A stretch of 63,567 nucleotides of DNA, taken from IMG/VR virus record IMGVR_UViG_3300030430_004778, positions 1-63,567 of that record; one strand, 5' to 3'. Positions 1 to 63,567 of the stretch are shown here, piece after piece. A model generated the notes under the pieces. That model was not told where the DNA came from, made no database searches, and worked only from the letters and a program-made list of their open reading frames with translations. Made by a program: the position numbers and the translations under genes. This DNA is from a virus. How positions within the stretch are numbered: position 1 is the first letter of the stretch; every line of letters begins with the position of its first letter.

Positions 1-1074
1 AGTGGATGGAGCAGAAGCAGTTGTCATAGTGTTTGCATTGGCGGTAACAATTGATGAAGTTAACACTGCAATGCCTGCTTGATAATAAATGTGACCGGCT
101 ATCTCTGCACCGGCGCCAGTACCGTCTGTACCGCCAGTAAAACCACTGACTGTTAATTGAGGTGCGCCAGAGGTGGCTATAGTGTTGTTTCCTGCGGTGC
201 CGACAACAGATTGCTCTAGCTTTAGAGTGTCATTAGTCGCAGCGGTAGTTGACACAGTAACTCGAATTTTACCAGCATGTCCGTTAGCAGACTCAATGCA
301 GGCTTTTAGAGAAGCAGCCACATCTCCAACTGCCCCAGTAGAACGAGCGAACTCTGGGGGGTTGGCGCTAAGGTTCTGGGCTGCAGCAGCCTTGTAAGCT
401 TTAGAAGTACCATCTGATGACACAATTGTCACTGTTCCATCTAAACTGACATGACCAGTGACCTGAACCGTAGCCGTAGCTGGGTTTTTAACGAACAATA
501 AGCCATACTCACCAGCTGGTGAATCTGTTTTAAATGACGTGTTTGCGCCAAAATCTCCAATGCTTACTTTTTCAGTACGAGTGTTCGGGTTTAATCCTGC
601 AGCACCGGCAGGACAATTTGAGTAAAATGAAAATCTGAACGAATCTTTTTTGATTTCATCTTTATTTAGTAATCTTGCAAAGTTCATAAACAAGCAAGAA
701 TCCATTTTATTGCCACTGGAATCAGAAGATCCTGATGGGGCAAACTGTTTGACGGCTCCGTCGATATCGTAACCGGCTAACACTTGTGCCATTTGATTGT
801 AAATGTTTATTTTCTTTTGGTCTTGGACATTAGAAGAACTTTGAAAAACAGAACCAGACGCATACCCAGCCGTTAAATCAAAAATATGATTCGCAGAAGA
901 ACTTAAAAAAGGATAATCAAAAACAGCTTCGTACATGCCATGAGCAAAATACTTAATATTCTCATCGCTGTAGGTTCCTGATACAATAGTTCCTGTAACC
1001 GGAATAGCCTCATGAAGAAGTGTTCTTGTAGTTGCCACATCTTCTGGTAAAAGTGTTTTAAATGAATTAGCCAT
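1..1074 (-). CDS. Virion structural protein, 3' part beyond window (partial)
   Basis: An uninterrupted minus-strand frame runs from ATG at 1074 to the window edge, so the C-terminus is missing; 358 codons are visible. The N-terminal part (MANSFKTLLPEDVATTR...) and the late stretch HIYYQAGIAVLTSS look like a marine-phage structural protein, but I do not recognise the family by name. A Thr/Gly/Ala-rich, more GC-rich block of about 125 residues (bases about 115-489) sits between GEYGLLFVKN and AGHIYYQAGIAV. It resembles blocks in two other virion proteins here. The gene lies 23 nt after the 323-aa gene, and GGGG precedes its ATG. Role in the virion: inference from position in the structural operon. 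Confidence 0.75.
   Translation of the reverse strand, partial: MANSFKTLLPEDVATTRTLLHEAIPVTGTIVSGTYSDENIKYFAHGMYEAVFDYPFLSSSANHIFDLTAGYASGSVFQSSSNVQDQKKINIYNQMAQVLAGYDIDGAVKQFAPSGSSDSSGNKMDSCLFMNFARLLNKDEIKKDSFRFSFYSNCPAGAAGLNPNTRTEKVSIGDFGANTSFKTDSPAGEYGLLFVKNPATATVQVTGHVSLDGTVTIVSSDGTSKAYKAAAAQNLSANPPEFARSTGAVGDVAASLKACIESANGHAGKIRVTVSTTAATNDTLKLEQSVVGTAGNNTIATSGAPQLTVSGFTGGTDGTGAGAEIAGHIYYQAGIAVLTSSIVTANANTMTTASAPST
115..489 (-). repeat. Inserted virion domain cassette, copy 1
   Basis: In-frame block of about 125 codons with the pattern TVTIVSSDGTSKAYKAA, then ESANGHAGKIRVTV, then EQSVVGTAGNNTI, ending GGTDG. The same order of motifs occurs at 18860-19258 and 21036-21419. The block is visibly richer in G+C than the flanking gene. 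Boundaries are estimated by eye. Confidence 0.6.
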
Positions 1075-1097
1075 TAGTTTCCCCTAAATTTTAAAAT

Positions 1098-2069
1098 TTA
1101 TTGTTTCTTTACAAATGTAACAGGTATATCAATGTGATACCCTGTAGTTACTCCAACTACTTTAATTTTACTGTCGAGCACTCTATAGTTGGAGGTCATT
1201 GTTACTGTTTTACCCAAGGTTGTGAACAAATAGTCACTAGCCTTTAAATTATTACTCGCTAGAACACCAAATCTTAACTTTGTACCACGAGGACCAGGTA
1301 TAATCTCTGCCTCTCTAGTTCCCGCTCCTACGTAAGTGCCTGAAGAACTATCTCCTGGCTCTGATATCTGCCCAACAGCACAATTAACAATATACTGCCC
1401 AATGTTTTTAGTAACATAATATGTTGCAATTTGATCGTCATCGATAAAAGAAGGTGATCCTTGCGTACCAGCGTACACATCAGTTAGTACTCCGAACCGA
1501 TTATCAATTGTTATCATATACTGTTGTTCGGTTAATTCTGCTGACAAAGGTGTCAATGCATCTAACTTTATCGTATTTAAACCTTGATCTACACGAATAT
1601 GGTTTCCGTTGGTTGTCGCTGGTGTGCCAAAGCCATGCACCAAGGTACCTCTAAGTGTTGTATCATCAGAAATTATTTGAGCTTGTGTTTCTTGGTTAAC
1701 TGGAATCACGAATGATTCTTTTGCAAGATTTGAATTTGGAGTTCTTTTAGTTAGCGATTCTTCAACCTCATTGATAACTAACTCTGGTAAAAAGAGTAAA
1801 TTATTGTTAGTTAAAGAAATTAGTTTAGTTTTTAAGCTTGAGCGATTGTTTGTAAACGCCTCTAAAATAGGAGTTTGTAAAATTTCTAAATCAAATACAG
1901 AAGAACCACCTTCAGCAGTTGGATTGTAAGAACCATAGTTTATCTCATCATCACCAAACGCAAATTTAGTTACTTTAAATGTTCCATCACCTCGCGCTAA
2001 TCTTTTTCTTCCTGCGTCAGTGAGAACGGCGTCTAAAATAATATCACCAGAATTGTCTAGAAAAGCCAT
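1098..2069 (-). CDS. Virion structural protein with DNSGDIILDAVLT N-terminus
   Basis: 323 aa. The N-terminus has the pattern D-I-x-L-x-x-x-L-T-x-x-G-R-x-x-L-A-x-G-x-F, followed by a FGDDE motif. The same pattern starts the 390-aa protein at 9200-10372 (IDLQLTSYGRQLLAKG, then FSDD), so the two are related at their N-termini. Such proteins recur in structural regions of T4-like marine phages, but no precise function is known to me. The start is supported by AAGGAG about 8 nt before ATG 2069. The body is Thr/Gly rich with no membrane segment or catalytic motif. Probably a tail or baseplate-attached component. Confidence 0.7.
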   Translation of the reverse strand: MAFLDNSGDIILDAVLTDAGRKRLARGDGTFKVTKFAFGDDEINYGSYNPTAEGGSSVFDLEILQTPILEAFTNNRSSLKTKLISLTNNNLLFLPELVINEVEESLTKRTPNSNLAKESFVIPVNQETQAQIISDDTTLRGTLVHGFGTPATTNGNHIRVDQGLNTIKLDALTPLSAELTEQQYMITIDNRFGVLTDVYAGTQGSPSFIDDDQIATYYVTKNIGQYIVNCAVGQISEPGDSSSGTYVGAGTREAEIIPGPRGTKLRFGVLASNNLKASDYLFTTLGKTVTMTSNYRVLDSKIKVVGVTTGYHIDIPVTFVKKQ

Positions 2070-2263
2070 ATATAACTCCTTTTTATGTTATAAATAGTTT
2101 TATTTAAGTAAATGTTTGTTTTCTAATAAAAAATCTTTACGCTAATGGTGGTGATACACCTTTATTAATTTGATTTTCGCTATTATACAATATCTTTTTT
2201 AATTTGCTGCTTTATCTTGTTAGTTTGTTTAAGTCCCTCTTCTTTTGATAAGGTTAATGTCTT
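2070..2263 (-). promoter_or_regulatory. Intergenic region with candidate promoter and in-frame tail of upstream gene
   Basis: A 194-base gap, the longest gene-free stretch in the structural block. On the minus strand a perfect TATAAT lies at 2187-2182, but the -35 at 17 nt spacing is poor (CAGCAA). The first 80 bases (2263-2183) continue the frame of the 1006-aa gene past its TAG for 26 sense codons to a TAA. A CTATTTATA element (minus strand, about 2097-2089) and then AAGGAG precede the 323-aa gene. Read on the plus strand the same element is TATAAATAG, a T4-late-promoter look-alike pointing the wrong way. Confidence 0.3.
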
Positions 2264-5200
2264 CTAATCTTCACCCTCAACAAGCAAGTTTGTATTTAGA
2301 TATTGATCGCTTATCTTTTTATTAAATCCTATATTTATATCTATCTTTTTACCTGTTTTCTTTGAAGTAATTCTTACTTTGTACTTCTTTAATCCGGAAA
2401 TCAATATGCCATTTTTATTATCCATAGTGTCGCCGCCGCCGGAAAGCGGCTTTTCATAAAACATATCTACAGTTTCTAAATTGTTTAAATTATAGTATTG
2501 ACGGACTCCATCAGCCAATCGTATTTTTAAAAACTTTTTCATAGTCTTGTCATAAGCAAATGGAGGTCTAGCGTCTGAAAATTTATGAACTTTTACAATC
2601 ATAAACGGTGGAAAGTCGCCGTCTTGAACTATTCTTACATAAAACACACTAGTTGGATTAGATAAGTTATTATGCATATCCTCGAATCTTGCAAAATAAT
2701 AGTAATCTACGTTTGGTAAAATATCATCATTGTAGCCTGCAGTCTGTTCGTTTTGTATCTCTTTTAGATCCGCCCCAGAAAAAGACTCCCAACTAATTGG
2801 TTCTTTAGTAGTTCTATATATTTTATATGTGCCCTTAAAATCATCCGTTTTGTATAAAACCTCATTTGGCTTTAAATTTAAATGTTTCTGATTTTGTTGT
2901 ATCTTAATTATTTTTTCTTCATCTTCTGGGAAAACACGAATTGCTTTTAGTTTTTCTTCTCCATAATTTATATTAAGTGTAATTAAAACTTTGTTGTTGA
3001 CATCTTTATACGGCTGAAATGATATATCAGGTGGCAATGGAGGATTATCTAAGACTGTTATTTTTTCTTGCTCGTCTGGAATTTCAGCACTGTTTAAGAT
3101 CGATAAGTTATTGTAATAAGGTGCTCTTATCAGCACTGGTTTTGAGCTGCGACCCTTCTTGTCCGCTTCGGCTAATTCAAATTTAAAACCATCTATATTT
3201 TTGTCTTCTTCAGCTTGAGATGCACCTTCATCATCAGGGAAACGTCTTAATGTAGTAATTAGATCGCGGCTTTGCCGCTCGTCGGCGGTAGCTGCAAGCG
3301 AAGATTCATAATCATAACCGAAAACTAATGAAATAGAGAAAACCTCATATATATATTCCTGATCATAAAATACTTGAGTGTCAATTATCTCTTTTTGATT
3401 ATCATCAAGACAAGGGACAAAAAAACTTTGTAAGTGGATTTTTTCTCCATTTATTATTTTATACTTTGCAACTTCCAAGGCTACAACTTCAGAATAGCAT
3501 TTTTCACCTCTATTGTAGCCACCTGTTTCTGTCGTCTGTAAATGTAAATTAGCAGCACTAATTAAAAAGCTTTTTATACCGTTTATATCACCAAGGAACG
3601 TCTCTTGGTTGTCTATTACGATTTGTGGAATGCTTGGACTATCATCAGCTAATTTAATATTTGTGCTTTCAAAATCCAAAGCATAATGACCAAAATCTTG
3701 GTCTGTTATTGTAGACAAATCTAAAATTTGCAATGTTGACATCGACGCTTTTGTTTTTACACCGGATCCGGCATCACTTAGTCCAGTGCGATTAACTAAC
3801 GAAAATGTATGCAAACTTTTGAAATTAGGAATATCAGAAAAATCTATCGCAGAGTCAAAAAAACCACCACTTGAAAAATAATTTCCAATTATAGACATAA
3901 AAATGTTTAAACCTCTTGCACCGTAGAGCTTAACAATTTCTGATATAATTCCCTCCTCACCACTATACTCTGGGGGGAGTGTTATTTTAATATAATATGG
4001 AATGAGTTGTGATGTTTTGGTTATTTCATCCAAGCTAATCACATCTCCTAACAATGTGCGAACGTTGCTCCCAAAAATAATTCTTTTATGCCTTTCTATA
4101 TTTTCTGTCGAAGGAAGGGAATTATTTGATATATTATAATATTCATCAAAAGTAAAGTTATCCAAAAGCGGCGGGTCTGAATCTAATTTAACTATTTTTG
4201 TAAAATAATTATTTATATCTACATTATTGCTTGTAGTGGAAAACTTATAGTAAGCATAAATATTTGGAAGCTGCCATTCTAACTGAACATTGTCAGGTGG
4301 CGTCTCTACACCTTCTTTATAATAATTATATTTTGATATTATTGTAACAAGACTATCACTATATGGAGATGATTTTTTTAAATCAGTAACAACGTAGATA
4401 TGTTTTGGTTTCATAGCGTCGGGCAACGTGCTGAATATCCCAATGGGATATAGAAGCCTCTGTAATAGTAAACCGATCGCAGGTATATGACCACCTGGTT
4501 CGGCATAGTCATCTAAATAGTCTAACTGGGTTATTGGTAAATTTGTGCCTGGTGTGAATAAGTCAAACGTATTTAAACTTTGTGTGTCTTTGACATAATC
4601 AAAAATTATTCTATTGTTACCATTTAAAAATACAGCCTCTCCCACAGCGCTATCGTTCCAAAGATTATTCATTTGCTGTAGTGGCGCTAATATTTCATCG
4701 TCGCCATCAGCTAAATAATTGTTTAAAACATTTGTGTAATTTTCTTCTGTACCAGGAGTAAAGAATTTATTTTTGTAAAGCAGCATACCAAGACTAAGAT
4801 GTCTTGATAGATTACCTAAATATATATCGAAAAAGAACTGTTGTTTGAAGATGTTATTTACAACGAGACTGTACTCTATAAATGGATAATTGTCAACAGA
4901 ATTTGGATTATAAAGTGATAAATTAGAAGTATGCCGAGCGTTGCCATTTAAATCTATAAAAAATCTAATATTGTTAATAAAATTAAACATATCAGGCAGA
5001 TAACCTCCGAGAAGTTCCATGTTAGAACTAAAACTAATCGGTCTAGGATGATTTTTAAAGTTATCTTCTTTATAAATTGTTTCATTAAAAGAACCATAAT
5101 TTATGTTATTTATTGCACTTGACGGAGAGTCTAATAAATCAAACGTGCTTGGGTCTATAAACAAAGATGCCGGTGATAAGTCTAACTTATCAAAGTTATC

Positions 5201-5284
5201 AAATATAGTATATTTATCCAGATCTGGGTTTTTCTCTATAGGGGTGTAAGGCTCGCCAGTTTCTGGGTTAATCTCTTCAGCCAT
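2264..5284 (-). CDS. Large virion structural protein, 1006 aa
   Basis: Not recognised by family. A long acidic, Asn/Tyr-rich protein with no membrane segment. The C-terminal third has fibronectin-like features: a PPLPPDISFQPY linker before a beta-rich segment, then a second beta-rich segment containing YYYFARFEDMHNNLSNPTSV. The start ATG 5284 lies 2 nt after the stop of the 85-aa gene, typical of this operon. The stop is TAG at 2266-2264 and is followed in frame by 26 further codons before TAA. Position between other structural genes suggests a tail, fibre or baseplate-peripheral component; this is inference. Confidence 0.65.
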   Translation of the reverse strand: MAEEINPETGEPYTPIEKNPDLDKYTIFDNFDKLDLSPASLFIDPSTFDLLDSPSSAINNINYGSFNETIYKEDNFKNHPRPISFSSNMELLGGYLPDMFNFINNIRFFIDLNGNARHTSNLSLYNPNSVDNYPFIEYSLVVNNIFKQQFFFDIYLGNLSRHLSLGMLLYKNKFFTPGTEENYTNVLNNYLADGDDEILAPLQQMNNLWNDSAVGEAVFLNGNNRIIFDYVKDTQSLNTFDLFTPGTNLPITQLDYLDDYAEPGGHIPAIGLLLQRLLYPIGIFSTLPDAMKPKHIYVVTDLKKSSPYSDSLVTIISKYNYYKEGVETPPDNVQLEWQLPNIYAYYKFSTTSNNVDINNYFTKIVKLDSDPPLLDNFTFDEYYNISNNSLPSTENIERHKRIIFGSNVRTLLGDVISLDEITKTSQLIPYYIKITLPPEYSGEEGIISEIVKLYGARGLNIFMSIIGNYFSSGGFFDSAIDFSDIPNFKSLHTFSLVNRTGLSDAGSGVKTKASMSTLQILDLSTITDQDFGHYALDFESTNIKLADDSPSIPQIVIDNQETFLGDINGIKSFLISAANLHLQTTETGGYNRGEKCYSEVVALEVAKYKIINGEKIHLQSFFVPCLDDNQKEIIDTQVFYDQEYIYEVFSISLVFGYDYESSLAATADERQSRDLITTLRRFPDDEGASQAEEDKNIDGFKFELAEADKKGRSSKPVLIRAPYYNNLSILNSAEIPDEQEKITVLDNPPLPPDISFQPYKDVNNKVLITLNINYGEEKLKAIRVFPEDEEKIIKIQQNQKHLNLKPNEVLYKTDDFKGTYKIYRTTKEPISWESFSGADLKEIQNEQTAGYNDDILPNVDYYYFARFEDMHNNLSNPTSVFYVRIVQDGDFPPFMIVKVHKFSDARPPFAYDKTMKKFLKIRLADGVRQYYNLNNLETVDMFYEKPLSGGGDTMDNKNGILISGLKKYKVRITSKKTGKKIDINIGFNKKISDQYLNTNLLVEGED

Positions 5285-5286
5285 AT

Positions 5287-5544
5287 TTAGTAACCGCCGC
5301 CGCCTGTAGTCCCACCAGAAGTGCCTCCTGCGCTAGACATGCCATAACTAACTACTGGTGTTATAGGTGTGGTAATTGGAGTTGCCGGCGGCGTTCTATC
5401 AGAGACTGATGTAGCCTCTTGTGTTTCTTCCATCTGTGCTTCCTCTGTTTCGCTTTCTGGTAAAGAAAAGAAAAATATTTTTTTATCTATTTGAATTGAA
5501 TCTACAAATAGACTGTATGCATTTTGAAAATAAGCTTCGTTCAT
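5287..5544 (-). CDS. Small protein with Gly/Thr/Ser-rich tail, 85 aa
   Basis: Not recognised. Residues 1-35 (MNEAYFQNAYSLFVDS...) look folded or helical. They are followed by an acidic, Thr/Pro-rich linker with a TPPATPITTPITP stretch and a Gly/Thr/Ser tail ending GGGGY. Start ATG 5544 has AAAGGTG upstream. It sits 35 nt after the 1208-aa gene and 2 nt before the 1006-aa gene, so it is co-expressed with them. The low-complexity tail suggests a flexible virion linker; no function can be assigned. Confidence 0.6.
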   Translation of the reverse strand: MNEAYFQNAYSLFVDSIQIDKKIFFFSLPESETEEAQMEETQEATSVSDRTPPATPITTPITPVVSYGMSSAGGTSGGTTGGGGY

Positions 5545-5579
5545 GGTTCACCTTTTAAGATAATTAGTTTTTCATGTTT

Positions 5580-8500
5580 TTATTCTCTTTTCTGGATTAC
5601 TTTAACAGTATTTTGCTGCACTTTTAAATTTTCTTTATATGCGGCATCTTCTACTGCAGTACTTTTCATTGCAGACTCTTTAGCTTTATCATCTATAGTT
5701 GCATTAAGTGTTTTAATTTGTTTATCAAGTTTCTGTCTTGCCATAGAAGTTATAGTTTCTCTTTGGATTTCTCTTGGTTGGCTAGTTATATCAGAATTAA
5801 GAGAAGTAGCTAGATCAACATTTGCTGGGGTTGATTTTGTGTTTATATAAAACAAGTGATTGTAATTAAAGTAGTTTTTGTATAAATTTATAATTTTTTT
5901 ATCAAATAAGCAGGTTTCAGTATCGTCTTCAAAAAACTCAACTTTGCAAAATAACTTTTTGCCTTGTGGTATACTTTGCAATACACTTAAAGAAAGGGGT
6001 ACCCAATCCATTTTTTTAATAAATTTATCACTTACAGTTGTTGTGGGTAAAAATTTAGAGCTTAAAGAATATGAAATGCCAAATGACTCATTTGATTTGA
6101 CTTCAAATCCTCTTAAATAATAAACTCTAGAAAATATACTAAGCAAGTAAGCATAATAGTGATAATTATAAAATTTTAAATTACCATTTGTGTCATAAAT
6201 ATTTTCCATGATGTTTGTAAGGAAAGATTTAGCACTTTGTAAATTTGACATTTGATCTAAAGAAAATAAATTTATCGAGAAAGGCAATCCAACGTCTTCC
6301 GGAACTCCTTGCTTTTCTTTATTTAAAAAGTTAATGTTTCTTTTCTTATAAGAATCAGTAAGAAGTAAATTTATGAAAGCTAAAGAAAAATTAATGGGAT
6401 AGTTTTTATATGTCCCACCTTGCCATGAAAAACTAGTTTTACCAACAGAACCAAAAGATATATCTCTCGTGGCGACACCCTCATCCGTGCCACAATCAGA
6501 AAAACTTTCTTGCGTTGTGATAAGTTTATCTGCAAACTCCGAACCGAAATTATCCTCTAAAGCATTATTAAGAGGAATTTCTTCACTGCTATATGTTGTC
6601 GACTCCATTAAATAGATTTTTTTACTTTCCTTTGGAGATATAAATCTTACTCCAAAGTTTGACAATATTTCAGGCACTAATACTGAATCCTGTGAATTGT
6701 TTATATTACTAAAAAGCTGCTTCTGTATTGTCTGTAGATAGTTTACGTACAGGTCTATGTTAACTGCTTTTTGTAAATTTAATGACGAAGGAGAAGCGTA
6801 AGGTAGAAATGAATAATCAAAGTCGCCCTCTTGTGCAAATTGTGCTCTGCCCTCTGTTGTCAGAAAATTAATTATATTCGGATTTTGTACTATAGACTTA
6901 TAAGCCGCAGAGCTAATTTCTTTAATACCTCCATTGGTGCTGAAATTTTTTGCCTCTTCTATCCAATTAAAATAATTTTTAGACTTTGTAAGGTCTATAA
7001 TATTGTCAAATTTATAATTAAATTCTGTTATGTGTGACTCGTGAAGATTTATATCTGTTGATTTTAAAGAATCTTTTGTGGTAAAACCACTACTTTTTTT
7101 AGTCATACTGTTTACAGAAGAGTAAACATCCAATAATTTAGACACTTTATTATAAGATATCTTCATTAAAGAATTGACTTTTTCCAACAATGTAGGATTT
7201 GTACTAGATAATCTTAAAGCAGATTTTACAAAAAATGTAAAATCATTTTTTGGCTGTAGATCTAAAATTGATTTTTGAGTAGCAGAGCTATTAAAAGATT
7301 CACAAAACAAAGAATTAATCGCAACAAAAAATAAATTTAAATCATCTAATCCAAAGGTTTCTGTGAAAGCTCCTGCAACTGTTGTTGGAATTTCTTGTGT
7401 TCTGTCAAAAGTAAAACTTAAAGGTAGGGTTGCGTTAGTTGAAGAGTCTAGAGACTCAGAAACAAAAGTATTATTTAAGGACTGTTGGAATTCATCAAAA
7501 ACCTTAACAAGCCTACCAGTTCCACTATCTCTCATTAAAAAGCTTGACTTTTCTGTTAGTTCATCTACATTTTGTATTATGTTATTTATTTGTATTAATT
7601 TATCAGAAAGATACTCTAGCATTGGATCTCTAAATTTTAACTTTACTTCATAGCAAAATTTACCATTATCATTCTTAGCGTCTAACTCTCCATCAACAAA
7701 TTCATAAAAACTTATATGATCACCACTGTTGAAATTTTCTATGAATAACTCGTTTGTTCTATTAGTTAAAGAAAAACCCTTAGATATATTTTTTCCAAGT
7801 TGATTCAATGAATTAGCATCACTAAAAAAGATATCGTTATCACCCACTAACAAGCTTTTTGATTCACCCGTTGCTTTATCGACTCTAATGATTTCAAAAT
7901 AGTTAATATTTAAATTTGTCACTAATCGATTAAATATATTTTCTTCGACCGCAGTGAGCTTTTGTAATAAATTAGATAATTTCGTTGTCTGCGTTAACAA
8001 GCTTTTTTTATCGAGTGCAAAAAAGAAAGAAATATTATCTTTTGTATTTTGTATGCCATTTACGTAAGACTTAACAACAGGACGAACAGAAAATTTACCT
8101 TCAGAAAAAACTGGCTTGTTTGTAATAAAATTATCGACAGGTATATTAGTTTTTTGTCCGGTGTAAGTTACATCATTAGATGTGGCTAGAATTGCTTCAT
8201 AATTTAATGATTTATAAGAAAAGAGATCTTCAAACATACTTGAACTTCTAAAATCTACAATTTTTGTATTGGGCTTAGCAATATAAGTCAAGTAAGGATG
8301 AGGCGTCTGACTGCTATGTTTTGCTCCCGCCATAGCTCTAGACTTTCCAAAATTAGGATTTGCTGGGTCACTTATTCGATGAAAGTGTATTGGACCGGTC
8401 CAGATATCACCAGGAGAGCCAAATATTTCATTTGCTTTTTGGTTTATATTTTGTTCACTCGTATCAATCGCTATATTACTAAGACCTGGAAAGACTGTTA

Positions 8501-9200
8501 AGAGTCTTGACTCTGCGGAAGGTATCGTATTGGTTTTAGTTAAACTAAACTCTTTTTTGTTATATCCGTAGCTATCTCCAATAATAAAATATCCTGTTTT
8601 TGTATAAATTTGATTATTATTAAATATAACCTCGGTTCCTATGGTGTCCCCTGATATAGCAGTGCCCATGGATAAAAAATATATACATCCAAGAAAATTT
8701 GGATTTCCACCTGAAGAATCTGTATTTTCATTAAAATTGATTTTTGTAGTCACATCTAGAGGTACGTTTAAAATCTTGGTACTTGATGCTTTTTTATCTT
8801 GATGTGCTCGAAAAATGTACTTATTGATATTTTTTCTTGAGTACAGTAATTTTCTTTTTAACACTTTAGTAGAATTTTTCTTTAAAAAGTTTAATTTTTC
8901 TTCTATTGTCAATGCAAAAAAATTAGAAAACTCTTGTTTGTCGTTAATAATGATTATATTTAATGTCGAGCTTTCTAAAGTGTTAGAAATTTTTGACAAT
9001 CTATTAGGATTTAAACCGGTCTTTAGCATAGATTTAATGCAGAACTGCATTGTTGCCAACATACGTATACTAGTATCTTCAGTTTCACTACCGTAATAGT
9101 AGCTATATTGGCTCTTCTTGTTTAAGTCCATTTCCTTTGGGTCATTTAATATTATTTTACTTAAAAAAGGTTTAAGTTTCCCATCTATTCCTTTAATCAT
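5580..9200 (-). CDS. Large virion structural protein, about 1206 aa
   Basis: Not recognised. An upstream TTG at 9206 is in frame, but ATG at 9200 is the better start: it overlaps the TGA of the 390-aa gene (ATGA), and GGAG lies about 10 nt before it. The protein is rich in Asn, Lys, Phe and Ser. It carries the segment GDIWTGPIHFHR near residues 265-280, followed by MAGAKHSSQTPHPYLT. No enzymatic motif or membrane segment is apparent. The C-terminal about 40 residues are charged and helical. It is flanked on both sides by structural genes. Confidence 0.65.
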   Translation of the reverse strand: MIKGIDGKLKPFLSKIILNDPKEMDLNKKSQYSYYYGSETEDTSIRMLATMQFCIKSMLKTGLNPNRLSKISNTLESSTLNIIIINDKQEFSNFFALTIEEKLNFLKKNSTKVLKRKLLYSRKNINKYIFRAHQDKKASSTKILNVPLDVTTKINFNENTDSSGGNPNFLGCIYFLSMGTAISGDTIGTEVIFNNNQIYTKTGYFIIGDSYGYNKKEFSLTKTNTIPSAESRLLTVFPGLSNIAIDTSEQNINQKANEIFGSPGDIWTGPIHFHRISDPANPNFGKSRAMAGAKHSSQTPHPYLTYIAKPNTKIVDFRSSSMFEDLFSYKSLNYEAILATSNDVTYTGQKTNIPVDNFITNKPVFSEGKFSVRPVVKSYVNGIQNTKDNISFFFALDKKSLLTQTTKLSNLLQKLTAVEENIFNRLVTNLNINYFEIIRVDKATGESKSLLVGDNDIFFSDANSLNQLGKNISKGFSLTNRTNELFIENFNSGDHISFYEFVDGELDAKNDNGKFCYEVKLKFRDPMLEYLSDKLIQINNIIQNVDELTEKSSFLMRDSGTGRLVKVFDEFQQSLNNTFVSESLDSSTNATLPLSFTFDRTQEIPTTVAGAFTETFGLDDLNLFFVAINSLFCESFNSSATQKSILDLQPKNDFTFFVKSALRLSSTNPTLLEKVNSLMKISYNKVSKLLDVYSSVNSMTKKSSGFTTKDSLKSTDINLHESHITEFNYKFDNIIDLTKSKNYFNWIEEAKNFSTNGGIKEISSAAYKSIVQNPNIINFLTTEGRAQFAQEGDFDYSFLPYASPSSLNLQKAVNIDLYVNYLQTIQKQLFSNINNSQDSVLVPEILSNFGVRFISPKESKKIYLMESTTYSSEEIPLNNALEDNFGSEFADKLITTQESFSDCGTDEGVATRDISFGSVGKTSFSWQGGTYKNYPINFSLAFINLLLTDSYKKRNINFLNKEKQGVPEDVGLPFSINLFSLDQMSNLQSAKSFLTNIMENIYDTNGNLKFYNYHYYAYLLSIFSRVYYLRGFEVKSNESFGISYSLSSKFLPTTTVSDKFIKKMDWVPLSLSVLQSIPQGKKLFCKVEFFEDDTETCLFDKKIINLYKNYFNYNHLFYINTKSTPANVDLATSLNSDITSQPREIQRETITSMARQKLDKQIKTLNATIDDKAKESAMKSTAVEDAAYKENLKVQQNTVKVIQKRE

Positions 9201-10372
9201 CAGCAAACATCTCCGGTATCCACCTCTGGTAGATTGGAATATGGATCAACAAAGACTGTTTCTTGTTCAGATTCAGTTTCACAATCAAAAACATTAGATA
9301 AGTAAATGCTTTGATTTTTTAGTTTTTTATCATTGCCAATTAAATAGCACCCTATTTGAGAGTTAATTTCTTCATCAATTTCAAAATTAAAAACATTTTC
9401 TACTGCGTCTTGTAAAAATACTGGTGCCACATCTGAAATATTCAATCCAGATTCATTAGCAAAAAACATTTTTGTTAAAGTTTCCTCTCCAGTATCATCA
9501 TCAGTTTTAGTAGTCGTTACTTCATATACCTCAATCATGAAATTTTCCCTTTCTAGGTCCACATTTGCTTCTTCTAGGGATATAAAAAGAAAATCTTTTT
9601 CTACAAAAAGAGATCCAACGACTTCCTTAACATCTTCTTGCATTTCATTTGTTGTGTTTTGGACTACATTTATTTTTTCAAAGAACAATCCATCTTCGTT
9701 TGCAGTTTGAGTATCGCCAAAAAAATCAACATTTGGTATTTTTTCTAATTGCGAAATCACTTCTTCGGGCTTAGACAATATCTCATAGGGGTCATATATC
9801 TTGTTCATGCGATAAGCCACATCACTTAGAACACAGTTTATTTGTGGAATGTTTTTAATAATATTATTTTTTTGATAATAAGCAGCGGAGTCTGTTATTT
9901 CACCATGATAAAATAAAACATTAAAAGCAGGATTTAAATTGTTCGTAAACGGTTTTGTTCCAATTAAATTATCTAATAGTTTATCTGCCTCTAGTTGTGA
10001 AAACTTTAAAGAGTGTGCAATGATTTTATCTTCGAATTCTCCTACAGATTGGATTTCTAATAAACCAGCTACCGTAGCTGCGGAACCAGCAAACGTTGCA
10101 TACTCTGAATAATCTTTAGAAAAGAAAACATTATCTGCTCCTGTTTTTCTAGCTTGCACTTTTAACCGAGGTGTCTGTTCCTGTATTCGTGTTTCGATAC
10201 CTGATGGTGTGGCATCTGCATTTGAGCCACTAATCCAACGACTATCGTATACGACACCATCGTCAGAAAACGTATAATACGTAGGCTTAAATAAGCCTTT
10301 TGCTAAAAGTTGTCTTCCGTAGCTTGTTAATTGTAAATCAATGACGTCTTGCTTTTTATTAAAAAACTCCAT
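9200..10372 (-). CDS. Virion structural protein, 390 aa, N-terminal paralogue of the 323-aa protein
   Basis: The N-terminus (IDLQLTSYGRQLLAKG, then YYTFSDD) matches the pattern in the protein at 1098-2069, suggesting a shared docking module joined to different bodies. The remainder is acidic and has no recognisable enzyme motif. Start ATG 10372 is 6 nt after the stop of the 3202-aa gene; the end of that gene contains CTATTTATAG and AAAGAAAAGG just upstream. The stop overlaps the ATG of the next gene. Likely a tail or baseplate-associated component, by position. Confidence 0.7.
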   Translation of the reverse strand: MEFFNKKQDVIDLQLTSYGRQLLAKGLFKPTYYTFSDDGVVYDSRWISGSNADATPSGIETRIQEQTPRLKVQARKTGADNVFFSKDYSEYATFAGSAATVAGLLEIQSVGEFEDKIIAHSLKFSQLEADKLLDNLIGTKPFTNNLNPAFNVLFYHGEITDSAAYYQKNNIIKNIPQINCVLSDVAYRMNKIYDPYEILSKPEEVISQLEKIPNVDFFGDTQTANEDGLFFEKINVVQNTTNEMQEDVKEVVGSLFVEKDFLFISLEEANVDLERENFMIEVYEVTTTKTDDDTGEETLTKMFFANESGLNISDVAPVFLQDAVENVFNFEIDEEINSQIGCYLIGNDKKLKNQSIYLSNVFDCETESEQETVFVDPYSNLPEVDTGDVC

Positions 10373-10378
10373 AAAGTT

Positions 10379-13300
10379 TTATTCGTCCTTTTCTTTACTA
10401 TAAATAGGATTAAATGTGGTTATTGAATTAATTTTTGCTAATTCAATCAACGAGAAGAAATCGTGCGGCCAGTTATAAGAATACAAGAAATCATCTGTTT
10501 TACCTTTAAGATCTTTTCTGATGTATTCATGATTATTGTGAATAATTTTACCAACAACCGAATTGTAATTTGACGCGGCGCGCTTTTTAACTTTAAATAC
10601 CGCCCAGCGAGTAATTTCAGGATCAAAAATCGATTTTCTAAAGTAAAGAGAATTATTGTCAATCATGCCGTTTGTTGTCGGAAGTGAGTGTAAATTAGAC
10701 TCACTAGTTACTTTTAGCGCTTCTCTGGAAAAAGTAGGTTCTACGTTTTGCCACATATTTTGCAAATCTTTTTGCTTTAGATCTATAGAGTACTCAATCA
10801 TAAACATTACGAATGGGTCGATGTTGTCGTTATGTAAAAAGTCTAGGTGCGGAGGGATTACGTACTTTCTCATCATTAACATAAGATTAAAAAGCTGTTT
10901 GCTTTCACTTAATAGAGGATTTGCATCATTGCCATCTAAATTTAAATTTTGTCTAATCTCTTCAAACGATCTAATATTCTGATAATTTAATGCATCAAAT
11001 CGACTAGTACGATCTCTGTATAGGTTATCTTTAATCAAATCCACTTGATTTTTATTAATTGAATAAAGTTCTGTTTGGCTAGTCGACTTTTTGTATCTAA
11101 ATGGAATTGCAATAATCGCTTCTGATAGTTGTTTTTTTGTCGTCTTAGAAAAGGTTGCTGCTAACTGTGCAGGAGAATCGCTTGCTCCCGCGCTTACTTT
11201 TCCTATTTTGCTAACTTGATCAGGGTTAATATTAAGTAATTGTAGCATGTCTAAATTACCAGCATTCGTACCCGGCTCTAATTTCATTATTATGCCGTTT
11301 TGTGAAGATGGAATCTCACCATATTGATGCCACATGCCTTTGGCAACGTTACCAGAAACATAACTCTCAGTAGGAACAGAGGCTGAAAAATCTAAAACAG
11401 GACACTCCCAACGAGGCTTAAACGCAATTATTTGTCTTGTTTCAATGTTAGATTCTTTAAGATCGGGATTAATTTTAGCTTCTCTTTCATAAATAACTTG
11501 ATCTGGATTTTCATCTCCCAAAAACATAGAAGCAGAAAGCTGCATACTGTGTTTATAGTTGGTGGTTTCTTTAGCTAAAATTTCACCGGCTAAAAGAGAT
11601 GTCGCAACTGAAGCGTTTCCAGTCGCAGTTCTCAATGGGTAAAAAGAAGTTCTCAGTCTGTCATAAGTGTAACTAGCAGAAGCAAATATTTCTTCTCTTG
11701 TTATAACGCCACCATCATAATCAGCAGGATCTATTTGTAAACTAACTCTAACAGTTGAAAATCCATTATAGTATGGGGCAGTAAATGGATCAAATGCGCT
11801 GCCGGTAATTCCAACAGAGTTCACATTGCCCTGTGGTGCTGAGAAAGAGCTTGTAAGTATGAACCTTGTTCCAGCTGTAGGATGGGTTACTCCTCTATCT
11901 TTAAGATTTCCATACTGCCCAGTCTCTACCGGTGGTCCAAAAGAAGAGCCATAAAGAAATGGGTCAATATTAAATCCAGTTATTGATCTATTGTACATCG
12001 TGATTGATGAGGTGTTAACTTGCAAACTACTGGAAAGTGTTGCAGAAGTATCTAAACTGCTACTAACCGGAGCACTGACCATAGAGCTTGTTGCACTAGA
12101 AAAACTACTATAGTCTGTGATATTGGTTGAGTTGATTAAATGTAAATCAAAAGAATATGTCCCTGTGCTTGGAATCACAGTCGTGTGATCCAGAACAGTT
12201 TCACCAGATTGCATAATCATAGATTGCTCAGAGGATTTTCTACCAATAAACAAATTCATAGTTTCTGCCAAAAAGTTACTCATAGCGAAACTGTGTTCTG
12301 GTGTTGAGGTCCCTCTATAAGAGGCAGTAGAGTTTATGGCAAAATCTAGATCAACTTCTGCATCCAGAATAGTGTTTGTTTTAGGCTCTATTAGTTGACC
12401 AAAATTTATTCTTTTATCAAAATTACCACTTATAGTGGTGCCCCAGCACACTGTTTCTACTGAGTTTAAATTAGAAGTTGTGTCAAATATTGGATAATCT
12501 ACAGCAATTCCAGATTTTATTGAGTTAAACAAAATACCTGGTGCGAAAAAAGGTTGCATTATGGTTCTTAAGTTAGCATTTGCACCTTGTAAATTAACTA
12601 AAGGTTCTACTGACTGAGAAAATATAGTGCCAAGTTGTACTGTTCTTTCCGAAGGGTAAAAGCCATCATAAGGTAAAAACTTTAATATCGCCTCGCAAGA
12701 AAGTTTGTGAGTGGTGGTGGCAATTGCTCTTTGACTGGTAGCCATTAACGCTGTTGGATCATTGCCGATTGATTTATCTTCGTAATCCTCTTCTACTAGC
12801 TTAAAATAGTCATAAAAATCACTAAATGCGTAACGATTTAAGAATTCTTCTGTCGTGTTGTGATTAGATGCACCAGTTAAAGATAATAAACCACTTTCTA
12901 TTTCTAAATTATTTGTGCCCGTTTGATTTAAATAAGCTGTAAAGAACCCATCTGGACTGTAATTGTTATAGTTTAAGTTTCTATTAGCATCAATGTAATC
13001 AGACATTTTATCGCTAATTCTAAATTCTGGTAAAATTGTACCATCTTTTAAACTTCTAAATCCTTCTTCAGCATATTGATCGTAGGAATCATAAAAAGGT
13101 TTATAATTTGCACTTGATGAAGCTTCCCATAGAGTATCTCCAACTGATGCACTGAATAGAGCAGGACTGGTTGAGGTGCCAAGCCCAGCAAAATTTATCA
13201 CTCCTTTTAAATTTCTCTCATTGCTATTTAATCCGTCCATACGTCGAGAATTCTCGACAACAACCCTTCCAGCGACGTCGTTACTGTCTCTATGCAACAA

Positions 13301-16300
13301 CTTAACTCTTCTGTTGTAATTAACTGCTGGTATGATGTTTGCCGGTGTTTGATAGTGAAACAATGAATAACAATTTTGTAATTCTCCAACTGCATCTTTT
13401 TGAGTCATACTAGCACTATACGGAATAAACCCACCGCCGAGTGGCGCCTGCTGGTTGGTTTCGAATTGAGCGTGTGCATCAAGTTTCCAAATACTAGAAG
13501 TTAATATAGTATTATTAGTAGAATTCTTTAAGTCGTTTTTAGTTCTATCTGATCTAACTTCTCGCCAGAAATCATTTGTAAAGTTAATTCTTTTTCTTGT
13601 TCCCGAAAGGTAAGTGTATAAAGCTTTCGGATAGATTGTTTCAGCATATGCCACTTCTGTGGCTTTTTTTAGATTCTTAGAATCTAAATAATTTTTAAAT
13701 GCCGCATAAGAATTGTAAGTTAATTTGTTTATTTTTTGCCTATCAGCTGCAACCGGTAATGCAAAATCCAAATGTATGGCAGAAAACTCGTTACTTAATT
13801 TAGACTCAGCAGTATGATCTGTAAAGTGTGCTCTTATATTTCCTAAGCTTAAAAGAGCAGTTGTTTCTGCCTCTTCTCCCTCTTGCTTAAAAGAAAAACG
13901 TAAAGGTTTGTATTTTGATGTTATTGGTGGTTCTGTAAAGTTCTTTATTGTAGAATCTTTTATAAATTTAAAGGTTAAATCATTTACCGAAGTTCTTCCA
14001 CTTACATAACCAATTTGATTATTATTTCTTTGATGTCTCACAATTGGATGATTGTCTTTTCTATAAAGTCTCCAGTTTGCTCCTCCATATGGACCCTGGC
14101 GGTGTAAAAGAATAGTATTTAAAAGATAGCCAGTTTGAATATAACCCGTGGTAGTTCTTCCAAAATTTAATGACACGTCAGTGGCAGATCTATCCAACCT
14201 CTCACTTAAATATAGCTTTTCTGAAACAGAGTTTGAGTATCCTAAAAAGTTATCAGAAGAAGAGATGGGACTAGCAAGCAATCCATTGATTCCAACAAAA
14301 TTAGCATTAAAAACCATCGGGCTATCAATTTGAACGCCAGGTAGATCTAAAGCCGGATAAGCTAATAGTGTCTGAAGAGAGAGTAATCTTTGATCGCTTT
14401 TCAAGAAAGAATCAGCTTCTGTTACAAAAACCAAGTCAGAGGAAGCAAGATCTCCTCGATCTAAACCTTTATTCTCAAAACCATAAAGAGCAGAGCCTGT
14501 ATAGTTTCCAGATAAGCTAGACGTGATCCATGCATATTGCACGTCTGTTTGTGGGATTGTATGTTGGTGATGCCAGTTGTCATACTTAATAATATTTATA
14601 AATGAATTATCGGAATACCCGGACGAACCACTAAATCTTAATGATACACGACCATTTCTGTTAACTTTGTGAAATGATCCTGTCCCACTATAACCCTCTG
14701 GACTAACAGAAGAAGAGCCGCCGGGATAAGTTATTCCTGCTTCATCAAAAGCGTTTTCTCTAAACTGGTCGCTAAAATATCCAAATTGATTAGCATGATT
14801 AGAATACAACTGATTGTTTAGTGGCAATCTAACATCTAAGTTCCTAAATGGCAATACATTGTAGACACTATATTCGCCGGCTGCAACGTCTAACATTCCC
14901 TCGCCCATCGTTGAGGGACTTCCAGGGGCAGAAAACCTGTTAACAATAATCGCTGTATTTGACCCTGTTAAGTCTCTTCGCGGCAGTGTAAAATCTACAA
15001 CGCCAGAAACAAAAGCAGAATCCGTTGTTGTAGTGGGGAGTGCCCCGTCAGACTCAGCCATATATCTATTGTTTTCTGTTCGACCATTAGTCATTAAAAT
15101 TTCATAAGTATTGGTATAATTTCCTATTATTGTAGCGTTCTTGGCATGAATACCTTTTGTATCACTTGCGCCCGTTGTTTGCTGAATATTTTTAATATTT
15201 ACGGGTCTTTTTGCGTATTCTTCACGAAGATATACCGACTTCGGATTGTGTACAGAAACATTTAGCAGATCTATGGCTGTTGTCGATCCTGTTATTCTCC
15301 ATCCTTCTAGCCTTTGACCTTCTACCAGAGGTGCTTGTGCAGGAGAAAAGTTTGACATTACATGGCGATACGGTCGACCGCCAACATACTTTTCTGTAAA
15401 CGGACCTTGCATTGGAATGTCAGCATCAATGCCATAACTGTCGTGATGTAGGTTTGTAATCGCCAAGTTCGGCTGAAAATCGGAAAGATCTGCCATAGCT
15501 GGATTTGTGCTTATCGAAGAACTATATAGGCTAAATGGAAAGATAAGATCGCCCTTAAATACATCACTAAAGTTTTCAGCACTATCCGTTGCAATACCAA
15601 CAGAAAAATTGTATTTCCTCTTACCTTGATTTAACGTTAGGTCGTCGCTGCAATCTTTAAATTGTTCAAGTTTTGAGTCTGTAGGCTCAATAGATATTAG
15701 ACCGCCTTCGCCTGGTGTTGAGGGTGTAGGTCTTTTTCTAATAGAATCCCAAAATCCTACTTTCTTATTTTTATATGAATTGCCACCTGCATGATATTGT
15801 TGTATTTCTTCACCTGCAACGCTATACGTTCTTTGGCTTCTATTGAGAAAAACCGATGCTGATGCTTGATAATTTGTGGCGCCGCTTCTAAAAGTTGGAA
15901 GCGGTGTGTTGGTCAAATTGTTTGCAACCTGTCTTATTTTTTCTCTATCAGAATCCACAAGAGAGTCTCCAGTAGAGAGCACTTTGTCACGCTCTGCGCG
16001 GTTTTTCCACCAAAGACAGTTTTGATCCTGATTAATTAATTGATTTGGATTTAAAGGAGGAGTATTTTGCATAAAAGAAAAAAGAGGTTTTTGCATAGAG
16101 CCTTCAAACTCTGCTGGTAAATTTTTAATAGTTGGAAACTTACTTCTAAATTTAGTTCTATCACCTAAAGCAAAATTCTCTATCATAGTCGATACACCGT
16201 CTCTGAAATTCAACATCGATGCGGGAATCAATTTTATTAAATATCTTGATATAGAGTAATCAATAAATTTAAAATATTCTACATACTTATCAAAATCATA

Positions 16301-19300
16301 ATCATTTCCAACTTTTTCAAAAAATAAATCAGCAGCCTTCTTTAGTTCTTTGTACTCTCCACGATACATGTTCACTGGATTTCCAATCATGTTATTAAAC
16401 CAAACAGCAGAGCTAAACATATCTAGCATCTCTTCTGATATGTCTTGGAAAAGATTTTTCTCTATTGATAGATTATAAGTTGTTGGTCTATTGTTTCTAT
16501 CAAAATATTCATCATCCTCTGACAAAATTCTAGTTAGGTTAGAATCGGTTAAAACTTCGGGTACTTGTGAATGGTATGCTGTTCTTTCTATCGATTCTAC
16601 AACATCACTTGAGGAGTTCATGAAAAAACTTCCACTAGCGGTGTGTCTTCTGGAAACTAAACTACTAAACCAACCATACCTATTTTCATCTACAGAACCA
16701 GAAGATTCGTCCTCAACGGAAAATTCACCGCTTACATTGGATGCAGTTACAGTAGAAAAGTTCCACAATAAAGCTAAAGTTTCAGCTTCTGGTATGTATC
16801 TTTCATTAAGACCATTTGGTTGTGTTCCGCTTTGATATAAAAAGGCATTTCTTGTTGGTCTTTCAGCGCCAAAATTTCCTAATTTTAAATTATGATTATC
16901 TATTGTTCCTGTCGGTATGCTAGCAAACCATGCTTTACAAGAATTAACTTTTACATCTGTAGGCTCTAAAACTTGACTAGTAAAGTTTGTTCTGTGTGCT
17001 CCAACAAAGACTCGTTTAGGACTTGATAATATTTTTCGACCAAAATCATTAGAAATTGTACCAGTTACTAAAAACTCATTTGCTTTGTAGTCAGCTATAT
17101 GATTAACACCATAAAAACGAACTGTATAATCTGAATCGCTAGTTCCGCTAACCTGATTTATTGTTTCTAACTTTGTAGGCTCAACAGTAACAGAAATGGT
17201 CCAAAGCTGATCATCGTATATATTATTAAATACAGAAGAGGTTAGCTCTGGAATAAAACCTCCTGCGGTACCGGTTAACTTAAAGTAAGCATTTGATGAA
17301 TATAGATCGTCTTTAACTGTTGTCACTTGAAAGTTTGCGTAATCATTTGTTGCCCAGGTTAAACTATTCTCAACGCCATTGGCGGTGTGCATACCAAACA
17401 AAGAAGAAGTTATATGTAAGGGGTAAAGATTTGCTACATTTCCTTTATATCCTTCTTTAACAGTCGCGTACTCAGCTATAGACACCCTGTTTGGAAGTAA
17501 AACGTTTGATTCTAGTGTGAAAGAAAGCCCTTGACCTTCAAACGTTCCGTCTACTGCGTTAGTGCCTGCAATAAAAGAAGTCGCGTTCGAATCTATCTTG
17601 TATTGATAAATTGACGCCTCGTCGTTCGAACCGGCTGTTGTTTTTTCATTAAAGTTGATATACTTTTTAATCTTAGAAATTGATTTTAAATTGTCTTCTA
17701 ATTTATATACAGATTCATTCCCATACAAATTAATTTTTAGTACATTGTCTCCAATACCAAAACACCTTAAAAGATTTCTTATAGATTTTTCAGTCCCTTT
17801 TGTCTTGTATAAATAAGTTAAATTATTATAAATGTTTTGATAAATAACATTTTTTACTTCTTGTATATCTCTCTCAAATTTTAATTCTTCATCTCTACTC
17901 TCAAATTTTTCTAACAAGCTAGCATCAACAAATATATCTGGGACCATAAACCCTGCTGACTCTAAGGCTTTTTTATTAAAAGGAGGAGGTGTCCCGCTGC
18001 CTTTATAATATTTGGCATGAGAGAGCTGTGGTAATTTTTTTAAAAGTATTGCTGCTTCATCAAAATAACTTGATATTATTTGCAAAAGATTTAACAAGTA
18101 ATTTGATTGGATATCTGCTCTTTCAGTTTCGCTTTGTTCTAACATCCACGCTGGGAAATAAGACTTCAGTGAATTTACATTTGAGTCATCATAAATACTT
18201 CCTGAGCCCATCATATTAGCTTTATATGTGACAACATCCGGATGAAAACTGTAAACTATTGGATCTTTAAACTCAATTAAGCTAGCAGAAGATTGCAATA
18301 TTGCAGATCCTGTATCTCTTGATAACGTCGAATTGTAACCAGTCCACACGCCATTGCTAACACGTCCCGAATAATCTAAAACGGTTGCATCAACAGAGGC
18401 TGTTTGTGTTATGCCTTCATTAAACTTAAAGTAAACGCCAAGGTCGGTATTAGACAGGTCTGTGTTTGTTCCGCCGCCTACTTGATCAAACCAACGTGTT
18501 TGAATTTGTTTTGATGTTCTCCAGCGTTTCCAATATCTAAACTCGTCAATCGCTCCAGAAAGTGGGGACCAACCCCTTGCGCCGCGATCACCGCTACCAT
18601 CATAAAATTGAGATGCTTGAGATCCCAACGTCGCGACGATTGCTCCTGAAACATATCCAACTGTTGTCGCTACAGAAGTTTCATCATTGTGTTTGCCGTC
18701 CACAAATAAATCAAAAACCGTATTACTTCCGGTAGTCTTCATTCTTATAGCATAATGATGCCAACTGCCATCTGCAACAGATGAAGTAGTTAAATTATTT
18801 GAACCTAAATAAGTTCTTATATTACTGCTGCCAGAAGCGTAACTTACGAATATTGGTTTACCGTTTGAACCTCCGGAAAAATTAGTCGTATTTAACTCAG
18901 TAGTTGTATCAATACCATTTGAAAATTCAATATCTGTATTTCCGCTAGAACCAACAATTGATTGTGCCAGAGTTAGAACCGCGCCGACTCTTGTTACAAC
19001 AATTGAACCATTGTGTCCATTACTGCTTTCAATACTTTGTTCAATATTATCTACTAAACCCTCTTTAGTGTTTTCACCTGATAATTGTACTACGACGTTC
19101 CCGCCGTCCAAATCACCATTGGACTTAGCACCGCCATTCATAAATTTATATGTTTTTGTCAATCCAACAGCGTCTGTAATAGTAATAGTTTGAGTATTAA
19201 GTGCTGTGGGGATCGTACCATCATCTAATATACCTGTCATCGTGGCTACCGATGCAGCTGCATTATCAAAAGTTCCAGTGGTTGCCAAGGCAACTATTAA

Positions 19301-19987
19301 ACGACCGTAATCAGCATCTGTGTGTGTTGTACCGGTTACATGAGTATCAACAATAAATTCAAAATAGTCTTGATCGGCTACATAGGCATCTTTCTTAAGC
19401 CAGAATTCTACAGTGTTTCCTTTTGTTCCGTCAATTAAAAGGTTATTTTCGCGATTATTGCTAAGGTCAAATACATTTGCATCTTTACGATATACCACCT
19501 TGTCTGTTATTTGATCGTAATAGAGAGAATCGCCGGAACCAGCATGTGGACCACCTTTGGCTAGAATATATTCGAATCCGTTTGTTAAATAATCTACAGG
19601 AGGATAAAAATCAGATTGATTTCCTGTAGTTGCGGCGCCGGTAACAAAATTAGCAAAACCGGTAGTTCTTGGATATCCATTTTCAAAAATGTGAAGATCG
19701 ATAAGAGAAGAAGAAACTTCCCAAAGTACTTTTTCTTTTAGTGAGCCATCATAAGGATAGGAATCATGAATTCTAGTTATCGCGTCTTGATAATATTTTT
19801 CTGCTAAACCAAATCTTGCAAAATTAGAGGGATCTTCGAAATCTTCTGTTGCAACAAATCTAGCATTTCTTTTGTTAATTGCCTCTGCATAATCAAAAGA
19901 TTCTATTTCATCTTTAAAGTCTTCTTTTGTTAAAGGCTCTGCGGATTTTAAATTATCTTGTTCTTTAAATAAATCTTTTAAGGACAT
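10379..19987 (-). CDS. Giant virion protein, 3202 aa, with LamG-like domain
   Basis: The longest gene in the window. Residues about 183-500 look like a concanavalin/LamG-type jelly roll: early strands with NTVEFWLKKD, later strands with DGSWHHYAIRM, FDLFVDGKHND and GAIDEFRYWKRWRT. A Thr/Gly-rich cassette (residues about 244-376) interrupts this fold. The remaining about 2700 residues are beta-rich, Ser/Thr/Asn-rich and not recognised. LamG folds usually bind glycans or act as interaction modules, so a tail-tip or adhesin-like role is plausible. ATG 19987 follows the 619-aa gene stop by 1 nt. Confidence 0.75.
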   Translation of the reverse strand: MSLKDLFKEQDNLKSAEPLTKEDFKDEIESFDYAEAINKRNARFVATEDFEDPSNFARFGLAEKYYQDAITRIHDSYPYDGSLKEKVLWEVSSSLIDLHIFENGYPRTTGFANFVTGAATTGNQSDFYPPVDYLTNGFEYILAKGGPHAGSGDSLYYDQITDKVVYRKDANVFDLSNNRENNLLIDGTKGNTVEFWLKKDAYVADQDYFEFIVDTHVTGTTHTDADYGRLIVALATTGTFDNAAASVATMTGILDDGTIPTALNTQTITITDAVGLTKTYKFMNGGAKSNGDLDGGNVVVQLSGENTKEGLVDNIEQSIESSNGHNGSIVVTRVGAVLTLAQSIVGSSGNTDIEFSNGIDTTTELNTTNFSGGSNGKPIFVSYASGSSNIRTYLGSNNLTTSSVADGSWHHYAIRMKTTGSNTVFDLFVDGKHNDETSVATTVGYVSGAIVATLGSQASQFYDGSGDRGARGWSPLSGAIDEFRYWKRWRTSKQIQTRWFDQVGGGTNTDLSNTDLGVYFKFNEGITQTASVDATVLDYSGRVSNGVWTGYNSTLSRDTGSAILQSSASLIEFKDPIVYSFHPDVVTYKANMMGSGSIYDDSNVNSLKSYFPAWMLEQSETERADIQSNYLLNLLQIISSYFDEAAILLKKLPQLSHAKYYKGSGTPPPFNKKALESAGFMVPDIFVDASLLEKFESRDEELKFERDIQEVKNVIYQNIYNNLTYLYKTKGTEKSIRNLLRCFGIGDNVLKINLYGNESVYKLEDNLKSISKIKKYINFNEKTTAGSNDEASIYQYKIDSNATSFIAGTNAVDGTFEGQGLSFTLESNVLLPNRVSIAEYATVKEGYKGNVANLYPLHITSSLFGMHTANGVENSLTWATNDYANFQVTTVKDDLYSSNAYFKLTGTAGGFIPELTSSVFNNIYDDQLWTISVTVEPTKLETINQVSGTSDSDYTVRFYGVNHIADYKANEFLVTGTISNDFGRKILSSPKRVFVGAHRTNFTSQVLEPTDVKVNSCKAWFASIPTGTIDNHNLKLGNFGAERPTRNAFLYQSGTQPNGLNERYIPEAETLALLWNFSTVTASNVSGEFSVEDESSGSVDENRYGWFSSLVSRRHTASGSFFMNSSSDVVESIERTAYHSQVPEVLTDSNLTRILSEDDEYFDRNNRPTTYNLSIEKNLFQDISEEMLDMFSSAVWFNNMIGNPVNMYRGEYKELKKAADLFFEKVGNDYDFDKYVEYFKFIDYSISRYLIKLIPASMLNFRDGVSTMIENFALGDRTKFRSKFPTIKNLPAEFEGSMQKPLFSFMQNTPPLNPNQLINQDQNCLWWKNRAERDKVLSTGDSLVDSDREKIRQVANNLTNTPLPTFRSGATNYQASASVFLNRSQRTYSVAGEEIQQYHAGGNSYKNKKVGFWDSIRKRPTPSTPGEGGLISIEPTDSKLEQFKDCSDDLTLNQGKRKYNFSVGIATDSAENFSDVFKGDLIFPFSLYSSSISTNPAMADLSDFQPNLAITNLHHDSYGIDADIPMQGPFTEKYVGGRPYRHVMSNFSPAQAPLVEGQRLEGWRITGSTTAIDLLNVSVHNPKSVYLREEYAKRPVNIKNIQQTTGASDTKGIHAKNATIIGNYTNTYEILMTNGRTENNRYMAESDGALPTTTTDSAFVSGVVDFTLPRRDLTGSNTAIIVNRFSAPGSPSTMGEGMLDVAAGEYSVYNVLPFRNLDVRLPLNNQLYSNHANQFGYFSDQFRENAFDEAGITYPGGSSSVSPEGYSGTGSFHKVNRNGRVSLRFSGSSGYSDNSFINIIKYDNWHHQHTIPQTDVQYAWITSSLSGNYTGSALYGFENKGLDRGDLASSDLVFVTEADSFLKSDQRLLSLQTLLAYPALDLPGVQIDSPMVFNANFVGINGLLASPISSSDNFLGYSNSVSEKLYLSERLDRSATDVSLNFGRTTTGYIQTGYLLNTILLHRQGPYGGANWRLYRKDNHPIVRHQRNNNQIGYVSGRTSVNDLTFKFIKDSTIKNFTEPPITSKYKPLRFSFKQEGEEAETTALLSLGNIRAHFTDHTAESKLSNEFSAIHLDFALPVAADRQKINKLTYNSYAAFKNYLDSKNLKKATEVAYAETIYPKALYTYLSGTRKRINFTNDFWREVRSDRTKNDLKNSTNNTILTSSIWKLDAHAQFETNQQAPLGGGFIPYSASMTQKDAVGELQNCYSLFHYQTPANIIPAVNYNRRVKLLHRDSNDVAGRVVVENSRRMDGLNSNERNLKGVINFAGLGTSTSPALFSASVGDTLWEASSSANYKPFYDSYDQYAEEGFRSLKDGTILPEFRISDKMSDYIDANRNLNYNNYSPDGFFTAYLNQTGTNNLEIESGLLSLTGASNHNTTEEFLNRYAFSDFYDYFKLVEEDYEDKSIGNDPTALMATSQRAIATTTHKLSCEAILKFLPYDGFYPSERTVQLGTIFSQSVEPLVNLQGANANLRTIMQPFFAPGILFNSIKSGIAVDYPIFDTTSNLNSVETVCWGTTISGNFDKRINFGQLIEPKTNTILDAEVDLDFAINSTASYRGTSTPEHSFAMSNFLAETMNLFIGRKSSEQSMIMQSGETVLDHTTVIPSTGTYSFDLHLINSTNITDYSSFSSATSSMVSAPVSSSLDTSATLSSSLQVNTSSITMYNRSITGFNIDPFLYGSSFGPPVETGQYGNLKDRGVTHPTAGTRFILTSSFSAPQGNVNSVGITGSAFDPFTAPYYNGFSTVRVSLQIDPADYDGGVITREEIFASASYTYDRLRTSFYPLRTATGNASVATSLLAGEILAKETTNYKHSMQLSASMFLGDENPDQVIYEREAKINPDLKESNIETRQIIAFKPRWECPVLDFSASVPTESYVSGNVAKGMWHQYGEIPSSQNGIIMKLEPGTNAGNLDMLQLLNINPDQVSKIGKVSAGASDSPAQLAATFSKTTKKQLSEAIIAIPFRYKKSTSQTELYSINKNQVDLIKDNLYRDRTSRFDALNYQNIRSFEEIRQNLNLDGNDANPLLSESKQLFNLMLMMRKYVIPPHLDFLHNDNIDPFVMFMIEYSIDLKQKDLQNMWQNVEPTFSREALKVTSESNLHSLPTTNGMIDNNSLYFRKSIFDPEITRWAVFKVKKRAASNYNSVVGKIIHNNHEYIRKDLKGKTDDFLYSYNWPHDFFSLIELAKINSITTFNPIYSKEKDE
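18860..19258 (-). repeat. Inserted virion domain cassette, copy 2 (inside a LamG-like fold)
   Basis: About 133 codons: TITITDAVGLTKTYKFM, then ESSNGHNGSIVVTRVGAVL, then QSIVGSSGNTDIEF, ending FSGGSNG. It separates the early and late strands of the LamG-like domain of the 3202-aa protein, so it reads as an insertion into a pre-existing fold. Edges are estimates. Confidence 0.6.
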
Positions 19988-19988
19988 A

Positions 19989-21848
19989 TTATTCTACTCT
20001 AAACCTAAACCTTTCTGGCTGTTCCACATAGCTACCATTAACCAAATAAGCAAAACTTAATTCATAGACAGTATCAAGGTCGAACATGTTCATTTCCAAG
20101 TCAAAGTAGCTACCACTCACATCATATGATAATCGAGTGTGATTTAAAGAACCAGTCCCAAAAGGAATAACTTCTAAATTATCGCTAACTCTTGTAAAAC
20201 GATAATAAGCGTCATCAATTATACTTGTTTGTATTTCTTTATTCGCTACTGTATAAATAGTTGGGGACGGATCTTTTTCGCGAGTATACAATCTAAATCT
20301 AACCTTTTCATTTTTATCATATACCGCTCTCAAATTAGTAACCTTTGACACATATTTCTGATCAAAATTAAAATCTTTACTGTCGAAAGTTTTTACGCTT
20401 ATTGCTGATCCGGTGTGGTATTCTACTGTGCCGCTGTGCCACACGTCAAAGATAGTAGTTATAGAAGAAGAAGCGTATGCAAAAGAGCATGAATAAATGC
20501 CAGTCTCAACATGAGATCCTGTAATGTTTATATGTCCGTCAGCAACAACGCCGCCGCCAGGAGGAAGTTTTAATTTATTGCCAGCGGGGGCTGTTGAGCC
20601 GCTATAAATACTAACTCGAATATTTCCTGTTCCAACTTTTGGTATATCAGTTAACTGACCTTTGACGACATTATAAAGGTAAAGATTCATTAAGTTATCA
20701 GACGCTGGAACAAGCGAAGAACTTAAAAAGAAATCGCCGCGGTGATCTTTTTTAGTATCATCCCAGCGAGCTTCAATTACAGGGCGTTTGTGAAAGAATT
20801 GTGAACCTCTCGCAAAAAACATTTTAGTGTAATATGAATTAGTTGCCGACTCTAAAGCGCTAGCAAGCTGCACTCCAAATCCATAATTAGTGTATCCGCC
20901 AGCGCTTTCACCTTTAATCCAATCCTCTACTAGATGACTAACATCAACCTCTAAATCTTCAAAACCAGTATCAAATGATTGAGTAAAAAGATACTCTGTT
21001 GGCGCAGCGTCAGATCCCGGCTTGTAGCTGCCGCCCGGTGTATCAGTGCCGTTGGCAAAATTATTCACAACAAAAGCACCCATGCCTGAATCTTGCGCGT
21101 TCGTTTTGTTACCTACGGTACCAGGAGTATTCTGCGTTACAGTGACATTATTACCTGTTTTTGATGCGGTAAAACCGATATTTGTGCCGGCATTAATCCG
21201 TGCAATAATTTGATCTGCGGTAGCTCCAGCATCGCCGCCAGCCATGCCATCGATACCAATATTAACAGTAGTACCGGGAGTATAAGCTGTGGTATTTGCC
21301 GATACGTCTACACCTGTCACAAACCCGTATGTCGTTGAGGTGCCGGCTGCGTCTGTCAATGTAAACGTCCCCGCAGTAAGCAATTCTTTCACCACAGTTA
21401 CAATTGATGCAGTAGCACGACCAGTAAACTCTGCCCAGGGCGTCCCACTAGAGGCAGAAAGCCAATTTGATGCGTCTTCATCTGAATATTCTTCCATATC
21501 CAAACCAAGACCCTCGTTCCAAGATTGAGATACAGCTTGCACTGATAAATCAAAATTTTTGGGTGTTGTTTGAAAATTTTCAGCATTGTACATTTTTAAG
21601 AAAAAACTAACACTACCAGAGGCGGGTATTGTCTTAACTGTTCTATCTGTATTTATTGCAGCCGTATCAAACTCTATCAAAACTCTTGATAATTCAGATG
21701 AGGAGGTGTTGGCTTGGGCATATATACTGAAAATTTCCAGTATATCAGACTGACCCATGTTACCGCTAACACCACGAGTTTGTAAGTTTGATTTAAATGC
21801 ATTGGTAATCGTATTATCTTTCGTAGCGTAATATCTTTTAATTCCCAT
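19989..21848 (-). CDS. Virion structural protein, 619 aa, downstream of gp6-like
   Basis: The N-terminus (MGIKRYYATKDNTITNAF) leads into a beta-rich domain with SWNEG, SNWL and GTPWAEF, then after an interruption GGSYKPGSD and VSHLVEDWIKG. This pattern resembles secreted carbohydrate-associated beta-sandwich modules (DNRLRE-like); that resemblance is by eye. The interruption at residues about 144-271 is the Thr/Gly-rich cassette shared with two other virion proteins. The start overlaps the last base of the gp6-like gene's stop. The downstream partner is the 3202-aa gene. Likely a baseplate-peripheral structural protein. Confidence 0.7.
   Translation of the reverse strand: MGIKRYYATKDNTITNAFKSNLQTRGVSGNMGQSDILEIFSIYAQANTSSSELSRVLIEFDTAAINTDRTVKTIPASGSVSFFLKMYNAENFQTTPKNFDLSVQAVSQSWNEGLGLDMEEYSDEDASNWLSASSGTPWAEFTGRATASIVTVVKELLTAGTFTLTDAAGTSTTYGFVTGVDVSANTTAYTPGTTVNIGIDGMAGGDAGATADQIIARINAGTNIGFTASKTGNNVTVTQNTPGTVGNKTNAQDSGMGAFVVNNFANGTDTPGGSYKPGSDAAPTEYLFTQSFDTGFEDLEVDVSHLVEDWIKGESAGGYTNYGFGVQLASALESATNSYYTKMFFARGSQFFHKRPVIEARWDDTKKDHRGDFFLSSSLVPASDNLMNLYLYNVVKGQLTDIPKVGTGNIRVSIYSGSTAPAGNKLKLPPGGGVVADGHINITGSHVETGIYSCSFAYASSSITTIFDVWHSGTVEYHTGSAISVKTFDSKDFNFDQKYVSKVTNLRAVYDKNEKVRFRLYTREKDPSPTIYTVANKEIQTSIIDDAYYRFTRVSDNLEVIPFGTGSLNHTRLSYDVSGSYFDLEMNMFDLDTVYELSFAYLVNGSYVEQPERFRFRVE
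21036..21419 (-). repeat. Inserted virion domain cassette, copy 3
   Basis: About 128 codons: FTLTDAAGTSTTYGFVTG, then ADQIIARINAGTNIGFTA, then NTPGTVGNKT, ending NGTDTPG. Clearly richer in G+C than the surrounding gene. It splits the TPWAEFTG and GGSYKPGSD strands of the host domain. Confidence 0.6.
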
Positions 21849-23644
21849 TAGATTACTTCTCCGGTGATGTCAGCACTTGGAAATTTAACTTCAAAAATTG
21901 CGTTTTCAGGTGCAATTAAGTGCCTTCCGTCATTTGATATCATTTCATCGAAATTAAAATCGACATTAGAGTAATTTGTACCAAATTTTTGTGTTACAGT
22001 GACAAGTTTTGTATCTACCACTGATGGAATATTATTTAATACTTTATACACGTCAGTGATCTTAAAAGGCTCTCCAAAATCATAATAATTACCAGTATAA
22101 AAATCAGATAAAGTGCTTACGCACTCACTCAATACATCGAACTTGTTTATATTAGCAAAAGAAACAAGTTCAAAATTTATTTGTAAATTTATTATTCTGC
22201 CATCTAAAATATCAACAGTATCACCAACCATTTTATATTGATTAATCCAATTTCTTAAATTTTGTTTTACAATTATATTTGTATCTGCTAATTTACCATT
22301 AGAATCAGTAGACATAATATATAAGTTTAAATTTTTACCATTAAAAGACGTTTGATCTCTAGTCAATGATGCTCTTTTAATTTGTCCAAAGTTCGCTGGC
22401 ATATTATAACATAATGAAACATAATCGTCAGCAGTTACGGCTCTATTTTGAGATGAGAAAGCACCTTGACTTCTTATTTTTAATTCTTGTGATGATATTT
22501 GTGCGCTATCTCCAGTTATTTGTTCTTCATTTGTCAGTTGTAAACTGGATTGAACTAGTGAAACTTCTGCATCTAAAACATTTACGTTGGGTTTAAAAGA
22601 AAATTCAGAGTTAACAACATTTACCAACGTATCTACAGGTGCATTCATTATAGCTTGCGAATTTCTTCTATAAATAACGGTTAAAGCGGTATTTGATGGA
22701 ACAATTCCCAGTTTATTTGTTTTTAGTAAAATTGTTGGATCAAAAGATTTCTCTGTAATGTGTTCTTTACCAAAGATATCTAATGACATAGATGTTGGAT
22801 CTAATTTCTTTTCTTCGTTGTCATTTGTACCAAATCCAAACTGCAGCTCGGCGCCGTCAGTTAAAAATTCTGTTGTAAATCTTCTTGGCACCGATATTGG
22901 TTTATAAATATTCTTTGCATATTTTTTTGAATTACTTGTGTTTAAAACTGGGACGTAAACAACATCCTGTGTTAAGTAATCGACCTCATAATAATTGTTA
23001 CCTTGAGAATCAAAAACGCTAACTATTTCCGTAATATCACTGTCATTTATTTTTAATCTAAGAAACTTTTCATAATCGTCTATAGCAAAAACTGTTTCTT
23101 CTAGTTCTCCAGATACCACAGTCCCCTTGGCTTTTATAGCAAAGCGAGACGGAGAAGTGCCATCGACATTACTTGATCCAACCTCTATAAAATCTGTAGA
23201 GCTTTCAAAGTCGACATCTTCGACTAACGTAAATATCTGATTAGCAGTTGTAGAAAAAACAGAGCCTCTTCTCAATATCGGGGCATAGGTGTAATCGGGC
23301 GTTATTGAATTTTCTATTACAGGAACGGTTATAAAAAAACTTGCCTCTCCGAAAGAAGAAGCATTAGGTCTAAATTTATATCCAAACTGTTTTGATAACT
23401 TTAAAACATTAGAAAATTCCAATGCAGTATCCATAAAAGATTCGTTCGCTTGATAATCTGTATAAAAAGAAATAATATCACCAACATAAGAAACCATATC
23501 TAGCATCAAAGACCCAAAAGAAGCCTCATTGAAATCTCTAAACGTTTCAGGGTAGTATTTTTGAGCATAGTTAGTCAGCTCTTGTTTGATCGCCGCAAAA
23601 TCACGACCGGTATAGTTTATAATTGGCTTCACCACTTTTGGCAT
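21848..23644 (-). CDS. Baseplate wedge protein, T4 gp6 / baseplate-J-like
   Basis: 598 aa, close to T4 gp6 (about 660). The N-terminal region (YTGRDFAAIKQELTNYAQ, then NEASFGSLMLDMVSYVGD and YTDYQANESFMDTA) is the characteristic gp6/J-like start. It is followed by a long beta-rich middle and a C-terminal region with INKFDVLSECVSTLSDFYTG, typical of baseplate-J proteins. In contractile tails gp6 forms the iris-like inner wedge dimer that drives sheath contraction. It lies directly downstream of the gp25-like gene (13 nt gap); gp25 and gp6 interact in T4. Family call confident. Confidence 0.9.
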   Translation of the reverse strand: MPKVVKPIINYTGRDFAAIKQELTNYAQKYYPETFRDFNEASFGSLMLDMVSYVGDIISFYTDYQANESFMDTALEFSNVLKLSKQFGYKFRPNASSFGEASFFITVPVIENSITPDYTYAPILRRGSVFSTTANQIFTLVEDVDFESSTDFIEVGSSNVDGTSPSRFAIKAKGTVVSGELEETVFAIDDYEKFLRLKINDSDITEIVSVFDSQGNNYYEVDYLTQDVVYVPVLNTSNSKKYAKNIYKPISVPRRFTTEFLTDGAELQFGFGTNDNEEKKLDPTSMSLDIFGKEHITEKSFDPTILLKTNKLGIVPSNTALTVIYRRNSQAIMNAPVDTLVNVVNSEFSFKPNVNVLDAEVSLVQSSLQLTNEEQITGDSAQISSQELKIRSQGAFSSQNRAVTADDYVSLCYNMPANFGQIKRASLTRDQTSFNGKNLNLYIMSTDSNGKLADTNIIVKQNLRNWINQYKMVGDTVDILDGRIINLQINFELVSFANINKFDVLSECVSTLSDFYTGNYYDFGEPFKITDVYKVLNNIPSVVDTKLVTVTQKFGTNYSNVDFNFDEMISNDGRHLIAPENAIFEVKFPSADITGEVI

Positions 23645-23657
23645 TATTTTAAATTCC

Positions 23658-24035
23658 TTATAATATTGGTTTAATTATTTCAAATAAATCTGAAAACAGT
23701 TGTGACGGGACAGAATAAAAAAGTCTTATGCCGACCAATTGGTCGCCCTCGTCTAAAAATTCTAAACTATCAATCTCAACAAAAGGTAAATAAGTATCAA
23801 ATTGATCAGATATGGCTCTGGATATGTCATTTTGTAGTGCAAATGTGTTATTTTCAAACAAATAATTTCTTAAACCAACACCAAAATCACTCAACATCAC
23901 CCTCTCTCCTGGTGTAGTTAACAAAATATTTTTTACATTTTGTCTTATATTTTGAGCCAAGGTTTTAGTCAGAGAATAAAATCCATCTTCATCATCTTTT
24001 TGTAGTGGTATTACTGCTGAAAATCCATATGCCAT
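23658..24035 (-). CDS. Baseplate wedge protein, GPW/gp25 family
   Basis: 125 aa, the usual length for gp25-like proteins (T4 gp25 is 132). The motif run LAQNIRQNVKNILLTTPGER, then MLSDFGVGLRNYLFEN and later VEIDSLEF is diagnostic of the GPW_gp25 fold, including the conserved TxPGER-xxxxxFG core. gp25 is the conserved wedge nucleator next to the sheath start. AGAGG lies about 8 nt before ATG 24035, supporting the start. The neighbour is the gp6-like gene. Confidence 0.93.
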   Translation of the reverse strand: MAYGFSAVIPLQKDDEDGFYSLTKTLAQNIRQNVKNILLTTPGERVMLSDFGVGLRNYLFENNTFALQNDISRAISDQFDTYLPFVEIDSLEFLDEGDQLVGIRLFYSVPSQLFSDLFEIIKPIL

Positions 24036-24079
24036 ATTGTTTTCCTCTTTTATTAATTAGAAAGAAATCAATTTTATTT

Positions 24080-27000
24080 TTAATTGCTATCTGGCTCGTT
24101 GTCACTATTTTTATTAGCTTCTTTTGGTCCCAACACTTGTTCGTAGACCTTAGTGTAATTATCAAAAAATTCAGCTGATGCTTTAAATGAATCGGCACAT
24201 ATTAAAGTGGCTTGTTTTTTAGGGGTCCCTGCTTTTGTTTTTTCTTTATCAAAATCCTCATCTAATAGCTTTGCAGCAACTCCAAATGGTGTTAAAGGTC
24301 CTGGGAGGAACCACGGCGTTCTCCAAGTTGGGTCAACAGTGCTTGCGGTTGCTCTTAAAAATGATTTTAGAAGATCAAGTCCAAATTCTCCTGCGCCGTC
24401 GAGAAACATATCTATTTTTTCAAAGTTGCTTGGTTCATTGTCTTCTTGATAATCTCCAGTTAATGCTCCTACTGTTGATCTGATATTAGCCAATGCATTG
24501 TAAATTGGTCTTCTAAACATTCGTTCTATTTGGGGATAGTGCTCTTCAGTCATTATTCTGTGTAATAAAGCAATTATTGTTGTTTGTTCTTTAATAAAAA
24601 AGCAATTTAAAAAATCAACAAAAGCCTCTTTGTCTGATTCGCTTTTAATCATAACTGAGAAAAGATCATAAACGCTTGGAAACTGACCTGGTATTTCTTT
24701 TGTGAGTATCTGCTGGGTTTCTGCGCCCAAGCCTCCCTTTACACAGCCAAATTTAACTTTCATAAATCTTTGCTTCACATAAGCAAAATCGCCGCCCACG
24801 TTGTGAAGCACCGTGGGTATTTTTTTTGATGTTATCCTCACAGTGTAAGTGGCTTGTGGCTGTCCATCGGCATCGTAACCACCTACTGAGGGTGGATCTG
24901 GATACATTGAGAGCGATGACTTGCCCCCATCGGCTTTAAGAGCCTTTTGATCGTGAGGAAAAAGTGGAAGACTCTTCCCGCTTGGCCAAGAATCTCCCTT
25001 ATAGGCTAAAAAAGTTAAACCATTTTTTGTAGTATTTAAAGCTAAATAATAACTATCGGTATTCGCAAAGTCTATTTCATCATAGCCTGATTTCGGAAAT
25101 ATCCAACCCGTATAAAAAATTGTCGACTCTAGTTCGATTTTTGTTTTCTCTACAAAGGCGCCAAAAAACCCTTGACTTGAATCCCATACAGTTTCTTTAG
25201 TTTCTTTATAGACTTCTATTTCTTGATCAGTAACCCAAATACCCTTACCTTCTTGTATAAAATTTATTTCTCTTATAGAATCTTCATGTGTTCTGGGATT
25301 CTGAGTGCATCCAATTGGTTGTCTCTTTGGCGTTCTAAAATCAAAATTAAAACCAGGAGCATACACTGTGCCTACGAATTCTTCCATTAAAGTATCTTGA
25401 TAATTAATTGGCGATGGGGGTAAAGGCTCTTTAGTGTTTTGCGCTGTAGAAAAATCTTGAAACTCAAAACTGCCACCATAGTACGGCCAGCCCCAATCAA
25501 AATTTTCATTTAACTGTATATAAGGCTGAACGTTCGGAAAAAAGTCCCCTTTTGGATCTATTGCTCCTCTTAACAAGTTCATAGTTTTTTTGATACTTGG
25601 ATCTAAATCCTCCCCACTGTTTTCTGTAGGGGCATTCTTAACACTTGCTGCTTTTAATACTTGTTTTACAATTGCAGTGTATTCTTCTGGTGGTAAATCT
25701 CCATTGTCAGCCATTGATTTGATAAAAAGCCTCTCGCCGGAAACCTTAATTTTCTTAAGATCATCATCTAAATACGAAGGATAATACGTATCATTTTCAT
25801 CTGAATAGTTTTCCTCTGGGACGTAATCTTCTTTATAAAATGATTCTAGTGATTCTTGAGTTAATATATCGTATATACTAATGCCATCTATCGTGCCAGC
25901 TGTATAAATTTTATCTAGAAGCTCGGACAAAGTAAAGACTTTACCGTTTATATTCCACCAAAATGTAGAGTAATATCGGCTCAGTTTTATGGTTGTAATT
26001 TCTTTTTGTTCGGGATCAGAAAAAGCTTTTAATTTCTGATAATAACTAAAAATGTCTTTTGTATCATTTGAGAATAATAAATCATTTAATTTTAAATTGT
26101 TATTTGGATTTTCATCAAGCTTATAAAATGATTCATTGAGATAAGATTTTTTATCTATAGCAACAAAAAACTCTAACCAAGAAAGAGTTGGAATTCTTTG
26201 CTTAAGTTCATATATGGGAGCAGAAAACAAATATTTGCTTCCATCTTCAGAAGCTATCTCTTCTACACCTATTTTTTCTTTTAACAGCTCTAATTGTCTT
26301 TGATCGTGAATTTGTTCTGAATCGGTATCATTAAAAATTTTACTTGACAACTCACCAGATAAAGTAAATTTTGGAATATTTGATGATTCCTCTTTTGGTT
26401 CTGGTATTTTTGTTTCAATACGAATGACAGTTTGGACATCTAAAATTTTATAAGTTTTTTGTGTATACAACCACTCAAAAAAACTTAAATTGTCAAAATA
26501 TTCTTGCGGGTCTTTAATTTTATCTTGCAAAAAATCATAAAAATCTTCAACAATCTTCATATCAATACCAGCGTATCCACTGTATCCACCATTATTTTGA
26601 GTGCCGTAGATGTTCTCAAAAGATAAAAATTCAAAAAATTCAGAAATTCTTGTTTTCGAGTTCTTTAAATATAGTGAGTTTAAATACGAACCAAAATCTG
26701 CATTGTTTAAAAGTTGTCCCGGCTCTAATGATATATCTTCTTCGGAAAGAAAATCTTTAGAAAACGGACCACCCCAAGGAGAATCTACTATATTAAAACC
26801 ACCCGTCTCATCGGTGTATTCGTGATATATATATTTATTTAATAAGTGTGTAAAATCATTTAGTTTTATTTTCCCATTTAAAGATAAATTTATTTTTTTA
26901 AAGAGTTCTCCATTATCAGCTGTTTTGATAAACTGATACCATTCCATGCTTTTTTCGTTAGCAAAAAACTCTTCCGGTTTATCATAATTAAGCTTAAAAA

Positions 27001-30000
27001 TCCAATAAAACAGATCAAAATTTACTTTATCAACCTCATGCTCAGGCTCTGGTGAGTACGGTCCAATAGTTGGTTTTGTTATTCTTCTAAAATCATAATA
27101 ATATTTCCATAAAACAGAATCAGTAAATGGAGGTGCAGGACTGAAATCGTCTAAACTGTGAATAAAATCAATAGCTTGAGGAAACATCATAAAAAGTTTA
27201 CTTTCATAGAATAAGAGTTTAAGCTTTTTTCTATATATTTTTTGCTCTTTGAACCCTGATGGTTCCAGCATAGCAGAAGCCTTTAATAAAAACTGTTCTA
27301 TTGTGTTCTTTACTTCCGGATCAAATGTGTTAGACATTATGGTAGCATTTGGCTTGATTTCTATGTACTTTTGTAAAACAAAACCCTTATCGTTGCCGAA
27401 TGTTAATTTGTCCAACAAAGCACTCGATTTAAATAAGAAATCCTCATTGTCAAAATATTCTTTTTCTTCATTATTTTCTAATCTGTAAAATGGTATTTTA
27501 TATGGAGTAGCTTCATCTTTATCTTGCGCTATTAATATTTTTTGTTCTTCATTGGAATCTAAATAGCTTCTAGCATCAAAATCTCGTACTGAATCTATCA
27601 CTCCTTGGTAAAAAGTTGCCATACCGTCATTTTGTATTGCTCTTAATTTTTCCGAGTAAGTAAATTGAGCATCATTAACATCCAATAAAGCATCATTTAC
27701 CGTATCATCCAAATCGGCAAACGAAGTTTGTTCTTTTAAAAGTTGATATTCTGTCGTGCCAAATATCGTTGTGGTATTTACACCAAATCCGTTCTCATAG
27801 GCTTTTTTAAATTGATCTTTAATAAATTGTATTTGAGAATTTACAACAAAATTAAATGCTTGTGTGTCTGTAATATCATTGTTTTGAAATATAATTCTGG
27901 TGATGTCTGTTATAAACCTCACAAATACATCGTCATAAAATTTTTCATATGATGTTCTGCCACCAGTTACAGCGCTCTCGACTGCTTTGATAGTATTTAT
28001 TTTTATTATTTGTTCGTAAATTGAGTTTGATGTGGGCGATATTGTATCAAAAACCAAATCTTTTGGAAATAAACCTATAACAAAGAAAGACTTCATCATT
28101 TCTTGTAATGCAATAGATCGAATAAACGCATCAAATGATACTTTTAGCAATGCGACATTTGATGGTGCTATAGTGGGAGAATCTTTTGCATAACAAGCTA
28201 TTCTTTCAGCTAAATTTAAAGTTTGAGTCGTTAAAACTGAATTGTCCATAAACCCAAGAAAACATTTATCAGTCAGTTGTCCACTTTGTATCTGCTGTAA
28301 ATCAGTTGTTATCAACTTATTTAAATTTAGCTTATTAAAATTTTCAAGAAAATATAATCCCGTCTTAAATGGATATAATAGCATATCTTTAAAAATGGAA
28401 TTTAATAAAACAGAATAAATATCTTCAGATTGTATTTTTTCATAATATAAAATATCTCCAATACTTTCTTTTATAAAAGACGAATATTCTGGTTGTGTTA
28501 TCACGCCATCAGAAGTATTAAAGAGAATGTATTCCGGTGATGTTATAAGATTTAAATCAGAATCTAAAATTCCTGGTCCTTCTAAATCTTCTCTTTGTAA
28601 TTGTCTTTTAGCAAAATAGTTTCTTTCTTGATAAGAAGCGATATCAACAAAAGGTTCTAACTCGTTTTTATTTTTATTTTTTAAATTACTGTAAGCAAAA
28701 TTAATCTGATTATCAGCAGAATCAAATCTAAACTGGATTGTTTGTTTGACTGGTATGTTTTGATAATTAAGTGATACTACTTGCCTATTATTTTCAAATG
28801 TAGCATAATCAAGTTTTAAATCTTCAGATAGTTGTAATATTTGTTTATAATTTTCTAATCCAGCAACTTTATTTTGTTTTGTAAAATCATTAAAAATTTG
28901 TTCGTTTTCTGGATTGCCATATACACTATAAAAATCAACCGAAGCTTCGCCATAATCAGGAGAGAGACTACCATAATTTGATAACCCGCGTCTAGTGTTC
29001 AAAAAAGCTTTTTTTGACATATCAACAGCTACTTCAGTTGACTTATTTAAGGATTCAAAAATAGAGGATGCTACAGTTTTTAAAGTAAATTTTTCTGCAT
29101 CTGTGAAATATTTTATACCAGCTTCACAGGGGTCGGGTGCTATGTTTTCTCCCAACAGCGGACCAATCGCCTTCTCAACAATTTCTTCCACTACTTCGAC
29201 TTTAGAGGCGTAATTTGCAGCTAATGCTTCTCTAATTGCATCATCGTCTAAGCCTTCAAACAAACTCCCCAATGCAGAATCATCATACCCAAAACATATG
29301 TCAAGTAGTACTTGTTTTTGTTTATTATAATCGTGTTGGAAATTAACTATAAGCGCTGGGTCAATGCTTTTTGATATAATATCAAAAAGTTCTCTTATTC
29401 CAGCTTCATTTACATAGTATTTATAAAAGGCACTCTCTTTGCTAAGGGGAGTTGGGGTTAGGGAATCTAAAGCATTAATTGCTTTTACATATAAAGAATC
29501 TCGTGCAGTTTCATCAAGAAGAGAGGCAATCTCGTTGATGCTGAAAGTTTCAGATAATTTAGACAGTATAGTGTCAAACAAACTTGCCGTCATTAATTTA
29601 TCTTTTGACAATATCTCTTTGTATGTGATTGTATCTGTAGAGTCTCCCGCTGCGGTATCGCTGCCCTTATTTGTACTACTAGCCATATATCCGGAAAGAT
29701 CAATCGCTCCAGTTGGATTGTATGGGGCATTTACCCTCTCTTGATCACTACATGCTTTTACAGTTTCGCTTATAACGTACATTATTCCATTAATCAACAA
29801 ATCTCTACCAAAATTTAGCCCAATCTGTATTAGAGAATCAACAAATTCTCCTATAATATCAAGGAATGGATAATCTACTCTGCCAAATATTTCTAATTTC
29901 TTTTTTAAGGCTTCATATATTGCTTTACCTTGATCTTCTAGAAAATCAGCAACGTCCTCTGTGTTATCTACGAGAAGATATATTGCATAACCAACAGCTG

Positions 30001-32392
30001 GAATAGCTGAGTATATAGCTAAACAAAGGTAGTATCTTTTTGTAGGGTCAGAAAAAACACCCTCTTGTGGATCGAAAAAATATGCATCTAAAGCTCCAAC
30101 ACCAAATTTTTCTAAACTGTTTAATATGTTAAATGGAGAATTAGTCTCAGATTGTAATCTTTGCAATTCATCAACAATTCTTTTCAATCCATTCTGTAAG
30201 TTAAAATTAAAATCATTTTTCTTTTGCCGTAAAGACTTACCGGAATATTGCGGAGCGCCAGTAGAAAAATTAAAAAATGGGTCGACATCATTATCAAAAC
30301 CATCTAAAGAAACTAAATTTAACTGTGTTGCTGAATTTTGTTCTTTTTGGTTTGTATCCCCATTGTATGAGAATGCAGTGTAGTTTTTATCAGAAAATAA
30401 AGCATTCTTTTCTTCATTTGTGAGATAAGGGTCTAGTATTATTAAATTTGGAATAACCGTCTCCAACAACAATTCATATATCTTTATTTGTCTTTCGCCG
30501 TTTGTTATTGCTTGTTCTATGTTATTCTTCTTTAGTGTCTGTTTAGGTATTTCTGTATTGTAATACGTTAACAAATCTTGTAGATTTTGTGGTATGTTGT
30601 TATTGAAAACCGACACTTGTTGCTCTAGCTTGGCTTGTTCTTTTTGTAACTCTTCGATTCTTTTGTTTACTGTTTCAAGTCTTTGTTTTAGCCCAGAATA
30701 AGGTATGGTTTTTACATTTTCAAAGTCGCCTAGTTTCTTCGGTGCATACTTAAATTCATCAACGTGGTCTTTAACTAAACCAAAGTTATCACTCAGATTG
30801 GTATGAAATAAAGACACACCGGTTTTTGTAAGCCAAGAAAGAAGAGTTTGAGAATCCTGCACCAAAGACGGTGTTTTTTTTAATCCCTCACCAATGATTC
30901 CTTCTGCAACGTTTTTTTGTAATTGTTCATCTAGTAACCTGTTAAAATATATATCTTTTAATTCTGTGGCTAAATCTTTAGCGATTCCATCATCCATCTC
31001 ATCGAGTGCTTGTATTATAGCTTCTTTGTGCTTATCAAACTCTTTTAACACTGGTTGACAAAGGTAGTCTAAAAGTTCGTCCAAGGGGATTAGCTTAAGA
31101 AGACACTTAGCTGATAGTGATAATAAATCTGGTATGCTAATATAGTTCAAAAGTTGTTCGAATATATCGTCAACATCCTCTATCCTTTCAAATTTTCCGC
31201 TAATCCAAGCGTCACCAAGAGCATCCCCTATTTGTTCATATTGTTTTGATACTTCTTTTTGTAATTTTCCTCTCAAAGCATCAGGAATTTGTGAACTATC
31301 GATAAAAAACCTTTTGCGTAAATCATCATCTAGTATCCTAATATCTCCAATAATAAATTTTTCAACCAAATCTCTTGTTATTTCACTTGATGCTATGCTA
31401 GTGCGAGGGTACAAATATTTATTTAAGAAAACTCTTACCGTATCAGAGCTAAAAAATATACTTGTTTGGGAAGTTATATCATTAGCCTCTCTGGATATTG
31501 ACTTATTGTATTTATTGTAAATCCTTGCTAGGTTGTATATTACAGAATTTGTAGTGCTATCTCTAAAAAAATTATATGAAGAAGAATCAGTAATACCTTG
31601 ACCATTCTTTAGCGGCGCTCCATCTGTTCCTGCTTTGATAAAAGCAAACTTTTTAAACTTATAATTTTCTTTATCAAAAATTACTTTTATATAATCATTA
31701 TCATTAAATTTAATTGATGCATTATCTAAAATTGTTTTTACTATAGAGGGAAAAGTTTGAACTGATTCTGCGTGATAATTTAAATTTATTGGCTTATCTA
31801 GCGTGATACCAAAATAATTAAGTCTTCTTTGGGCATCTTTTAGTGCCAATGAAGCCGTAGTGGTAAGCAACCTCAAGTCGCCAATTCTATAAAATGACAC
31901 CAAATCTTCACCACTTTCATAAGACATATTTCTAGTAGAGGGCGCAGCAGTTTTTTTGTTTTTTTTAGTCGCTGACGTGCTGCCAGTGCTAGCCGATTTT
32001 TTAACAACACTAGGTTTAGGCGCTGTAGGGCTTGCATTGTCCTCGAATAGTTGTTGATTTGCTAACACTGCCGGCATCGCTCTTATAAGAGCTATAAATC
32101 CACCTCGACTCCCCCGAAAGCTGAAGCTAATAGAGTTTGGAAGGTAGTCATTCAAGCTCTGTAGAGTTAGTTTTGTTTTTTCTTCTATGAATTTTATTCT
32201 ATCTGAATCTGGCTTATTTCTATCAATCTCATCAGTAAAAAACCAAAAAGTCATTATGCCTGTATCTTGTTCAAAATAAATTAGCTTATTGTACCATGCT
32301 TGTTTTACTGCATCTGTGGTATTTCCGGCGGTCCAGCCGTTAGAAAGTGTGTTTTTTCCATTGGCTAAGGTACATTTAGAATAAATACTCAT
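24080..32392 (-). CDS. Giant baseplate-region protein, 2770 aa
   Basis: Not recognised by family. It starts MSIYSKCTLANGKNTLSNGW with AGGGG 7 nt before the ATG. A clear coiled coil lies near residues 565-600 (KQRLETVNKRIEELQKEQAK). A hydrophobic stretch around 790-805 (CLAIYSAIPAVGYAIYLLV) could be a membrane segment or buried core. The rest is acidic and Asn/Lys/Phe-rich, with no catalytic motif seen. Its place between the spike/hub-like genes and gp25-gp6 suggests a large baseplate component, perhaps replacing several T4 wedge proteins; that is inference. Confidence 0.7.
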   Translation of the reverse strand: MSIYSKCTLANGKNTLSNGWTAGNTTDAVKQAWYNKLIYFEQDTGIMTFWFFTDEIDRNKPDSDRIKFIEEKTKLTLQSLNDYLPNSISFSFRGSRGGFIALIRAMPAVLANQQLFEDNASPTAPKPSVVKKSASTGSTSATKKNKKTAAPSTRNMSYESGEDLVSFYRIGDLRLLTTTASLALKDAQRRLNYFGITLDKPINLNYHAESVQTFPSIVKTILDNASIKFNDNDYIKVIFDKENYKFKKFAFIKAGTDGAPLKNGQGITDSSSYNFFRDSTTNSVIYNLARIYNKYNKSISREANDITSQTSIFFSSDTVRVFLNKYLYPRTSIASSEITRDLVEKFIIGDIRILDDDLRKRFFIDSSQIPDALRGKLQKEVSKQYEQIGDALGDAWISGKFERIEDVDDIFEQLLNYISIPDLLSLSAKCLLKLIPLDELLDYLCQPVLKEFDKHKEAIIQALDEMDDGIAKDLATELKDIYFNRLLDEQLQKNVAEGIIGEGLKKTPSLVQDSQTLLSWLTKTGVSLFHTNLSDNFGLVKDHVDEFKYAPKKLGDFENVKTIPYSGLKQRLETVNKRIEELQKEQAKLEQQVSVFNNNIPQNLQDLLTYYNTEIPKQTLKKNNIEQAITNGERQIKIYELLLETVIPNLIILDPYLTNEEKNALFSDKNYTAFSYNGDTNQKEQNSATQLNLVSLDGFDNDVDPFFNFSTGAPQYSGKSLRQKKNDFNFNLQNGLKRIVDELQRLQSETNSPFNILNSLEKFGVGALDAYFFDPQEGVFSDPTKRYYLCLAIYSAIPAVGYAIYLLVDNTEDVADFLEDQGKAIYEALKKKLEIFGRVDYPFLDIIGEFVDSLIQIGLNFGRDLLINGIMYVISETVKACSDQERVNAPYNPTGAIDLSGYMASSTNKGSDTAAGDSTDTITYKEILSKDKLMTASLFDTILSKLSETFSINEIASLLDETARDSLYVKAINALDSLTPTPLSKESAFYKYYVNEAGIRELFDIISKSIDPALIVNFQHDYNKQKQVLLDICFGYDDSALGSLFEGLDDDAIREALAANYASKVEVVEEIVEKAIGPLLGENIAPDPCEAGIKYFTDAEKFTLKTVASSIFESLNKSTEVAVDMSKKAFLNTRRGLSNYGSLSPDYGEASVDFYSVYGNPENEQIFNDFTKQNKVAGLENYKQILQLSEDLKLDYATFENNRQVVSLNYQNIPVKQTIQFRFDSADNQINFAYSNLKNKNKNELEPFVDIASYQERNYFAKRQLQREDLEGPGILDSDLNLITSPEYILFNTSDGVITQPEYSSFIKESIGDILYYEKIQSEDIYSVLLNSIFKDMLLYPFKTGLYFLENFNKLNLNKLITTDLQQIQSGQLTDKCFLGFMDNSVLTTQTLNLAERIACYAKDSPTIAPSNVALLKVSFDAFIRSIALQEMMKSFFVIGLFPKDLVFDTISPTSNSIYEQIIKINTIKAVESAVTGGRTSYEKFYDDVFVRFITDITRIIFQNNDITDTQAFNFVVNSQIQFIKDQFKKAYENGFGVNTTTIFGTTEYQLLKEQTSFADLDDTVNDALLDVNDAQFTYSEKLRAIQNDGMATFYQGVIDSVRDFDARSYLDSNEEQKILIAQDKDEATPYKIPFYRLENNEEKEYFDNEDFLFKSSALLDKLTFGNDKGFVLQKYIEIKPNATIMSNTFDPEVKNTIEQFLLKASAMLEPSGFKEQKIYRKKLKLLFYESKLFMMFPQAIDFIHSLDDFSPAPPFTDSVLWKYYYDFRRITKPTIGPYSPEPEHEVDKVNFDLFYWIFKLNYDKPEEFFANEKSMEWYQFIKTADNGELFKKINLSLNGKIKLNDFTHLLNKYIYHEYTDETGGFNIVDSPWGGPFSKDFLSEEDISLEPGQLLNNADFGSYLNSLYLKNSKTRISEFFEFLSFENIYGTQNNGGYSGYAGIDMKIVEDFYDFLQDKIKDPQEYFDNLSFFEWLYTQKTYKILDVQTVIRIETKIPEPKEESSNIPKFTLSGELSSKIFNDTDSEQIHDQRQLELLKEKIGVEEIASEDGSKYLFSAPIYELKQRIPTLSWLEFFVAIDKKSYLNESFYKLDENPNNNLKLNDLLFSNDTKDIFSYYQKLKAFSDPEQKEITTIKLSRYYSTFWWNINGKVFTLSELLDKIYTAGTIDGISIYDILTQESLESFYKEDYVPEENYSDENDTYYPSYLDDDLKKIKVSGERLFIKSMADNGDLPPEEYTAIVKQVLKAASVKNAPTENSGEDLDPSIKKTMNLLRGAIDPKGDFFPNVQPYIQLNENFDWGWPYYGGSFEFQDFSTAQNTKEPLPPSPINYQDTLMEEFVGTVYAPGFNFDFRTPKRQPIGCTQNPRTHEDSIREINFIQEGKGIWVTDQEIEVYKETKETVWDSSQGFFGAFVEKTKIELESTIFYTGWIFPKSGYDEIDFANTDSYYLALNTTKNGLTFLAYKGDSWPSGKSLPLFPHDQKALKADGGKSSLSMYPDPPSVGGYDADGQPQATYTVRITSKKIPTVLHNVGGDFAYVKQRFMKVKFGCVKGGLGAETQQILTKEIPGQFPSVYDLFSVMIKSESDKEAFVDFLNCFFIKEQTTIIALLHRIMTEEHYPQIERMFRRPIYNALANIRSTVGALTGDYQEDNEPSNFEKIDMFLDGAGEFGLDLLKSFLRATASTVDPTWRTPWFLPGPLTPFGVAAKLLDEDFDKEKTKAGTPKKQATLICADSFKASAEFFDNYTKVYEQVLGPKEANKNSDNEPDSN

Positions 32393-32451
32393 TTATAAAC
32401 CCCTAATTTGTCCTGTTTTTTTCACTTAGAATGTTATAAGCCCCTAATTTA
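32393..32451 (-). repeat. Short direct repeat at the RBS of the 2770-aa gene
   Basis: Two 18-nt copies (32393-32410 and 32434-32451, 41 nt apart, 16 of 18 identical) of AAATTAGGGG(C/T)TTATAA on the minus strand. The downstream copy supplies the ribosome binding site of the 2770-aa gene; the upstream copy lies inside the end of the 532-aa gene. Confidence 0.4.
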
Positions 32452-34001
32452 CTAAATGCATTACTATCGTTATTAACTCTGGTAATCGCTGTTTTTTTGG
32501 CTTTTACTTGCAATGACAAGGCTTCAACCAAAACGCTGGCGCCACCAAACACTGCTTCTTCAGATGCTAACCCTTTGCCTCCATTAATAGCTAATGGATT
32601 AGTCCCTTGCGTGGCAGCGGTTGCTAAAAATATCGAAAAAGGATCATAATGTGAGTGTTTTTGCATTGCTGCGTTAAATTTTGTTTGGCTTGTTATGTGC
32701 TCAAAAATAATTGCACGTAATTTACTTACAACATTTGATAGATTTTTTAAGTAAACAATTAAATTATCACCTTTTACCAATGGCTGTAAATCACTATCGT
32801 CATTTCCCGCTATTAAATCTATTCCATACTTTGCGTATTGTCTGCCTCCACGAGTGTTGTTCTTGTCTGTTCCCGTGACCAATCTTATTCCAGAAGCCCT
32901 AGACATAATTAGCACATCGTCAGCTTTCATTGCGACCAGAGATAACCCTTGTCTAGTTTCGGTATTTCCTTTTTTTAAAAATGGTTTTATAGCTTTAGAG
33001 TATGTGCCCCCAGCAACACCTTCAAAAAACAAACTATCAACATCTGCCTTTTGTGAAACGTAAACATAAGATGAATCGCTAACTAAACTAATTGGTTGAG
33101 GGTTTATTAATTCTTCTTTATCGGTGTCCTCGGAATATTCTACCGGTTCAATGTTTTCAGAAGACATTCCCGCGTACATATAAACTGCGCCAGATTTAGT
33201 GTGCCCACGAAACCTATAGATTTCATCTCTAGAGCATATAATTCCAGAATTATTTTCACTAACTAGGTAAGAATCACCTGGGTAATATATTGGCGCTGGA
33301 ACTGGTTCTATTAATCTACTACCTCCGACACCTTTAAGTTTGTTGGTGGAATCTTTTGAAAGATTAGCAAATAGACTATTCTCAGCTGTGGGCATTCCAT
33401 CCATCTGAATAACTGGTCTTTTTGTTTCTGTTTGTAATTTATCTCCGAAAAGTGCTTTAGATAAGCTTTTATTTGATTCTTTTGGTGTTTGATAATCAGA
33501 AAAAGGTCCATTGGTGACATCTTCTTCGATCTCTTTATTAGAGTGCGCCGGATCTGCTCCAGGAGCTATTTGTTTTGAGGCTTCATATAAAGATAAATTA
33601 TCTTCTTTTAGCTTATTTAAATAATCCAAACTTTTTTGAAGCGCACTGTTGTCACCCTCAAAAAATCCAAGCGTATCTTCTAGACCTAAAGTAACAGTAT
33701 AATAATCATTAAGCTTATCATAATCTAAATTGCTTAATGATAGGTTGACTGTATAATTAATAATCATTTGTTCATATTTTGATTTATCTATATTTGTTGG
33801 TGTATTAGAAGCATTAAATATATCCGCTATAGAATTTATAAACTTTGATTGTTCGTCTGGAAGAATATAAACAGTAGTTTCTTTTTTAAGACTAAAATCA
33901 CTTTCTGTAACTTTTAATAAACTAATAGCAATAGATATTTTTTTTTGTGATTCTGCAACAGAAGTGGCATATGCCTGTAATACTATAGTTTGTTTAGCCA
34001 T
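32403..34001 (-). CDS. Probable baseplate hub/spike-region structural protein, 532 aa
   Basis: Not firmly recognised. The N-terminal about 120 residues are helical. The middle is Ser/Lys rich. The C-terminal half is beta-rich with DEIYRFRGHTKSGAVYMYAG, QGLSLVAMKADDVLIMSRAS and GIDLIAGNDDSDLQPLVKG, followed by a helical end. That beta segment with GxxLVxGxD repeats recalls spike or needle proteins. It lies directly after the tail amidase: the frameshift-corrected end of that gene is 2 nt before this ATG. A hub/spike role is inference from position. Confidence 0.65.
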   Translation of the reverse strand: MAKQTIVLQAYATSVAESQKKISIAISLLKVTESDFSLKKETTVYILPDEQSKFINSIADIFNASNTPTNIDKSKYEQMIINYTVNLSLSNLDYDKLNDYYTVTLGLEDTLGFFEGDNSALQKSLDYLNKLKEDNLSLYEASKQIAPGADPAHSNKEIEEDVTNGPFSDYQTPKESNKSLSKALFGDKLQTETKRPVIQMDGMPTAENSLFANLSKDSTNKLKGVGGSRLIEPVPAPIYYPGDSYLVSENNSGIICSRDEIYRFRGHTKSGAVYMYAGMSSENIEPVEYSEDTDKEELINPQPISLVSDSSYVYVSQKADVDSLFFEGVAGGTYSKAIKPFLKKGNTETRQGLSLVAMKADDVLIMSRASGIRLVTGTDKNNTRGGRQYAKYGIDLIAGNDDSDLQPLVKGDNLIVYLKNLSNVVSKLRAIIFEHITSQTKFNAAMQKHSHYDPFSIFLATAATQGTNPLAINGGKGLASEEAVFGGASVLVEALSLQVKAKKTAITRVNNDSNAFSKLGAYNILSEKNRTN

Positions 34002-34019
34002 TTTTATTTAATCACCATT

Positions 34020-35744
34020 TTAAATTCTTTTTTTCCACTCACAATATATGCACCTAAACCATACAAAGTTCTTGCTGAAGATGTATGATGGTAATCTAGT
34101 AATTGCTGTATTCGTTGGATATGGGCGCGGGGCTGACGACATGTGAGCGCTCAATGTCTTTAAATCTTTATATTTTCCTGTAAACTTGTAATTTGCGTCA
34201 AAAATTCCAAGTTCTTTTGCTTTTTCTTTTGCGCCCACTGCAGCGTATATAACCTTTACAGCCATGTAAGCCTGTTTTGCAGTCAATTCTTTTCGCATAC
34301 GAAGAAAAGTGTAAAGTTCAGCTACGCGACCGTCTGTTCTACTGTCGTCATATGATCCATGTGCCACTATACCAGCAAACTTCTCACCTTTAGAGTTTTT
34401 ATCAGACACTAATTTTGCAGCAGTAGTGCTGTGCCCAATAGACCATTCTTCTGTAGATTCATCATAAGCAGGAAAGCCTATATTCCCATTTCTTCCTGTT
34501 TCTGCTTTAAGAGCGCTACGTCCCGGTACAAATTGACCATTGTATTTTATTGGATCGCTTAATGAACCGGTGCCTTTCACTGCTTTCAATTGATCAGAGA
34601 AGATTACTTTTTTAATTGCGACATAGGTAGCCTCTAATGTATCTGCATCTATTATTCTTTCTAGTCTTCTAGAAGTGCCTCCTTTTATTAAATTACCAAC
34701 CGTGTCTAAATAAAATGGCTCTTTTTTATAATTCTTTGGATCAAATCCAGCTGCTTGGTATTTTCTGATTAAATAAGTTGGTAAATGCATGGCATCTGCT
34801 AGCGGCACTAGAAAATTTCTTATTGCGTCTCTGCCGGTCGGTGGCGTCCCGCTCTTAAGGGCATCAATTGCAGCCTGTCTTTTATTACTTATATTATTTG
34901 CCGAGCCATTATACCAAATTGGCTTATTAATTACATCAAAACCAACGGATACTTTATTTAAGCCGCTAGATCCAGCATGTACTGTCACTCTATCTAAATC
35001 AGCGTATTGATATCTTGCAATATTAGCACCACCACCAACGCTAAAATGAGTTCCTAACGCCCCACGAGCGTTTAATGCTTTAAGCAATTTTTCTCTAGTG
35101 CTTGTGTCGGAGTCATGAATAACTATAAAGAATATATCATCTAATTTTCGTTTTCTATTTAAAGTGAAAACTGTGGTTTCAGTATCAAAGCCTCGTATGG
35201 AAGAGCTTACCTCTCTTACTGTTTTACTACCACGTCTTTCTCCTAAATCTGGGATTCTCCATTCCCCGGCTGCACTCCCTGCCACCGCGCCAACCAATTT
35301 TCCAACCTCTAATAATAAAGGATCTGAGAAGTTACTAACATTGCCATAAGTAACGACTAGTGTTGTGCCGGGAGCAATTGCGTCTGAGCTGTCACCTGGG
35401 ATCGGGTTAAAACTTGATTTTAGTCCCACATATGTTGGATATAAAGCCAGTGTTGCATAATCATCGCCACTAGTTGGTTTAGGCAGGAGACTGTGTATTT
35501 CTGGTACACGAGCTTTAACTCTAACTAAATCTTTATGTTCTTGAGCTTTGTTTTCAAGCTTATAAAGACAAACTGCGTTAAACTTTATTTGTTTTGCCAG
35601 TCTATCTTTTGTATAGTTTTTTTCTAGTGCATATTTTAATTGAGTTTCAGCTGTTTGCAAAACATCAAGATCTAAATTTTCCTGATCTGTTTCTTTTTCT
35701 AAAAAACTAGTATTAGAAACTACATTATCTGCATCTATGCTCAT
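34020..35744 (-). CDS. Tail-associated N-acetylmuramoyl-L-alanine amidase (Amidase_2-like), with C-terminal frameshift
   Basis: Residues about 60-150 look like a gp5-type OB domain (DLVRVKARVPEIHSLLPKP). Then comes an Amidase_2/PGRP-like core: FFIVIHDSD, THFSVGGGANIARY, VTVHAGSSGLN, and later IVAHGSYDDSRTDGR. The His of IHD, the His of VHAG and the late His/Asp region are the expected zinc-binding positions. It should cut the peptide from MurNAc during tail penetration. The last about 36 codons read oddly; skipping one C in the CCCC run at 34129-34132 gives a natural ending (RAHIQRIQQLLDYHH..., GLGAYIVSGKK) that stops at 34004, 2 nt before the next gene. AAGGAG precedes ATG 35744. Confidence 0.8.
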   Translation of the reverse strand: MSIDADNVVSNTSFLEKETDQENLDLDVLQTAETQLKYALEKNYTKDRLAKQIKFNAVCLYKLENKAQEHKDLVRVKARVPEIHSLLPKPTSGDDYATLALYPTYVGLKSSFNPIPGDSSDAIAPGTTLVVTYGNVSNFSDPLLLEVGKLVGAVAGSAAGEWRIPDLGERRGSKTVREVSSSIRGFDTETTVFTLNRKRKLDDIFFIVIHDSDTSTREKLLKALNARGALGTHFSVGGGANIARYQYADLDRVTVHAGSSGLNKVSVGFDVINKPIWYNGSANNISNKRQAAIDALKSGTPPTGRDAIRNFLVPLADAMHLPTYLIRKYQAAGFDPKNYKKEPFYLDTVGNLIKGGTSRRLERIIDADTLEATYVAIKKVIFSDQLKAVKGTGSLSDPIKYNGQFVPGRSALKAETGRNGNIGFPAYDESTEEWSIGHSTTAAKLVSDKNSKGEKFAGIVAHGSYDDSRTDGRVAELYTFLRMRKELTAKQAYMAVKVIYAAVGAKEKAKELGIFDANYKFTGKYKDLKTLSAHMSSAPRPYPTNTAITRLPSYIFSKNFVWFRCIYCEWKKRI

Positions 35745-35750
35745 AACTTT

Positions 35751-36047
35751 TTATTTTTCTCCTTGAATTACATCAAAAAGAGACTTTTTATCTTCCTCCG
35801 ATAATTGCACACTCGTATCGGTTTTCTTAGCCATAATTGACGTAAGTTTTACTAATTGCTCATTGGACCTCTGTAAGGTTTCTACATACTTGGCTGCGAT
35901 TAAACCAAGATCTTTGTGAGTTTCTTGACCATTGGTAATTTCTGCAAATACTTGTGTAAGGAGTGTGGAAGTAATATCGCGGTCGTCACGAATATTATCA
36001 ATCGCTTCTTTAATATAAGCTTCTATGTCTTTTACTGATCGTCCCAT
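35751..36047 (-). CDS. Small helical protein between sigma and tail genes, 98 aa
   Basis: Not recognised with confidence. Almost entirely helical and acidic (DIEAYIKEAIDNIRDDRD, then AAKYVETLQRSNEQLVKL). The start ATG overlaps the end of the sigma-factor gene by 16 nt, so it is translationally coupled to it. The size and the helical IAAKYVETLQRSNEQLVKL segment are weakly reminiscent of T4-type small terminase subunits. A late-transcription accessory role is another possibility given the neighbour. Neither can be shown here. Confidence 0.55.
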   Translation of the reverse strand: MGRSVKDIEAYIKEAIDNIRDDRDITSTLLTQVFAEITNGQETHKDLGLIAAKYVETLQRSNEQLVKLTSIMAKKTDTSVQLSEEDKKSLFDVIQGEK

Positions 36048-36730
36048 TCTTTTTTAAACTCCGCGTAGCGTTTTCTTACTTTATTAAGAGAACTTACAAC
36101 CTGCTTTGTATTTAATCCAGTAATCTCTCTAATATATAAGTAAATAGCTTTTTTATTAAAAATTTCTATATTGTTTGCTTCGCTAAAAAGAATCTCAATT
36201 GCCTGAATTGTCTTTACTTCGTTTTCTCTAAGAGGCATTTTCTTCCAGTCTTGAATTTCTTTATTGAGGTGTAAAAAAAATTCGTGTTTGTTTCTATCCT
36301 CTATGTAGGTGTTATGAACTACTAATTTCTGGATTGATGGAATGTTTGATTTATCTGAGTGGCTTAAAAAATATTCCTCTAGGTGAGTTTCTCTTTTTGC
36401 TTTTTTAGATGTCTTTTTTACCTCTGCTATAAACCAGTTTTTTGAAACAACACTAAAATAGGTAAACGCTTTAGAGCCTTTTTCTGGGTCAAAGTTATTG
36501 AGAACTGTAATCAGCCAATTTTTACAATCGTCTTTAAGAGAATCAATATTGGGAAGAGAAGTAAATTTGTAGGTATAAACAATTTTGTCTACCATTTCAT
36601 CAAACACTGGACCTATATAAACTTTGTAAAGTTCATTTCTTCTTTTTGAGTCTTGTGTTTGACAATATTCTACTATTGCGTCTTGATGTTCTCTTCTAAA
36701 ATAATGATTTTTAGTTCTCTTCCTCGCCAT
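36032..36730 (-). CDS. Late-transcription sigma factor, T4 gp55-like
   Basis: 232 aa (T4 gp55 is 185). The central segment NFDPEKGSKAFTYFSVVSKN, followed by WFIAEVKKTSKKAKRE, matches the sigma region 2 signature of gp55 (LHNFDETK, then AYITQACFNAFVQRIKKE). This region binds core RNA polymerase and the late -10 element. The C-terminus ends with aromatic and acidic residues (FKKEWDDQ), where gp55 carries its sliding-clamp-binding tail. The start overlaps the upstream gene by 20 nt with GAGG 6 nt before ATG. A gp55 homologue predicts TATAAATA-type late promoters. Confidence 0.8.
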   Translation of the reverse strand: MARKRTKNHYFRREHQDAIVEYCQTQDSKRRNELYKVYIGPVFDEMVDKIVYTYKFTSLPNIDSLKDDCKNWLITVLNNFDPEKGSKAFTYFSVVSKNWFIAEVKKTSKKAKRETHLEEYFLSHSDKSNIPSIQKLVVHNTYIEDRNKHEFFLHLNKEIQDWKKMPLRENEVKTIQAIEILFSEANNIEIFNKKAIYLYIREITGLNTKQVVSSLNKVRKRYAEFKKEWDDQ

Positions 36731-36998
36731 AATCTTCCTCTTGTCTCAAGACACGCTGAAAACTTTGGCATTCTTCAACAAGCGCTTTTGAGTGGCGAAG
36801 TAAGTTTCCTAATGTTTCATCACCGTAAAAACGTTCAAGTCCATTAACAATGTCAATGTGTTCTCTATATTCCTCTAATGTTTCACTAAAAGTGTCTAGT
36901 TCCTCCTGAAAAGTTAAAAATCTTTTTAGAAGTTGGATGATGTACCAAACAAAAATGAAATTGAGAATAACCGAGATAGCCAAGAAAAAGTGCGTCAT
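36711..36998 (-). CDS. Membrane-anchored coiled-coil small protein, 95 aa
   Basis: Residues about 3-25 are a strongly hydrophobic segment (FFLAISVILNFIFVWYIIQL). An acidic, coiled-coil-like helix follows (FQEELDTFSETLEEYREHID), then a polar tail ending in EEDYGEEEN. The layout predicts an inner-membrane anchor with a cytoplasmic coiled coil. It overlaps the zinc-ribbon gene by 4 nt upstream (ATGA) and the gp55-like gene by 20 nt downstream. Similar small membrane proteins occur next to late sigma genes in marine T4-like phages; function unknown. Confidence 0.65.
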   Translation of the reverse strand: MTHFFLAISVILNFIFVWYIIQLLKRFLTFQEELDTFSETLEEYREHIDIVNGLERFYGDETLGNLLRHSKALVEECQSFQRVLRQEEDYGEEEN

Positions 36999-37243
36999 CT
37001 GCTAGTATCTAGTTCCTTTTTTTGATTTATTAAATCTTGTTTTGAGCTTTCTATAAACTCATTTGTTAAATCGCCAACTTTTTTTATTTTATCTTGTTTT
37101 TTCGCGTTGTAAGAGAAGTTAGTAGGCTTTCTCCCAATATTTTTAGAAGAACACCAAGGGCACTCTTCTATTGTTTCAGACATTAGATGATTCTCTTTCC
37201 ATTCACCTAAACAATCTCCACATTGATAAACATAGATTGGCAA
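36995..37243 (-). CDS. FmdB-like zinc-ribbon protein, 82 aa, TTG start
   Basis: The N-terminus PIYVYQCGDC is the hallmark of FmdB-type zinc ribbons (usually MPIYEYRCxxC), with a second CPWCSS pair completing a four-Cys zinc site. A longer ATG frame exists to 37291, but it overlaps the upstream gene by 37 nt. A TTG at 37243 gives exactly MPIYVYQC and has AAGGA 8 nt before it, so I choose TTG. The C-terminus is Lys-rich. Role unknown; zinc ribbons of this size often act as regulatory or RNA polymerase-associated factors, and it is next to the late sigma gene. Confidence 0.7.
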   Translation of the reverse strand: MPIYVYQCGDCLGEWKENHLMSETIEECPWCSSKNIGRKPTNFSYNAKKQDKIKKVGDLTNEFIESSKQDLINQKKELDTSR

Positions 37244-37254
37244 CTTATTTTTCC

Positions 37255-37482
37255 TTATGTGTCTTCCGGTTGATCGCAAATGACATCCCAATCTCTAGTT
37301 GTTTCTTCGTTAACTTTTACTAGAGGTGGATTTAAAACCACTAGCCCTTCAGGTGACTCAGTTATCTTAAAGCTTTCCAATACTGGAACTATATCAGATT
37401 GTTCCATTAAAGATTTTTGAAGTGCCATCATTAGAGCACCTATTGCTTGTTTAGATAAATTTGTGTGTTTAATTTCAGTCAT
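37255..37482 (-). CDS. Small conserved-type protein, 75 aa
   Basis: Not recognised by function. MTEIKHTNLSKQAIGALMMA begins an amphipathic helix, followed by a beta segment (ESPEGLVVLNPPLVKV) and an acidic end. I have an impression that proteins of this type occur in T4-like marine phages, but cannot name one. The start has AAAGGA about 8 nt upstream. It is the first gene after the phosphonate cluster, and a 6-bp hairpin precedes its RBS. Confidence 0.6.
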   Translation of the reverse strand: MTEIKHTNLSKQAIGALMMALQKSLMEQSDIVPVLESFKITESPEGLVVLNPPLVKVNEETTRDWDVICDQPEDT

Positions 37483-37496
37483 TATAAAATCCTTTA

Positions 37497-37515
37497 ACAG
37501 TTTGTTTACAACTGT
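37497..37515 (-). promoter_or_regulatory. Inverted repeat upstream of the 75-aa gene
   Basis: ACAGTT and AACTGT arms flank a 7-nt loop in the 65-nt gap between the cytidylyltransferase and the 75-aa gene, just before AAAGGA. A second, AT-only inverted repeat (AAAAATTA/TAATTTTT, 37543-37559) overlaps the cytidylyltransferase stop. The pair may mark a weak operon boundary: a transcript end followed by a regulated start. Confidence 0.3.
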
Positions 37516-37547
37516 ATTTACTTACTTTACTAATTTTACTACAAAAA

Positions 37548-37949
37548 TTAATAATTTTTAATTTTTTTAATGATATCCGAGGTCGATATTCCTTGTGTAT
37601 AGGGAACATATTTTATTTTTCCTAATTGTCTTGGTATTTTGTGTTGCTCATCGTATGCCTTTCTTATATCATCACCATGAACTACCAAATCGATATTGTT
37701 TTCATTTATAAAAGACTCAGTTATCAATAGAGGTGCATTCTCAATAACCTCATCAACATATCTACAACTTCTAACAATTTCATATCTTTGTTTATCTTCT
37801 ATAATTGGCTCTCTTTTATACTTGGCAGTATCTTCATCAGAATGTACACCCACAATAAGATAGTCACCTAAACCTTTGGCAGTTTTTATTAGATTTAGAT
37901 GTCCAACATGAAATAAATCCCCAACAATGTCAATGTATACACGAGTCAC
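37548..37949 (-). CDS. TagD/ethanolaminephosphate cytidylyltransferase-like enzyme
   Basis: 133 aa, the size of glycerol-3-phosphate cytidylyltransferases. DLFHVGHLNLIKTA carries the HxGH nucleotide-binding motif (H14, H17), and GISTSDIIKKI near the C-terminus is the RxxGISTT-type motif. The family transfers CMP from CTP to a phosphate. Here, next to AEP biosynthesis, the likely acceptor is AEP or a derivative, giving CMP-AEP by analogy with CDP-ethanolamine; this is inference. GTG start at 37949 with AAGGAG 5 nt upstream, overlapping the transaminase gene by 20 nt. Confidence 0.82.
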   Translation of the reverse strand: MTRVYIDIVGDLFHVGHLNLIKTAKGLGDYLIVGVHSDEDTAKYKREPIIEDKQRYEIVRSCRYVDEVIENAPLLITESFINENNIDLVVHGDDIRKAYDEQHKIPRQLGKIKYVPYTQGISTSDIIKKIKNY

Positions 37950-38934
37950 GGAAACTCCTTAAAATGTAATCATATTCCTCATCAAACCTTACACTCATAG
38001 TCGAAACTCTAAAACTATTTTTAATATTTTTTATGCCATCATATATTATTATTTTTTTACTCTCTAAAAATTGTCTCAGCTCTTGATAGGATTTGTTAGG
38101 ATGAATAAATCCCATAATAGAATTACACGGTTTGTGATTGACGCATCTTATATTAAGTTTTGCAAAATCATATATTACTTTGTCTCTTCTTTTATTCATT
38201 AGTTCTTCGGTAACAGCTGATTTTTTTAATGCGGTGCGCAGCGCCGCGACACACTGCACCGGAAGTGTAAACGGAATGTCATTTGAAGAATACTTTTTTA
38301 AATTTAAATAATAGTTTTTTTGCCTTACAATTAGACTTTTTTTCCAAATCACAATACCTAATCCCGGCGTAGATTGTAAACATTTATTTGAGCAAAAAGA
38401 TATTGCATCAATGTTGTCTAAATATTCTGTATAATCAGTTGCGCCGAAAGCAGACGTCGCGTCAATAAACAACCTTTTTTTTGGAAAATAATGACAAATA
38501 TCTTCTAAACAAAACTTTTCACCAGTTGTTGTTTCATTTTCAACAAAATATAACTTATTACTAATCATTGATAGCTTGAGTTTGGCTAAATCACTAGAGT
38601 CTTGTGCCATAGAAGATATAGATTCTATACTATAAAAATCCATCATTTCTTTTGCTCTTAGACCATATTTCCCAGATATTATAATATTAGTATTGTCCAG
38701 TAAAGATGATATTAAGGCTTCCATCGCAGCAGTTCCAGAGCCGCCGAAGATAGAAACATTCCAATCTTTTAGAGTAGCCTTTTCGCTGAAACGACTAAGT
38801 AAAAGATTTTTTGTCTCGTTTAAAATAAACATGAAATCTTCTGTTCTGTGACAAACATCTGAGTGTTGACTTTGAGACTCTTTGACTTCACTTAGTGTGT
38901 TGGTTGGTCCAGGATTTAATAAAAGATTATTCAC
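37930..38934 (-). CDS. phnW: 2-aminoethylphosphonate transaminase (class V, PLP)
   Basis: 334 aa. LLLNPGPTNTLSEVKES and an HSDVCHRTEDF stretch are the usual PhnW N-terminus. FGGSGTAAMEAL forms the PLP phosphate-binding loop, FIDATSAFGA holds the cofactor Asp (D158), and SNKCLQSTPGLGIV holds the Schiff-base Lys (K184). PhnW-type enzymes interconvert phosphonoacetaldehyde and AEP. With PEP mutase and decarboxylase beside it, the biosynthetic direction is expected. GTG start at 38934 overlaps the decarboxylase beta gene by 8 nt. Slightly shorter than cellular PhnW (about 360). Confidence high on family, good on substrate. Confidence 0.88.
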   Translation of the reverse strand: MNNLLLNPGPTNTLSEVKESQSQHSDVCHRTEDFMFILNETKNLLLSRFSEKATLKDWNVSIFGGSGTAAMEALISSLLDNTNIIISGKYGLRAKEMMDFYSIESISSMAQDSSDLAKLKLSMISNKLYFVENETTTGEKFCLEDICHYFPKKRLFIDATSAFGATDYTEYLDNIDAISFCSNKCLQSTPGLGIVIWKKSLIVRQKNYYLNLKKYSSNDIPFTLPVQCVAALRTALKKSAVTEELMNKRRDKVIYDFAKLNIRCVNHKPCNSIMGFIHPNKSYQELRQFLESKKIIIYDGIKNIKNSFRVSTMSVRFDEEYDYILRSFRDSCIH

Positions 38935-39391
38935 TCAGCAGTGCCTTTATTTGATTTATGTTTTGATCGCAAGATAAACCAACGCGAGGCAACTTACCAT
39001 CTTTTGAAGTTTTTATGATCTCGTCTATCCCAGGATAACTGTCTTCAAGTTTTGCACATTCGTATGATCCTACTGATTCATGGGAGTTGTTATCTATAAC
39101 ATAAACATGTAAGTTTGATAGGTTTTCATCTCTAATTGTATGAGTTATTCCCAAGTGCATAAGTAAAGATCCATCGCCCACAAATGCAACAACATGTTTT
39201 GTTGTATTTTTTGCAATTCCAAGTGCTATAGCTGGTGATAAACCCATGCTTCCCTGCATATATAATATATTTTTATTGTTTGGATATAAATCGTATACAG
39301 CTCTAGATAAGAACCCAGTGTTTGTCACATAGATTGCTTCATTTCCGTATTTTTTAAACACGTTTTTGATTGCTTGCGATCTATTTAACAT
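38927..39391 (-). CDS. Phosphonopyruvate decarboxylase, ThDP-binding subunit (beta)
   Basis: Corresponds to the C-terminal half of phosphonopyruvate decarboxylase or ComE of sulfopyruvate decarboxylase. FVGDGSLLMHLG begins the thiamine diphosphate motif GDG-(about 28)-NN, completed by VIDNNSHESVGSYE. QGSMGLSPAIALGIA precedes it, as in the family. A GTG at 39400 is also in frame; ATG 39391 is preferred because GAGG lies 8 nt upstream. The gene overlaps its alpha partner by 11 nt. The two must combine to form an active site. Genes for PEP mutase and AEP transaminase on either side argue for phosphonopyruvate rather than sulfopyruvate. Confidence 0.85.
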   Translation of the reverse strand: MLNRSQAIKNVFKKYGNEAIYVTNTGFLSRAVYDLYPNNKNILYMQGSMGLSPAIALGIAKNTTKHVVAFVGDGSLLMHLGITHTIRDENLSNLHVYVIDNNSHESVGSYECAKLEDSYPGIDEIIKTSKDGKLPRVGLSCDQNINQIKALLSE

Positions 39392-39776
39392 TGTTTTCAC
39401 CTCTAACTAAAATGTAGTTTGTATATCCAATTAATTTTAAAAGAGCTTCATCAATCTCACCCATTACTTTATGCTGTGGTAGTGTATGCCTATGACCTAT
39501 AACCAAAAGAGGCTTAACATCAAAAGGAATACACAGACTCGTTAAAGGGTTTACTATATTGCCTAAGCCTGAGTTTTGTAAATATACGCAGCTTTTTTTA
39601 CCAGCTAATTCTGCGCCAAACGCGATGGCTAAAGCTTGTGATTCATGAGTTGCTATTATGTTGTCATAATTTGATTTAATAATATCATTTTGGAATCTCT
39701 TTAGAGCGCTATCTGGAACTCCAGTAAAAAAGTTGTACCCCTCTGTTTCTAGTCTTGTAAAAAGATCATGATCCAT
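39381..39776 (-). CDS. Phosphonopyruvate decarboxylase, pyrimidine-domain subunit (alpha)
   Basis: 131 aa. FFTGVPDSALKRF (residues 17-29) and THESQALAIAFG with the ThDP-activating Glu (E45) are typical of the PYR half of Ppd/ComD. YLQNSGLGNIVNPLTSL follows, also conserved. Cellular phosphonopyruvate decarboxylases are single chains of about 380 residues; here alpha plus beta total about 285 residues, so the central domain is absent, as in the two-subunit ComDE enzymes. Overlaps the PEP mutase gene by 11 nt and the beta gene by 11 nt. Its stop is TAG. Confidence 0.85.
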   Translation of the reverse strand: MDHDLFTRLETEGYNFFTGVPDSALKRFQNDIIKSNYDNIIATHESQALAIAFGAELAGKKSCVYLQNSGLGNIVNPLTSLCIPFDVKPLLVIGHRHTLPQHKVMGEIDEALLKLIGYTNYILVRGENNVK

Positions 39777-40635
39777 ATTTTTCTTGGTTTTCCTTCATTT
39801 CATCAACGGCAATAAGATCAAATATTTTTGACATCGGAACCACTAAATCATTAGCTGCAGATAGTGTTCCGCCCTCAATCATTTTCGTAAAAAGAGTTTC
39901 CAAAACTTTTACGGCGGCGCGGACTGAATAGTTTGCATAAATGGCTAAACTAACTCCACTATCTTTCATTTGCTGTGTTGTCATTGTATTATATGTGGTT
40001 GGAACAACAACAAGCGGCGTGGTTAGCCCAGCAGCATGATAAACATCACAAAAATGCTGTACCTCGTCTGGGGTTTTATTTTTATTGTGAATAAGAAAAC
40101 CGTCACAACCTGCATCAGTGTATGCTCTTGCTCTTTCCATTGCCACATCAATACCTCTACCTTGAATAAGTGCTTCTGTTCTAGCTACAACAGCATATCC
40201 AGGTTTGTTACTTTTTTCCAAAGCAGCTTTTATCTTGCCAACCGTAGTTGATGTCCTTTCTAGTTCTTTTTTCATTCCATAAAAAGAACATCTTTTGGGA
40301 GAAGGATTGTCTTCTATACACATACCCCATGCACCAGCTTTAGAATACTCTCTTGCCATTCTAATAGTGTTGATTGCACTAGGTCCACCCTCATCAGCAT
40401 CTACAAGAATCGGAACTTGTATCCTATCTGCTATTTTGCTAATTGCGTCAGCATAATCTGCTACATTTAAAATTGACGCATCCGGGAAGCGATTCCATGC
40501 GTGCATTTCAAAGCTTGACAACCATACTCCATCAAACCCTGCATTTTCTGCTAACTTGGCAATCATTGCATTGCTAGCTCCACAAACAAGATTAACTTCG
40601 TTTTTGTTTTCTAAGAGTTGTTTAATGGTTTTCAT
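39766..40635 (-). CDS. pepM: Phosphoenolpyruvate mutase (PepM)-like, isocitrate lyase superfamily
   Basis: 289 aa. Forms the C-P bond by converting PEP to phosphonopyruvate. Conserved: D52, the DAD metal motif (D79, D81), E108, R152 in VARTEA, H183 in LIHNKNK, and the PepM-like C-terminal run VVVPTTYNTM, SLAIYANYSVRAAV, MSKIFDL. The diagnostic PepM motif EDKxxxxxNS reads EDNPSPKRCS here: Lys to Asn and Asn to Cys, the Cys resembling the KRCGH of methylisocitrate lyases. The rest fits PepM better than lyase, and the neighbours complete the pathway. AAGGA lies 7 nt before the ATG. Confidence 0.85.
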   Translation of the reverse strand: MKTIKQLLENKNEVNLVCGASNAMIAKLAENAGFDGVWLSSFEMHAWNRFPDASILNVADYADAISKIADRIQVPILVDADEGGPSAINTIRMAREYSKAGAWGMCIEDNPSPKRCSFYGMKKELERTSTTVGKIKAALEKSNKPGYAVVARTEALIQGRGIDVAMERARAYTDAGCDGFLIHNKNKTPDEVQHFCDVYHAAGLTTPLVVVPTTYNTMTTQQMKDSGVSLAIYANYSVRAAVKVLETLFTKMIEGGTLSAANDLVVPMSKIFDLIAVDEMKENQEKYGS

Positions 40636-40645
40636 TTTATTTTCC

Positions 40646-41380
40646 TTAAAATTGTTTTTCTTCTGAGTTGGAATTTCCTGATTTATACTTTTTTCCTTTT
40701 ATTTTGCATATATCTGGTGGTACTTTTTTAAACTTATCCGCATGATATATCTCATAATTATTTCCGTCAGAAATAGGTGTATAAGTGAAAAAAAGAACTA
40801 CCCTCGCCTCTGAAGTATTGTTTTTATACGATGCATGAGGAACATAACTATCAAAAAATATTACATCACCTTTTTCAGTAGGCATCGGCTCCAGAGATAT
40901 ATTTTCATCTAAATCTTGAAACGTTTCAGTTAGTTGTTTATTTTGTGTTTCTCCGAAAAACATACAGCTGTTTTCCAATGTAGTGTCACTTAAAGGTAGT
41001 GCAAATGTTATGTGCCTGCTAGAATACTTATTCCAGCCAGCGGAAATATCCTGATGGGGTTTAAATCCATCTCCATTTGGATACTTAAAATTTATCTTAT
41101 CTTTAAAAAGAACAGATTTTTCGCCCATCAAAGCGTTAACTTCATTTAATATTTTATCACTATTGGCTAATTCATTTAAGAATAAACTATGGTTTACAAA
41201 ATACTCTATCCTGCTCAGTGTTTTTTTGTCTTGTTCAAAATACTTCCAAATGTAATTTTTTCTATCTTTTTCTTTTTCCAGTTGTTTTATATTTAAAAGT
41301 ATATTGTCAACTTCAGATTTAGAAAAAAAACTCTTTTTAATTTTTTTTCCGAAAGCTTCTGACCAGCTGTATTGTATCAT
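40646..41380 (-). CDS. Phytanoyl-CoA dioxygenase-like Fe(II)/2-oxoglutarate oxygenase
   Basis: 244 aa. The 2-His-1-carboxylate triad is visible: H109 and D111 in KPHQDISAGW, and H182 in VPHASYKNNTS, with R193 in ARVVLFF to bind 2-oxoglutarate. The fold position of DVIFFDSYVPH is standard for PhyH enzymes. This family includes PhnY-type enzymes that hydroxylate AEP. Given that PepM lies immediately downstream, hydroxylation of AEP or of a sugar is the leading idea; the substrate is inference. The C-terminal about 40 residues are Lys-rich. The start ATG has GGTGA upstream. Confidence 0.78.
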   Translation of the reverse strand: MIQYSWSEAFGKKIKKSFFSKSEVDNILLNIKQLEKEKDRKNYIWKYFEQDKKTLSRIEYFVNHSLFLNELANSDKILNEVNALMGEKSVLFKDKINFKYPNGDGFKPHQDISAGWNKYSSRHITFALPLSDTTLENSCMFFGETQNKQLTETFQDLDENISLEPMPTEKGDVIFFDSYVPHASYKNNTSEARVVLFFTYTPISDGNNYEIYHADKFKKVPPDICKIKGKKYKSGNSNSEEKQF

Positions 41381-41398
41381 ATATCACCATTCTCAAGG

Positions 41399-42085
41399 TT
41401 AAAGTATATCACAAATTATAGTAACATGAGTTTTCAAATCGGGATTAGTTCTGAAGCCCGGTTGAGCTAGGGCGTCTTTTCCTTGAAGGATTTCAAATTT
41501 TCTTAAATTTGTCATTTGTTTTAAAATTTCGTTAGTTTGCAAAAACGTTTCTTGGTCAAAGCTATTGTAGCCACTAGTAGATTCATCTCTCGTACAATAA
41601 TTTACATCTAAAACCATTTTTGCTCCTGCTCGGGCGACTCTTGGTAATGATCTAATTACGTCATTTATGCATAAAGAAGACATCCCAGTGTATAGGGTGT
41701 GTGCAGAAAATATAAAATCAAATTTTTTTTGATATTGTTTTTCTTGACAAAAATCAATTATATCCATATGTAGTAATTTTATATTTTCATATTGTCGTTG
41801 GTTTTTTTCTTTTAATTTGTTATCGGTTTTTTCTGCAAAAGATAACATGTGCTCACTTAAATCGACTCCAAATAAATTTTTACAAACAAAAGATTTAAAA
41901 AATCTACCAGTACCACATCCAACATCCAAAACATTTTCGCATTTATTTTTAGAAAAAAAATCTATTACGTATTCGTTTAATTTAATCCAATTTTTATTAT
42001 TTATTGCTTTTTCGTCTTTTTTGTATATTTTTTTGGCTCGGTACGGATCATACGATCCAAGATTATCTTTTGCTATTTTACTCAC
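41399..42085 (-). CDS. Class I SAM-dependent methyltransferase
   Basis: 228 aa. Motif I NVLDVGCGTGRFFKSF (residues about 54-69), an acidic motif II (LFGVDLSEHML) and motif IV FDFIFSAHTLYTG are those of a Rossmann-fold methyltransferase; GAKMVLDVNYC fits the next strand. No substrate signature is seen. It sits between the dioxygenase and the 909-aa glycosyltransferase fusion, so AEP (N- or O-methylation), a sugar or a peptide are all possible. GTG start at 42085 with AAGGA 11 nt upstream. Confidence 0.8.
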   Translation of the reverse strand: MSKIAKDNLGSYDPYRAKKIYKKDEKAINNKNWIKLNEYVIDFFSKNKCENVLDVGCGTGRFFKSFVCKNLFGVDLSEHMLSFAEKTDNKLKEKNQRQYENIKLLHMDIIDFCQEKQYQKKFDFIFSAHTLYTGMSSLCINDVIRSLPRVARAGAKMVLDVNYCTRDESTSGYNSFDQETFLQTNEILKQMTNLRKFEILQGKDALAQPGFRTNPDLKTHVTIICDIL

Positions 42086-42100
42086 TTTGATAAAATTCCT

Positions 42101-44830
42101 TTAATCGTTGTCCTCATATATTCTATGACGGAAAGAAATCAGTCCTTTCTTTTTTAAATAGTTACAATCGTATGATTGCCACAGCTTTTCAAAGAAAGCA
42201 AAAGATGTAAAAGTACCAGCATCGTTATACCAATATTCGTTCCAATCCTCGTACTGGTTTCCTGTTGGATAAAAATGATAAAATAATTCTTTAGCCCGAG
42301 CTAAATTATTTTTGCTTAAATATTCCTTCTTGTGATCTTCTGATATCATCATGATACAATCACCCACATCGGATCTCCGAAGTAAATTGCCTGTTTTAGA
42401 AACTATAGGGCTACCCCAAGGCTGTTGATAATGACATGTGGCAGATTTAAAATCAGAAAAAATAAATTTTTCTAAATCAAATTTTTTAACGTTTATCAGA
42501 TCACCAGCAACCATAATACAATCACCATTAACGGAAAGAGCAGCCTCAAAAGTACTGATAATTTTATCGTTTTTTGGATTTAATACTTTAACTTCAGGAT
42601 AGTTTTGTTCTATATGTAAAATTAAGTCAGTATTTTCACTGCTGGCGACAACATACGTTTTTGTGTTTTTAATATCACATTCGTCTATTAAGTTATTTAT
42701 TAACGGCTTGTTTTTAAAAATTTCTAAATGTCGGTTCCTGTTTGGCTTTGGTGGTCCACCCGCTAATATTACAATATTTTTAAAGTTTGGTGCCAAAAAG
42801 CCTTTTGACATTTCTACATCTTTAATATCTTTTTCTTCCTCGCGTGTTGATTTCATCTTTACCATACCGGACAAAGAAATAAATTTTACTCCATGTACAT
42901 ATATGTGCTTATCTGGATTATATAATATTTCTTCGGCGCTATCAACGTAATATTTTATGTAATCTGCATGTGATCCAACATTGGCTGTAAATGGAATGTT
43001 TCTAGATTTTAAGTGAAGCAGATCAAAATCTCGGCAGTCCCTAATACCGTAAAGAGCAAGAGGGGCGCTCCCGCCTACACAAAAATCTTCTAATTCTAAA
43101 TCACTATTGGCTATAACATTTTTAGTCTCATTTATAAATTGTTTTATTTTTTTTCTGTTGAAGCAGCCAACCTTTGATTCGTTCATATATTTGAGAGTTG
43201 GATTATGAAATACTATGGTTGCATTTCTCCAAGCTTCTTCATATGTATCAGTTGCGTGCATACTAGGTTTTCCTACGCCAACAACTTCTCTTATTTCGTT
43301 TTTAGCTTTGTCTACCTGTTCTAAACTCTCGCATTCTAACAATAAAACCTTAACTGTGGAACCTTTTGCGAAATTAAGTCTTGCCTGATCGATAGCACCA
43401 GGATATCCATTAGCTTCATTTCCGAGCCATTCTTCTTCAGAATATGAGGAAATAACATAATTTAACATACCATTTTTTGTTAAAGATATGTCTTTATGAT
43501 AAACTACACTTATATTATGTTTTCTAAATATTTCATATGCTTTATCAATATATGGAAGTGAATGAGAATAAAGAGAAGCAACAAAAACATTCTTTTTTAG
43601 TCGCATATATTCTAAACACATAGCATCAGCAATATCTCTGTCTAAGCCAGTCGACACAATATCTTTTTTATTTAAAAAATAATCTGCCGAACATACCACC
43701 TGACCTTCAGACACAGGACTTTGTTTACATATTACTGGCTTGTCATAAACTATTGAAGCTGCAGTGCGATGTGAACCATTTAAAAGATTATTATCCGAAG
43801 TAACTGGTATGTAAGACTTTTCTTCATCAAATCCATTACTTTTAATATTATCCAGTACATCATGATAAGATTCATAAAAATCTTCTAGGTTGTTTTTAGG
43901 TGGGTTTTTTTCTGTAAAGCCTCCCCATACATCTAAATGATGCTCATACACCTTTTTTGCAAAAATATTTGAAACGCTTTTTTCTCTGTGTCTAGCATAT
44001 AACGTTTTTGCAGTTAAATCAAATCTTAAACCAGTAAGAAGATCAGAGGCATCATCTAAAACAAATCGATCATCATACTTGCTACTTAGTCCATATATCC
44101 TTTGGTATTTGGGCTTTTGTCTTATGTCCATCTCATAAGACAATTGTTTTTGACGTTTTTCAGGAACTACATGGTCATTGTTATCATGTAGATTATAAAC
44201 ATAAACTATCTCTTTAACAAATTCTACTTTGTCACCTGCCATTTCGAGCATTGGAAACATAAAAGCTAAGTCCCATGCTGCTTCATAAAATTTACCATCT
44301 TTGTTTTTAAGATCTTCTATATTAATGTTTTTCCATAGATTATATTTAAATGTTCTTAAAGCAGACGTCATCCAAGGGGATGTTCTATAAGATCTGTTCT
44401 TGATTATTTTATTAGGTACTGGTTTTTCACAGAATTTACTTTTTCTACCAGATGGATATAATATATGGCTTCCGTAAGTAAGCCAGCATTGCTTTTCTTC
44501 ATAGTATTTAATTAACGTTGATAAGACTTCTTTATTTGCAAACCAATCGTCACCATCAAGGGTAACTATCACATCTTCATCATTTGGATTAGATTTTTTT
44601 ATGGCATTATATATATTTTCTAAAGCTCCAACGTTAGATTTATTTTTTATTAATATAAATCTGTCATCATTTCTTATCTCTCTCTCGGCTACATTAGTTG
44701 TATTGTCACTAGAAGCATCATCAATCAATAGACATTGAAAATCTTTGTAGCTTTGTGCCATAACACTCCTAATGCAGACCTTTATCCATTTTTCTACATT
44801 ATAAAAAGGCACAATTATTTTAAAATGCAT
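42101..44830 (-). CDS. Multidomain GT2 glycosyltransferase + ParB-like + NTase fold + MobA-like nucleotidyltransferase, 909 aa
   Basis: Residues 1-about 250 are a GT2 glycosyltransferase (KIIVPFYNVEKWI; TLDGDDW with the metal-binding DxD at 92-94). About 340-360 carry NNLLNGSHRTAAS, similar to ParB/sulfiredoxin-like GxHR motifs. About 575-675 look like an NTase fold (VGGSAPLALYG at 585-595, RDFDL at 600-604, a later KDIKD). About 685-909 begin NIVILAGGPPKPNRNR, a MobA-like NTP-transferase loop with a likely catalytic Lys (K708). MobA-like enzymes include the AEP cytidylyltransferase PntC. The fusion could activate and transfer a (phosphono)sugar group; domain borders are approximate and roles inferred. 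Confidence 0.78.
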   Translation of the reverse strand: MHFKIIVPFYNVEKWIKVCIRSVMAQSYKDFQCLLIDDASSDNTTNVAEREIRNDDRFILIKNKSNVGALENIYNAIKKSNPNDEDVIVTLDGDDWFANKEVLSTLIKYYEEKQCWLTYGSHILYPSGRKSKFCEKPVPNKIIKNRSYRTSPWMTSALRTFKYNLWKNINIEDLKNKDGKFYEAAWDLAFMFPMLEMAGDKVEFVKEIVYVYNLHDNNDHVVPEKRQKQLSYEMDIRQKPKYQRIYGLSSKYDDRFVLDDASDLLTGLRFDLTAKTLYARHREKSVSNIFAKKVYEHHLDVWGGFTEKNPPKNNLEDFYESYHDVLDNIKSNGFDEEKSYIPVTSDNNLLNGSHRTAASIVYDKPVICKQSPVSEGQVVCSADYFLNKKDIVSTGLDRDIADAMCLEYMRLKKNVFVASLYSHSLPYIDKAYEIFRKHNISVVYHKDISLTKNGMLNYVISSYSEEEWLGNEANGYPGAIDQARLNFAKGSTVKVLLLECESLEQVDKAKNEIREVVGVGKPSMHATDTYEEAWRNATIVFHNPTLKYMNESKVGCFNRKKIKQFINETKNVIANSDLELEDFCVGGSAPLALYGIRDCRDFDLLHLKSRNIPFTANVGSHADYIKYYVDSAEEILYNPDKHIYVHGVKFISLSGMVKMKSTREEEKDIKDVEMSKGFLAPNFKNIVILAGGPPKPNRNRHLEIFKNKPLINNLIDECDIKNTKTYVVASSENTDLILHIEQNYPEVKVLNPKNDKIISTFEAALSVNGDCIMVAGDLINVKKFDLEKFIFSDFKSATCHYQQPWGSPIVSKTGNLLRRSDVGDCIMMISEDHKKEYLSKNNLARAKELFYHFYPTGNQYEDWNEYWYNDAGTFTSFAFFEKLWQSYDCNYLKKKGLISFRHRIYEDND

Positions 44831-45656
44831 TTTCTACCGTCCGTAATATATCTACTTTTTTTTCATAAATGTAATTTATCAATTCTTCTCCTTTCATTTT
44901 AAACCACGGCTCACCTGTTGCCCCAACTAAATTGTTAGTTTTGAGAGACATATTCATCATTCTTGATTCAACAGCCACTCTAGATAATGTTTCTGGTGTT
45001 TTTGGGAAAAAAATTAAATGTTTATTTTTTGATAAATTTTTATAAAATTGATTTGGCACGTCAGGGCTCACTATTTCATAAGCTATATTATTTTTTTTAC
45101 AAAAATACTCGGCGCCTAAAGTATTTTTATGAGCCTCTCTCGCGTAAATTATAGAAGCTTTATCTTTTTTTTCAATACTAGAGTATTTTTTAAATAACTC
45201 TAAATGATCATCAGACCATAAATTGCCGCTAAGATTTTTTATGTTATCGAGATTTAAATTTTTTTTAACTATTTTTTCATGAAATTCACTTTGACAAAAA
45301 ACATTGTTTGCGTTTTTATAAAAATCAAAATTTATTATTTCACTTTTTGGAGCTATAAAATTTTTATATATTGCTGGATTTCTTGATCTAATATATTTAT
45401 GATCATGCTCGTAGATTATATAAGGTTTTTTCCCATTTGATATGTCATTTATCGTTTTGTTTTGTAGATTAGAAAAATTTGATACTAATATTGCATCAAC
45501 CTCGTGTAGTGATTTACTGTCTACCAAGTGGCTTTGTTTTTTTAACACATTCCAACCATTTTTAACTAGATTGAAAATCAATTCAGCGTTATTTAACTCT
45601 CCACCACCAACAACCTGATCAAGAAAAAAGTCATCAATGAATAATAAATTACTCAT
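44820..45656 (-). CDS. GT-B-like glycosyltransferase, 278 aa
   Basis: The N-terminal part (LLFIDDFFLDQVVGGGELNN, then PYIIYEHDHKYIRSRNP) and the C-terminal donor-binding part (LIFFPKTPETLSRVAVESRM) follow the layout of GT4-like GT-B enzymes. The chain is shorter than usual (about 350-400) and lacks a perfect ExxxxxxxE motif (ETLSRVAVE is close). It overlaps the 909-aa gene by 11 nt and the next GT gene by 8 nt, so all are co-translated. Sugar and acceptor unknown. Confidence 0.7.
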   Translation of the reverse strand: MSNLLFIDDFFLDQVVGGGELNNAELIFNLVKNGWNVLKKQSHLVDSKSLHEVDAILVSNFSNLQNKTINDISNGKKPYIIYEHDHKYIRSRNPAIYKNFIAPKSEIINFDFYKNANNVFCQSEFHEKIVKKNLNLDNIKNLSGNLWSDDHLELFKKYSSIEKKDKASIIYAREAHKNTLGAEYFCKKNNIAYEIVSPDVPNQFYKNLSKNKHLIFFPKTPETLSRVAVESRMMNMSLKTNNLVGATGEPWFKMKGEELINYIYEKKVDILRTVENAF

Positions 45657-46923
45657 AATTTTCTACATTTAATTCATCAAACCAATCTTGTAAGTTTTCG
45701 GCAACATCCTCATAACCTATAACTTCTTTTACAATATCTGCAAATTTTTTGTTTTGATTGGATAAAGTAAACTCATCGCATATCCAAGTTTTAAGTTTTT
45801 TAGCTTGTGATTTAAAACGACTGTAATCTTTATAGACTTCGCGAAGTTTCATTTTATAAGATCCTTGGCGCGGGTAAGCCCACATTGAATCTCTTTGTAT
45901 AACTCCGTCCCAGACAGCGCCTTCAAGTACAGAATCTACATCGCATTCTATACGAGCAAAGTGTGGTCTATTTTTTTGTTTACCTTTTTTATTTTTTATC
46001 GGTTTATACAAAAAGTCTAAATGACCTGACCAATCGGTGGCAATTACTGGTAGTCCACTATAAGCCGCCTCAAACAATGGTAATCCAAACCCCTCTCCAT
46101 GAGTTAAACTGATGAGAGCGTGAATAGATTTATTTAAATAAAGAGAATGCATTTCTTCATCGCTTAAATCCCCATGCAAAAGATAAACCTTACATTTTCT
46201 GCTTTTATATTTTTTTAGTAATTTTTCTAGCTCGTTTGTTATTAATTTTCTATCAATTGCATTTCCACCGGTAAGAAATGTCTTAACTACCAAACCAACG
46301 TCAGGATTATCGATAAACTCTTCAACAAACCAAGATATAGTCGCACCTATATTCTTTCTCGGACCCCATTGCGCAACAGTTAAAAAATTAAACTTAGTTG
46401 GCAAATCTAAGTTTAAATCTGGTAATTTATCGTATGTTTTAACAGGATAATGAACTATATCTATATCTTTATTGCAAGTTAAAGTCATTCTTTGTCCGGT
46501 TGCTCGATCAATTCCTTCATAAAAAGTATCAATGAATCCTTTTTTTGAGTGTTCTGATATGGTAATCACTTTATCCATTTCGTTGACTTTCTGCAACCAT
46601 AGGGGTGCCACTTTATTTGTTTCAATTCCGGCAGTTACTCCGATATTTATAGGAGCCATTTTCTGCCATTCGTTTGGAATAGTTACTTGAACAGATACGT
46701 CATATTGTCCTCTTTGTTCAGTGTAAATGGCTGTTTTTTTAATTAAGTCGTCTAGCCACTGGCGTTCTTCACTGTCTTCCCAAACCCATGCAGAATTACC
46801 CCAATTAACCGGAAATAGATATATATCAATTCCTTCTAATTCACGAAGACTTCGAAGAACAAATCGACAATGCTCGCCATATCCGGTTCTAGTGAGCGCC
46901 GGTCCTCTTACTAAGACTTTCAT
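45649..46923 (-). CDS. GT4-family glycosyltransferase, 424 aa
   Basis: The N-terminus VLVRGPALTRTGYGEHCRFV is the acceptor-domain glycine loop. GEGFGLPLFEAAYSGLPVIA is the GT4 donor-site motif, with two Glu at the EX7E positions. FLTVAQWGPRKNIG marks the nucleotide-binding part. A full-length GT-B enzyme. Start ATG 46923 has a near-perfect AAGGAGG 7 nt upstream within the end of the preceding GT gene, so it should be strongly translated. Acts with its neighbours in building a glycan; donor unknown. Confidence 0.85.
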   Translation of the reverse strand: MKVLVRGPALTRTGYGEHCRFVLRSLRELEGIDIYLFPVNWGNSAWVWEDSEERQWLDDLIKKTAIYTEQRGQYDVSVQVTIPNEWQKMAPINIGVTAGIETNKVAPLWLQKVNEMDKVITISEHSKKGFIDTFYEGIDRATGQRMTLTCNKDIDIVHYPVKTYDKLPDLNLDLPTKFNFLTVAQWGPRKNIGATISWFVEEFIDNPDVGLVVKTFLTGGNAIDRKLITNELEKLLKKYKSRKCKVYLLHGDLSDEEMHSLYLNKSIHALISLTHGEGFGLPLFEAAYSGLPVIATDWSGHLDFLYKPIKNKKGKQKNRPHFARIECDVDSVLEGAVWDGVIQRDSMWAYPRQGSYKMKLREVYKDYSRFKSQAKKLKTWICDEFTLSNQNKKFADIVKEVIGYEDVAENLQDWFDELNVENYE

Positions 46924-48194
46924 TAGGCGACCTCCTTAATTTGCCAACGTTTTGAATAATTTCTTGTGTCCCAAGATCCCTCTTCTTCATGAATTTTGAT
47001 CAGGGTATCAACCCAAGTTTTGTTAAAATTATCAAAATTATAATTTTTCATAACATGTTCACGACCAAGTTGTCCCATTAGTTTTCTCTCGTCTTGTGTC
47101 ATATTATAAATCTCTTCCATAGCACCTACAACCACTTCTTCGCTCAATCTATCTTCATAAATCCACGGAATTTGTTGAGATCCTATAATTGCTTTTGAGG
47201 TTGGATAAACTGGTATACCAAATTTTTTATCGCCATCTAAAACTTGTTCTTGTAACCCACCAGTCATGTTAACTATAATCGGCGTACCACAAGAAAGAGA
47301 CTCAAGCGTTGCTAGTCCAAAGCCTTCTGCGTCAGAAACATTTATTGTGCAATCTGCCATATTATACATTACAGATAACTGTTTTAAGTTGACTTTTTGT
47401 TGACTAAATAATACTTGACCGTCAGTAAGATTTAAATGCTCTATAATCGCCTGAAGATCTTGCCCATTTGGATCTTTTACCTCAGTGTGCATCACAAGAC
47501 TAGCTTTATCGTGACCAACTTTATCAAGAAATTTTTTAAACCAAAAAATTAAAGAGCCAGACTGTTTTCTTCTTGCGTTTCTATTATTCCAAAAGAAAAT
47601 AAATTTATCTGGATCATAAAAATCTCCAAACACAGATCTTTTATACTCATCTGTTAAATTTTCATTGTTTTCTAATGGTTTGAATATTTCATTGTTGACG
47701 GCATGAGGGATGTATTGTGATTTTACCTCGGGGGCAACAGTTTTCACAATGTCATCTGTTACTTTTGAGATGGTAGCAATGAAATCATTTGATTCATAAA
47801 ATGTTTTATTGTAAGTGGGGTAAGGATAATTATCCCAAACGTGATAGTAGACCATAGGCATAAGAGGGCGAATTTCATTTTCCATTTCCCACAGCCATCC
47901 CCAGAAGCGAGGATCAGTCATAAACCACATAATATCTGGTTTCTCTTGACGAATCAAAGACCTCACTTGATCTTTGGAGCCATACCCATCAACAGGAAAC
48001 ATAATCCAATCTTCGCCATATTGATCTGTTTTAATTGGATCATATTTGGGGTGTTTGATAGCTCCACCGAATGAGCGGATTTGAAACTTACCAGTTTTTA
48101 GAAGTGCTTCACATACATATCTCGTTTGAGTTCCAACTCCAGAGGGTGAAAGAGGCATGTCACTAAGAGTGAAAACCTTAATTTTTTTATCCAT
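46923..48194 (-). CDS. GT4-family glycosyltransferase, 423 aa
   Basis: FTLSDMPLSPSGVGTQTRYV is the N-terminal Gly-rich acceptor loop. SDAEGFGLATLESLSCGTPI is the GT4 EX7E donor motif, and KFIFFWNNRNARRKQSG is the nucleotide-binding loop. Full-length GT-B. It is the first gene of the glycan/phosphonate operon in transcription order, with GAGG 5 nt before ATG and an 8-nt gap to the nuclease gene. It is followed with a 1-nt overlap by another GT4. Phage GT4 enzymes glycosylate DNA, virion proteins or host surface glycans; here the phosphonate genes suggest a glycan decoration. Confidence 0.85.
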   Translation of the reverse strand: MDKKIKVFTLSDMPLSPSGVGTQTRYVCEALLKTGKFQIRSFGGAIKHPKYDPIKTDQYGEDWIMFPVDGYGSKDQVRSLIRQEKPDIMWFMTDPRFWGWLWEMENEIRPLMPMVYYHVWDNYPYPTYNKTFYESNDFIATISKVTDDIVKTVAPEVKSQYIPHAVNNEIFKPLENNENLTDEYKRSVFGDFYDPDKFIFFWNNRNARRKQSGSLIFWFKKFLDKVGHDKASLVMHTEVKDPNGQDLQAIIEHLNLTDGQVLFSQQKVNLKQLSVMYNMADCTINVSDAEGFGLATLESLSCGTPIIVNMTGGLQEQVLDGDKKFGIPVYPTSKAIIGSQQIPWIYEDRLSEEVVVGAMEEIYNMTQDERKLMGQLGREHVMKNYNFDNFNKTWVDTLIKIHEEEGSWDTRNYSKRWQIKEVA

Positions 48195-48201
48195 TTAAAC
48201 C

Positions 48202-49008
48202 TCACGAACAGTGCTTTGTTTTATAATATTCGCACACGCCATATTTACCGTAGCAAGAAAGTCTGTTTTTGACGTGATTGCATTTATTGATATTATACAC
48301 GGCTTTATTTAATAGTTTAAGGGCGTTGCCTATTTTCTTTTCACCGTTAGAAACTTTAAATATCTCTACATTATTTTTATTTGCCGTTCTCTTGAGTAAA
48401 GCAAAATGAGTAGTTACATCTTTATAACTTCTATTATGTTTTTTAGACCAAAAGTGTTTGTATAGACTTAACTGATAGGTTATCATTTTATCAGTTTTTT
48501 TCCGACTATCCCAACCCCAGGAGCAAGTTTTCCAATCAATTATGTGATATTTTTTAGTATCTGGTGTGTAAATCACAAGATCAACAAAACCTTTAAAATT
48601 TTTGTCTGTTTTTTCATTATCAATACTTTCGTAAAGCTGTTCTTCTACTGAAATCATCTCAAACTTACCAAAATATTTTTTTAAAGCAGGTAAAATAAAT
48701 TGAATTATGTGCTTTCCTTGAGCACGCATAGAATTTAAAAGATCTGCGGAAAACTCAATATTATCACTAGAATTTTTTATTTTTTGCAAATTTTGCAAAA
48801 ACTCTTTTTCAAAAAGTTGTTCGAGATTTTTAGACTTTTTATTTTCATCATAGTCTTGTACTATGACTTCACAAACTGTATGGAGAGCCGAACCAAAGGC
48901 AGTGTGTTCATTGCCTTTAAACTGTTTAATTTTATCAATGTAGTTTAATTTATGCTTCCAAGCACAAGTGGTCCACTCTTTAAGTTCTGAGTAGGATATG
49001 TGAGACAT
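48202..49008 (-). CDS. PD-(D/E)XK nuclease, Cas4/RecB-like, with C-terminal cysteines
   Basis: 268 aa. SYSELKEWTTCAWKHKLNYI is the usual start of RecB/Cas4 nucleases. HTAFGSALHTVCEVIV carries the motif-I His. FVDLVIYTP and YHIIDWKTCSWG hold the D-(x)n-DxK catalytic core, followed by ITYQLSLYKHFW with the conserved Gln/Tyr. Four cysteines in the C-terminal 35 residues (C-N-H-V... to the final CS), together with the early Cys, resemble the Fe-S cluster of Cas4/AddB. Likely a recombination or DNA-processing exonuclease. ATG directly follows the stop of the 132-aa gene, which supplies GAGG. Confidence 0.83.
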   Translation of the reverse strand: MSHISYSELKEWTTCAWKHKLNYIDKIKQFKGNEHTAFGSALHTVCEVIVQDYDENKKSKNLEQLFEKEFLQNLQKIKNSSDNIEFSADLLNSMRAQGKHIIQFILPALKKYFGKFEMISVEEQLYESIDNEKTDKNFKGFVDLVIYTPDTKKYHIIDWKTCSWGWDSRKKTDKMITYQLSLYKHFWSKKHNRSYKDVTTHFALLKRTANKNNVEIFKVSNGEKKIGNALKLLNKAVYNINKCNHVKNRLSCYGKYGVCEYYKTKHCS

Positions 49009-49407
49009 TTATTCCTCTGTTTTTTTCTTTCTGGTTGCCCTTTTTCTTTTTGGTTTTGTTTTCGGCATCTTTTTTAAACCATTGGGCAACGAAGCTTCTT
49101 TTTTTTGCTCCTTTATAGGAGACTCAGCTTCAATTTTTGTTTTATCTATTTTAACATTATCTTTTAAAATGTCAAGATCTATATTTTTCTTCGCAAAAAC
49201 CCAAGTACCGCTGAATTTATCAATATTATTTAAAACATTGGATGGTGAAGATAATATTTCACCTATGTTTACATTTGGGTGATTTTTGTTAATCCACTCG
49301 ATTGCATTACTATTTGTAAATAACATAGTGCTGCCTCTTTTTCCTCTAAATTTAAGTTTAACTTTTAAAACCACTTTATCATCCTTATCTTCTAAAATAA
49401 TGTTCAT
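49009..49407 (-). CDS. Basic-tailed small protein, 132 aa
   Basis: Not recognised. The N-terminal about 80 residues look like a small alpha/beta domain (KVKLKFRGKRGSTMLF, then NAIEWINKNHPNVNIG). The tail is very Lys/Arg-rich (KTKPKRKRATRKKKTEE), suggesting nucleic-acid contact. AAGGAG 5 nt before ATG; its start overlaps the metallopeptidase-like gene (ATGA), and its stop abuts the nuclease start. Possibly a partner of the nuclease, by position only. Confidence 0.6.
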   Translation of the reverse strand: MNIILEDKDDKVVLKVKLKFRGKRGSTMLFTNSNAIEWINKNHPNVNIGEILSSPSNVLNNIDKFSGTWVFAKKNIDLDILKDNVKIDKTKIEAESPIKEQKKEASLPNGLKKMPKTKPKRKRATRKKKTEE

Positions 49408-50084
49408 GTTTTCTCCTTAAAATCAAAAAGTGAATCTATTTTTTGGTAAAGAACCGGACTAATTTCTTTTAATTTTCCTCTACTTTTCAGTAAATAGTTT
49501 TCAAAACCATTCGCCCAATACTCTCTCAAAGCAGTAATAGCGTAAGGAGAATAAAACAATTCAGCAGACATCCCTCTTAATTTATCGTAACCGATATTAC
49601 GATATAAATGTTGATCAAAATCGTAATCATAATCTGGATTATCATAATCATCGATGTCGTATTTATCATCATCCAAAAGATAATATAAATATTTTCTTTT
49701 AGCTAAAAACTCACGCTCTAAACGACCGTCACCATATATTTCATCTTCATTTTTTTCTTCAATAGCGTGAGCCAGTTCGTGAAGTATATCATCTAATAAA
49801 TCTGCTTCATTATCTTGTTCTGGTGATAAATATATTGCACCATCTTTGAACATAGCATTGTACTCACGACCATCTTTAAAAAATTCTTTCACATAGCCTA
49901 CAAAAAATCCATCAACATTGTCAAAGAAATGTTCTGGTGTGAGTGTTTCAATTTTGTTTTTTATAAAATCTAAATTAATTTTATTTTCAAATTGTTGTAA
50001 AAAAATAAAAGGTTTTCCGTAAATGTTATACTGTTTTAATTTTTTTTTAGATTTATTCATACCTTCAATTATATATTCTTTCAC
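49404..50084 (-). CDS. HExxH zinc metallopeptidase-like protein, 226 aa
   Basis: LLDDILHELAHAIEEKNEDE contains HELAH, the zinc-binding HExxH. A downstream AITALREYWANGFENYLL places a Glu where gluzincins bind zinc, similar to anthrax-lethal-factor-like peptidases. Between them is a very acidic, Asp/Tyr-rich segment (DKYDIDDYDNPDYDYDFDQH). No signal peptide, so cytoplasmic or virion-packaged. GTG start at 50084 overlaps the upstream stop (GTGA). Substrate unknown; could process phage structural or host proteins. Confidence 0.7.
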   Translation of the reverse strand: MKEYIIEGMNKSKKKLKQYNIYGKPFIFLQQFENKINLDFIKNKIETLTPEHFFDNVDGFFVGYVKEFFKDGREYNAMFKDGAIYLSPEQDNEADLLDDILHELAHAIEEKNEDEIYGDGRLEREFLAKRKYLYYLLDDDKYDIDDYDNPDYDYDFDQHLYRNIGYDKLRGMSAELFYSPYAITALREYWANGFENYLLKSRGKLKEISPVLYQKIDSLFDFKEKT

Positions 50085-50329
50085 TTCGGTATCTCTGCTC
50101 TATCTACGTCAGCTAAAGCTTGGCGATATCCTCGAATAAAATTCTCTTCAGCTAATGGCATAAGAAATTCTGGAAATTCCTGCGCCATTACTTGAATGAT
50201 CATTTCAACATTAACTTGGTCATTTTCAGGCTGAAGCTTGTCTCCAACATAATTTACAAGCCAAGATTTCATTTCATTTTCAGGCTCTACTGGCTTGAGT
50301 AGATCTGGGTTTTCGTCTTCTACCGACAT
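50081..50329 (-). CDS. Small acidic protein, 82 aa
   Basis: Not recognised. Acidic and helical (MKSWLVNYVGDKLQPENDQV, then FPEFLMPLAEENFIRGYRQA). AAGGAG lies 5 nt before ATG 50329, a strong RBS. It ends overlapping the GTG of the metallopeptidase-like gene. A 42-nt gap separates it from phoH. Confidence 0.6.
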   Translation of the reverse strand: MSVEDENPDLLKPVEPENEMKSWLVNYVGDKLQPENDQVNVEMIIQVMAQEFPEFLMPLAEENFIRGYRQALADVDRAEIPK

Positions 50330-50371
50330 AAGCTCTCCTTTTTATTAAATATATCAGATATTTTAGATAGT

Positions 50372-51685
50372 TTAAAGTATTTTAGACGCTATTGTTGCAA
50401 CTTTAGAACGTTCACCCTTTCTAAGCGTTACATGCCCAGAAATTTCAAAAGTTTTAAATTTTTCAACCGCGTGGGTAAGCCCATTAGAGGTTTCGTCTAA
50501 ATAAACATTATCAATTTGCTCTATATCACCAGTTAAAACAATTTTTGTACCTTCACCAACTCTAGTCAAAATAGTTTTAAGCTCATGGGCAGTTAAATTT
50601 TGTGCTTCATCTATGATGATAAAAGCATTAGCTATCGATCTACCTCTTATATAAGTTAGTGCTTCTACCTCTATCTTACCTCTATCCATATAAGTTTCTA
50701 ACGTTGCTTTATCATTAGCCATTAGGTACTCTAGATTATCTCTAATTGGAGCGACCCAGGGAGACATTTTTTCTTCCATTGTTCCCGGCAAAAATCCAAT
50801 GTCTCTACCCATGGGTTGTATTGGTCTAGAGACTACGAGACGACTATATGTTTCTTTTTCTACGACTTGGCTAAGACCGGCTGCGATTGCCATTAAGGTT
50901 TTGCCGCAACCAGCCTTGCCCACTAACGTAACAACATTTATTTTTTTATCTTCCAATAAATCCATAGCAAATATCTGCTCTTTATTTCTAGATTTCAAAC
51001 CCCAAAGTCTTTTTTTATTGCCGGGATTGAGCAACTTCAGGGGTTTCTCATAAGATTCAAACTTTCCTAGAGCAGTCTTTTTTTCATTTTGATTTGATAT
51101 CAACATTAAAAATTGATTTGGATTTAACTCTAACTCTTCTTCTTCAATATAAACTTCTTCTCCATTATAAAACCTGTCCAAAACAGGTTCATCAACTAAA
51201 TGTTCGACAAAGCCAGTGTATATATTATCTGTATCTTTTATAACTTGATCTGAATTGTAATCCTCAGTCGGAAGACCCAAAGAATCGCATTTAACACGCA
51301 TGTTAATGTCTCGTGTGACCACGATTACTTTTCTTTTTGGGTTTTCATTTTTTTGGTTTAACGCAACGCTAATGATCTCATTGTCAGGAACAGATAAATC
51401 TAAATCATCTGGTACACCTTGTTTTTTAACCATCTTCACGCATATTAGACCCTTCCCTTTGTCAATTCTAACACCTTTGGACAAACTACCTTTTTCACGA
51501 AGCGCATCTAGATCACGAATGATCATTCTTGCATTTGTTCCTGCGCCATCTTGTCTTTTTTTATTGTTGTCTATTTCTTCAAGAACTTTTAAGGGAAGAA
51601 CAATATCGTTATTACCATAAGATCGAATACAATTTGCATCTGTTAAGCAGACACTTGTATCAAGAATATAAATTTTTTTAGCCAT
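50372..51685 (-). CDS. phoH: PIN-PhoH ATPase (PhoH2-like)
   Basis: 437 aa. Residues 1-about 150 are a PIN domain (IYILDTSVCLTD with D9; VVTRDINMRVKC with D125). Residues about 230-437 are a PhoH ATPase: Walker A GKAGCGKT at 256-263, RPIQPMGRDIGFLPGTMEEK, Walker B FIIIDEAQN, and VLTGDIEQID. PIN fused to PhoH gives an RNA-unwinding and cleaving enzyme in characterised PhoH2 proteins. phoH genes are widespread in marine phages. The RBS is weak (GTGAG), and inverted TTAACTCA repeats lie just upstream. Confidence 0.92.
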   Translation of the reverse strand: MAKKIYILDTSVCLTDANCIRSYGNNDIVLPLKVLEEIDNNKKRQDGAGTNARMIIRDLDALREKGSLSKGVRIDKGKGLICVKMVKKQGVPDDLDLSVPDNEIISVALNQKNENPKRKVIVVTRDINMRVKCDSLGLPTEDYNSDQVIKDTDNIYTGFVEHLVDEPVLDRFYNGEEVYIEEEELELNPNQFLMLISNQNEKKTALGKFESYEKPLKLLNPGNKKRLWGLKSRNKEQIFAMDLLEDKKINVVTLVGKAGCGKTLMAIAAGLSQVVEKETYSRLVVSRPIQPMGRDIGFLPGTMEEKMSPWVAPIRDNLEYLMANDKATLETYMDRGKIEVEALTYIRGRSIANAFIIIDEAQNLTAHELKTILTRVGEGTKIVLTGDIEQIDNVYLDETSNGLTHAVEKFKTFEISGHVTLRKGERSKVATIASKIL

Positions 51686-51686
51686 G

Positions 51687-51743
51687 TTAACTCACTTTGT
51701 TAAACACTTGATCTTTCTCGCTAAAGCACTCATTTTGAGTTAA
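51687..51743. promoter_or_regulatory. Inverted TTAACTCA repeats upstream of phoH
   Basis: TTAACTCA at 51687-51694 and its exact inverse TGAGTTAA at 51736-51743, with a nested ACTCA-TTT-TGAGT palindrome at 51728-51740. They flank the leader of phoH in the only divergent gene junction of the window. Operator-like arrangement; no protein can be assigned. Confidence 0.3.
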
Positions 51744-51765
51744 TTTAGTACAAAGAAGCAATCAT

Positions 51766-51773
51766 TATAAATA
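51766..51773 (+). promoter_or_regulatory. T4-type late promoter (TATAAATA), plus strand
   Basis: Exact match to the T4 late -10 element, about 100 nt upstream of the only plus-strand gene, in an intergenic region. A gp55-like sigma factor encoded at 36032-36730 would be expected to read it. Confidence 0.5.
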
Positions 51774-51819
51774 GTCTTTTTGTTTATAAAAAAGGAAAAA
51801 GCAACACGGCATACTTATT

Positions 51820-51827
51820 TATTTATA
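51820..51827 (-). promoter_or_regulatory. T4-type late promoter (TATAAATA), minus strand
   Basis: Exact TATAAATA on the minus strand about 135 nt upstream of phoH. It faces the plus-strand element at 51766-51773, so the two transcripts would overlap at their 5' ends. Confidence 0.35.
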
Positions 51828-51865
51828 TGGGAGTAAAAATCTCAGAGACATCGGAGGATAAAAAA

Positions 51866-52624
51866 ATGAGTAGGGTTATGGTTGGTACCCTCGCATTCGT
51901 TATGCTGTTTACTTTCTCTTGCGGCACAATGAATTCAAGTGTAAAAAATGATTTTCCAAGAGAAGGATTTGCGTTTATTAGCAAAACAGTTCAGTTGAAA
52001 AGATGCTTTGGTAAAGACAATTGTGCCACAATGGATTTACGATCTTCAGGATCTGGTTACGTTGTTAGACTATCCGACAAAGGCGCCTATATAGTTACCG
52101 CCGCACACGTTTGTGATGGTGAAAGAGGTTTATTAGAATCGGTTGAACAAACTATTCATATGAGAGTTTCAACATTATCATTAAAAAAATATGATGCGAT
52201 TGTTCTAAAAAAAGATCAGTCAATTGACGCTTGTTTGCTTTTTGCCGAGGGTTTAACTGAAGGGGTAGAGGTTATACCTTTAGCAGAAAAGCCTCCAAAA
52301 AGAGGTGAAAAAGTCTACAATATAGCGGCTCCTTTGGGCATGTTTGATTATGATATGGTTCCAGTCTTCGAAGGTAGGTATGCTGGTGAGGAAAGTGGGC
52401 AAGACGTCTATTCTTTAGCTGCTACTTTTGGATCTTCTGGATCTATGATATTAAATTCTAAAGGTGAGTTAGTAGGAATGGTTCACTCTGTTTTGGTAAA
52501 GTTTAGAAATATTGCTATTTCTTCACCTTATGAAAAATTAATGAATTTTATTAGAGGCGGTCTTTCCGAAGTAATATTAGCTGAATGGGCTTGTGTTGCA
52601 CCGAGTAAGTGTCTTAAATATTAA
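51866..52624 (+). CDS. Trypsin-like serine peptidase lipoprotein (only plus-strand gene)
   Basis: 252 aa from ATG 51866, chosen over ATG 51827 because GGAGG lies 8 nt upstream and the start then gives a clean signal peptide. Residues 1-19 (VGTLAFVMLFTFSC) are a lipoprotein signal with Cys19. A PA-clan protease follows: H81 in TAAHVC, D121 in IDACLL, and S191 in TFGSSGSMI, with GELVGMVHSV as the last strand. Predicted periplasmic and membrane-anchored. Could alter the host envelope or exclude other phages; inference. It converges with the next minus gene, the two TAA stops sharing TTAA. Confidence 0.82.
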   Translation: MSRVMVGTLAFVMLFTFSCGTMNSSVKNDFPREGFAFISKTVQLKRCFGKDNCATMDLRSSGSGYVVRLSDKGAYIVTAAHVCDGERGLLESVEQTIHMRVSTLSLKKYDAIVLKKDQSIDACLLFAEGLTEGVEVIPLAEKPPKRGEKVYNIAAPLGMFDYDMVPVFEGRYAGEESGQDVYSLAATFGSSGSMILNSKGELVGMVHSVLVKFRNIAISSPYEKLMNFIRGGLSEVILAEWACVAPSKCLKY

Positions 52625-53007
52625 TATCGATAAGTCGGTCTTTTTCTGCTCCAAATAGTCAGACCTAGTTTGTTCTTAACCCAGATTAGGTCTGTATATA
52701 AATTCATATAATCTGTATAATTTTCTTCATCTGTGTGTGCTTGCATAAAAGTGAATTCATCCATTTGAAAAAATGTATCTAAATAGAAATTAACTTTATT
52801 ATCAATTTGTTGTCTATTGTTAGCTATTGATGTTCTTGTATCTGGTAGAGTGAATTCATAGTTATTTCTGTCGTGTGTAACTGTTATTAGCAGTCTACCT
52901 GTTACTAGTTGAACCTTTAAACTTATGTGGTCAATATTAGTAACATACCAGTGCTCTTGCTCATATGAACGAATTGAATTTCTTTTTTTTCCATATTTAG
53001 ATGCCAT
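52621..53007 (-). CDS. Hypothetical protein, 128 aa
   Basis: Not recognised. Begins MASKYGKKRNSIRSYEQEHW; the middle is alternating beta (ISLKVQLVTGRLLITVTHD) then helix. Aromatic-rich, with no catalytic motif. It overlaps the preceding gene's stop (TAATG) and ends tail-to-tail with the plus-strand protease gene, overlapping 4 nt. Confidence 0.6.
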   Translation of the reverse strand: MASKYGKKRNSIRSYEQEHWYVTNIDHISLKVQLVTGRLLITVTHDRNNYEFTLPDTRTSIANNRQQIDNKVNFYLDTFFQMDEFTFMQAHTDEENYTDYMNLYTDLIWVKNKLGLTIWSRKRPTYRY

Positions 53008-53213
53008 TAATCTACTGCCGATATCAAACTTGCTTTAACAAACTCAACTTTTTTATTTTTATTTTTCGGATCTTGTAAAGTTAGATATTGTTCTGAATTC
53101 CAACGGAGATATTGAATATCTTCTAACAACCAAACTTTATTTTTATAGTAAACTGGGGAGCCAATGTAAGCTCTTTTTCCATTCCCATCTAAAGTAAATC
53201 TTGTTGTAGACAT
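53007..53213 (-). CDS. Small beta-rich protein, 68 aa
   Basis: Not recognised. MSTTRFTLDGNGKRAYIGSP, then VYYKNKVWLLEDIQYLRW suggests a small SH3-like or OB-like barrel. A longer frame reaches 53273, but ATG 53213 is preferred: AGGGG lies 8-10 nt upstream and the longer form would overlap the previous gene by 47 nt. Its RBS is inside a perfect hairpin (53219-53237). Confidence 0.6.
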   Translation of the reverse strand: MSTTRFTLDGNGKRAYIGSPVYYKNKVWLLEDIQYLRWNSEQYLTLQDPKNKNKKVEFVKASLISAVD

Positions 53214-53218
53214 TTTAA

Positions 53219-53237
53219 AAACCCCTTTAAGGGGTTT
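53219..53237 (-). promoter_or_regulatory. RBS-embedding hairpin before the 68-aa gene
   Basis: Minus strand AAACCCC-TTAAA-GGGGTTT, extendable to a 9-bp stem. The 3' arm holds the Shine-Dalgarno and is followed by TTAAAATG. The hairpin also contains the TAA of the upstream gene. It could mask the RBS or act as a terminator-like element. Confidence 0.5.
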
Positions 53238-53457
53238 CTGACCCCTCTTCTCTTCGATGTATTGCAAAATCATCTAATGCATCAGCACAATCTAATGCCT
53301 CTGCTAATATTGTAGTCCATTTATCAACTTCTTTTAAGATATCGGTATGTTCTCCAACCATGACAGTTTTGGTAAATAACATATCTAACATTGCTCTTGC
53401 TTCTTCTGCTTGGGCTTCATATTTTAATTTGGCTGCATTAAATAATTTATTATTCAT
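53227..53457 (-). CDS. Small helical protein, 76 aa
   Basis: Not recognised. Helical and acidic: MNNKLFNAAKLKYEAQAEEA, then VDKWTTILAEALDCADALDD. Start overlaps the HTH gene by 4 nt. Stop lies within the hairpin that holds the next gene's RBS, so translation through it could open that RBS. Confidence 0.6.
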   Translation of the reverse strand: MNNKLFNAAKLKYEAQAEEARAMLDMLFTKTVMVGEHTDILKEVDKWTTILAEALDCADALDDFAIHRREEGSETP

Positions 53458-53831
53458 AAAACCTCTTTTTCTTCTTCTTCAAAAAATGAAATTGTATTGT
53501 ATTTTTTAATATAGCGATTAAATTCCATATAGTCAACCCCTAAAAATCTTGCGGCTTCTTTTTTTGTTCTTGCAATACTTAAAGCTGTTTTTAGTAATGC
53601 ATCTGTTACTGCATGTCTGGTTAGTCTCCAGATAGGTATACCATAGAATTTACCACAAAGATACCTGGTAGATAATTCTAATTTAACAGCTATTAAATCT
53701 TCTAAAGATATATTATTAATATTATTTAAAGTATTATCAGTAATTTTCTTTTCAGATTTTAGTTTGTTTATTATACTATATTTTGAATATTTTGTAACAG
53801 TATTTTTCTTTTTTTTATTTTTCCATGACAT
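53454..53831 (-). CDS. Fis-like helix-turn-helix protein, 125 aa
   Basis: The C-terminal segment ALSIARTKKEAARFLGVDYM, then EFNRYIKKY is a Fis/HTH_8-type helix-turn-helix (A-x-x-LG-V pattern at the turn). The N-terminus is very Lys-rich (KNKKKKNTVTKYSKY), adding nucleic-acid affinity. A second helical segment contains YGIPIWRLTRHAVTDALLKT. Likely a DNA-binding regulator; target unknown. Confidence 0.7.
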   Translation of the reverse strand: MSWKNKKKKNTVTKYSKYSIINKLKSEKKITDNTLNNINNISLEDLIAVKLELSTRYLCGKFYGIPIWRLTRHAVTDALLKTALSIARTKKEAARFLGVDYMEFNRYIKKYNTISFFEEEEKEVL

Positions 53832-53873
53832 ATATTAAATAATAATAGAAATAATGATATAGTTTAATTAATA

Positions 53874-54608
53874 TTATTTATTATAGTCTGGTGATTCTGG
53901 TTCTGGTAAGGTAGGTTGAAGCTCTTCTTCAAATCTATCAAAGTAAAGTTTAAGATTGGTTAACATATATTCTTTATACAATTTTCTGTCTTCATCATCA
54001 GCTAGTGATTCATAGGCATCTTGAATTTGATTTTCCACTTTATTAAATGTAGTGGAAGCGAAATTTCTACCAGTAACATTCATACCCTCTAAATCTTGAA
54101 AAGTTTTAGGTTCTTCGACTTCTTCTGGTTCAGTTGGCATGTCTTGATCACGAACTGGAATAAATTTATCTTCTACATCGATATCCAAAGAAATTTCTTC
54201 TTCAAGTTCATTTTCTTCTTGACTTCCTTCGACCCCTGCTGTAAGATCTACTGGTGCTAAAGAATTCTGTACTGCGTTTAATATGTGGGCTCTGAAAGAA
54301 TCTCTTTGTTCTTTAGAAGTAGTAAGCGCTTTATAAGCATCTTCAACAATAGGAATGACAACTTTTAAAGTATCTTCAAGAACGTTGATCCCCGTTGCTC
54401 TTTGAGGCTGCTCATCAGGAACATCAGCACTGACTTCTTTAATGAGAGATCGAATAACACTTCGAAGTCTATTTTCTTCAAGCATTACTTTTTCTTTCTT
54501 TTCAGCAAGATAATTCTCTAGAAGGCCACGAATTACTTTTCGAAAACGTTGTTCTTCTTTTAGCTCTTTTAAAAATTCATCGCGATCAATCATTAATTTA
54601 CTCTCCAA
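53874..54608 (-). CDS. Acidic coiled-coil protein, 244 aa
   Basis: Not recognised. Two similar basic-amphipathic helices near the N-terminus (RFRKVIRGLLENYLAE and NRLRSVIRSLIKEV) are followed by a helical domain, an extremely acidic linker (ENELEEEISLDIDVED) and a second helical domain (FNKVENQIQDAYESLADDED). The [R/K]xxIRxxLxEE pattern recurs in several nearby proteins. Composition resembles phage scaffold or core proteins, but this is weak. ATG overlaps the 922-aa gene end by 11 nt, with GGAGAG upstream. Confidence 0.6.
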   Translation of the reverse strand: MESKLMIDRDEFLKELKEEQRFRKVIRGLLENYLAEKKEKVMLEENRLRSVIRSLIKEVSADVPDEQPQRATGINVLEDTLKVVIPIVEDAYKALTTSKEQRDSFRAHILNAVQNSLAPVDLTAGVEGSQEENELEEEISLDIDVEDKFIPVRDQDMPTEPEEVEEPKTFQDLEGMNVTGRNFASTTFNKVENQIQDAYESLADDEDRKLYKEYMLTNLKLYFDRFEEELQPTLPEPESPDYNK

Positions 54609-57366
54609 GTTTCTGTAATAAATAGTTTAACGCCTCATTAACTTCTTTTTCAGAAACTTTTTTACGTTTTCTTGGTTTAGCACCGAGAGGCAGAGCATAT
54701 CCTTCGACAGATCCGCCGGCCATTGAAGATATTTCTTCTATTTCTTCTTCAGTTAAACTGACGGCCCCTTGTCCACCAGTAGAGGAAACAGCTACGCTTC
54801 CTACAAATTTTTCAATAGCATCTTTAGTTAAATTTTCTTCATCCCCAGTTTTTATATATTCAAGAGGAATAGGAACACCCAGATCTTTGTTAAGTTTATT
54901 AAGCAGCGCTTCTCTGTTTTGAAGTTGTTTACCATTAGCCTTAACTAATCCTTCTGATTGTCTTTGAGTGTATTCTGGAAAGTCTTCAGCGTAGCCAGGG
55001 TGTCTTTTTCTGAATGACTTCATAAAAGAAGCCACTGGTACTTGAGGGAACTTTATCATAGAATAAAGTTGTTGAAATGTTTTTGGCTTTGTTTTTTTGA
55101 TTTCTTTGTCAAACATTGCCTTAATTCTATTGTTGATAAAGGTATCTCGCATTTCCATATATTTTACCACCCCCGGCTGTTTGCGACCAGTGGGGGTGTC
55201 GATGTACTGGGCATTCTGCAGGTGCGCAGTGTCTGGGTGTCCAATAATTCTATTAGTCATATGTTCAAGTTCGTGACGAACATCATAATCTGGGTCACTC
55301 TCGTGATAATGGTGAATAAGACCTCCTAAGTTGGGAATAAGAGAAACTGGATTAGCTAACATTTGTTTTGCTACTTCACCACCAGGAATAATTTCTTTGT
55401 CACCCATTGGTCCAGCTTTATATTTACCGCTTTTTAGAACTTTGATTGCCTTCTCAACTGCTTTTGGGGTCTTTTTAAAATATTTTTTTCTTATATCGTC
55501 GTAAAAACCCTCTTCAAGAAGAACTTCTTCTACTAACCCACGAAAGATACCCAAGAATGGGTCGTTTGCCTCCTTTTGGGTTGTTTTTGGTTTTAGCGTA
55601 AGTTCCTTCTTTACCATATCTACTATGTAGTCTACTCTATCTTTTGATGTATCTGGTAAATATTTATCAATATCACTGCCATCTGCAATGGCTTGTCTAA
55701 ATTTACTAGCATGTAAAACTTCACCAACAGGTTTGAAAGCATAGTCGAGAGGATTTAGAACTTCTGCTTCTTCAGCATACTTTTGAACGTTACCAGCGAA
55801 ACGTTCGGCAGCATCGCCATCTTTTGTTGAAGCACCAAGAATAATTTTTGTACCTTTCATCTCCGGTCTTTTTCCATAGTTCATCGCGGCACCTACGGGT
55901 GAGGGAGCCTCTGGAATTTCAACATCAACGTTAGTAAGGTTAGCGTCATCTAAATAAAGATTCAAAATTACTTCAGCAGTTTTGGCTGTAACCCCATCTC
56001 TCTCTTTTGGACTAACCAAAACAACCACTCTATCAGCAATTTTAGAGTAGTGCTTGATCATGTCTAGATGGCCTCTGTGAGCAGGTTTAAACTTTCCTGG
56101 TAAAATAGCAACAGTTTCGCCCTTATTCTGCTCTCGAAGCAATTCCTTTACCATCTGTGGGATTTTGCCCCTTCCGTACTTAAATAACCCCAAAAGTTGG
56201 TTCATTGGAGCAAAGTTTCCTGTAAACTTATACATTTGACCATTGTGTTGGAATACAAACCCTTCAACAACTGTGTCAATGTTGTCATGATGCTTTATTT
56301 TGTTTAGTTGTCGAACTAAAATATCTTGTGCTGCTTCTTTTTCTGGCCCATCGTAAGTTTGTATAGCCCGTATCGCTTGTTCAGTTTCTTTTTTAAGTCT
56401 TTCTACCTCTGCTTCATTATCCAAAACATAAGCGCTTTTTAAACCGCGGAGAAGCTCTACAGCAAAATCATGGATGGCCATTTCAATCGGCTGAACTAGT
56501 TTGGCAATTAAAAATTTTGAGTTTTTATTAAAAGCAGAAACTTTATCTTTAACCTCTTTACTCATACCTCTTGTTATTTGTGAGGTGGTTGGTGCCGATT
56601 TATCGCCCAACATTCTTCTAACAAGAGATTCAACCCTTTCATTGTCCAATTCTGGGAAACTTTTTGTAGTATAGGGAGTTAATTTATCTTGAAGGTAATC
56701 TTGAATGGACATGTCGCCCGAATATCCAGTTTTTCTAATCTTATTTAAGGTATCTTCTATGAATCCCTCATCTGTTATTTTATTAAGAGTTAAAAAAGCA
56801 GTCCTGCGCACAGAAAAGTCTTGATCCGCTGTGGCCTCTTCAAATTTATCAATTACACTGTCAAGAAAGTTAGATTCTTTTTCGTTCGCTACAACCTCTA
56901 AAGAGTTATCCTCTTTATTATATTTTTTATGCCCCATTCTATGAATGTTCACGACATTTTCGTCATAGTTAACAACATTTGGAGCAATTGGGCCTTGAAT
57001 CTCAGTATTATAGAATATTTCACCATTCGGGCCAAATATTTTAGCTTTTTCACTGTCTGAAAGTGACTCAACGGCCTTTACATACGCATTAAAAGCAGTA
57101 ACATATGCCTTTCTCGCACTTTCACCACCACGAAATTCACGATTAATAAGATCTTCAAAAGTCATCCCACCACGAGACATATCACCTTTATTTCTTGCCG
57201 CACGAGGCTTGCCGTCGACATAACCAAGAAATATATTATAGCCGTCAGTCTTTTCTGTTCCTACAAGTTCGCCTTTAGCGGCTTTTTGTAGGATGTCGGC
57301 CATTTCGTTAAAAGTGAGATTACGATTATCGTAAAGATGTGATAAGTGTCCTGCTACGCCGCCCAT
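54598..57366 (-). CDS. Fusion: ligase-type nucleotidyltransferase + HxGH adenylyltransferase + HExxH domain, 922 aa
   Basis: Residues about 30-385 look like a covalent nucleotidyltransferase of the RNA/DNA ligase superfamily: KTDG at 39-42 (motif I), NTEIQG about 120-125, EGFVF at 368-372, YKFTG with K380. Residues about 415-590 are an NMNAT/cytidylyltransferase Rossmann domain: LPGKFKPAHRGHLDMIKH with H430 and H433, then LHASKFRQAIADG. Residues about 680-720 contain VRHELEHMTNRI, an HExxH. The C-terminus is acidic, then basic. Start ATG has GGAG 7 nt upstream. Possible roles: RNA sealing or nucleotide capping, or NAD synthesis; inference. Confidence 0.75.
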   Translation of the reverse strand: MGGVAGHLSHLYDNRNLTFNEMADILQKAAKGELVGTEKTDGYNIFLGYVDGKPRAARNKGDMSRGGMTFEDLINREFRGGESARKAYVTAFNAYVKAVESLSDSEKAKIFGPNGEIFYNTEIQGPIAPNVVNYDENVVNIHRMGHKKYNKEDNSLEVVANEKESNFLDSVIDKFEEATADQDFSVRRTAFLTLNKITDEGFIEDTLNKIRKTGYSGDMSIQDYLQDKLTPYTTKSFPELDNERVESLVRRMLGDKSAPTTSQITRGMSKEVKDKVSAFNKNSKFLIAKLVQPIEMAIHDFAVELLRGLKSAYVLDNEAEVERLKKETEQAIRAIQTYDGPEKEAAQDILVRQLNKIKHHDNIDTVVEGFVFQHNGQMYKFTGNFAPMNQLLGLFKYGRGKIPQMVKELLREQNKGETVAILPGKFKPAHRGHLDMIKHYSKIADRVVVLVSPKERDGVTAKTAEVILNLYLDDANLTNVDVEIPEAPSPVGAAMNYGKRPEMKGTKIILGASTKDGDAAERFAGNVQKYAEEAEVLNPLDYAFKPVGEVLHASKFRQAIADGSDIDKYLPDTSKDRVDYIVDMVKKELTLKPKTTQKEANDPFLGIFRGLVEEVLLEEGFYDDIRKKYFKKTPKAVEKAIKVLKSGKYKAGPMGDKEIIPGGEVAKQMLANPVSLIPNLGGLIHHYHESDPDYDVRHELEHMTNRIIGHPDTAHLQNAQYIDTPTGRKQPGVVKYMEMRDTFINNRIKAMFDKEIKKTKPKTFQQLYSMIKFPQVPVASFMKSFRKRHPGYAEDFPEYTQRQSEGLVKANGKQLQNREALLNKLNKDLGVPIPLEYIKTGDEENLTKDAIEKFVGSVAVSSTGGQGAVSLTEEEIEEISSMAGGSVEGYALPLGAKPRKRKKVSEKEVNEALNYLLQKLGE

Positions 57367-57376
57367 TTAGTTTCTC

Positions 57377-57691
57377 CTACTCGGTTGGTCTTTCTAATTG
57401 ACCGGGTTGATCTTGTTTTAGCTGGTTTAATTGTTTAAGTAATAGAGTTATTTTATCTTCTAAATTAAAAATCTCTGTTTGTTTGTCAAAATAATAATTT
57501 GAGCTTCTGATATCCATTAAGTCATAATCATCTTGCGCTCTTGACTCTTCATCATCAATAATTTTGCGCGCAGCTTTAACGGCTCCACGCAATCTTTCGA
57601 TCTTTTTTGAGATACCCATTATGTGCTCTTCTTTGCCTTCTTCAAGAACTTCTTTGATTATTTTTTTTAAAGTTGACTTTGTTATCTTCAT
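57377..57691 (-). CDS. Small coiled-coil protein with MKITKSTLKKIIKEVL N-terminus, 104 aa
   Basis: The N-terminal helix (MKITKSTLKKIIKEVLEEG) is a motif often seen on small proteins of marine T4-like phages; the remainder is coiled coil (NLEDKITLLLKQLNQLKQDQ). L-x-E-type sites at its end resemble T4 prohead protease sites, so a capsid-internal fate is possible. Overlaps its upstream neighbour by 4 nt; stop is TAG. Confidence 0.6.
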   Translation of the reverse strand: MKITKSTLKKIIKEVLEEGKEEHIMGISKKIERLRGAVKAARKIIDDEESRAQDDYDLMDIRSSNYYFDKQTEIFNLEDKITLLLKQLNQLKQDQPGQLERPTE

Positions 57692-57942
57692 TCTTTGCCT
57701 TCCTCCAACACGCGAACTTGCTCTTCTAGAAGTGAAATTTTATTTTCGAGAGTTCTAACAACTCTTTTTATTTCAAGTAAGTTTTGACGAGCAACTGATA
57801 GTTGTCTACTTTCCCTTTGACTTTTTGGTCGCACTTCGTCTAAGATACGAAGAACAGACTCGACATAAGCACGAGCAGTAGGATTACTTTTAACTTCTCC
57901 TATCAAAAAGTCCCTGGTCATTTTTCTTAAATCAACTTTCAT
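57688..57942 (-). CDS. Small coiled-coil protein, 84 aa
   Basis: Not recognised. MKVDLRKMTRDFLIGEVKSN leads into a long coiled coil (RVVRTLENKISLLEEQVRVL). Its ATG overlaps the metallopeptidase-like gene's TAA (TAATG), and its end overlaps the 104-aa gene by 4 nt. The two coiled-coil proteins are probably made together and may pair. Confidence 0.6.
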   Translation of the reverse strand: MKVDLRKMTRDFLIGEVKSNPTARAYVESVLRILDEVRPKSQRESRQLSVARQNLLEIKRVVRTLENKISLLEEQVRVLEEGKE

Positions 57943-58676
57943 TAGTTGTCCTTGGACATTTCAGCAAGAATATCACGGACAGCATCACGAAGTGCGGACT
58001 CGTCTAAGTCTTCAAGAACTGCTTCTTTTGCTTCTGCTGACATTGGATGAGCTTCTGCTAAAGCATCTTCTTTCTCTTCTTCATCGAGTTCTTCTGGTGC
58101 TTCTTCTAGTTGAGCAGTTTTGTAATCAGCGTTAGACAGATCGTAAGTTCCCATTCCTTCGCTTAAGAATGATTTTTCTTTTGGCTTATATCCCCATTTA
58201 TCCATGAGCATCTCGCCAAATTCTTTACTTCTCCAGTTTTTGTAAGACATTTTCTGTTCTCCTTTAGTGTCTTTATCTTTATAATTAGTTTCTTCAAGTT
58301 GTTTCTTTCTACTATCTTCAAAATCACGAAAAGCCATATTACCTTTTTCATATGCCTCTCGCTCCATTTCTCTCATGTGTGGATCTTTTTGAGCATAACC
58401 TGGACCAGTAGGCCCCATACTCATTAAATCCCCTCTTTCATTCTGTAAATGATGAACTAACTCATGAGCAAGAGAACGCAAGCAATCTTTCATGTGTCTA
58501 CCAGTTGTGTAAACTGTTATAGATTGCTCTGCTGGATCGTAATGAGCAGTTTTGCCAAAGGGCTTCATGCTGTTTTCTTTGTCTTGAGCGAAAATAATGG
58601 CGGGTTTGTTTTGAAGTTTATATCGCTGATGAAAAAACTCTAATAAATCATTAGCATAAGTTTTTATATTGTTCAT
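57942..58676 (-). CDS. HExxH metallopeptidase-like protein, 244 aa
   Basis: LRSLAHELVHHLQNERGD contains HELVH. MREMEREAYEKGNMAFRDFE supplies the gluzincin-type Glu (EREAY, GNMAFR), a pattern seen in cyanophage-type peptidases. The N-terminal part has AIIFAQDKENSMKPFGKTAH. The C-terminal third is acidic and ends SALRDAVRDILAEM, similar to the short helix found in neighbouring proteins, perhaps a virion-targeting tag. No signal peptide. No clear Shine-Dalgarno before ATG 58676. Confidence 0.75.
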   Translation of the reverse strand: MNNIKTYANDLLEFFHQRYKLQNKPAIIFAQDKENSMKPFGKTAHYDPAEQSITVYTTGRHMKDCLRSLAHELVHHLQNERGDLMSMGPTGPGYAQKDPHMREMEREAYEKGNMAFRDFEDSRKKQLEETNYKDKDTKGEQKMSYKNWRSKEFGEMLMDKWGYKPKEKSFLSEGMGTYDLSNADYKTAQLEEAPEELDEEEKEDALAEAHPMSAEAKEAVLEDLDESALRDAVRDILAEMSKDN

Positions 58677-58699
58677 ATTTTAATTAGTACGAATGCATT

Positions 58700-59698
58700 T
58701 TAGATCTCATGAGGGGACCGAGAAAAAATAATAGACTTAATAAAAGGTACATTGTCCAACTTTCGTCTAATATACTCTTCCATATGTTTACTATCAATAA
58801 AACGTTTGAGAGTGCTATTTTCATTAACAGCAAATTGGCCGACATTTTCTAAAACATCCATTTTATTAAAAACAACATGTGTTGCTCCGTTAATATTAAT
58901 CGCTTTTTGAAGAAAGTTTAAATTCATCCAATTTACTTGTCTAACTCTACCAGTTGTTGCGCCATATTCTTGACCTTCTTCTTGTATTTTATTGAACACA
59001 TCACCTGCGGGTTGAAATTTCTTAGACCCAACATAAGTTTCATAAGATTTAGCTACTCCATAGACACTTCTAACTGTTTGCGGTGGAACTCCGTTCATTA
59101 AAGCCGCAGCCGAAATACAATTTGAGGATGTAACATAGGGATAAGAGCCCCAATCGATATCTAGACCAAACCCTTGGGCGCCCTCAAAAAGAATAATTGG
59201 ATTACCAGATCTTTCATGAAGCTCTTCATACAAGTCCATTAGATAAGGACGAAGTTCAGGAACATCTTCAGCTCGTACACCAGTCCTAGCAAATTTGTCG
59301 CGATAAGCGGGACCATTACCACGTTTAGTTGTACCTATCTTTGTTTCTCTTGCTTCCTCTTCAATATGGTTTTGCGTAATAATGTGAGCATTTTTAGCGA
59401 TAAATACAAGACCATCTGTGTTAATACCGCCTTCTTTTAATTCTTTAATTTCCTTAAAAAACTGTTCCACGTTAACAACACACCCCGGACCAATAATGGA
59501 CCGAATGTTAAAAAATACACCGGCAGGTATGTGATGAGTAATAAATTTTTTCCCTTTATGAAAGATAGTGTGGCCGGCGTTACAACCGCCATTATATCTG
59601 ATAACATGTGTATATTCTCCTGTTTTACACAAATGGTGTGTGACTTTGCCTTTTCCACAATCACCATATTGTAAATCTACAACAATATCTGAAATCAT
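58700..59698 (-). CDS. purA: Adenylosuccinate synthetase, short archaeal/phage type
   Basis: 332 aa from ATG 59698 (GGAGG about 5 nt upstream; an in-frame TTG at 59710 overlaps the RBS). LQYGDCGKGKVTHHL is the GTP-binding P-loop-like motif, keeping the catalytic Asp (D13) of PurA. GGCNAGHTIFHKGKKFITHH keeps the catalytic His. NAHIITQNH, TTKRGNGPAYRDK and later TTGRVRQVNW are also conserved. PurA joins IMP and Asp to give adenylosuccinate. The length (332 against about 430 in bacteria) matches archaeal PurA and the phage PurZ family, which makes 2-aminoadenine precursors. The retained Asp argues against classical PurZ. Confidence 0.85.
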   Translation of the reverse strand: MISDIVVDLQYGDCGKGKVTHHLCKTGEYTHVIRYNGGCNAGHTIFHKGKKFITHHIPAGVFFNIRSIIGPGCVVNVEQFFKEIKELKEGGINTDGLVFIAKNAHIITQNHIEEEARETKIGTTKRGNGPAYRDKFARTGVRAEDVPELRPYLMDLYEELHERSGNPIILFEGAQGFGLDIDWGSYPYVTSSNCISAAALMNGVPPQTVRSVYGVAKSYETYVGSKKFQPAGDVFNKIQEEGQEYGATTGRVRQVNWMNLNFLQKAININGATHVVFNKMDVLENVGQFAVNENSTLKRFIDSKHMEEYIRRKLDNVPFIKSIIFSRSPHEI

Positions 59699-59720
59699 AA
59701 AACCCTCCAAATGAGGTTTT
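59699..59720 (-). promoter_or_regulatory. RBS-embedding hairpin before purA
   Basis: Minus strand AAAACCTC-ATTTG-GAGGGTTTT, an 8-bp stem with one bulged G, immediately before ATG 59698. The Shine-Dalgarno GGAGG lies in its loop and 3' arm. Same design as the hairpin at 53219-53237. Confidence 0.45.
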
Positions 59721-59749
59721 ATTATAACATAAGGGAATAAATAGTTAAA
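59721..59749 (-). promoter_or_regulatory. Sigma70-type promoter of purA
   Basis: On the minus strand a perfect TATAAT (59726-59721) with an extended TGT, 17 nt after TTTAAC (59749-59744). The transcript would start about at the base of the RBS hairpin. The -35 is a 3/6 match, so the extended -10 carries the call. Confidence 0.5.
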
Positions 59750-59752
59750 GAG

Positions 59753-61621
59753 TTAGTTTTCGTCGCAGGCAGTTTCATCGAGAATATCTAGAAGGTTAGA
59801 ATACATTTGTTCGGCAGTAGGTACTAAATCAAACTGCTTTGCTTTTGGAAGTGAGTCAACAATATTATTCCAGTAAGCGTTTCCAAAACCAGCACTGAAA
59901 ACATAAAAACTAAATTCAGGTGCCGCCTCCATAGAAGATATAACATCGCTTTGTGTTATCTTTGGAACCAAGTAGCTTTGAGGTTCTTCATCTGTAAAAA
60001 GCACTATTACTCTTTTGGTGTTTTCTCTCCACTCTATATTCCAGTTTTCTTTTTCGGGTTCTGAAAGATTAGTACCTCCCCAGCCTTCAAACCATGCGGC
60101 AGAGTTAACATCAAATGTTCCGTTACCGATTAAACTCTGGAGAGACAGATAAATGGCATCTAAACTTTGCTCGTCTCCACCGTCCATCTGCGTTGTATCA
60201 ATGTTTGAAAATGAGGCCATAAAACTCTGAAAATCAGTCAGATTGATTTCTATTTTTAACTTTTCAACATTTTTAGTTAACCCAGCATCGTATTCATCAA
60301 CAGCGATTAGTACTAGACCCCATTTTATAATCTCAGAATCACTATAATGTACAGCAAACTGACTTAGTGCTGAGAGTACAGCGTTAATATCATTAAGCAT
60401 AGAGCCAGACATATCAACAATAAGAAGAACATCGGTGGGTTCAAGTTCCTTTTCTGTTATACCATCGCAGTTCGTATCTTCACCATTACATATGTCCTCA
60501 TCCATAGGAATAACTTCATCCATACATAACTCGGCAACGAACGTGCCATTCTCAAAATCGCTGCCCCACACACCCTGGTTACAATAAAAATTTCCAGGTT
60601 TACAAATGCCTACACCAAGAGTTTCAGGAGGTCCGCTATAACATATAGAAAATAAATCCTCATCAACTAATTGATTACAATTATCATCGTGATTATTACA
60701 ATCTTCTGGTGCTACGGTTCCGAGATATGGATCGCATTTTGTGCCTGGTAGCGTTAGCTCTGGAAACCAGTGGCAAGTGGCAAGGCATTCACTCATCTTA
60801 AAACTTGTGCAAGTTTGATCTTCACATTCACAAGTTTTATAGCCTTCACCACAAACCAATGGAGATTCACCACAAGGCGCTAATATTCCAACATCTTTTT
60901 CAGTACAAAAGCATTCTATATCTTCATCAATCTCACCGTCACAGTCATTGTCAAGACCATCACAAATCTCATCAAAAGGTTGTTTCGCAGTACAAAACCA
61001 CTGGCCTTGTATACAGTATTCTAAGTCGTCCTCACAAGCAGTTGAACATGCTTGAACAAGATCTTCATCTGTCAAGCCATCGCAATCATTATCTATATTA
61101 TCGCAAACCTCTGCCGGTACAGGACCACACAAACCACAATTATTTAATTGTCCTTCATCAATTTCACCATCGCAATCGTCGTCGATGCCATTACAGACCT
61201 CTTCTGTACAGTTGACAATACATTCAGTATATTGTATTAGACCCTTAACGCAAACTTTATCTTGTATTCCAGGTTCGCCTTCTTCATTTAAACACGGAGC
61301 ATCTTTTTCAATTAAATATTGGGTTGGATTACATTCAAGTTGCTGTTCACACTCACCTTGAAAAACTATTGTGTTTGGCTCTTCGCATTTATTGACACAA
61401 ATTTGTTTTCGCCAAACCTCACTTAAATCTTCACAAAAGTACCAGTCGCATTTTACACACGGATCTTGCCATATAGAATACGTGTCCTCTTCAACTACAT
61501 CATCAATAACATCTTTAACATCGGGAACTGCTGGCACAGGACTAGCAGCGACTGGTTCTTTTTTAACGGAACAGGAGGATAACAATATTGTACTAATAAG
61601 AAGAAATATCTTCATCTTCAT
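59753..61621 (-). CDS. Lipoprotein with MopE-type Cys/Asp repeats and a VWA domain, 622 aa
   Basis: IFLLISTILLSSCSVKKEP is a lipoprotein signal with Cys17-type lipobox. Five copies of a C-N/D-x-x-D-x-D-C-D-G-x-x-D-E pattern (near residues 150, 177, 225, 313, 380; e.g. CNGIDDDCDGEIDEG) match the putative metal-binding repeat of MopE-like proteins. Residues about 395-605 form a VWA domain with the MIDAS loop LIVDMSGSML. Cys-rich overall, so it needs the oxidising periplasm or surface. Such architecture is typical of deltaproteobacterial surface proteins and odd in a phage. Probably a lysogenic-conversion-like or adsorption-blocking moron; inference. Confidence 0.82.
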   Translation of the reverse strand: MKMKIFLLISTILLSSCSVKKEPVAASPVPAVPDVKDVIDDVVEEDTYSIWQDPCVKCDWYFCEDLSEVWRKQICVNKCEEPNTIVFQGECEQQLECNPTQYLIEKDAPCLNEEGEPGIQDKVCVKGLIQYTECIVNCTEEVCNGIDDDCDGEIDEGQLNNCGLCGPVPAEVCDNIDNDCDGLTDEDLVQACSTACEDDLEYCIQGQWFCTAKQPFDEICDGLDNDCDGEIDEDIECFCTEKDVGILAPCGESPLVCGEGYKTCECEDQTCTSFKMSECLATCHWFPELTLPGTKCDPYLGTVAPEDCNNHDDNCNQLVDEDLFSICYSGPPETLGVGICKPGNFYCNQGVWGSDFENGTFVAELCMDEVIPMDEDICNGEDTNCDGITEKELEPTDVLLIVDMSGSMLNDINAVLSALSQFAVHYSDSEIIKWGLVLIAVDEYDAGLTKNVEKLKIEINLTDFQSFMASFSNIDTTQMDGGDEQSLDAIYLSLQSLIGNGTFDVNSAAWFEGWGGTNLSEPEKENWNIEWRENTKRVIVLFTDEEPQSYLVPKITQSDVISSMEAAPEFSFYVFSAGFGNAYWNNIVDSLPKAKQFDLVPTAEQMYSNLLDILDETACDEN

Positions 61622-61644
61622 ATAATAAATATATGTTTAAGGGT

Positions 61645-62004
61645 TTAAGTGTACTGTTTATCTTGTTTTTCTGGTAGTTTTGTGATGCGAGTTGATATAA
61701 TACGGTCGCCGTCTGCGTCTTTCATAGTTCCGATTTTTTGTGAAACTAGCTGAAGATATGTTAGTGCTTTCCCTGGTTCAACATAAAAACGGATGTAAAG
61801 GTTCATTAATTTATTATTTTGTGGATCGCGCTGAATACCACCTTCACCAGCACGAATGACGGTCACACCTTCAATTCCTCGAATGGCTTCGAAAACACGA
61901 CCATATAACTTAGTAGCTGACTCAGCTTTTACAAGAAGCTCGGCCTCATACACAGATTTTTGTTCGGTGAGGAAATATTTAAAATTTTCAAAAAGGTTTT
62001 TCAT
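61645..62004 (-). CDS. Small protein with capsid-targeting-like N-terminus, 119 aa
   Basis: MKNLFENFKYFLTEQ resembles the T4 internal-protein capsid-targeting peptide (MKTYQEFIAEA), including the hydrophobic-x-Glu cleavage pattern. The rest is an alpha/beta domain (VFEAIRGIEGVTVIRAGEGG, then NLYIRFYVEPGKALTYLQLV) like a ferredoxin-type fold. Lies between the membrane-segment protein and the VWA lipoprotein. Function unknown; packaging into the head is inference. Confidence 0.65.
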   Translation of the reverse strand: MKNLFENFKYFLTEQKSVYEAELLVKAESATKLYGRVFEAIRGIEGVTVIRAGEGGIQRDPQNNKLMNLYIRFYVEPGKALTYLQLVSQKIGTMKDADGDRIISTRITKLPEKQDKQYT

Positions 62005-62007
62005 AGT

Positions 62008-62898
62008 TTATTTTGGCACCTGTTTTAATGTATCTATTGCGGCTTTAGTTTTGGTAAAAGTGCTAGAACCAAATTCATTTCGTGTTTTAATATACACCTC
62101 CTCGTAGACTGCTCTGGTTCTTTTCCCAAGGTCAATCATTGTGTCAAGAAGATCAAACGCGTCTTTTCTATCATTAAACTGTAAAGATTTGTCTTTTGCG
62201 GTTGCAAGTAGATCGTCAAATGCTGATGAACCGAATTCGGCAACTTGTTTGGATAGCCCCTCTAACTTCTCAACGGGAAAATCTTTAGGTGAATCTTGAA
62301 GTTGTTGTAGCTCCTTAAGAGCTTTAGCAAATAAATCAATATTTTTAGATGCTTTAGATGTTTTATCGCTTACAAGATCGTTTGTGACGCCTTTGATAAA
62401 ATTAAATTTAGCGGAGTCTATTGGTTTGCCGCCCTGAGTTAATTTCGCTTGCGCGCTTGGAGAGTAAATAATCGCGGCGATTAAATAGACTATAATAACC
62501 AGTAACGCCATTCCTACTATTTTACAAAATAAAGGTCTGTCAGAACAAAAATCTGCGACTATATCATAAAGCTTTTTTGCGGCACGAAGTGCGGCAAATG
62601 TGGCTTTCTTTGCCATTTCAACAATTTGAATTGATTTTTTTAAAACAAAATCTGATACTTTTTCTGAAACTCCTTTAAGAAAATCACCAACTTTCTGACC
62701 CGCAGCTTTTAAAGTGTCGAGCAGCCCTTCTTCTAATAATTCTTTTTGTATTAGATTGAACTCTCTGATAGTTTGTCTTTCCCATCTTTCATAAAGTTGA
62801 GTTTCGTTTATTACTTTTCTGTCGTATTGTTCAAGCATAAGCTGGAAAGGATTTTCATTAAATTTCTTCCAGTTTTCCATTATCAATTTTGTTTCCAT
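62008..62898 (-). CDS. Membrane-segment protein with amphipathic helices, 296 aa
   Basis: Start ATG 62898 is chosen because AAGGAG lies about 8 nt upstream; a longer frame reaches 63003 but has no RBS. The N-terminus (MENWKKFNENPFQLMLEQ) recalls a capsid-targeting peptide. Residues about 57-115 are amphipathic helices (LKAAGQKVGDFLKGVSEKVS), about 126-146 a membrane segment (IVGMALLVIIVYLIAAIIY), and the rest helical. This could be an internal protein ejected to act on the membrane, or a holin-like factor; neither is shown. Confidence 0.65.
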   Translation of the reverse strand: METKLIMENWKKFNENPFQLMLEQYDRKVINETQLYERWERQTIREFNLIQKELLEEGLLDTLKAAGQKVGDFLKGVSEKVSDFVLKKSIQIVEMAKKATFAALRAAKKLYDIVADFCSDRPLFCKIVGMALLVIIVYLIAAIIYSPSAQAKLTQGGKPIDSAKFNFIKGVTNDLVSDKTSKASKNIDLFAKALKELQQLQDSPKDFPVEKLEGLSKQVAEFGSSAFDDLLATAKDKSLQFNDRKDAFDLLDTMIDLGKRTRAVYEEVYIKTRNEFGSSTFTKTKAAIDTLKQVPK

Positions 62899-62945
62899 TA
62901 AGAATTCTCCTTTTAAGAGCAGATTATCATAATTAGTATATTTTA

Positions 62946-63146
62946 TTACAAAACGTGCTCTAATGTAAATTCTAAACACCAAAAAGCTTCGCCATCGGCC
63001 CAATAGACTAAAACATCATATATTCTTTCGTCGTCTCTGTCATCATCACGAGCAAACTCTGGTATTTCGTGAGTTTTGACGACAACACCTATACTATGTA
63101 ATAAATCGAATCTTACAAGATCCCCAGGTTTAAAACTGCAGGACAT
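62946..63146 (-). CDS. Small SH3/KOW-like protein, 66 aa
   Basis: Start ATG 63146 (MSCSFKPGDLVRFDLLHSIG) chosen over an ATG at 63188 that would overlap the previous gene; GAAGAAAAG lies upstream. KPGDLVRF, GVVVKTHE and YDVLVYWADGE are the strands of a small beta barrel of the kind seen in many phages. Function unknown. Confidence 0.65.
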   Translation of the reverse strand: MSCSFKPGDLVRFDLLHSIGVVVKTHEIPEFARDDDRDDERIYDVLVYWADGEAFWCLEFTLEHVL

Positions 63147-63150
63147 TTTT

Positions 63151-63567
63151 TTACTTTTCTTCGGCGGCTTCCTCCAAGCTACCGCCAAACCCTGGTGGGG
63201 CTGATTTTGATCTTTTGTAGGAAGGTTTGGTGATTCCAGGCGTATTCTTGCCTCTACCTAAACCGATAAGGCGGATTTTCATCTTCTTATGGTTTTTCTT
63301 AACTGCTTTTTGAAACGGCTCGTTTTGTTCCTTTTGCATTCTTTTTGTTTTTCGCTTTGACGCTTCTTTTCTTTCAGTTGCGTAATCAAATGCTTTTTTA
63401 AGTCTTTTCTTAACTTTTGGATCTTTCGCATTTTGATATGCCGCCCTTGCCCTCTGGTGTATGAGGTTAATTATTTGTGATTGTCTTTTATGAGACTTTG
63501 ATTTAAACGAGGCTTTTGATAAGGTATCTTTGATATCCTGAACGGTTCTAAACTTTACACTTACAGT
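63151..63567 (-). CDS. Basic protein, C-terminal part (5' end outside window)
   Basis: The frame is open from the window edge to TAA at 63153-63151, giving 138 residues. The first ATG inside (63339) is internal, so the true start is beyond 63567. Lys/Arg-rich with helical segments (DPKVKKRLKKAFDYATERKE), then a Gly/Pro-rich stretch and an acidic end (GSLEEAAEEK). Suggests a nucleic-acid-binding or capsid-internal protein; not recognised. Confidence 0.65.
   Translation of the reverse strand, partial: TVSVKFRTVQDIKDTLSKASFKSKSHKRQSQIINLIHQRARAAYQNAKDPKVKKRLKKAFDYATERKEASKRKTKRMQKEQNEPFQKAVKKNHKKMKIRLIGLGRGKNTPGITKPSYKRSKSAPPGFGGSLEEAAEEK

Follow-up and report, generated by a model that had tools for sequence, protein, structure and literature searches.

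A predicted phosphonate module within an exchangeable glycan-building island of T4-like phages

The window, the whole stretch of 63,567 bases of an IMG/VR virus record that was analysed, contains an island of eleven minus-strand genes (37548-48194) that is probably a swappable locus for glycan building with a phosphonate module encoded by the phage, in which a PEP mutase (PepM), a phosphonopyruvate decarboxylase (PpdA and PpdB), a 2-aminoethylphosphonate (AEP) transaminase (AEPT) and a cytidylyltransferase (Cyt) would provide CMP-AEP for a phage-made glycan on virion proteins. The order of transcription is GT4-like, GT4-like, 278-aa protein, 909-aa protein, methyltransferase, PhyH oxygenase, pepM, ppdA, ppdB, aept, and cyt (Table 1); a single transcription unit is plausible because the gaps between neighbouring island genes are only -20 to +18 bases throughout. 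All the genes named by the original prediction, a reading of the letters of this DNA, are present and tightly packed on this strand.

Table 1. Features of the island and its border in the window, in order of transcription.
Feature	Position	Strand	Basis
GT4-like glycosyltransferase, 423 aa, first island gene	46923..48194	-	NCBIfam GT4-type families 1e-12
GT4-like glycosyltransferase, 424 aa	45649..46923	-	PF00534 3.9e-9; kept in sisters
278-aa protein	44820..45656	-	no Pfam/NCBIfam match
GT2 domain of 909-aa protein, residues 1-248	44087..44830	-	PF00535 7.4e-23
Middle domain of 909-aa protein, residues 249-674	42809..44086	-	weak nucleoside-diphosphate-kinase-like fold match
C-terminal nucleotidyltransferase domain of 909-aa protein, residues 679-909	42104..42796	-	model + Foldseek
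SAM-dependent methyltransferase	41399..42085	-	PF13847 4.5e-14
PhyH-type Fe(II)/2OG oxygenase	40646..41380	-	PhyH 2e-18; best NCBIfam, methylphosphonate hydroxylase 1.6e-35
pepM-like gene, Cys-type loop EDNPSPKRCS	39766..40635	-	PEP_mutase PF13714 6e-39; TIGR02320 221.2 bits
ppdA, TPP-enzyme N-domain subunit of phosphonopyruvate decarboxylase (putative)	39381..39776	-	TIGR03297 102.6 bits
ppdB, TPP-enzyme C-domain subunit of phosphonopyruvate decarboxylase (putative)	38927..39400	-	PF02775 1.7e-11; TIGR03297 94 bits
AEP transaminase (AEPT; putative)	37930..38934	-	TIGR03301 143 bits; NKCLQ lysine motif kept
Cytidylyltransferase, ethanolamine-phosphate / Fom1 CyTase type	37548..37949	-	PF01467 4.9e-23
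T4-like late sigma factor next to the island, used to anchor the slot comparison	36032..36730	-	phrog_234 8.5e-7

The window contig, probably a fragment at 63.6 kb, is assigned on its sequence to the Caudoviricetes as a predicted T4-like myovirus; it carries a baseplate wedge and a late sigma factor, its syntenic 136-kb sister G001 encodes tail sheath, major head protein, portal, terminase, and ribonucleotide reductase, and another sister, G006, carries T4-like clamp, clamp loader, and RegA. No host is proposed because the matches of PhoH and RecA to cultured phages were all below 40%, which also makes the nearest phage uninformative.

Eleven contigs were recovered when IMG/VR was scanned with the PepM loop, each of them a true relative, and the core order pepM-ppdA-ppdB-aept-cyt is the same in every sister contig spanning the core, with the insertion of one methyltransferase in G006 as the sole interruption of an otherwise identical order. 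Since this order recurs in sister viral contigs, chance clustering of the core genes is excluded. The constant core spans sister contigs of two phage lineages and the flanks vary: FkbM methyltransferases occur in G001, a GDP-mannose dehydratase-like gene in G003, a PseB-like gene in G006, and a DegT aminotransferase in G004, while LicD-family genes (PF04991) were found in G001, G002, and G004. The gene directly before pepM in G006 codes for a RuBisCO-like protein. Shortly after cyt, G002 encodes a B12 radical-SAM protein that reaches 570.5 bits with the Sden_1168 P-methyltransferase family (cut-off 575). The five core genes are maintained under purifying selection because dN/dS between G003 and G007 is 0.04-0.15.

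The nearest solved enzyme to the window PepM is PepM 5unc and, in alignment to mussel PepM (1m1b), its D52, D79, D81, E108, R152, and H183 correspond to D58, D85, D87, E114, R159, and H190, named as metal and substrate residues in PMC7916636. The score of 221.2 bits with TIGR02320 is below the curated cut-off of 319.55; the diagnostic EDK(X)5NS is replaced by EDNPSPKRCS, a loop shared by the window and ten other phage copies, and the position of N122 in the mussel enzyme is occupied by Cys. Because of this Cys and of the missing EDK(X)5NS, the window protein is a candidate PEP mutase and is not filed as a proven one. The AEP-type route joined to a glycan operon, as originally predicted, is supported, while the accompanying statement that its three steps are complete is not established.

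Published surveys of phosphonate producers admit PepM only with EDK(X)5NS (PMC6697681; PMC8931226) and would drop the bacterial loci of the Cys-loop type, which are numerous: a scan of bacterial genome contigs with the loop pattern, where long peptide patterns gave no match, recovered an EDNPSPKRCS-type loop in at least 115 loci from many phyla. Among the loci listed, a ppd-like gene accompanies the loop in 63, and both ppd and AEPT do so in 40, neighbours being sought within stretches of at most 8 kb. The Cys-type PepM is the sole strong TIGR02320 match in 20 bacterial genomes examined, and the seven bacterial copies inspected carry a fused MobA-like nucleotidyltransferase, as in the published PepM-PntC. 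In a PepM tree the phage Cys-type proteins group together (100/99) and have Acidimicrobiia and Frankiales as their sister group (100/99), while a 98/99 branch separates the Cys clade from the canonical proteins.

Two Acidimicrobiia loci (L038 and L084) contain a cassette of the same five genes, with the same order and the same EDN..PKRCS loop and 44-60% identity for four of the five; it differs from that of the phages in being cellular, in an AEPT only about 25% identical, and in having no attached glycosyltransferase island in the stretch seen. Because of the shared five-gene order, the phage cassette was most likely acquired once from an Acidimicrobiia-like lineage and then passed among phages, a direction of transfer that we infer. 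No cellular relative closer than these turned up in 395 genomes of the class to which L038 belongs.

No window core gene exceeds an NCBIfam curated 'equivalog' cut-off, and the assignments of the other core enzymes depend on best families, domains, and motifs. TIGR03297 is the best family for both PpdA (102.6 bits vs 63.8 for sulfopyruvate alpha) and PpdB, both below its cut-off of 312.5, which spans both TPP domains; the N- and C-terminal TPP domains are both present on the adjacent ppdA and ppdB, and PpdA reaches 26.1 bits with PF02776, just under the cut-off of 26.8. For AEPT, TIGR03301 is the best family by far, with 143 bits and thus under the cut-off of 360.8; its SNKCLQSTPG aligns with NKCIQGVPG of 1m32, so that the PLP-site lysine is kept, being invariant in the phages, and its best PDB match is PntC-AEPT 6pd1. 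Cyt scores 82.2 bits with PF01467 (cut-off 21), retains the motifs HxGH and GIST as LFHVGH and QGISTSD, and has ethanolamine-phosphate cytidylyltransferase 3elb as its best PDB match (3e-44), the Fom1 CyTase 5x3d also being recovered.

Upstream of the core, three of the four glycosyltransferase genes originally predicted have family support, while the fourth, coding for the 278-aa protein, has no match in Pfam or NCBIfam; its relatives are a domain fused to GT2 in G003, G007, and G009. The 423-aa GT4-like gene is 59-69% identical in the sister phages G001, G002, and G004. The 909-aa protein appears as a composite whose parts are found separately in the sisters: the GT2 domain is a separate gene in G008, the middle domain a stand-alone gene in G006 and G008, and the C-terminal domain a gene of its own adjoining pepM in G003 and G005. 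By sequence, the middle and C-terminal domains had no match in the PDB; with structure models, the middle domain has a weak NDK-like fold match (best Foldseek E about 1e-3) and the C-terminal domain (pLDDT 80) matches NTP transferases, including PntC 6pd1/6pd2 with a TM of about 0.6. The PhyH-type oxygenase occurs among the sisters in G006 and G008 only (58-59%) and the window methyltransferase has no relative in the sister contigs compared.

Gene content, gene order, conservation, purifying selection, and relatedness are shown by these comparisons; each chemical step is read from the families of the enzymes, and the product, its transfer, and its target are proposed. PepM would convert PEP to phosphonopyruvate, PpdA and PpdB, acting as one TPP enzyme in two chains, would generate phosphonoacetaldehyde, AEPT would form AEP, and the Fom1/ECT-type cytidylyltransferase would activate it to CMP-AEP; AEP could also be hydroxylated by the PhyH oxygenase and methylated. 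A transferase would then place AEP on a sugar chain assembled by glycosyltransferases that the phage itself encodes. Transfer is the weakest step in the window, whose contig has no LicD-type transferase (PF04991) and consequently no confident gene for this step; LicD-family proteins may act in the sisters and, as a guess from the models, in the window phage this task may fall to the 909-aa protein through its second nucleotidyltransferase and its middle domain. The glycan would be attached in the cytoplasm to virion proteins, the favoured and most likely target, as a variable surface decoration; membrane segments are present in only 6 of 169 proteins from ten islands, a near-absence that favours assembly in the cytoplasm onto something soluble, for example virion proteins. 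The phosphonate reading is reinforced by the LicD-type transferases and the radical-SAM P-methyltransferase of the sisters and by the canonical PepMs of related phages that exceed the curated cut-off.

These canonical enzymes came from a second scan, made with canonical PepM, which gave 32 further viral contigs whose PepMs are mostly canonical (the 33rd match being G001); at least six of the contigs carry terminase or sheath families; together, the 44 viral contigs include several near-duplicates and therefore correspond to fewer than 44 phages. In 29 of the 32, PepM is fused to a cytidylyltransferase in a Fom1-like manner and is usually followed by split PpdA and PpdB, 55-68% identical to those of the window in most loci read; an Fe-ADH is present in five of seven loci read, its best NCBIfam family being the phosphonate-associated PsrA at 60-83 bits, well below the cut-off. 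Related phages appear to carry an alternative module of the hydroxyethylphosphonate type. In this set, the PepMs of L244 (374.4 bits) and L241 (381.5 bits) exceed the TIGR02320 cut-off and the AEPT of L261 (429 bits) exceeds that of TIGR03301, and a PepM tree requires at least three separate viral lineages.

The module of L241 occupies the slot of the window: it shares with the window the glycosyltransferase genes on one side and, on the other, the small gene and the late sigma factor (53%). Among the 80 nearest relatives by late sigma factor, some of whose stretches end early at contig ends, the phosphonate core lies within 10 kb only in G001, and relatives with a sigma factor 93-95% identical to that of the window have other genes in the slot; judged by eye, these resemble transketolase halves, NDP-sugar dehydratases/epimerases, cytidylyl- or adenylyltransferases, DegT aminotransferases, and cupin epimerases. 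Because close relatives keep sugar-nucleotide genes in this position, the phosphonate module looks like one swappable option in a locus supplying activated glycan building blocks. The slot fillers, the hydroxyethylphosphonate-type module, the second nucleotidyltransferase, and the Cys loop with its bacterial clade add to the original prediction, from which they were absent. The chances are about even for a wider proposal, in which the Cys-loop PepMs (EDN..PKRCS) constitute a large and unrecorded clade, lost from published surveys through their motif filter, that makes phosphonates in phages as well as in many bacterial phyla. In this proposal, phosphonate modules of the AEP type and of the hydroxyethylphosphonate type, interchangeable with each other, would be one option in a fast-exchanged glycan slot of T4-like phages, so that phages would themselves be phosphonate producers.

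The chemistry of the Cys-type PepM is the point at which a different product could enter: as a hydrolase or a carbon-carbon lyase, it would belong to an operon making or using another compound, for instance a sulfonate via a sulfopyruvate decarboxylase-like PpdAB. The replaced EDK(X)5NS is compatible with this, as is position 122, where lyases have Cys (KRCGH) and phosphonopyruvate hydrolase Thr, since Asn122Thr is usually blamed for the chemistry of the hydrolase (PMC7916636); moreover, for PpdB the score with sulfopyruvate decarboxylase beta comes close to that with TIGR03297 (87 vs 94 bits), and the tree puts the lyase outgroup close to the Cys clade, albeit with a very long branch whose placement is unsure. 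We nevertheless regard a non-mutase as unlikely, given that the PepM-type His183 is kept, PepM structures match best (193 vs 108 bits for methylisocitrate lyase), the protein is the only strong TIGR02320 match in the 20 bacterial genomes, the bacterial copies are mostly fused to MobA-like nucleotidyltransferases and often stand beside ppd and AEPT, CMP activation requires phosphate or phosphonate, and in a related phage a canonical PepM accompanies the same PpdA/PpdB family in the slot of the window. A catabolic auxiliary module, freeing phosphate from AEP during infection by a PhnW-like transaminase and a phosphonopyruvate hydrolase-like enzyme, is very improbable; PhnW also has a catabolic role, the Cys-type PepM is not a proven mutase and phoH is nearby, but the decarboxylase and the cytidylyltransferase have no role in that route, no phosphonate transporter or phosphonatase was seen, and the linkage to glycosyltransferases is constant.

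As regards the target, modification of the host cell surface (receptor masking or exclusion of other phages) in place of the virion is a serious rival and a real, if lesser, possibility, in line with the O-chain modification proposed for glycosyltransferase islands of pelagimyophages (PMC7029224) and with bacterial phosphonates mostly decorating surfaces (PMC6697681; PMC8931226). Against it, the ten islands contain very few membrane proteins and no recognised flippase, polymerase, or lipid-linked initiating enzyme, even if host machinery could supply these functions. Modification of the phage DNA by the glycan or the phosphonate is improbable: hydroxymethylated DNA is glucosylated by T4-like phages, but no PF00303 thymidylate synthase/hydroxymethylase is found in twelve contigs, which are fragments, and multi-gene nucleotide-sugar islands in the same slot better fit an oligosaccharide. 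Finally, some 'phage' database records with PepM look bacterial, and host DNA or a chimeric contig was considered; this was rejected, with a negligible probability, as the same junctions are flanked by phage genes in several independent contigs of up to 136 kb carrying sheath, head, portal, and terminase.

The enzyme families are known; what appears new against the literature searched is that viruses carry them, that the PepM is of the Cys type, and that the slot is exchangeable. Term searches of the open-access literature, with subscription papers and preprints outside their scope, gave no report of phage-encoded phosphonate synthesis. The closest logic, AEP to CMP-AEP to glycan, is that of bacterial AEP-glycan pathways (PepM, Ppd, AEPT, PntC, and LicD; PMC6697681; Treponema PntC-AEPT 6pd1/6pd2), resembled by the phages in the AEPT nearest to 6pd1 and in the LicD of the sisters; in contrast, the phage has a Cys-type PepM, a two-gene Ppd, and a separate PF01467 cytidylyltransferase instead of the PF12804 PntC. 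The fosfomycin-type hydroxyethylphosphonate route of Fom1, a CyTase-PepM fusion, is approached more closely by the 32 further viral contigs, with their fusions and, in those read, a PsrA-type Fe-ADH; the window shares with it a Cyt related to the Fom1 CyTase, but its genes are separate and a transaminase is present, which points to AEP rather than hydroxyethylphosphonate. The hypervariable regions of pelagimyophages, rich in glycosyltransferases, likewise belong to T4-like phages and have variable sugar genes near tail genes; a term search of that paper showed no phosphonate genes (PMC7029224). In Prochlorococcus and SAR11 a phosphonate on surface glycans is similarly suspected in phosphonoglycoproteins, which differ in being cellular, in depending on a canonical EDK(X)5NS PepM, and in being proposed as protection against phages (PMC8931226).

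A considerable part of the dissolved phosphorus in the sea consists of phosphonates, whose production is attributed to bacteria identified through a motif filter for PepM (PMC8931226). Should phages also make them, and should a whole PepM clade have been lost to that filter, the roster of producers would need revision, as would the supposed anti-phage role. The island moreover allows a direct test of whether a virus covers itself or its host with a phosphatase-resistant group, and the Cys-type PepM provides a naturally occurring change at the residue to which the difference between mutase and hydrolase chemistry is ascribed.

The original statement that no characterised phage is known to make phosphonates stands as regards a phage product and is qualified by the cultured Vibrio phage Va2 (MW073017), which likewise has an annotated PEP mutase and a Ppd-like gene. 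Va2 differs from the window in a PepM only 27-28% identical, in the loop EDK(X)6NS, in a single-chain Ppd, and in genes that are not in one operon with AEPT or glycosyltransferases, and a search of IMG/VR gave no relatives of its PepM. Among other database records of 'phages' with PepM, two from Acinetobacter are bacterial operons and two faecal ones look bacterial (with a canonical PepM in MT836947), which leaves Va2.

Enzymes beyond the core of the window's predicted phosphonate operon accompany pepM or cyt in other phages (table). In the sister phage contig G006, the RuBisCO-like protein may serve a phosphonate or sugar branch as an isomerase or decarboxylase. In the sister G002, the B12 radical-SAM gene lies next but one downstream of cyt, and its assignment as a P-methyltransferase, if true, would imply a phosphinate (C-P-C) product; a second phage B12 radical-SAM gene, in a further viral contig (L265), follows CyTase-PepM, PpdA, PpdB and Fe-ADH genes. 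The PF04464 gene of another viral contig (L244, 189 kb) is immediately upstream of CyTase-PepM and its product is a candidate transferase for a CMP-activated phosphonate.

Extra enzymes beside pepM or cyt in other phages (locus-prefixed coordinates) and genes of the window outside the island (bare coordinates)
Feature	Coordinates	Strand	Remarks
RuBisCO-like protein	L162:7034-8167 (G006)		Immediately upstream of pepM; TIGR03326, 184.6/497 bits
B12 radical-SAM P-methyltransferase family	L156:14315-15961 (G002)		570.5/575 bits
Second phage B12 radical-SAM protein	L265:8467-9984		PhpK family, 100/600 bits
CDP-glycerol glycerophosphotransferase-type	L244:4476-5519		PF04464
Small protein, metallopeptidase-like motif	49404-50084	-	HELAHA (HExxH)
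Putative trypsin-like protease	51827-52624	+	Signal peptide-like start, GSSGS motif
922-aa protein, internal nucleotidyltransferase motif	54598-57366	-	CoaD-like, 40 bits
Adenylosuccinate synthetase-like, 336 aa	58700-59710	-	PurA family matches
622-aa protein, MopE-like metal-binding repeats and VWA segment	59753-61621	-

In close relatives, the slot beside the late sigma factor holds differing sugar-nucleotide gene sets (L266, L269 and L272, positions 1-9250), read by eye as transketolase halves, a kinase with a nucleotidyltransferase, DegT and dehydratases.

The EDN..PKRCS loop occurs in at least 115 bacterial PepM-like proteins from many phyla (L019-L137), which apparently fall outside published producer counts. 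Two records labelled phage, Acinetobacter phage MD-2021a (L007) and Bacteriophage sp. MT836947 (L190), appear to be bacterial DNA and, if tallied, would inflate phage PepM counts.

Near the island, the only plus-strand gene is kept beside phoH in G001, G002 and G004, and its start and motif suggest a secreted trypsin-like protease. The HELAHA protein is common to three sisters. The adenylosuccinate synthetase-like product matches PurA families (278 bits) more strongly than PurZ (141/300 bits); involvement in 2-aminoadenine DNA is thus conceivable, though unsupported. The 922-aa protein shows about 30% conservation in G002 and G003. The 622-aa protein is of a kind uncommon in phages.
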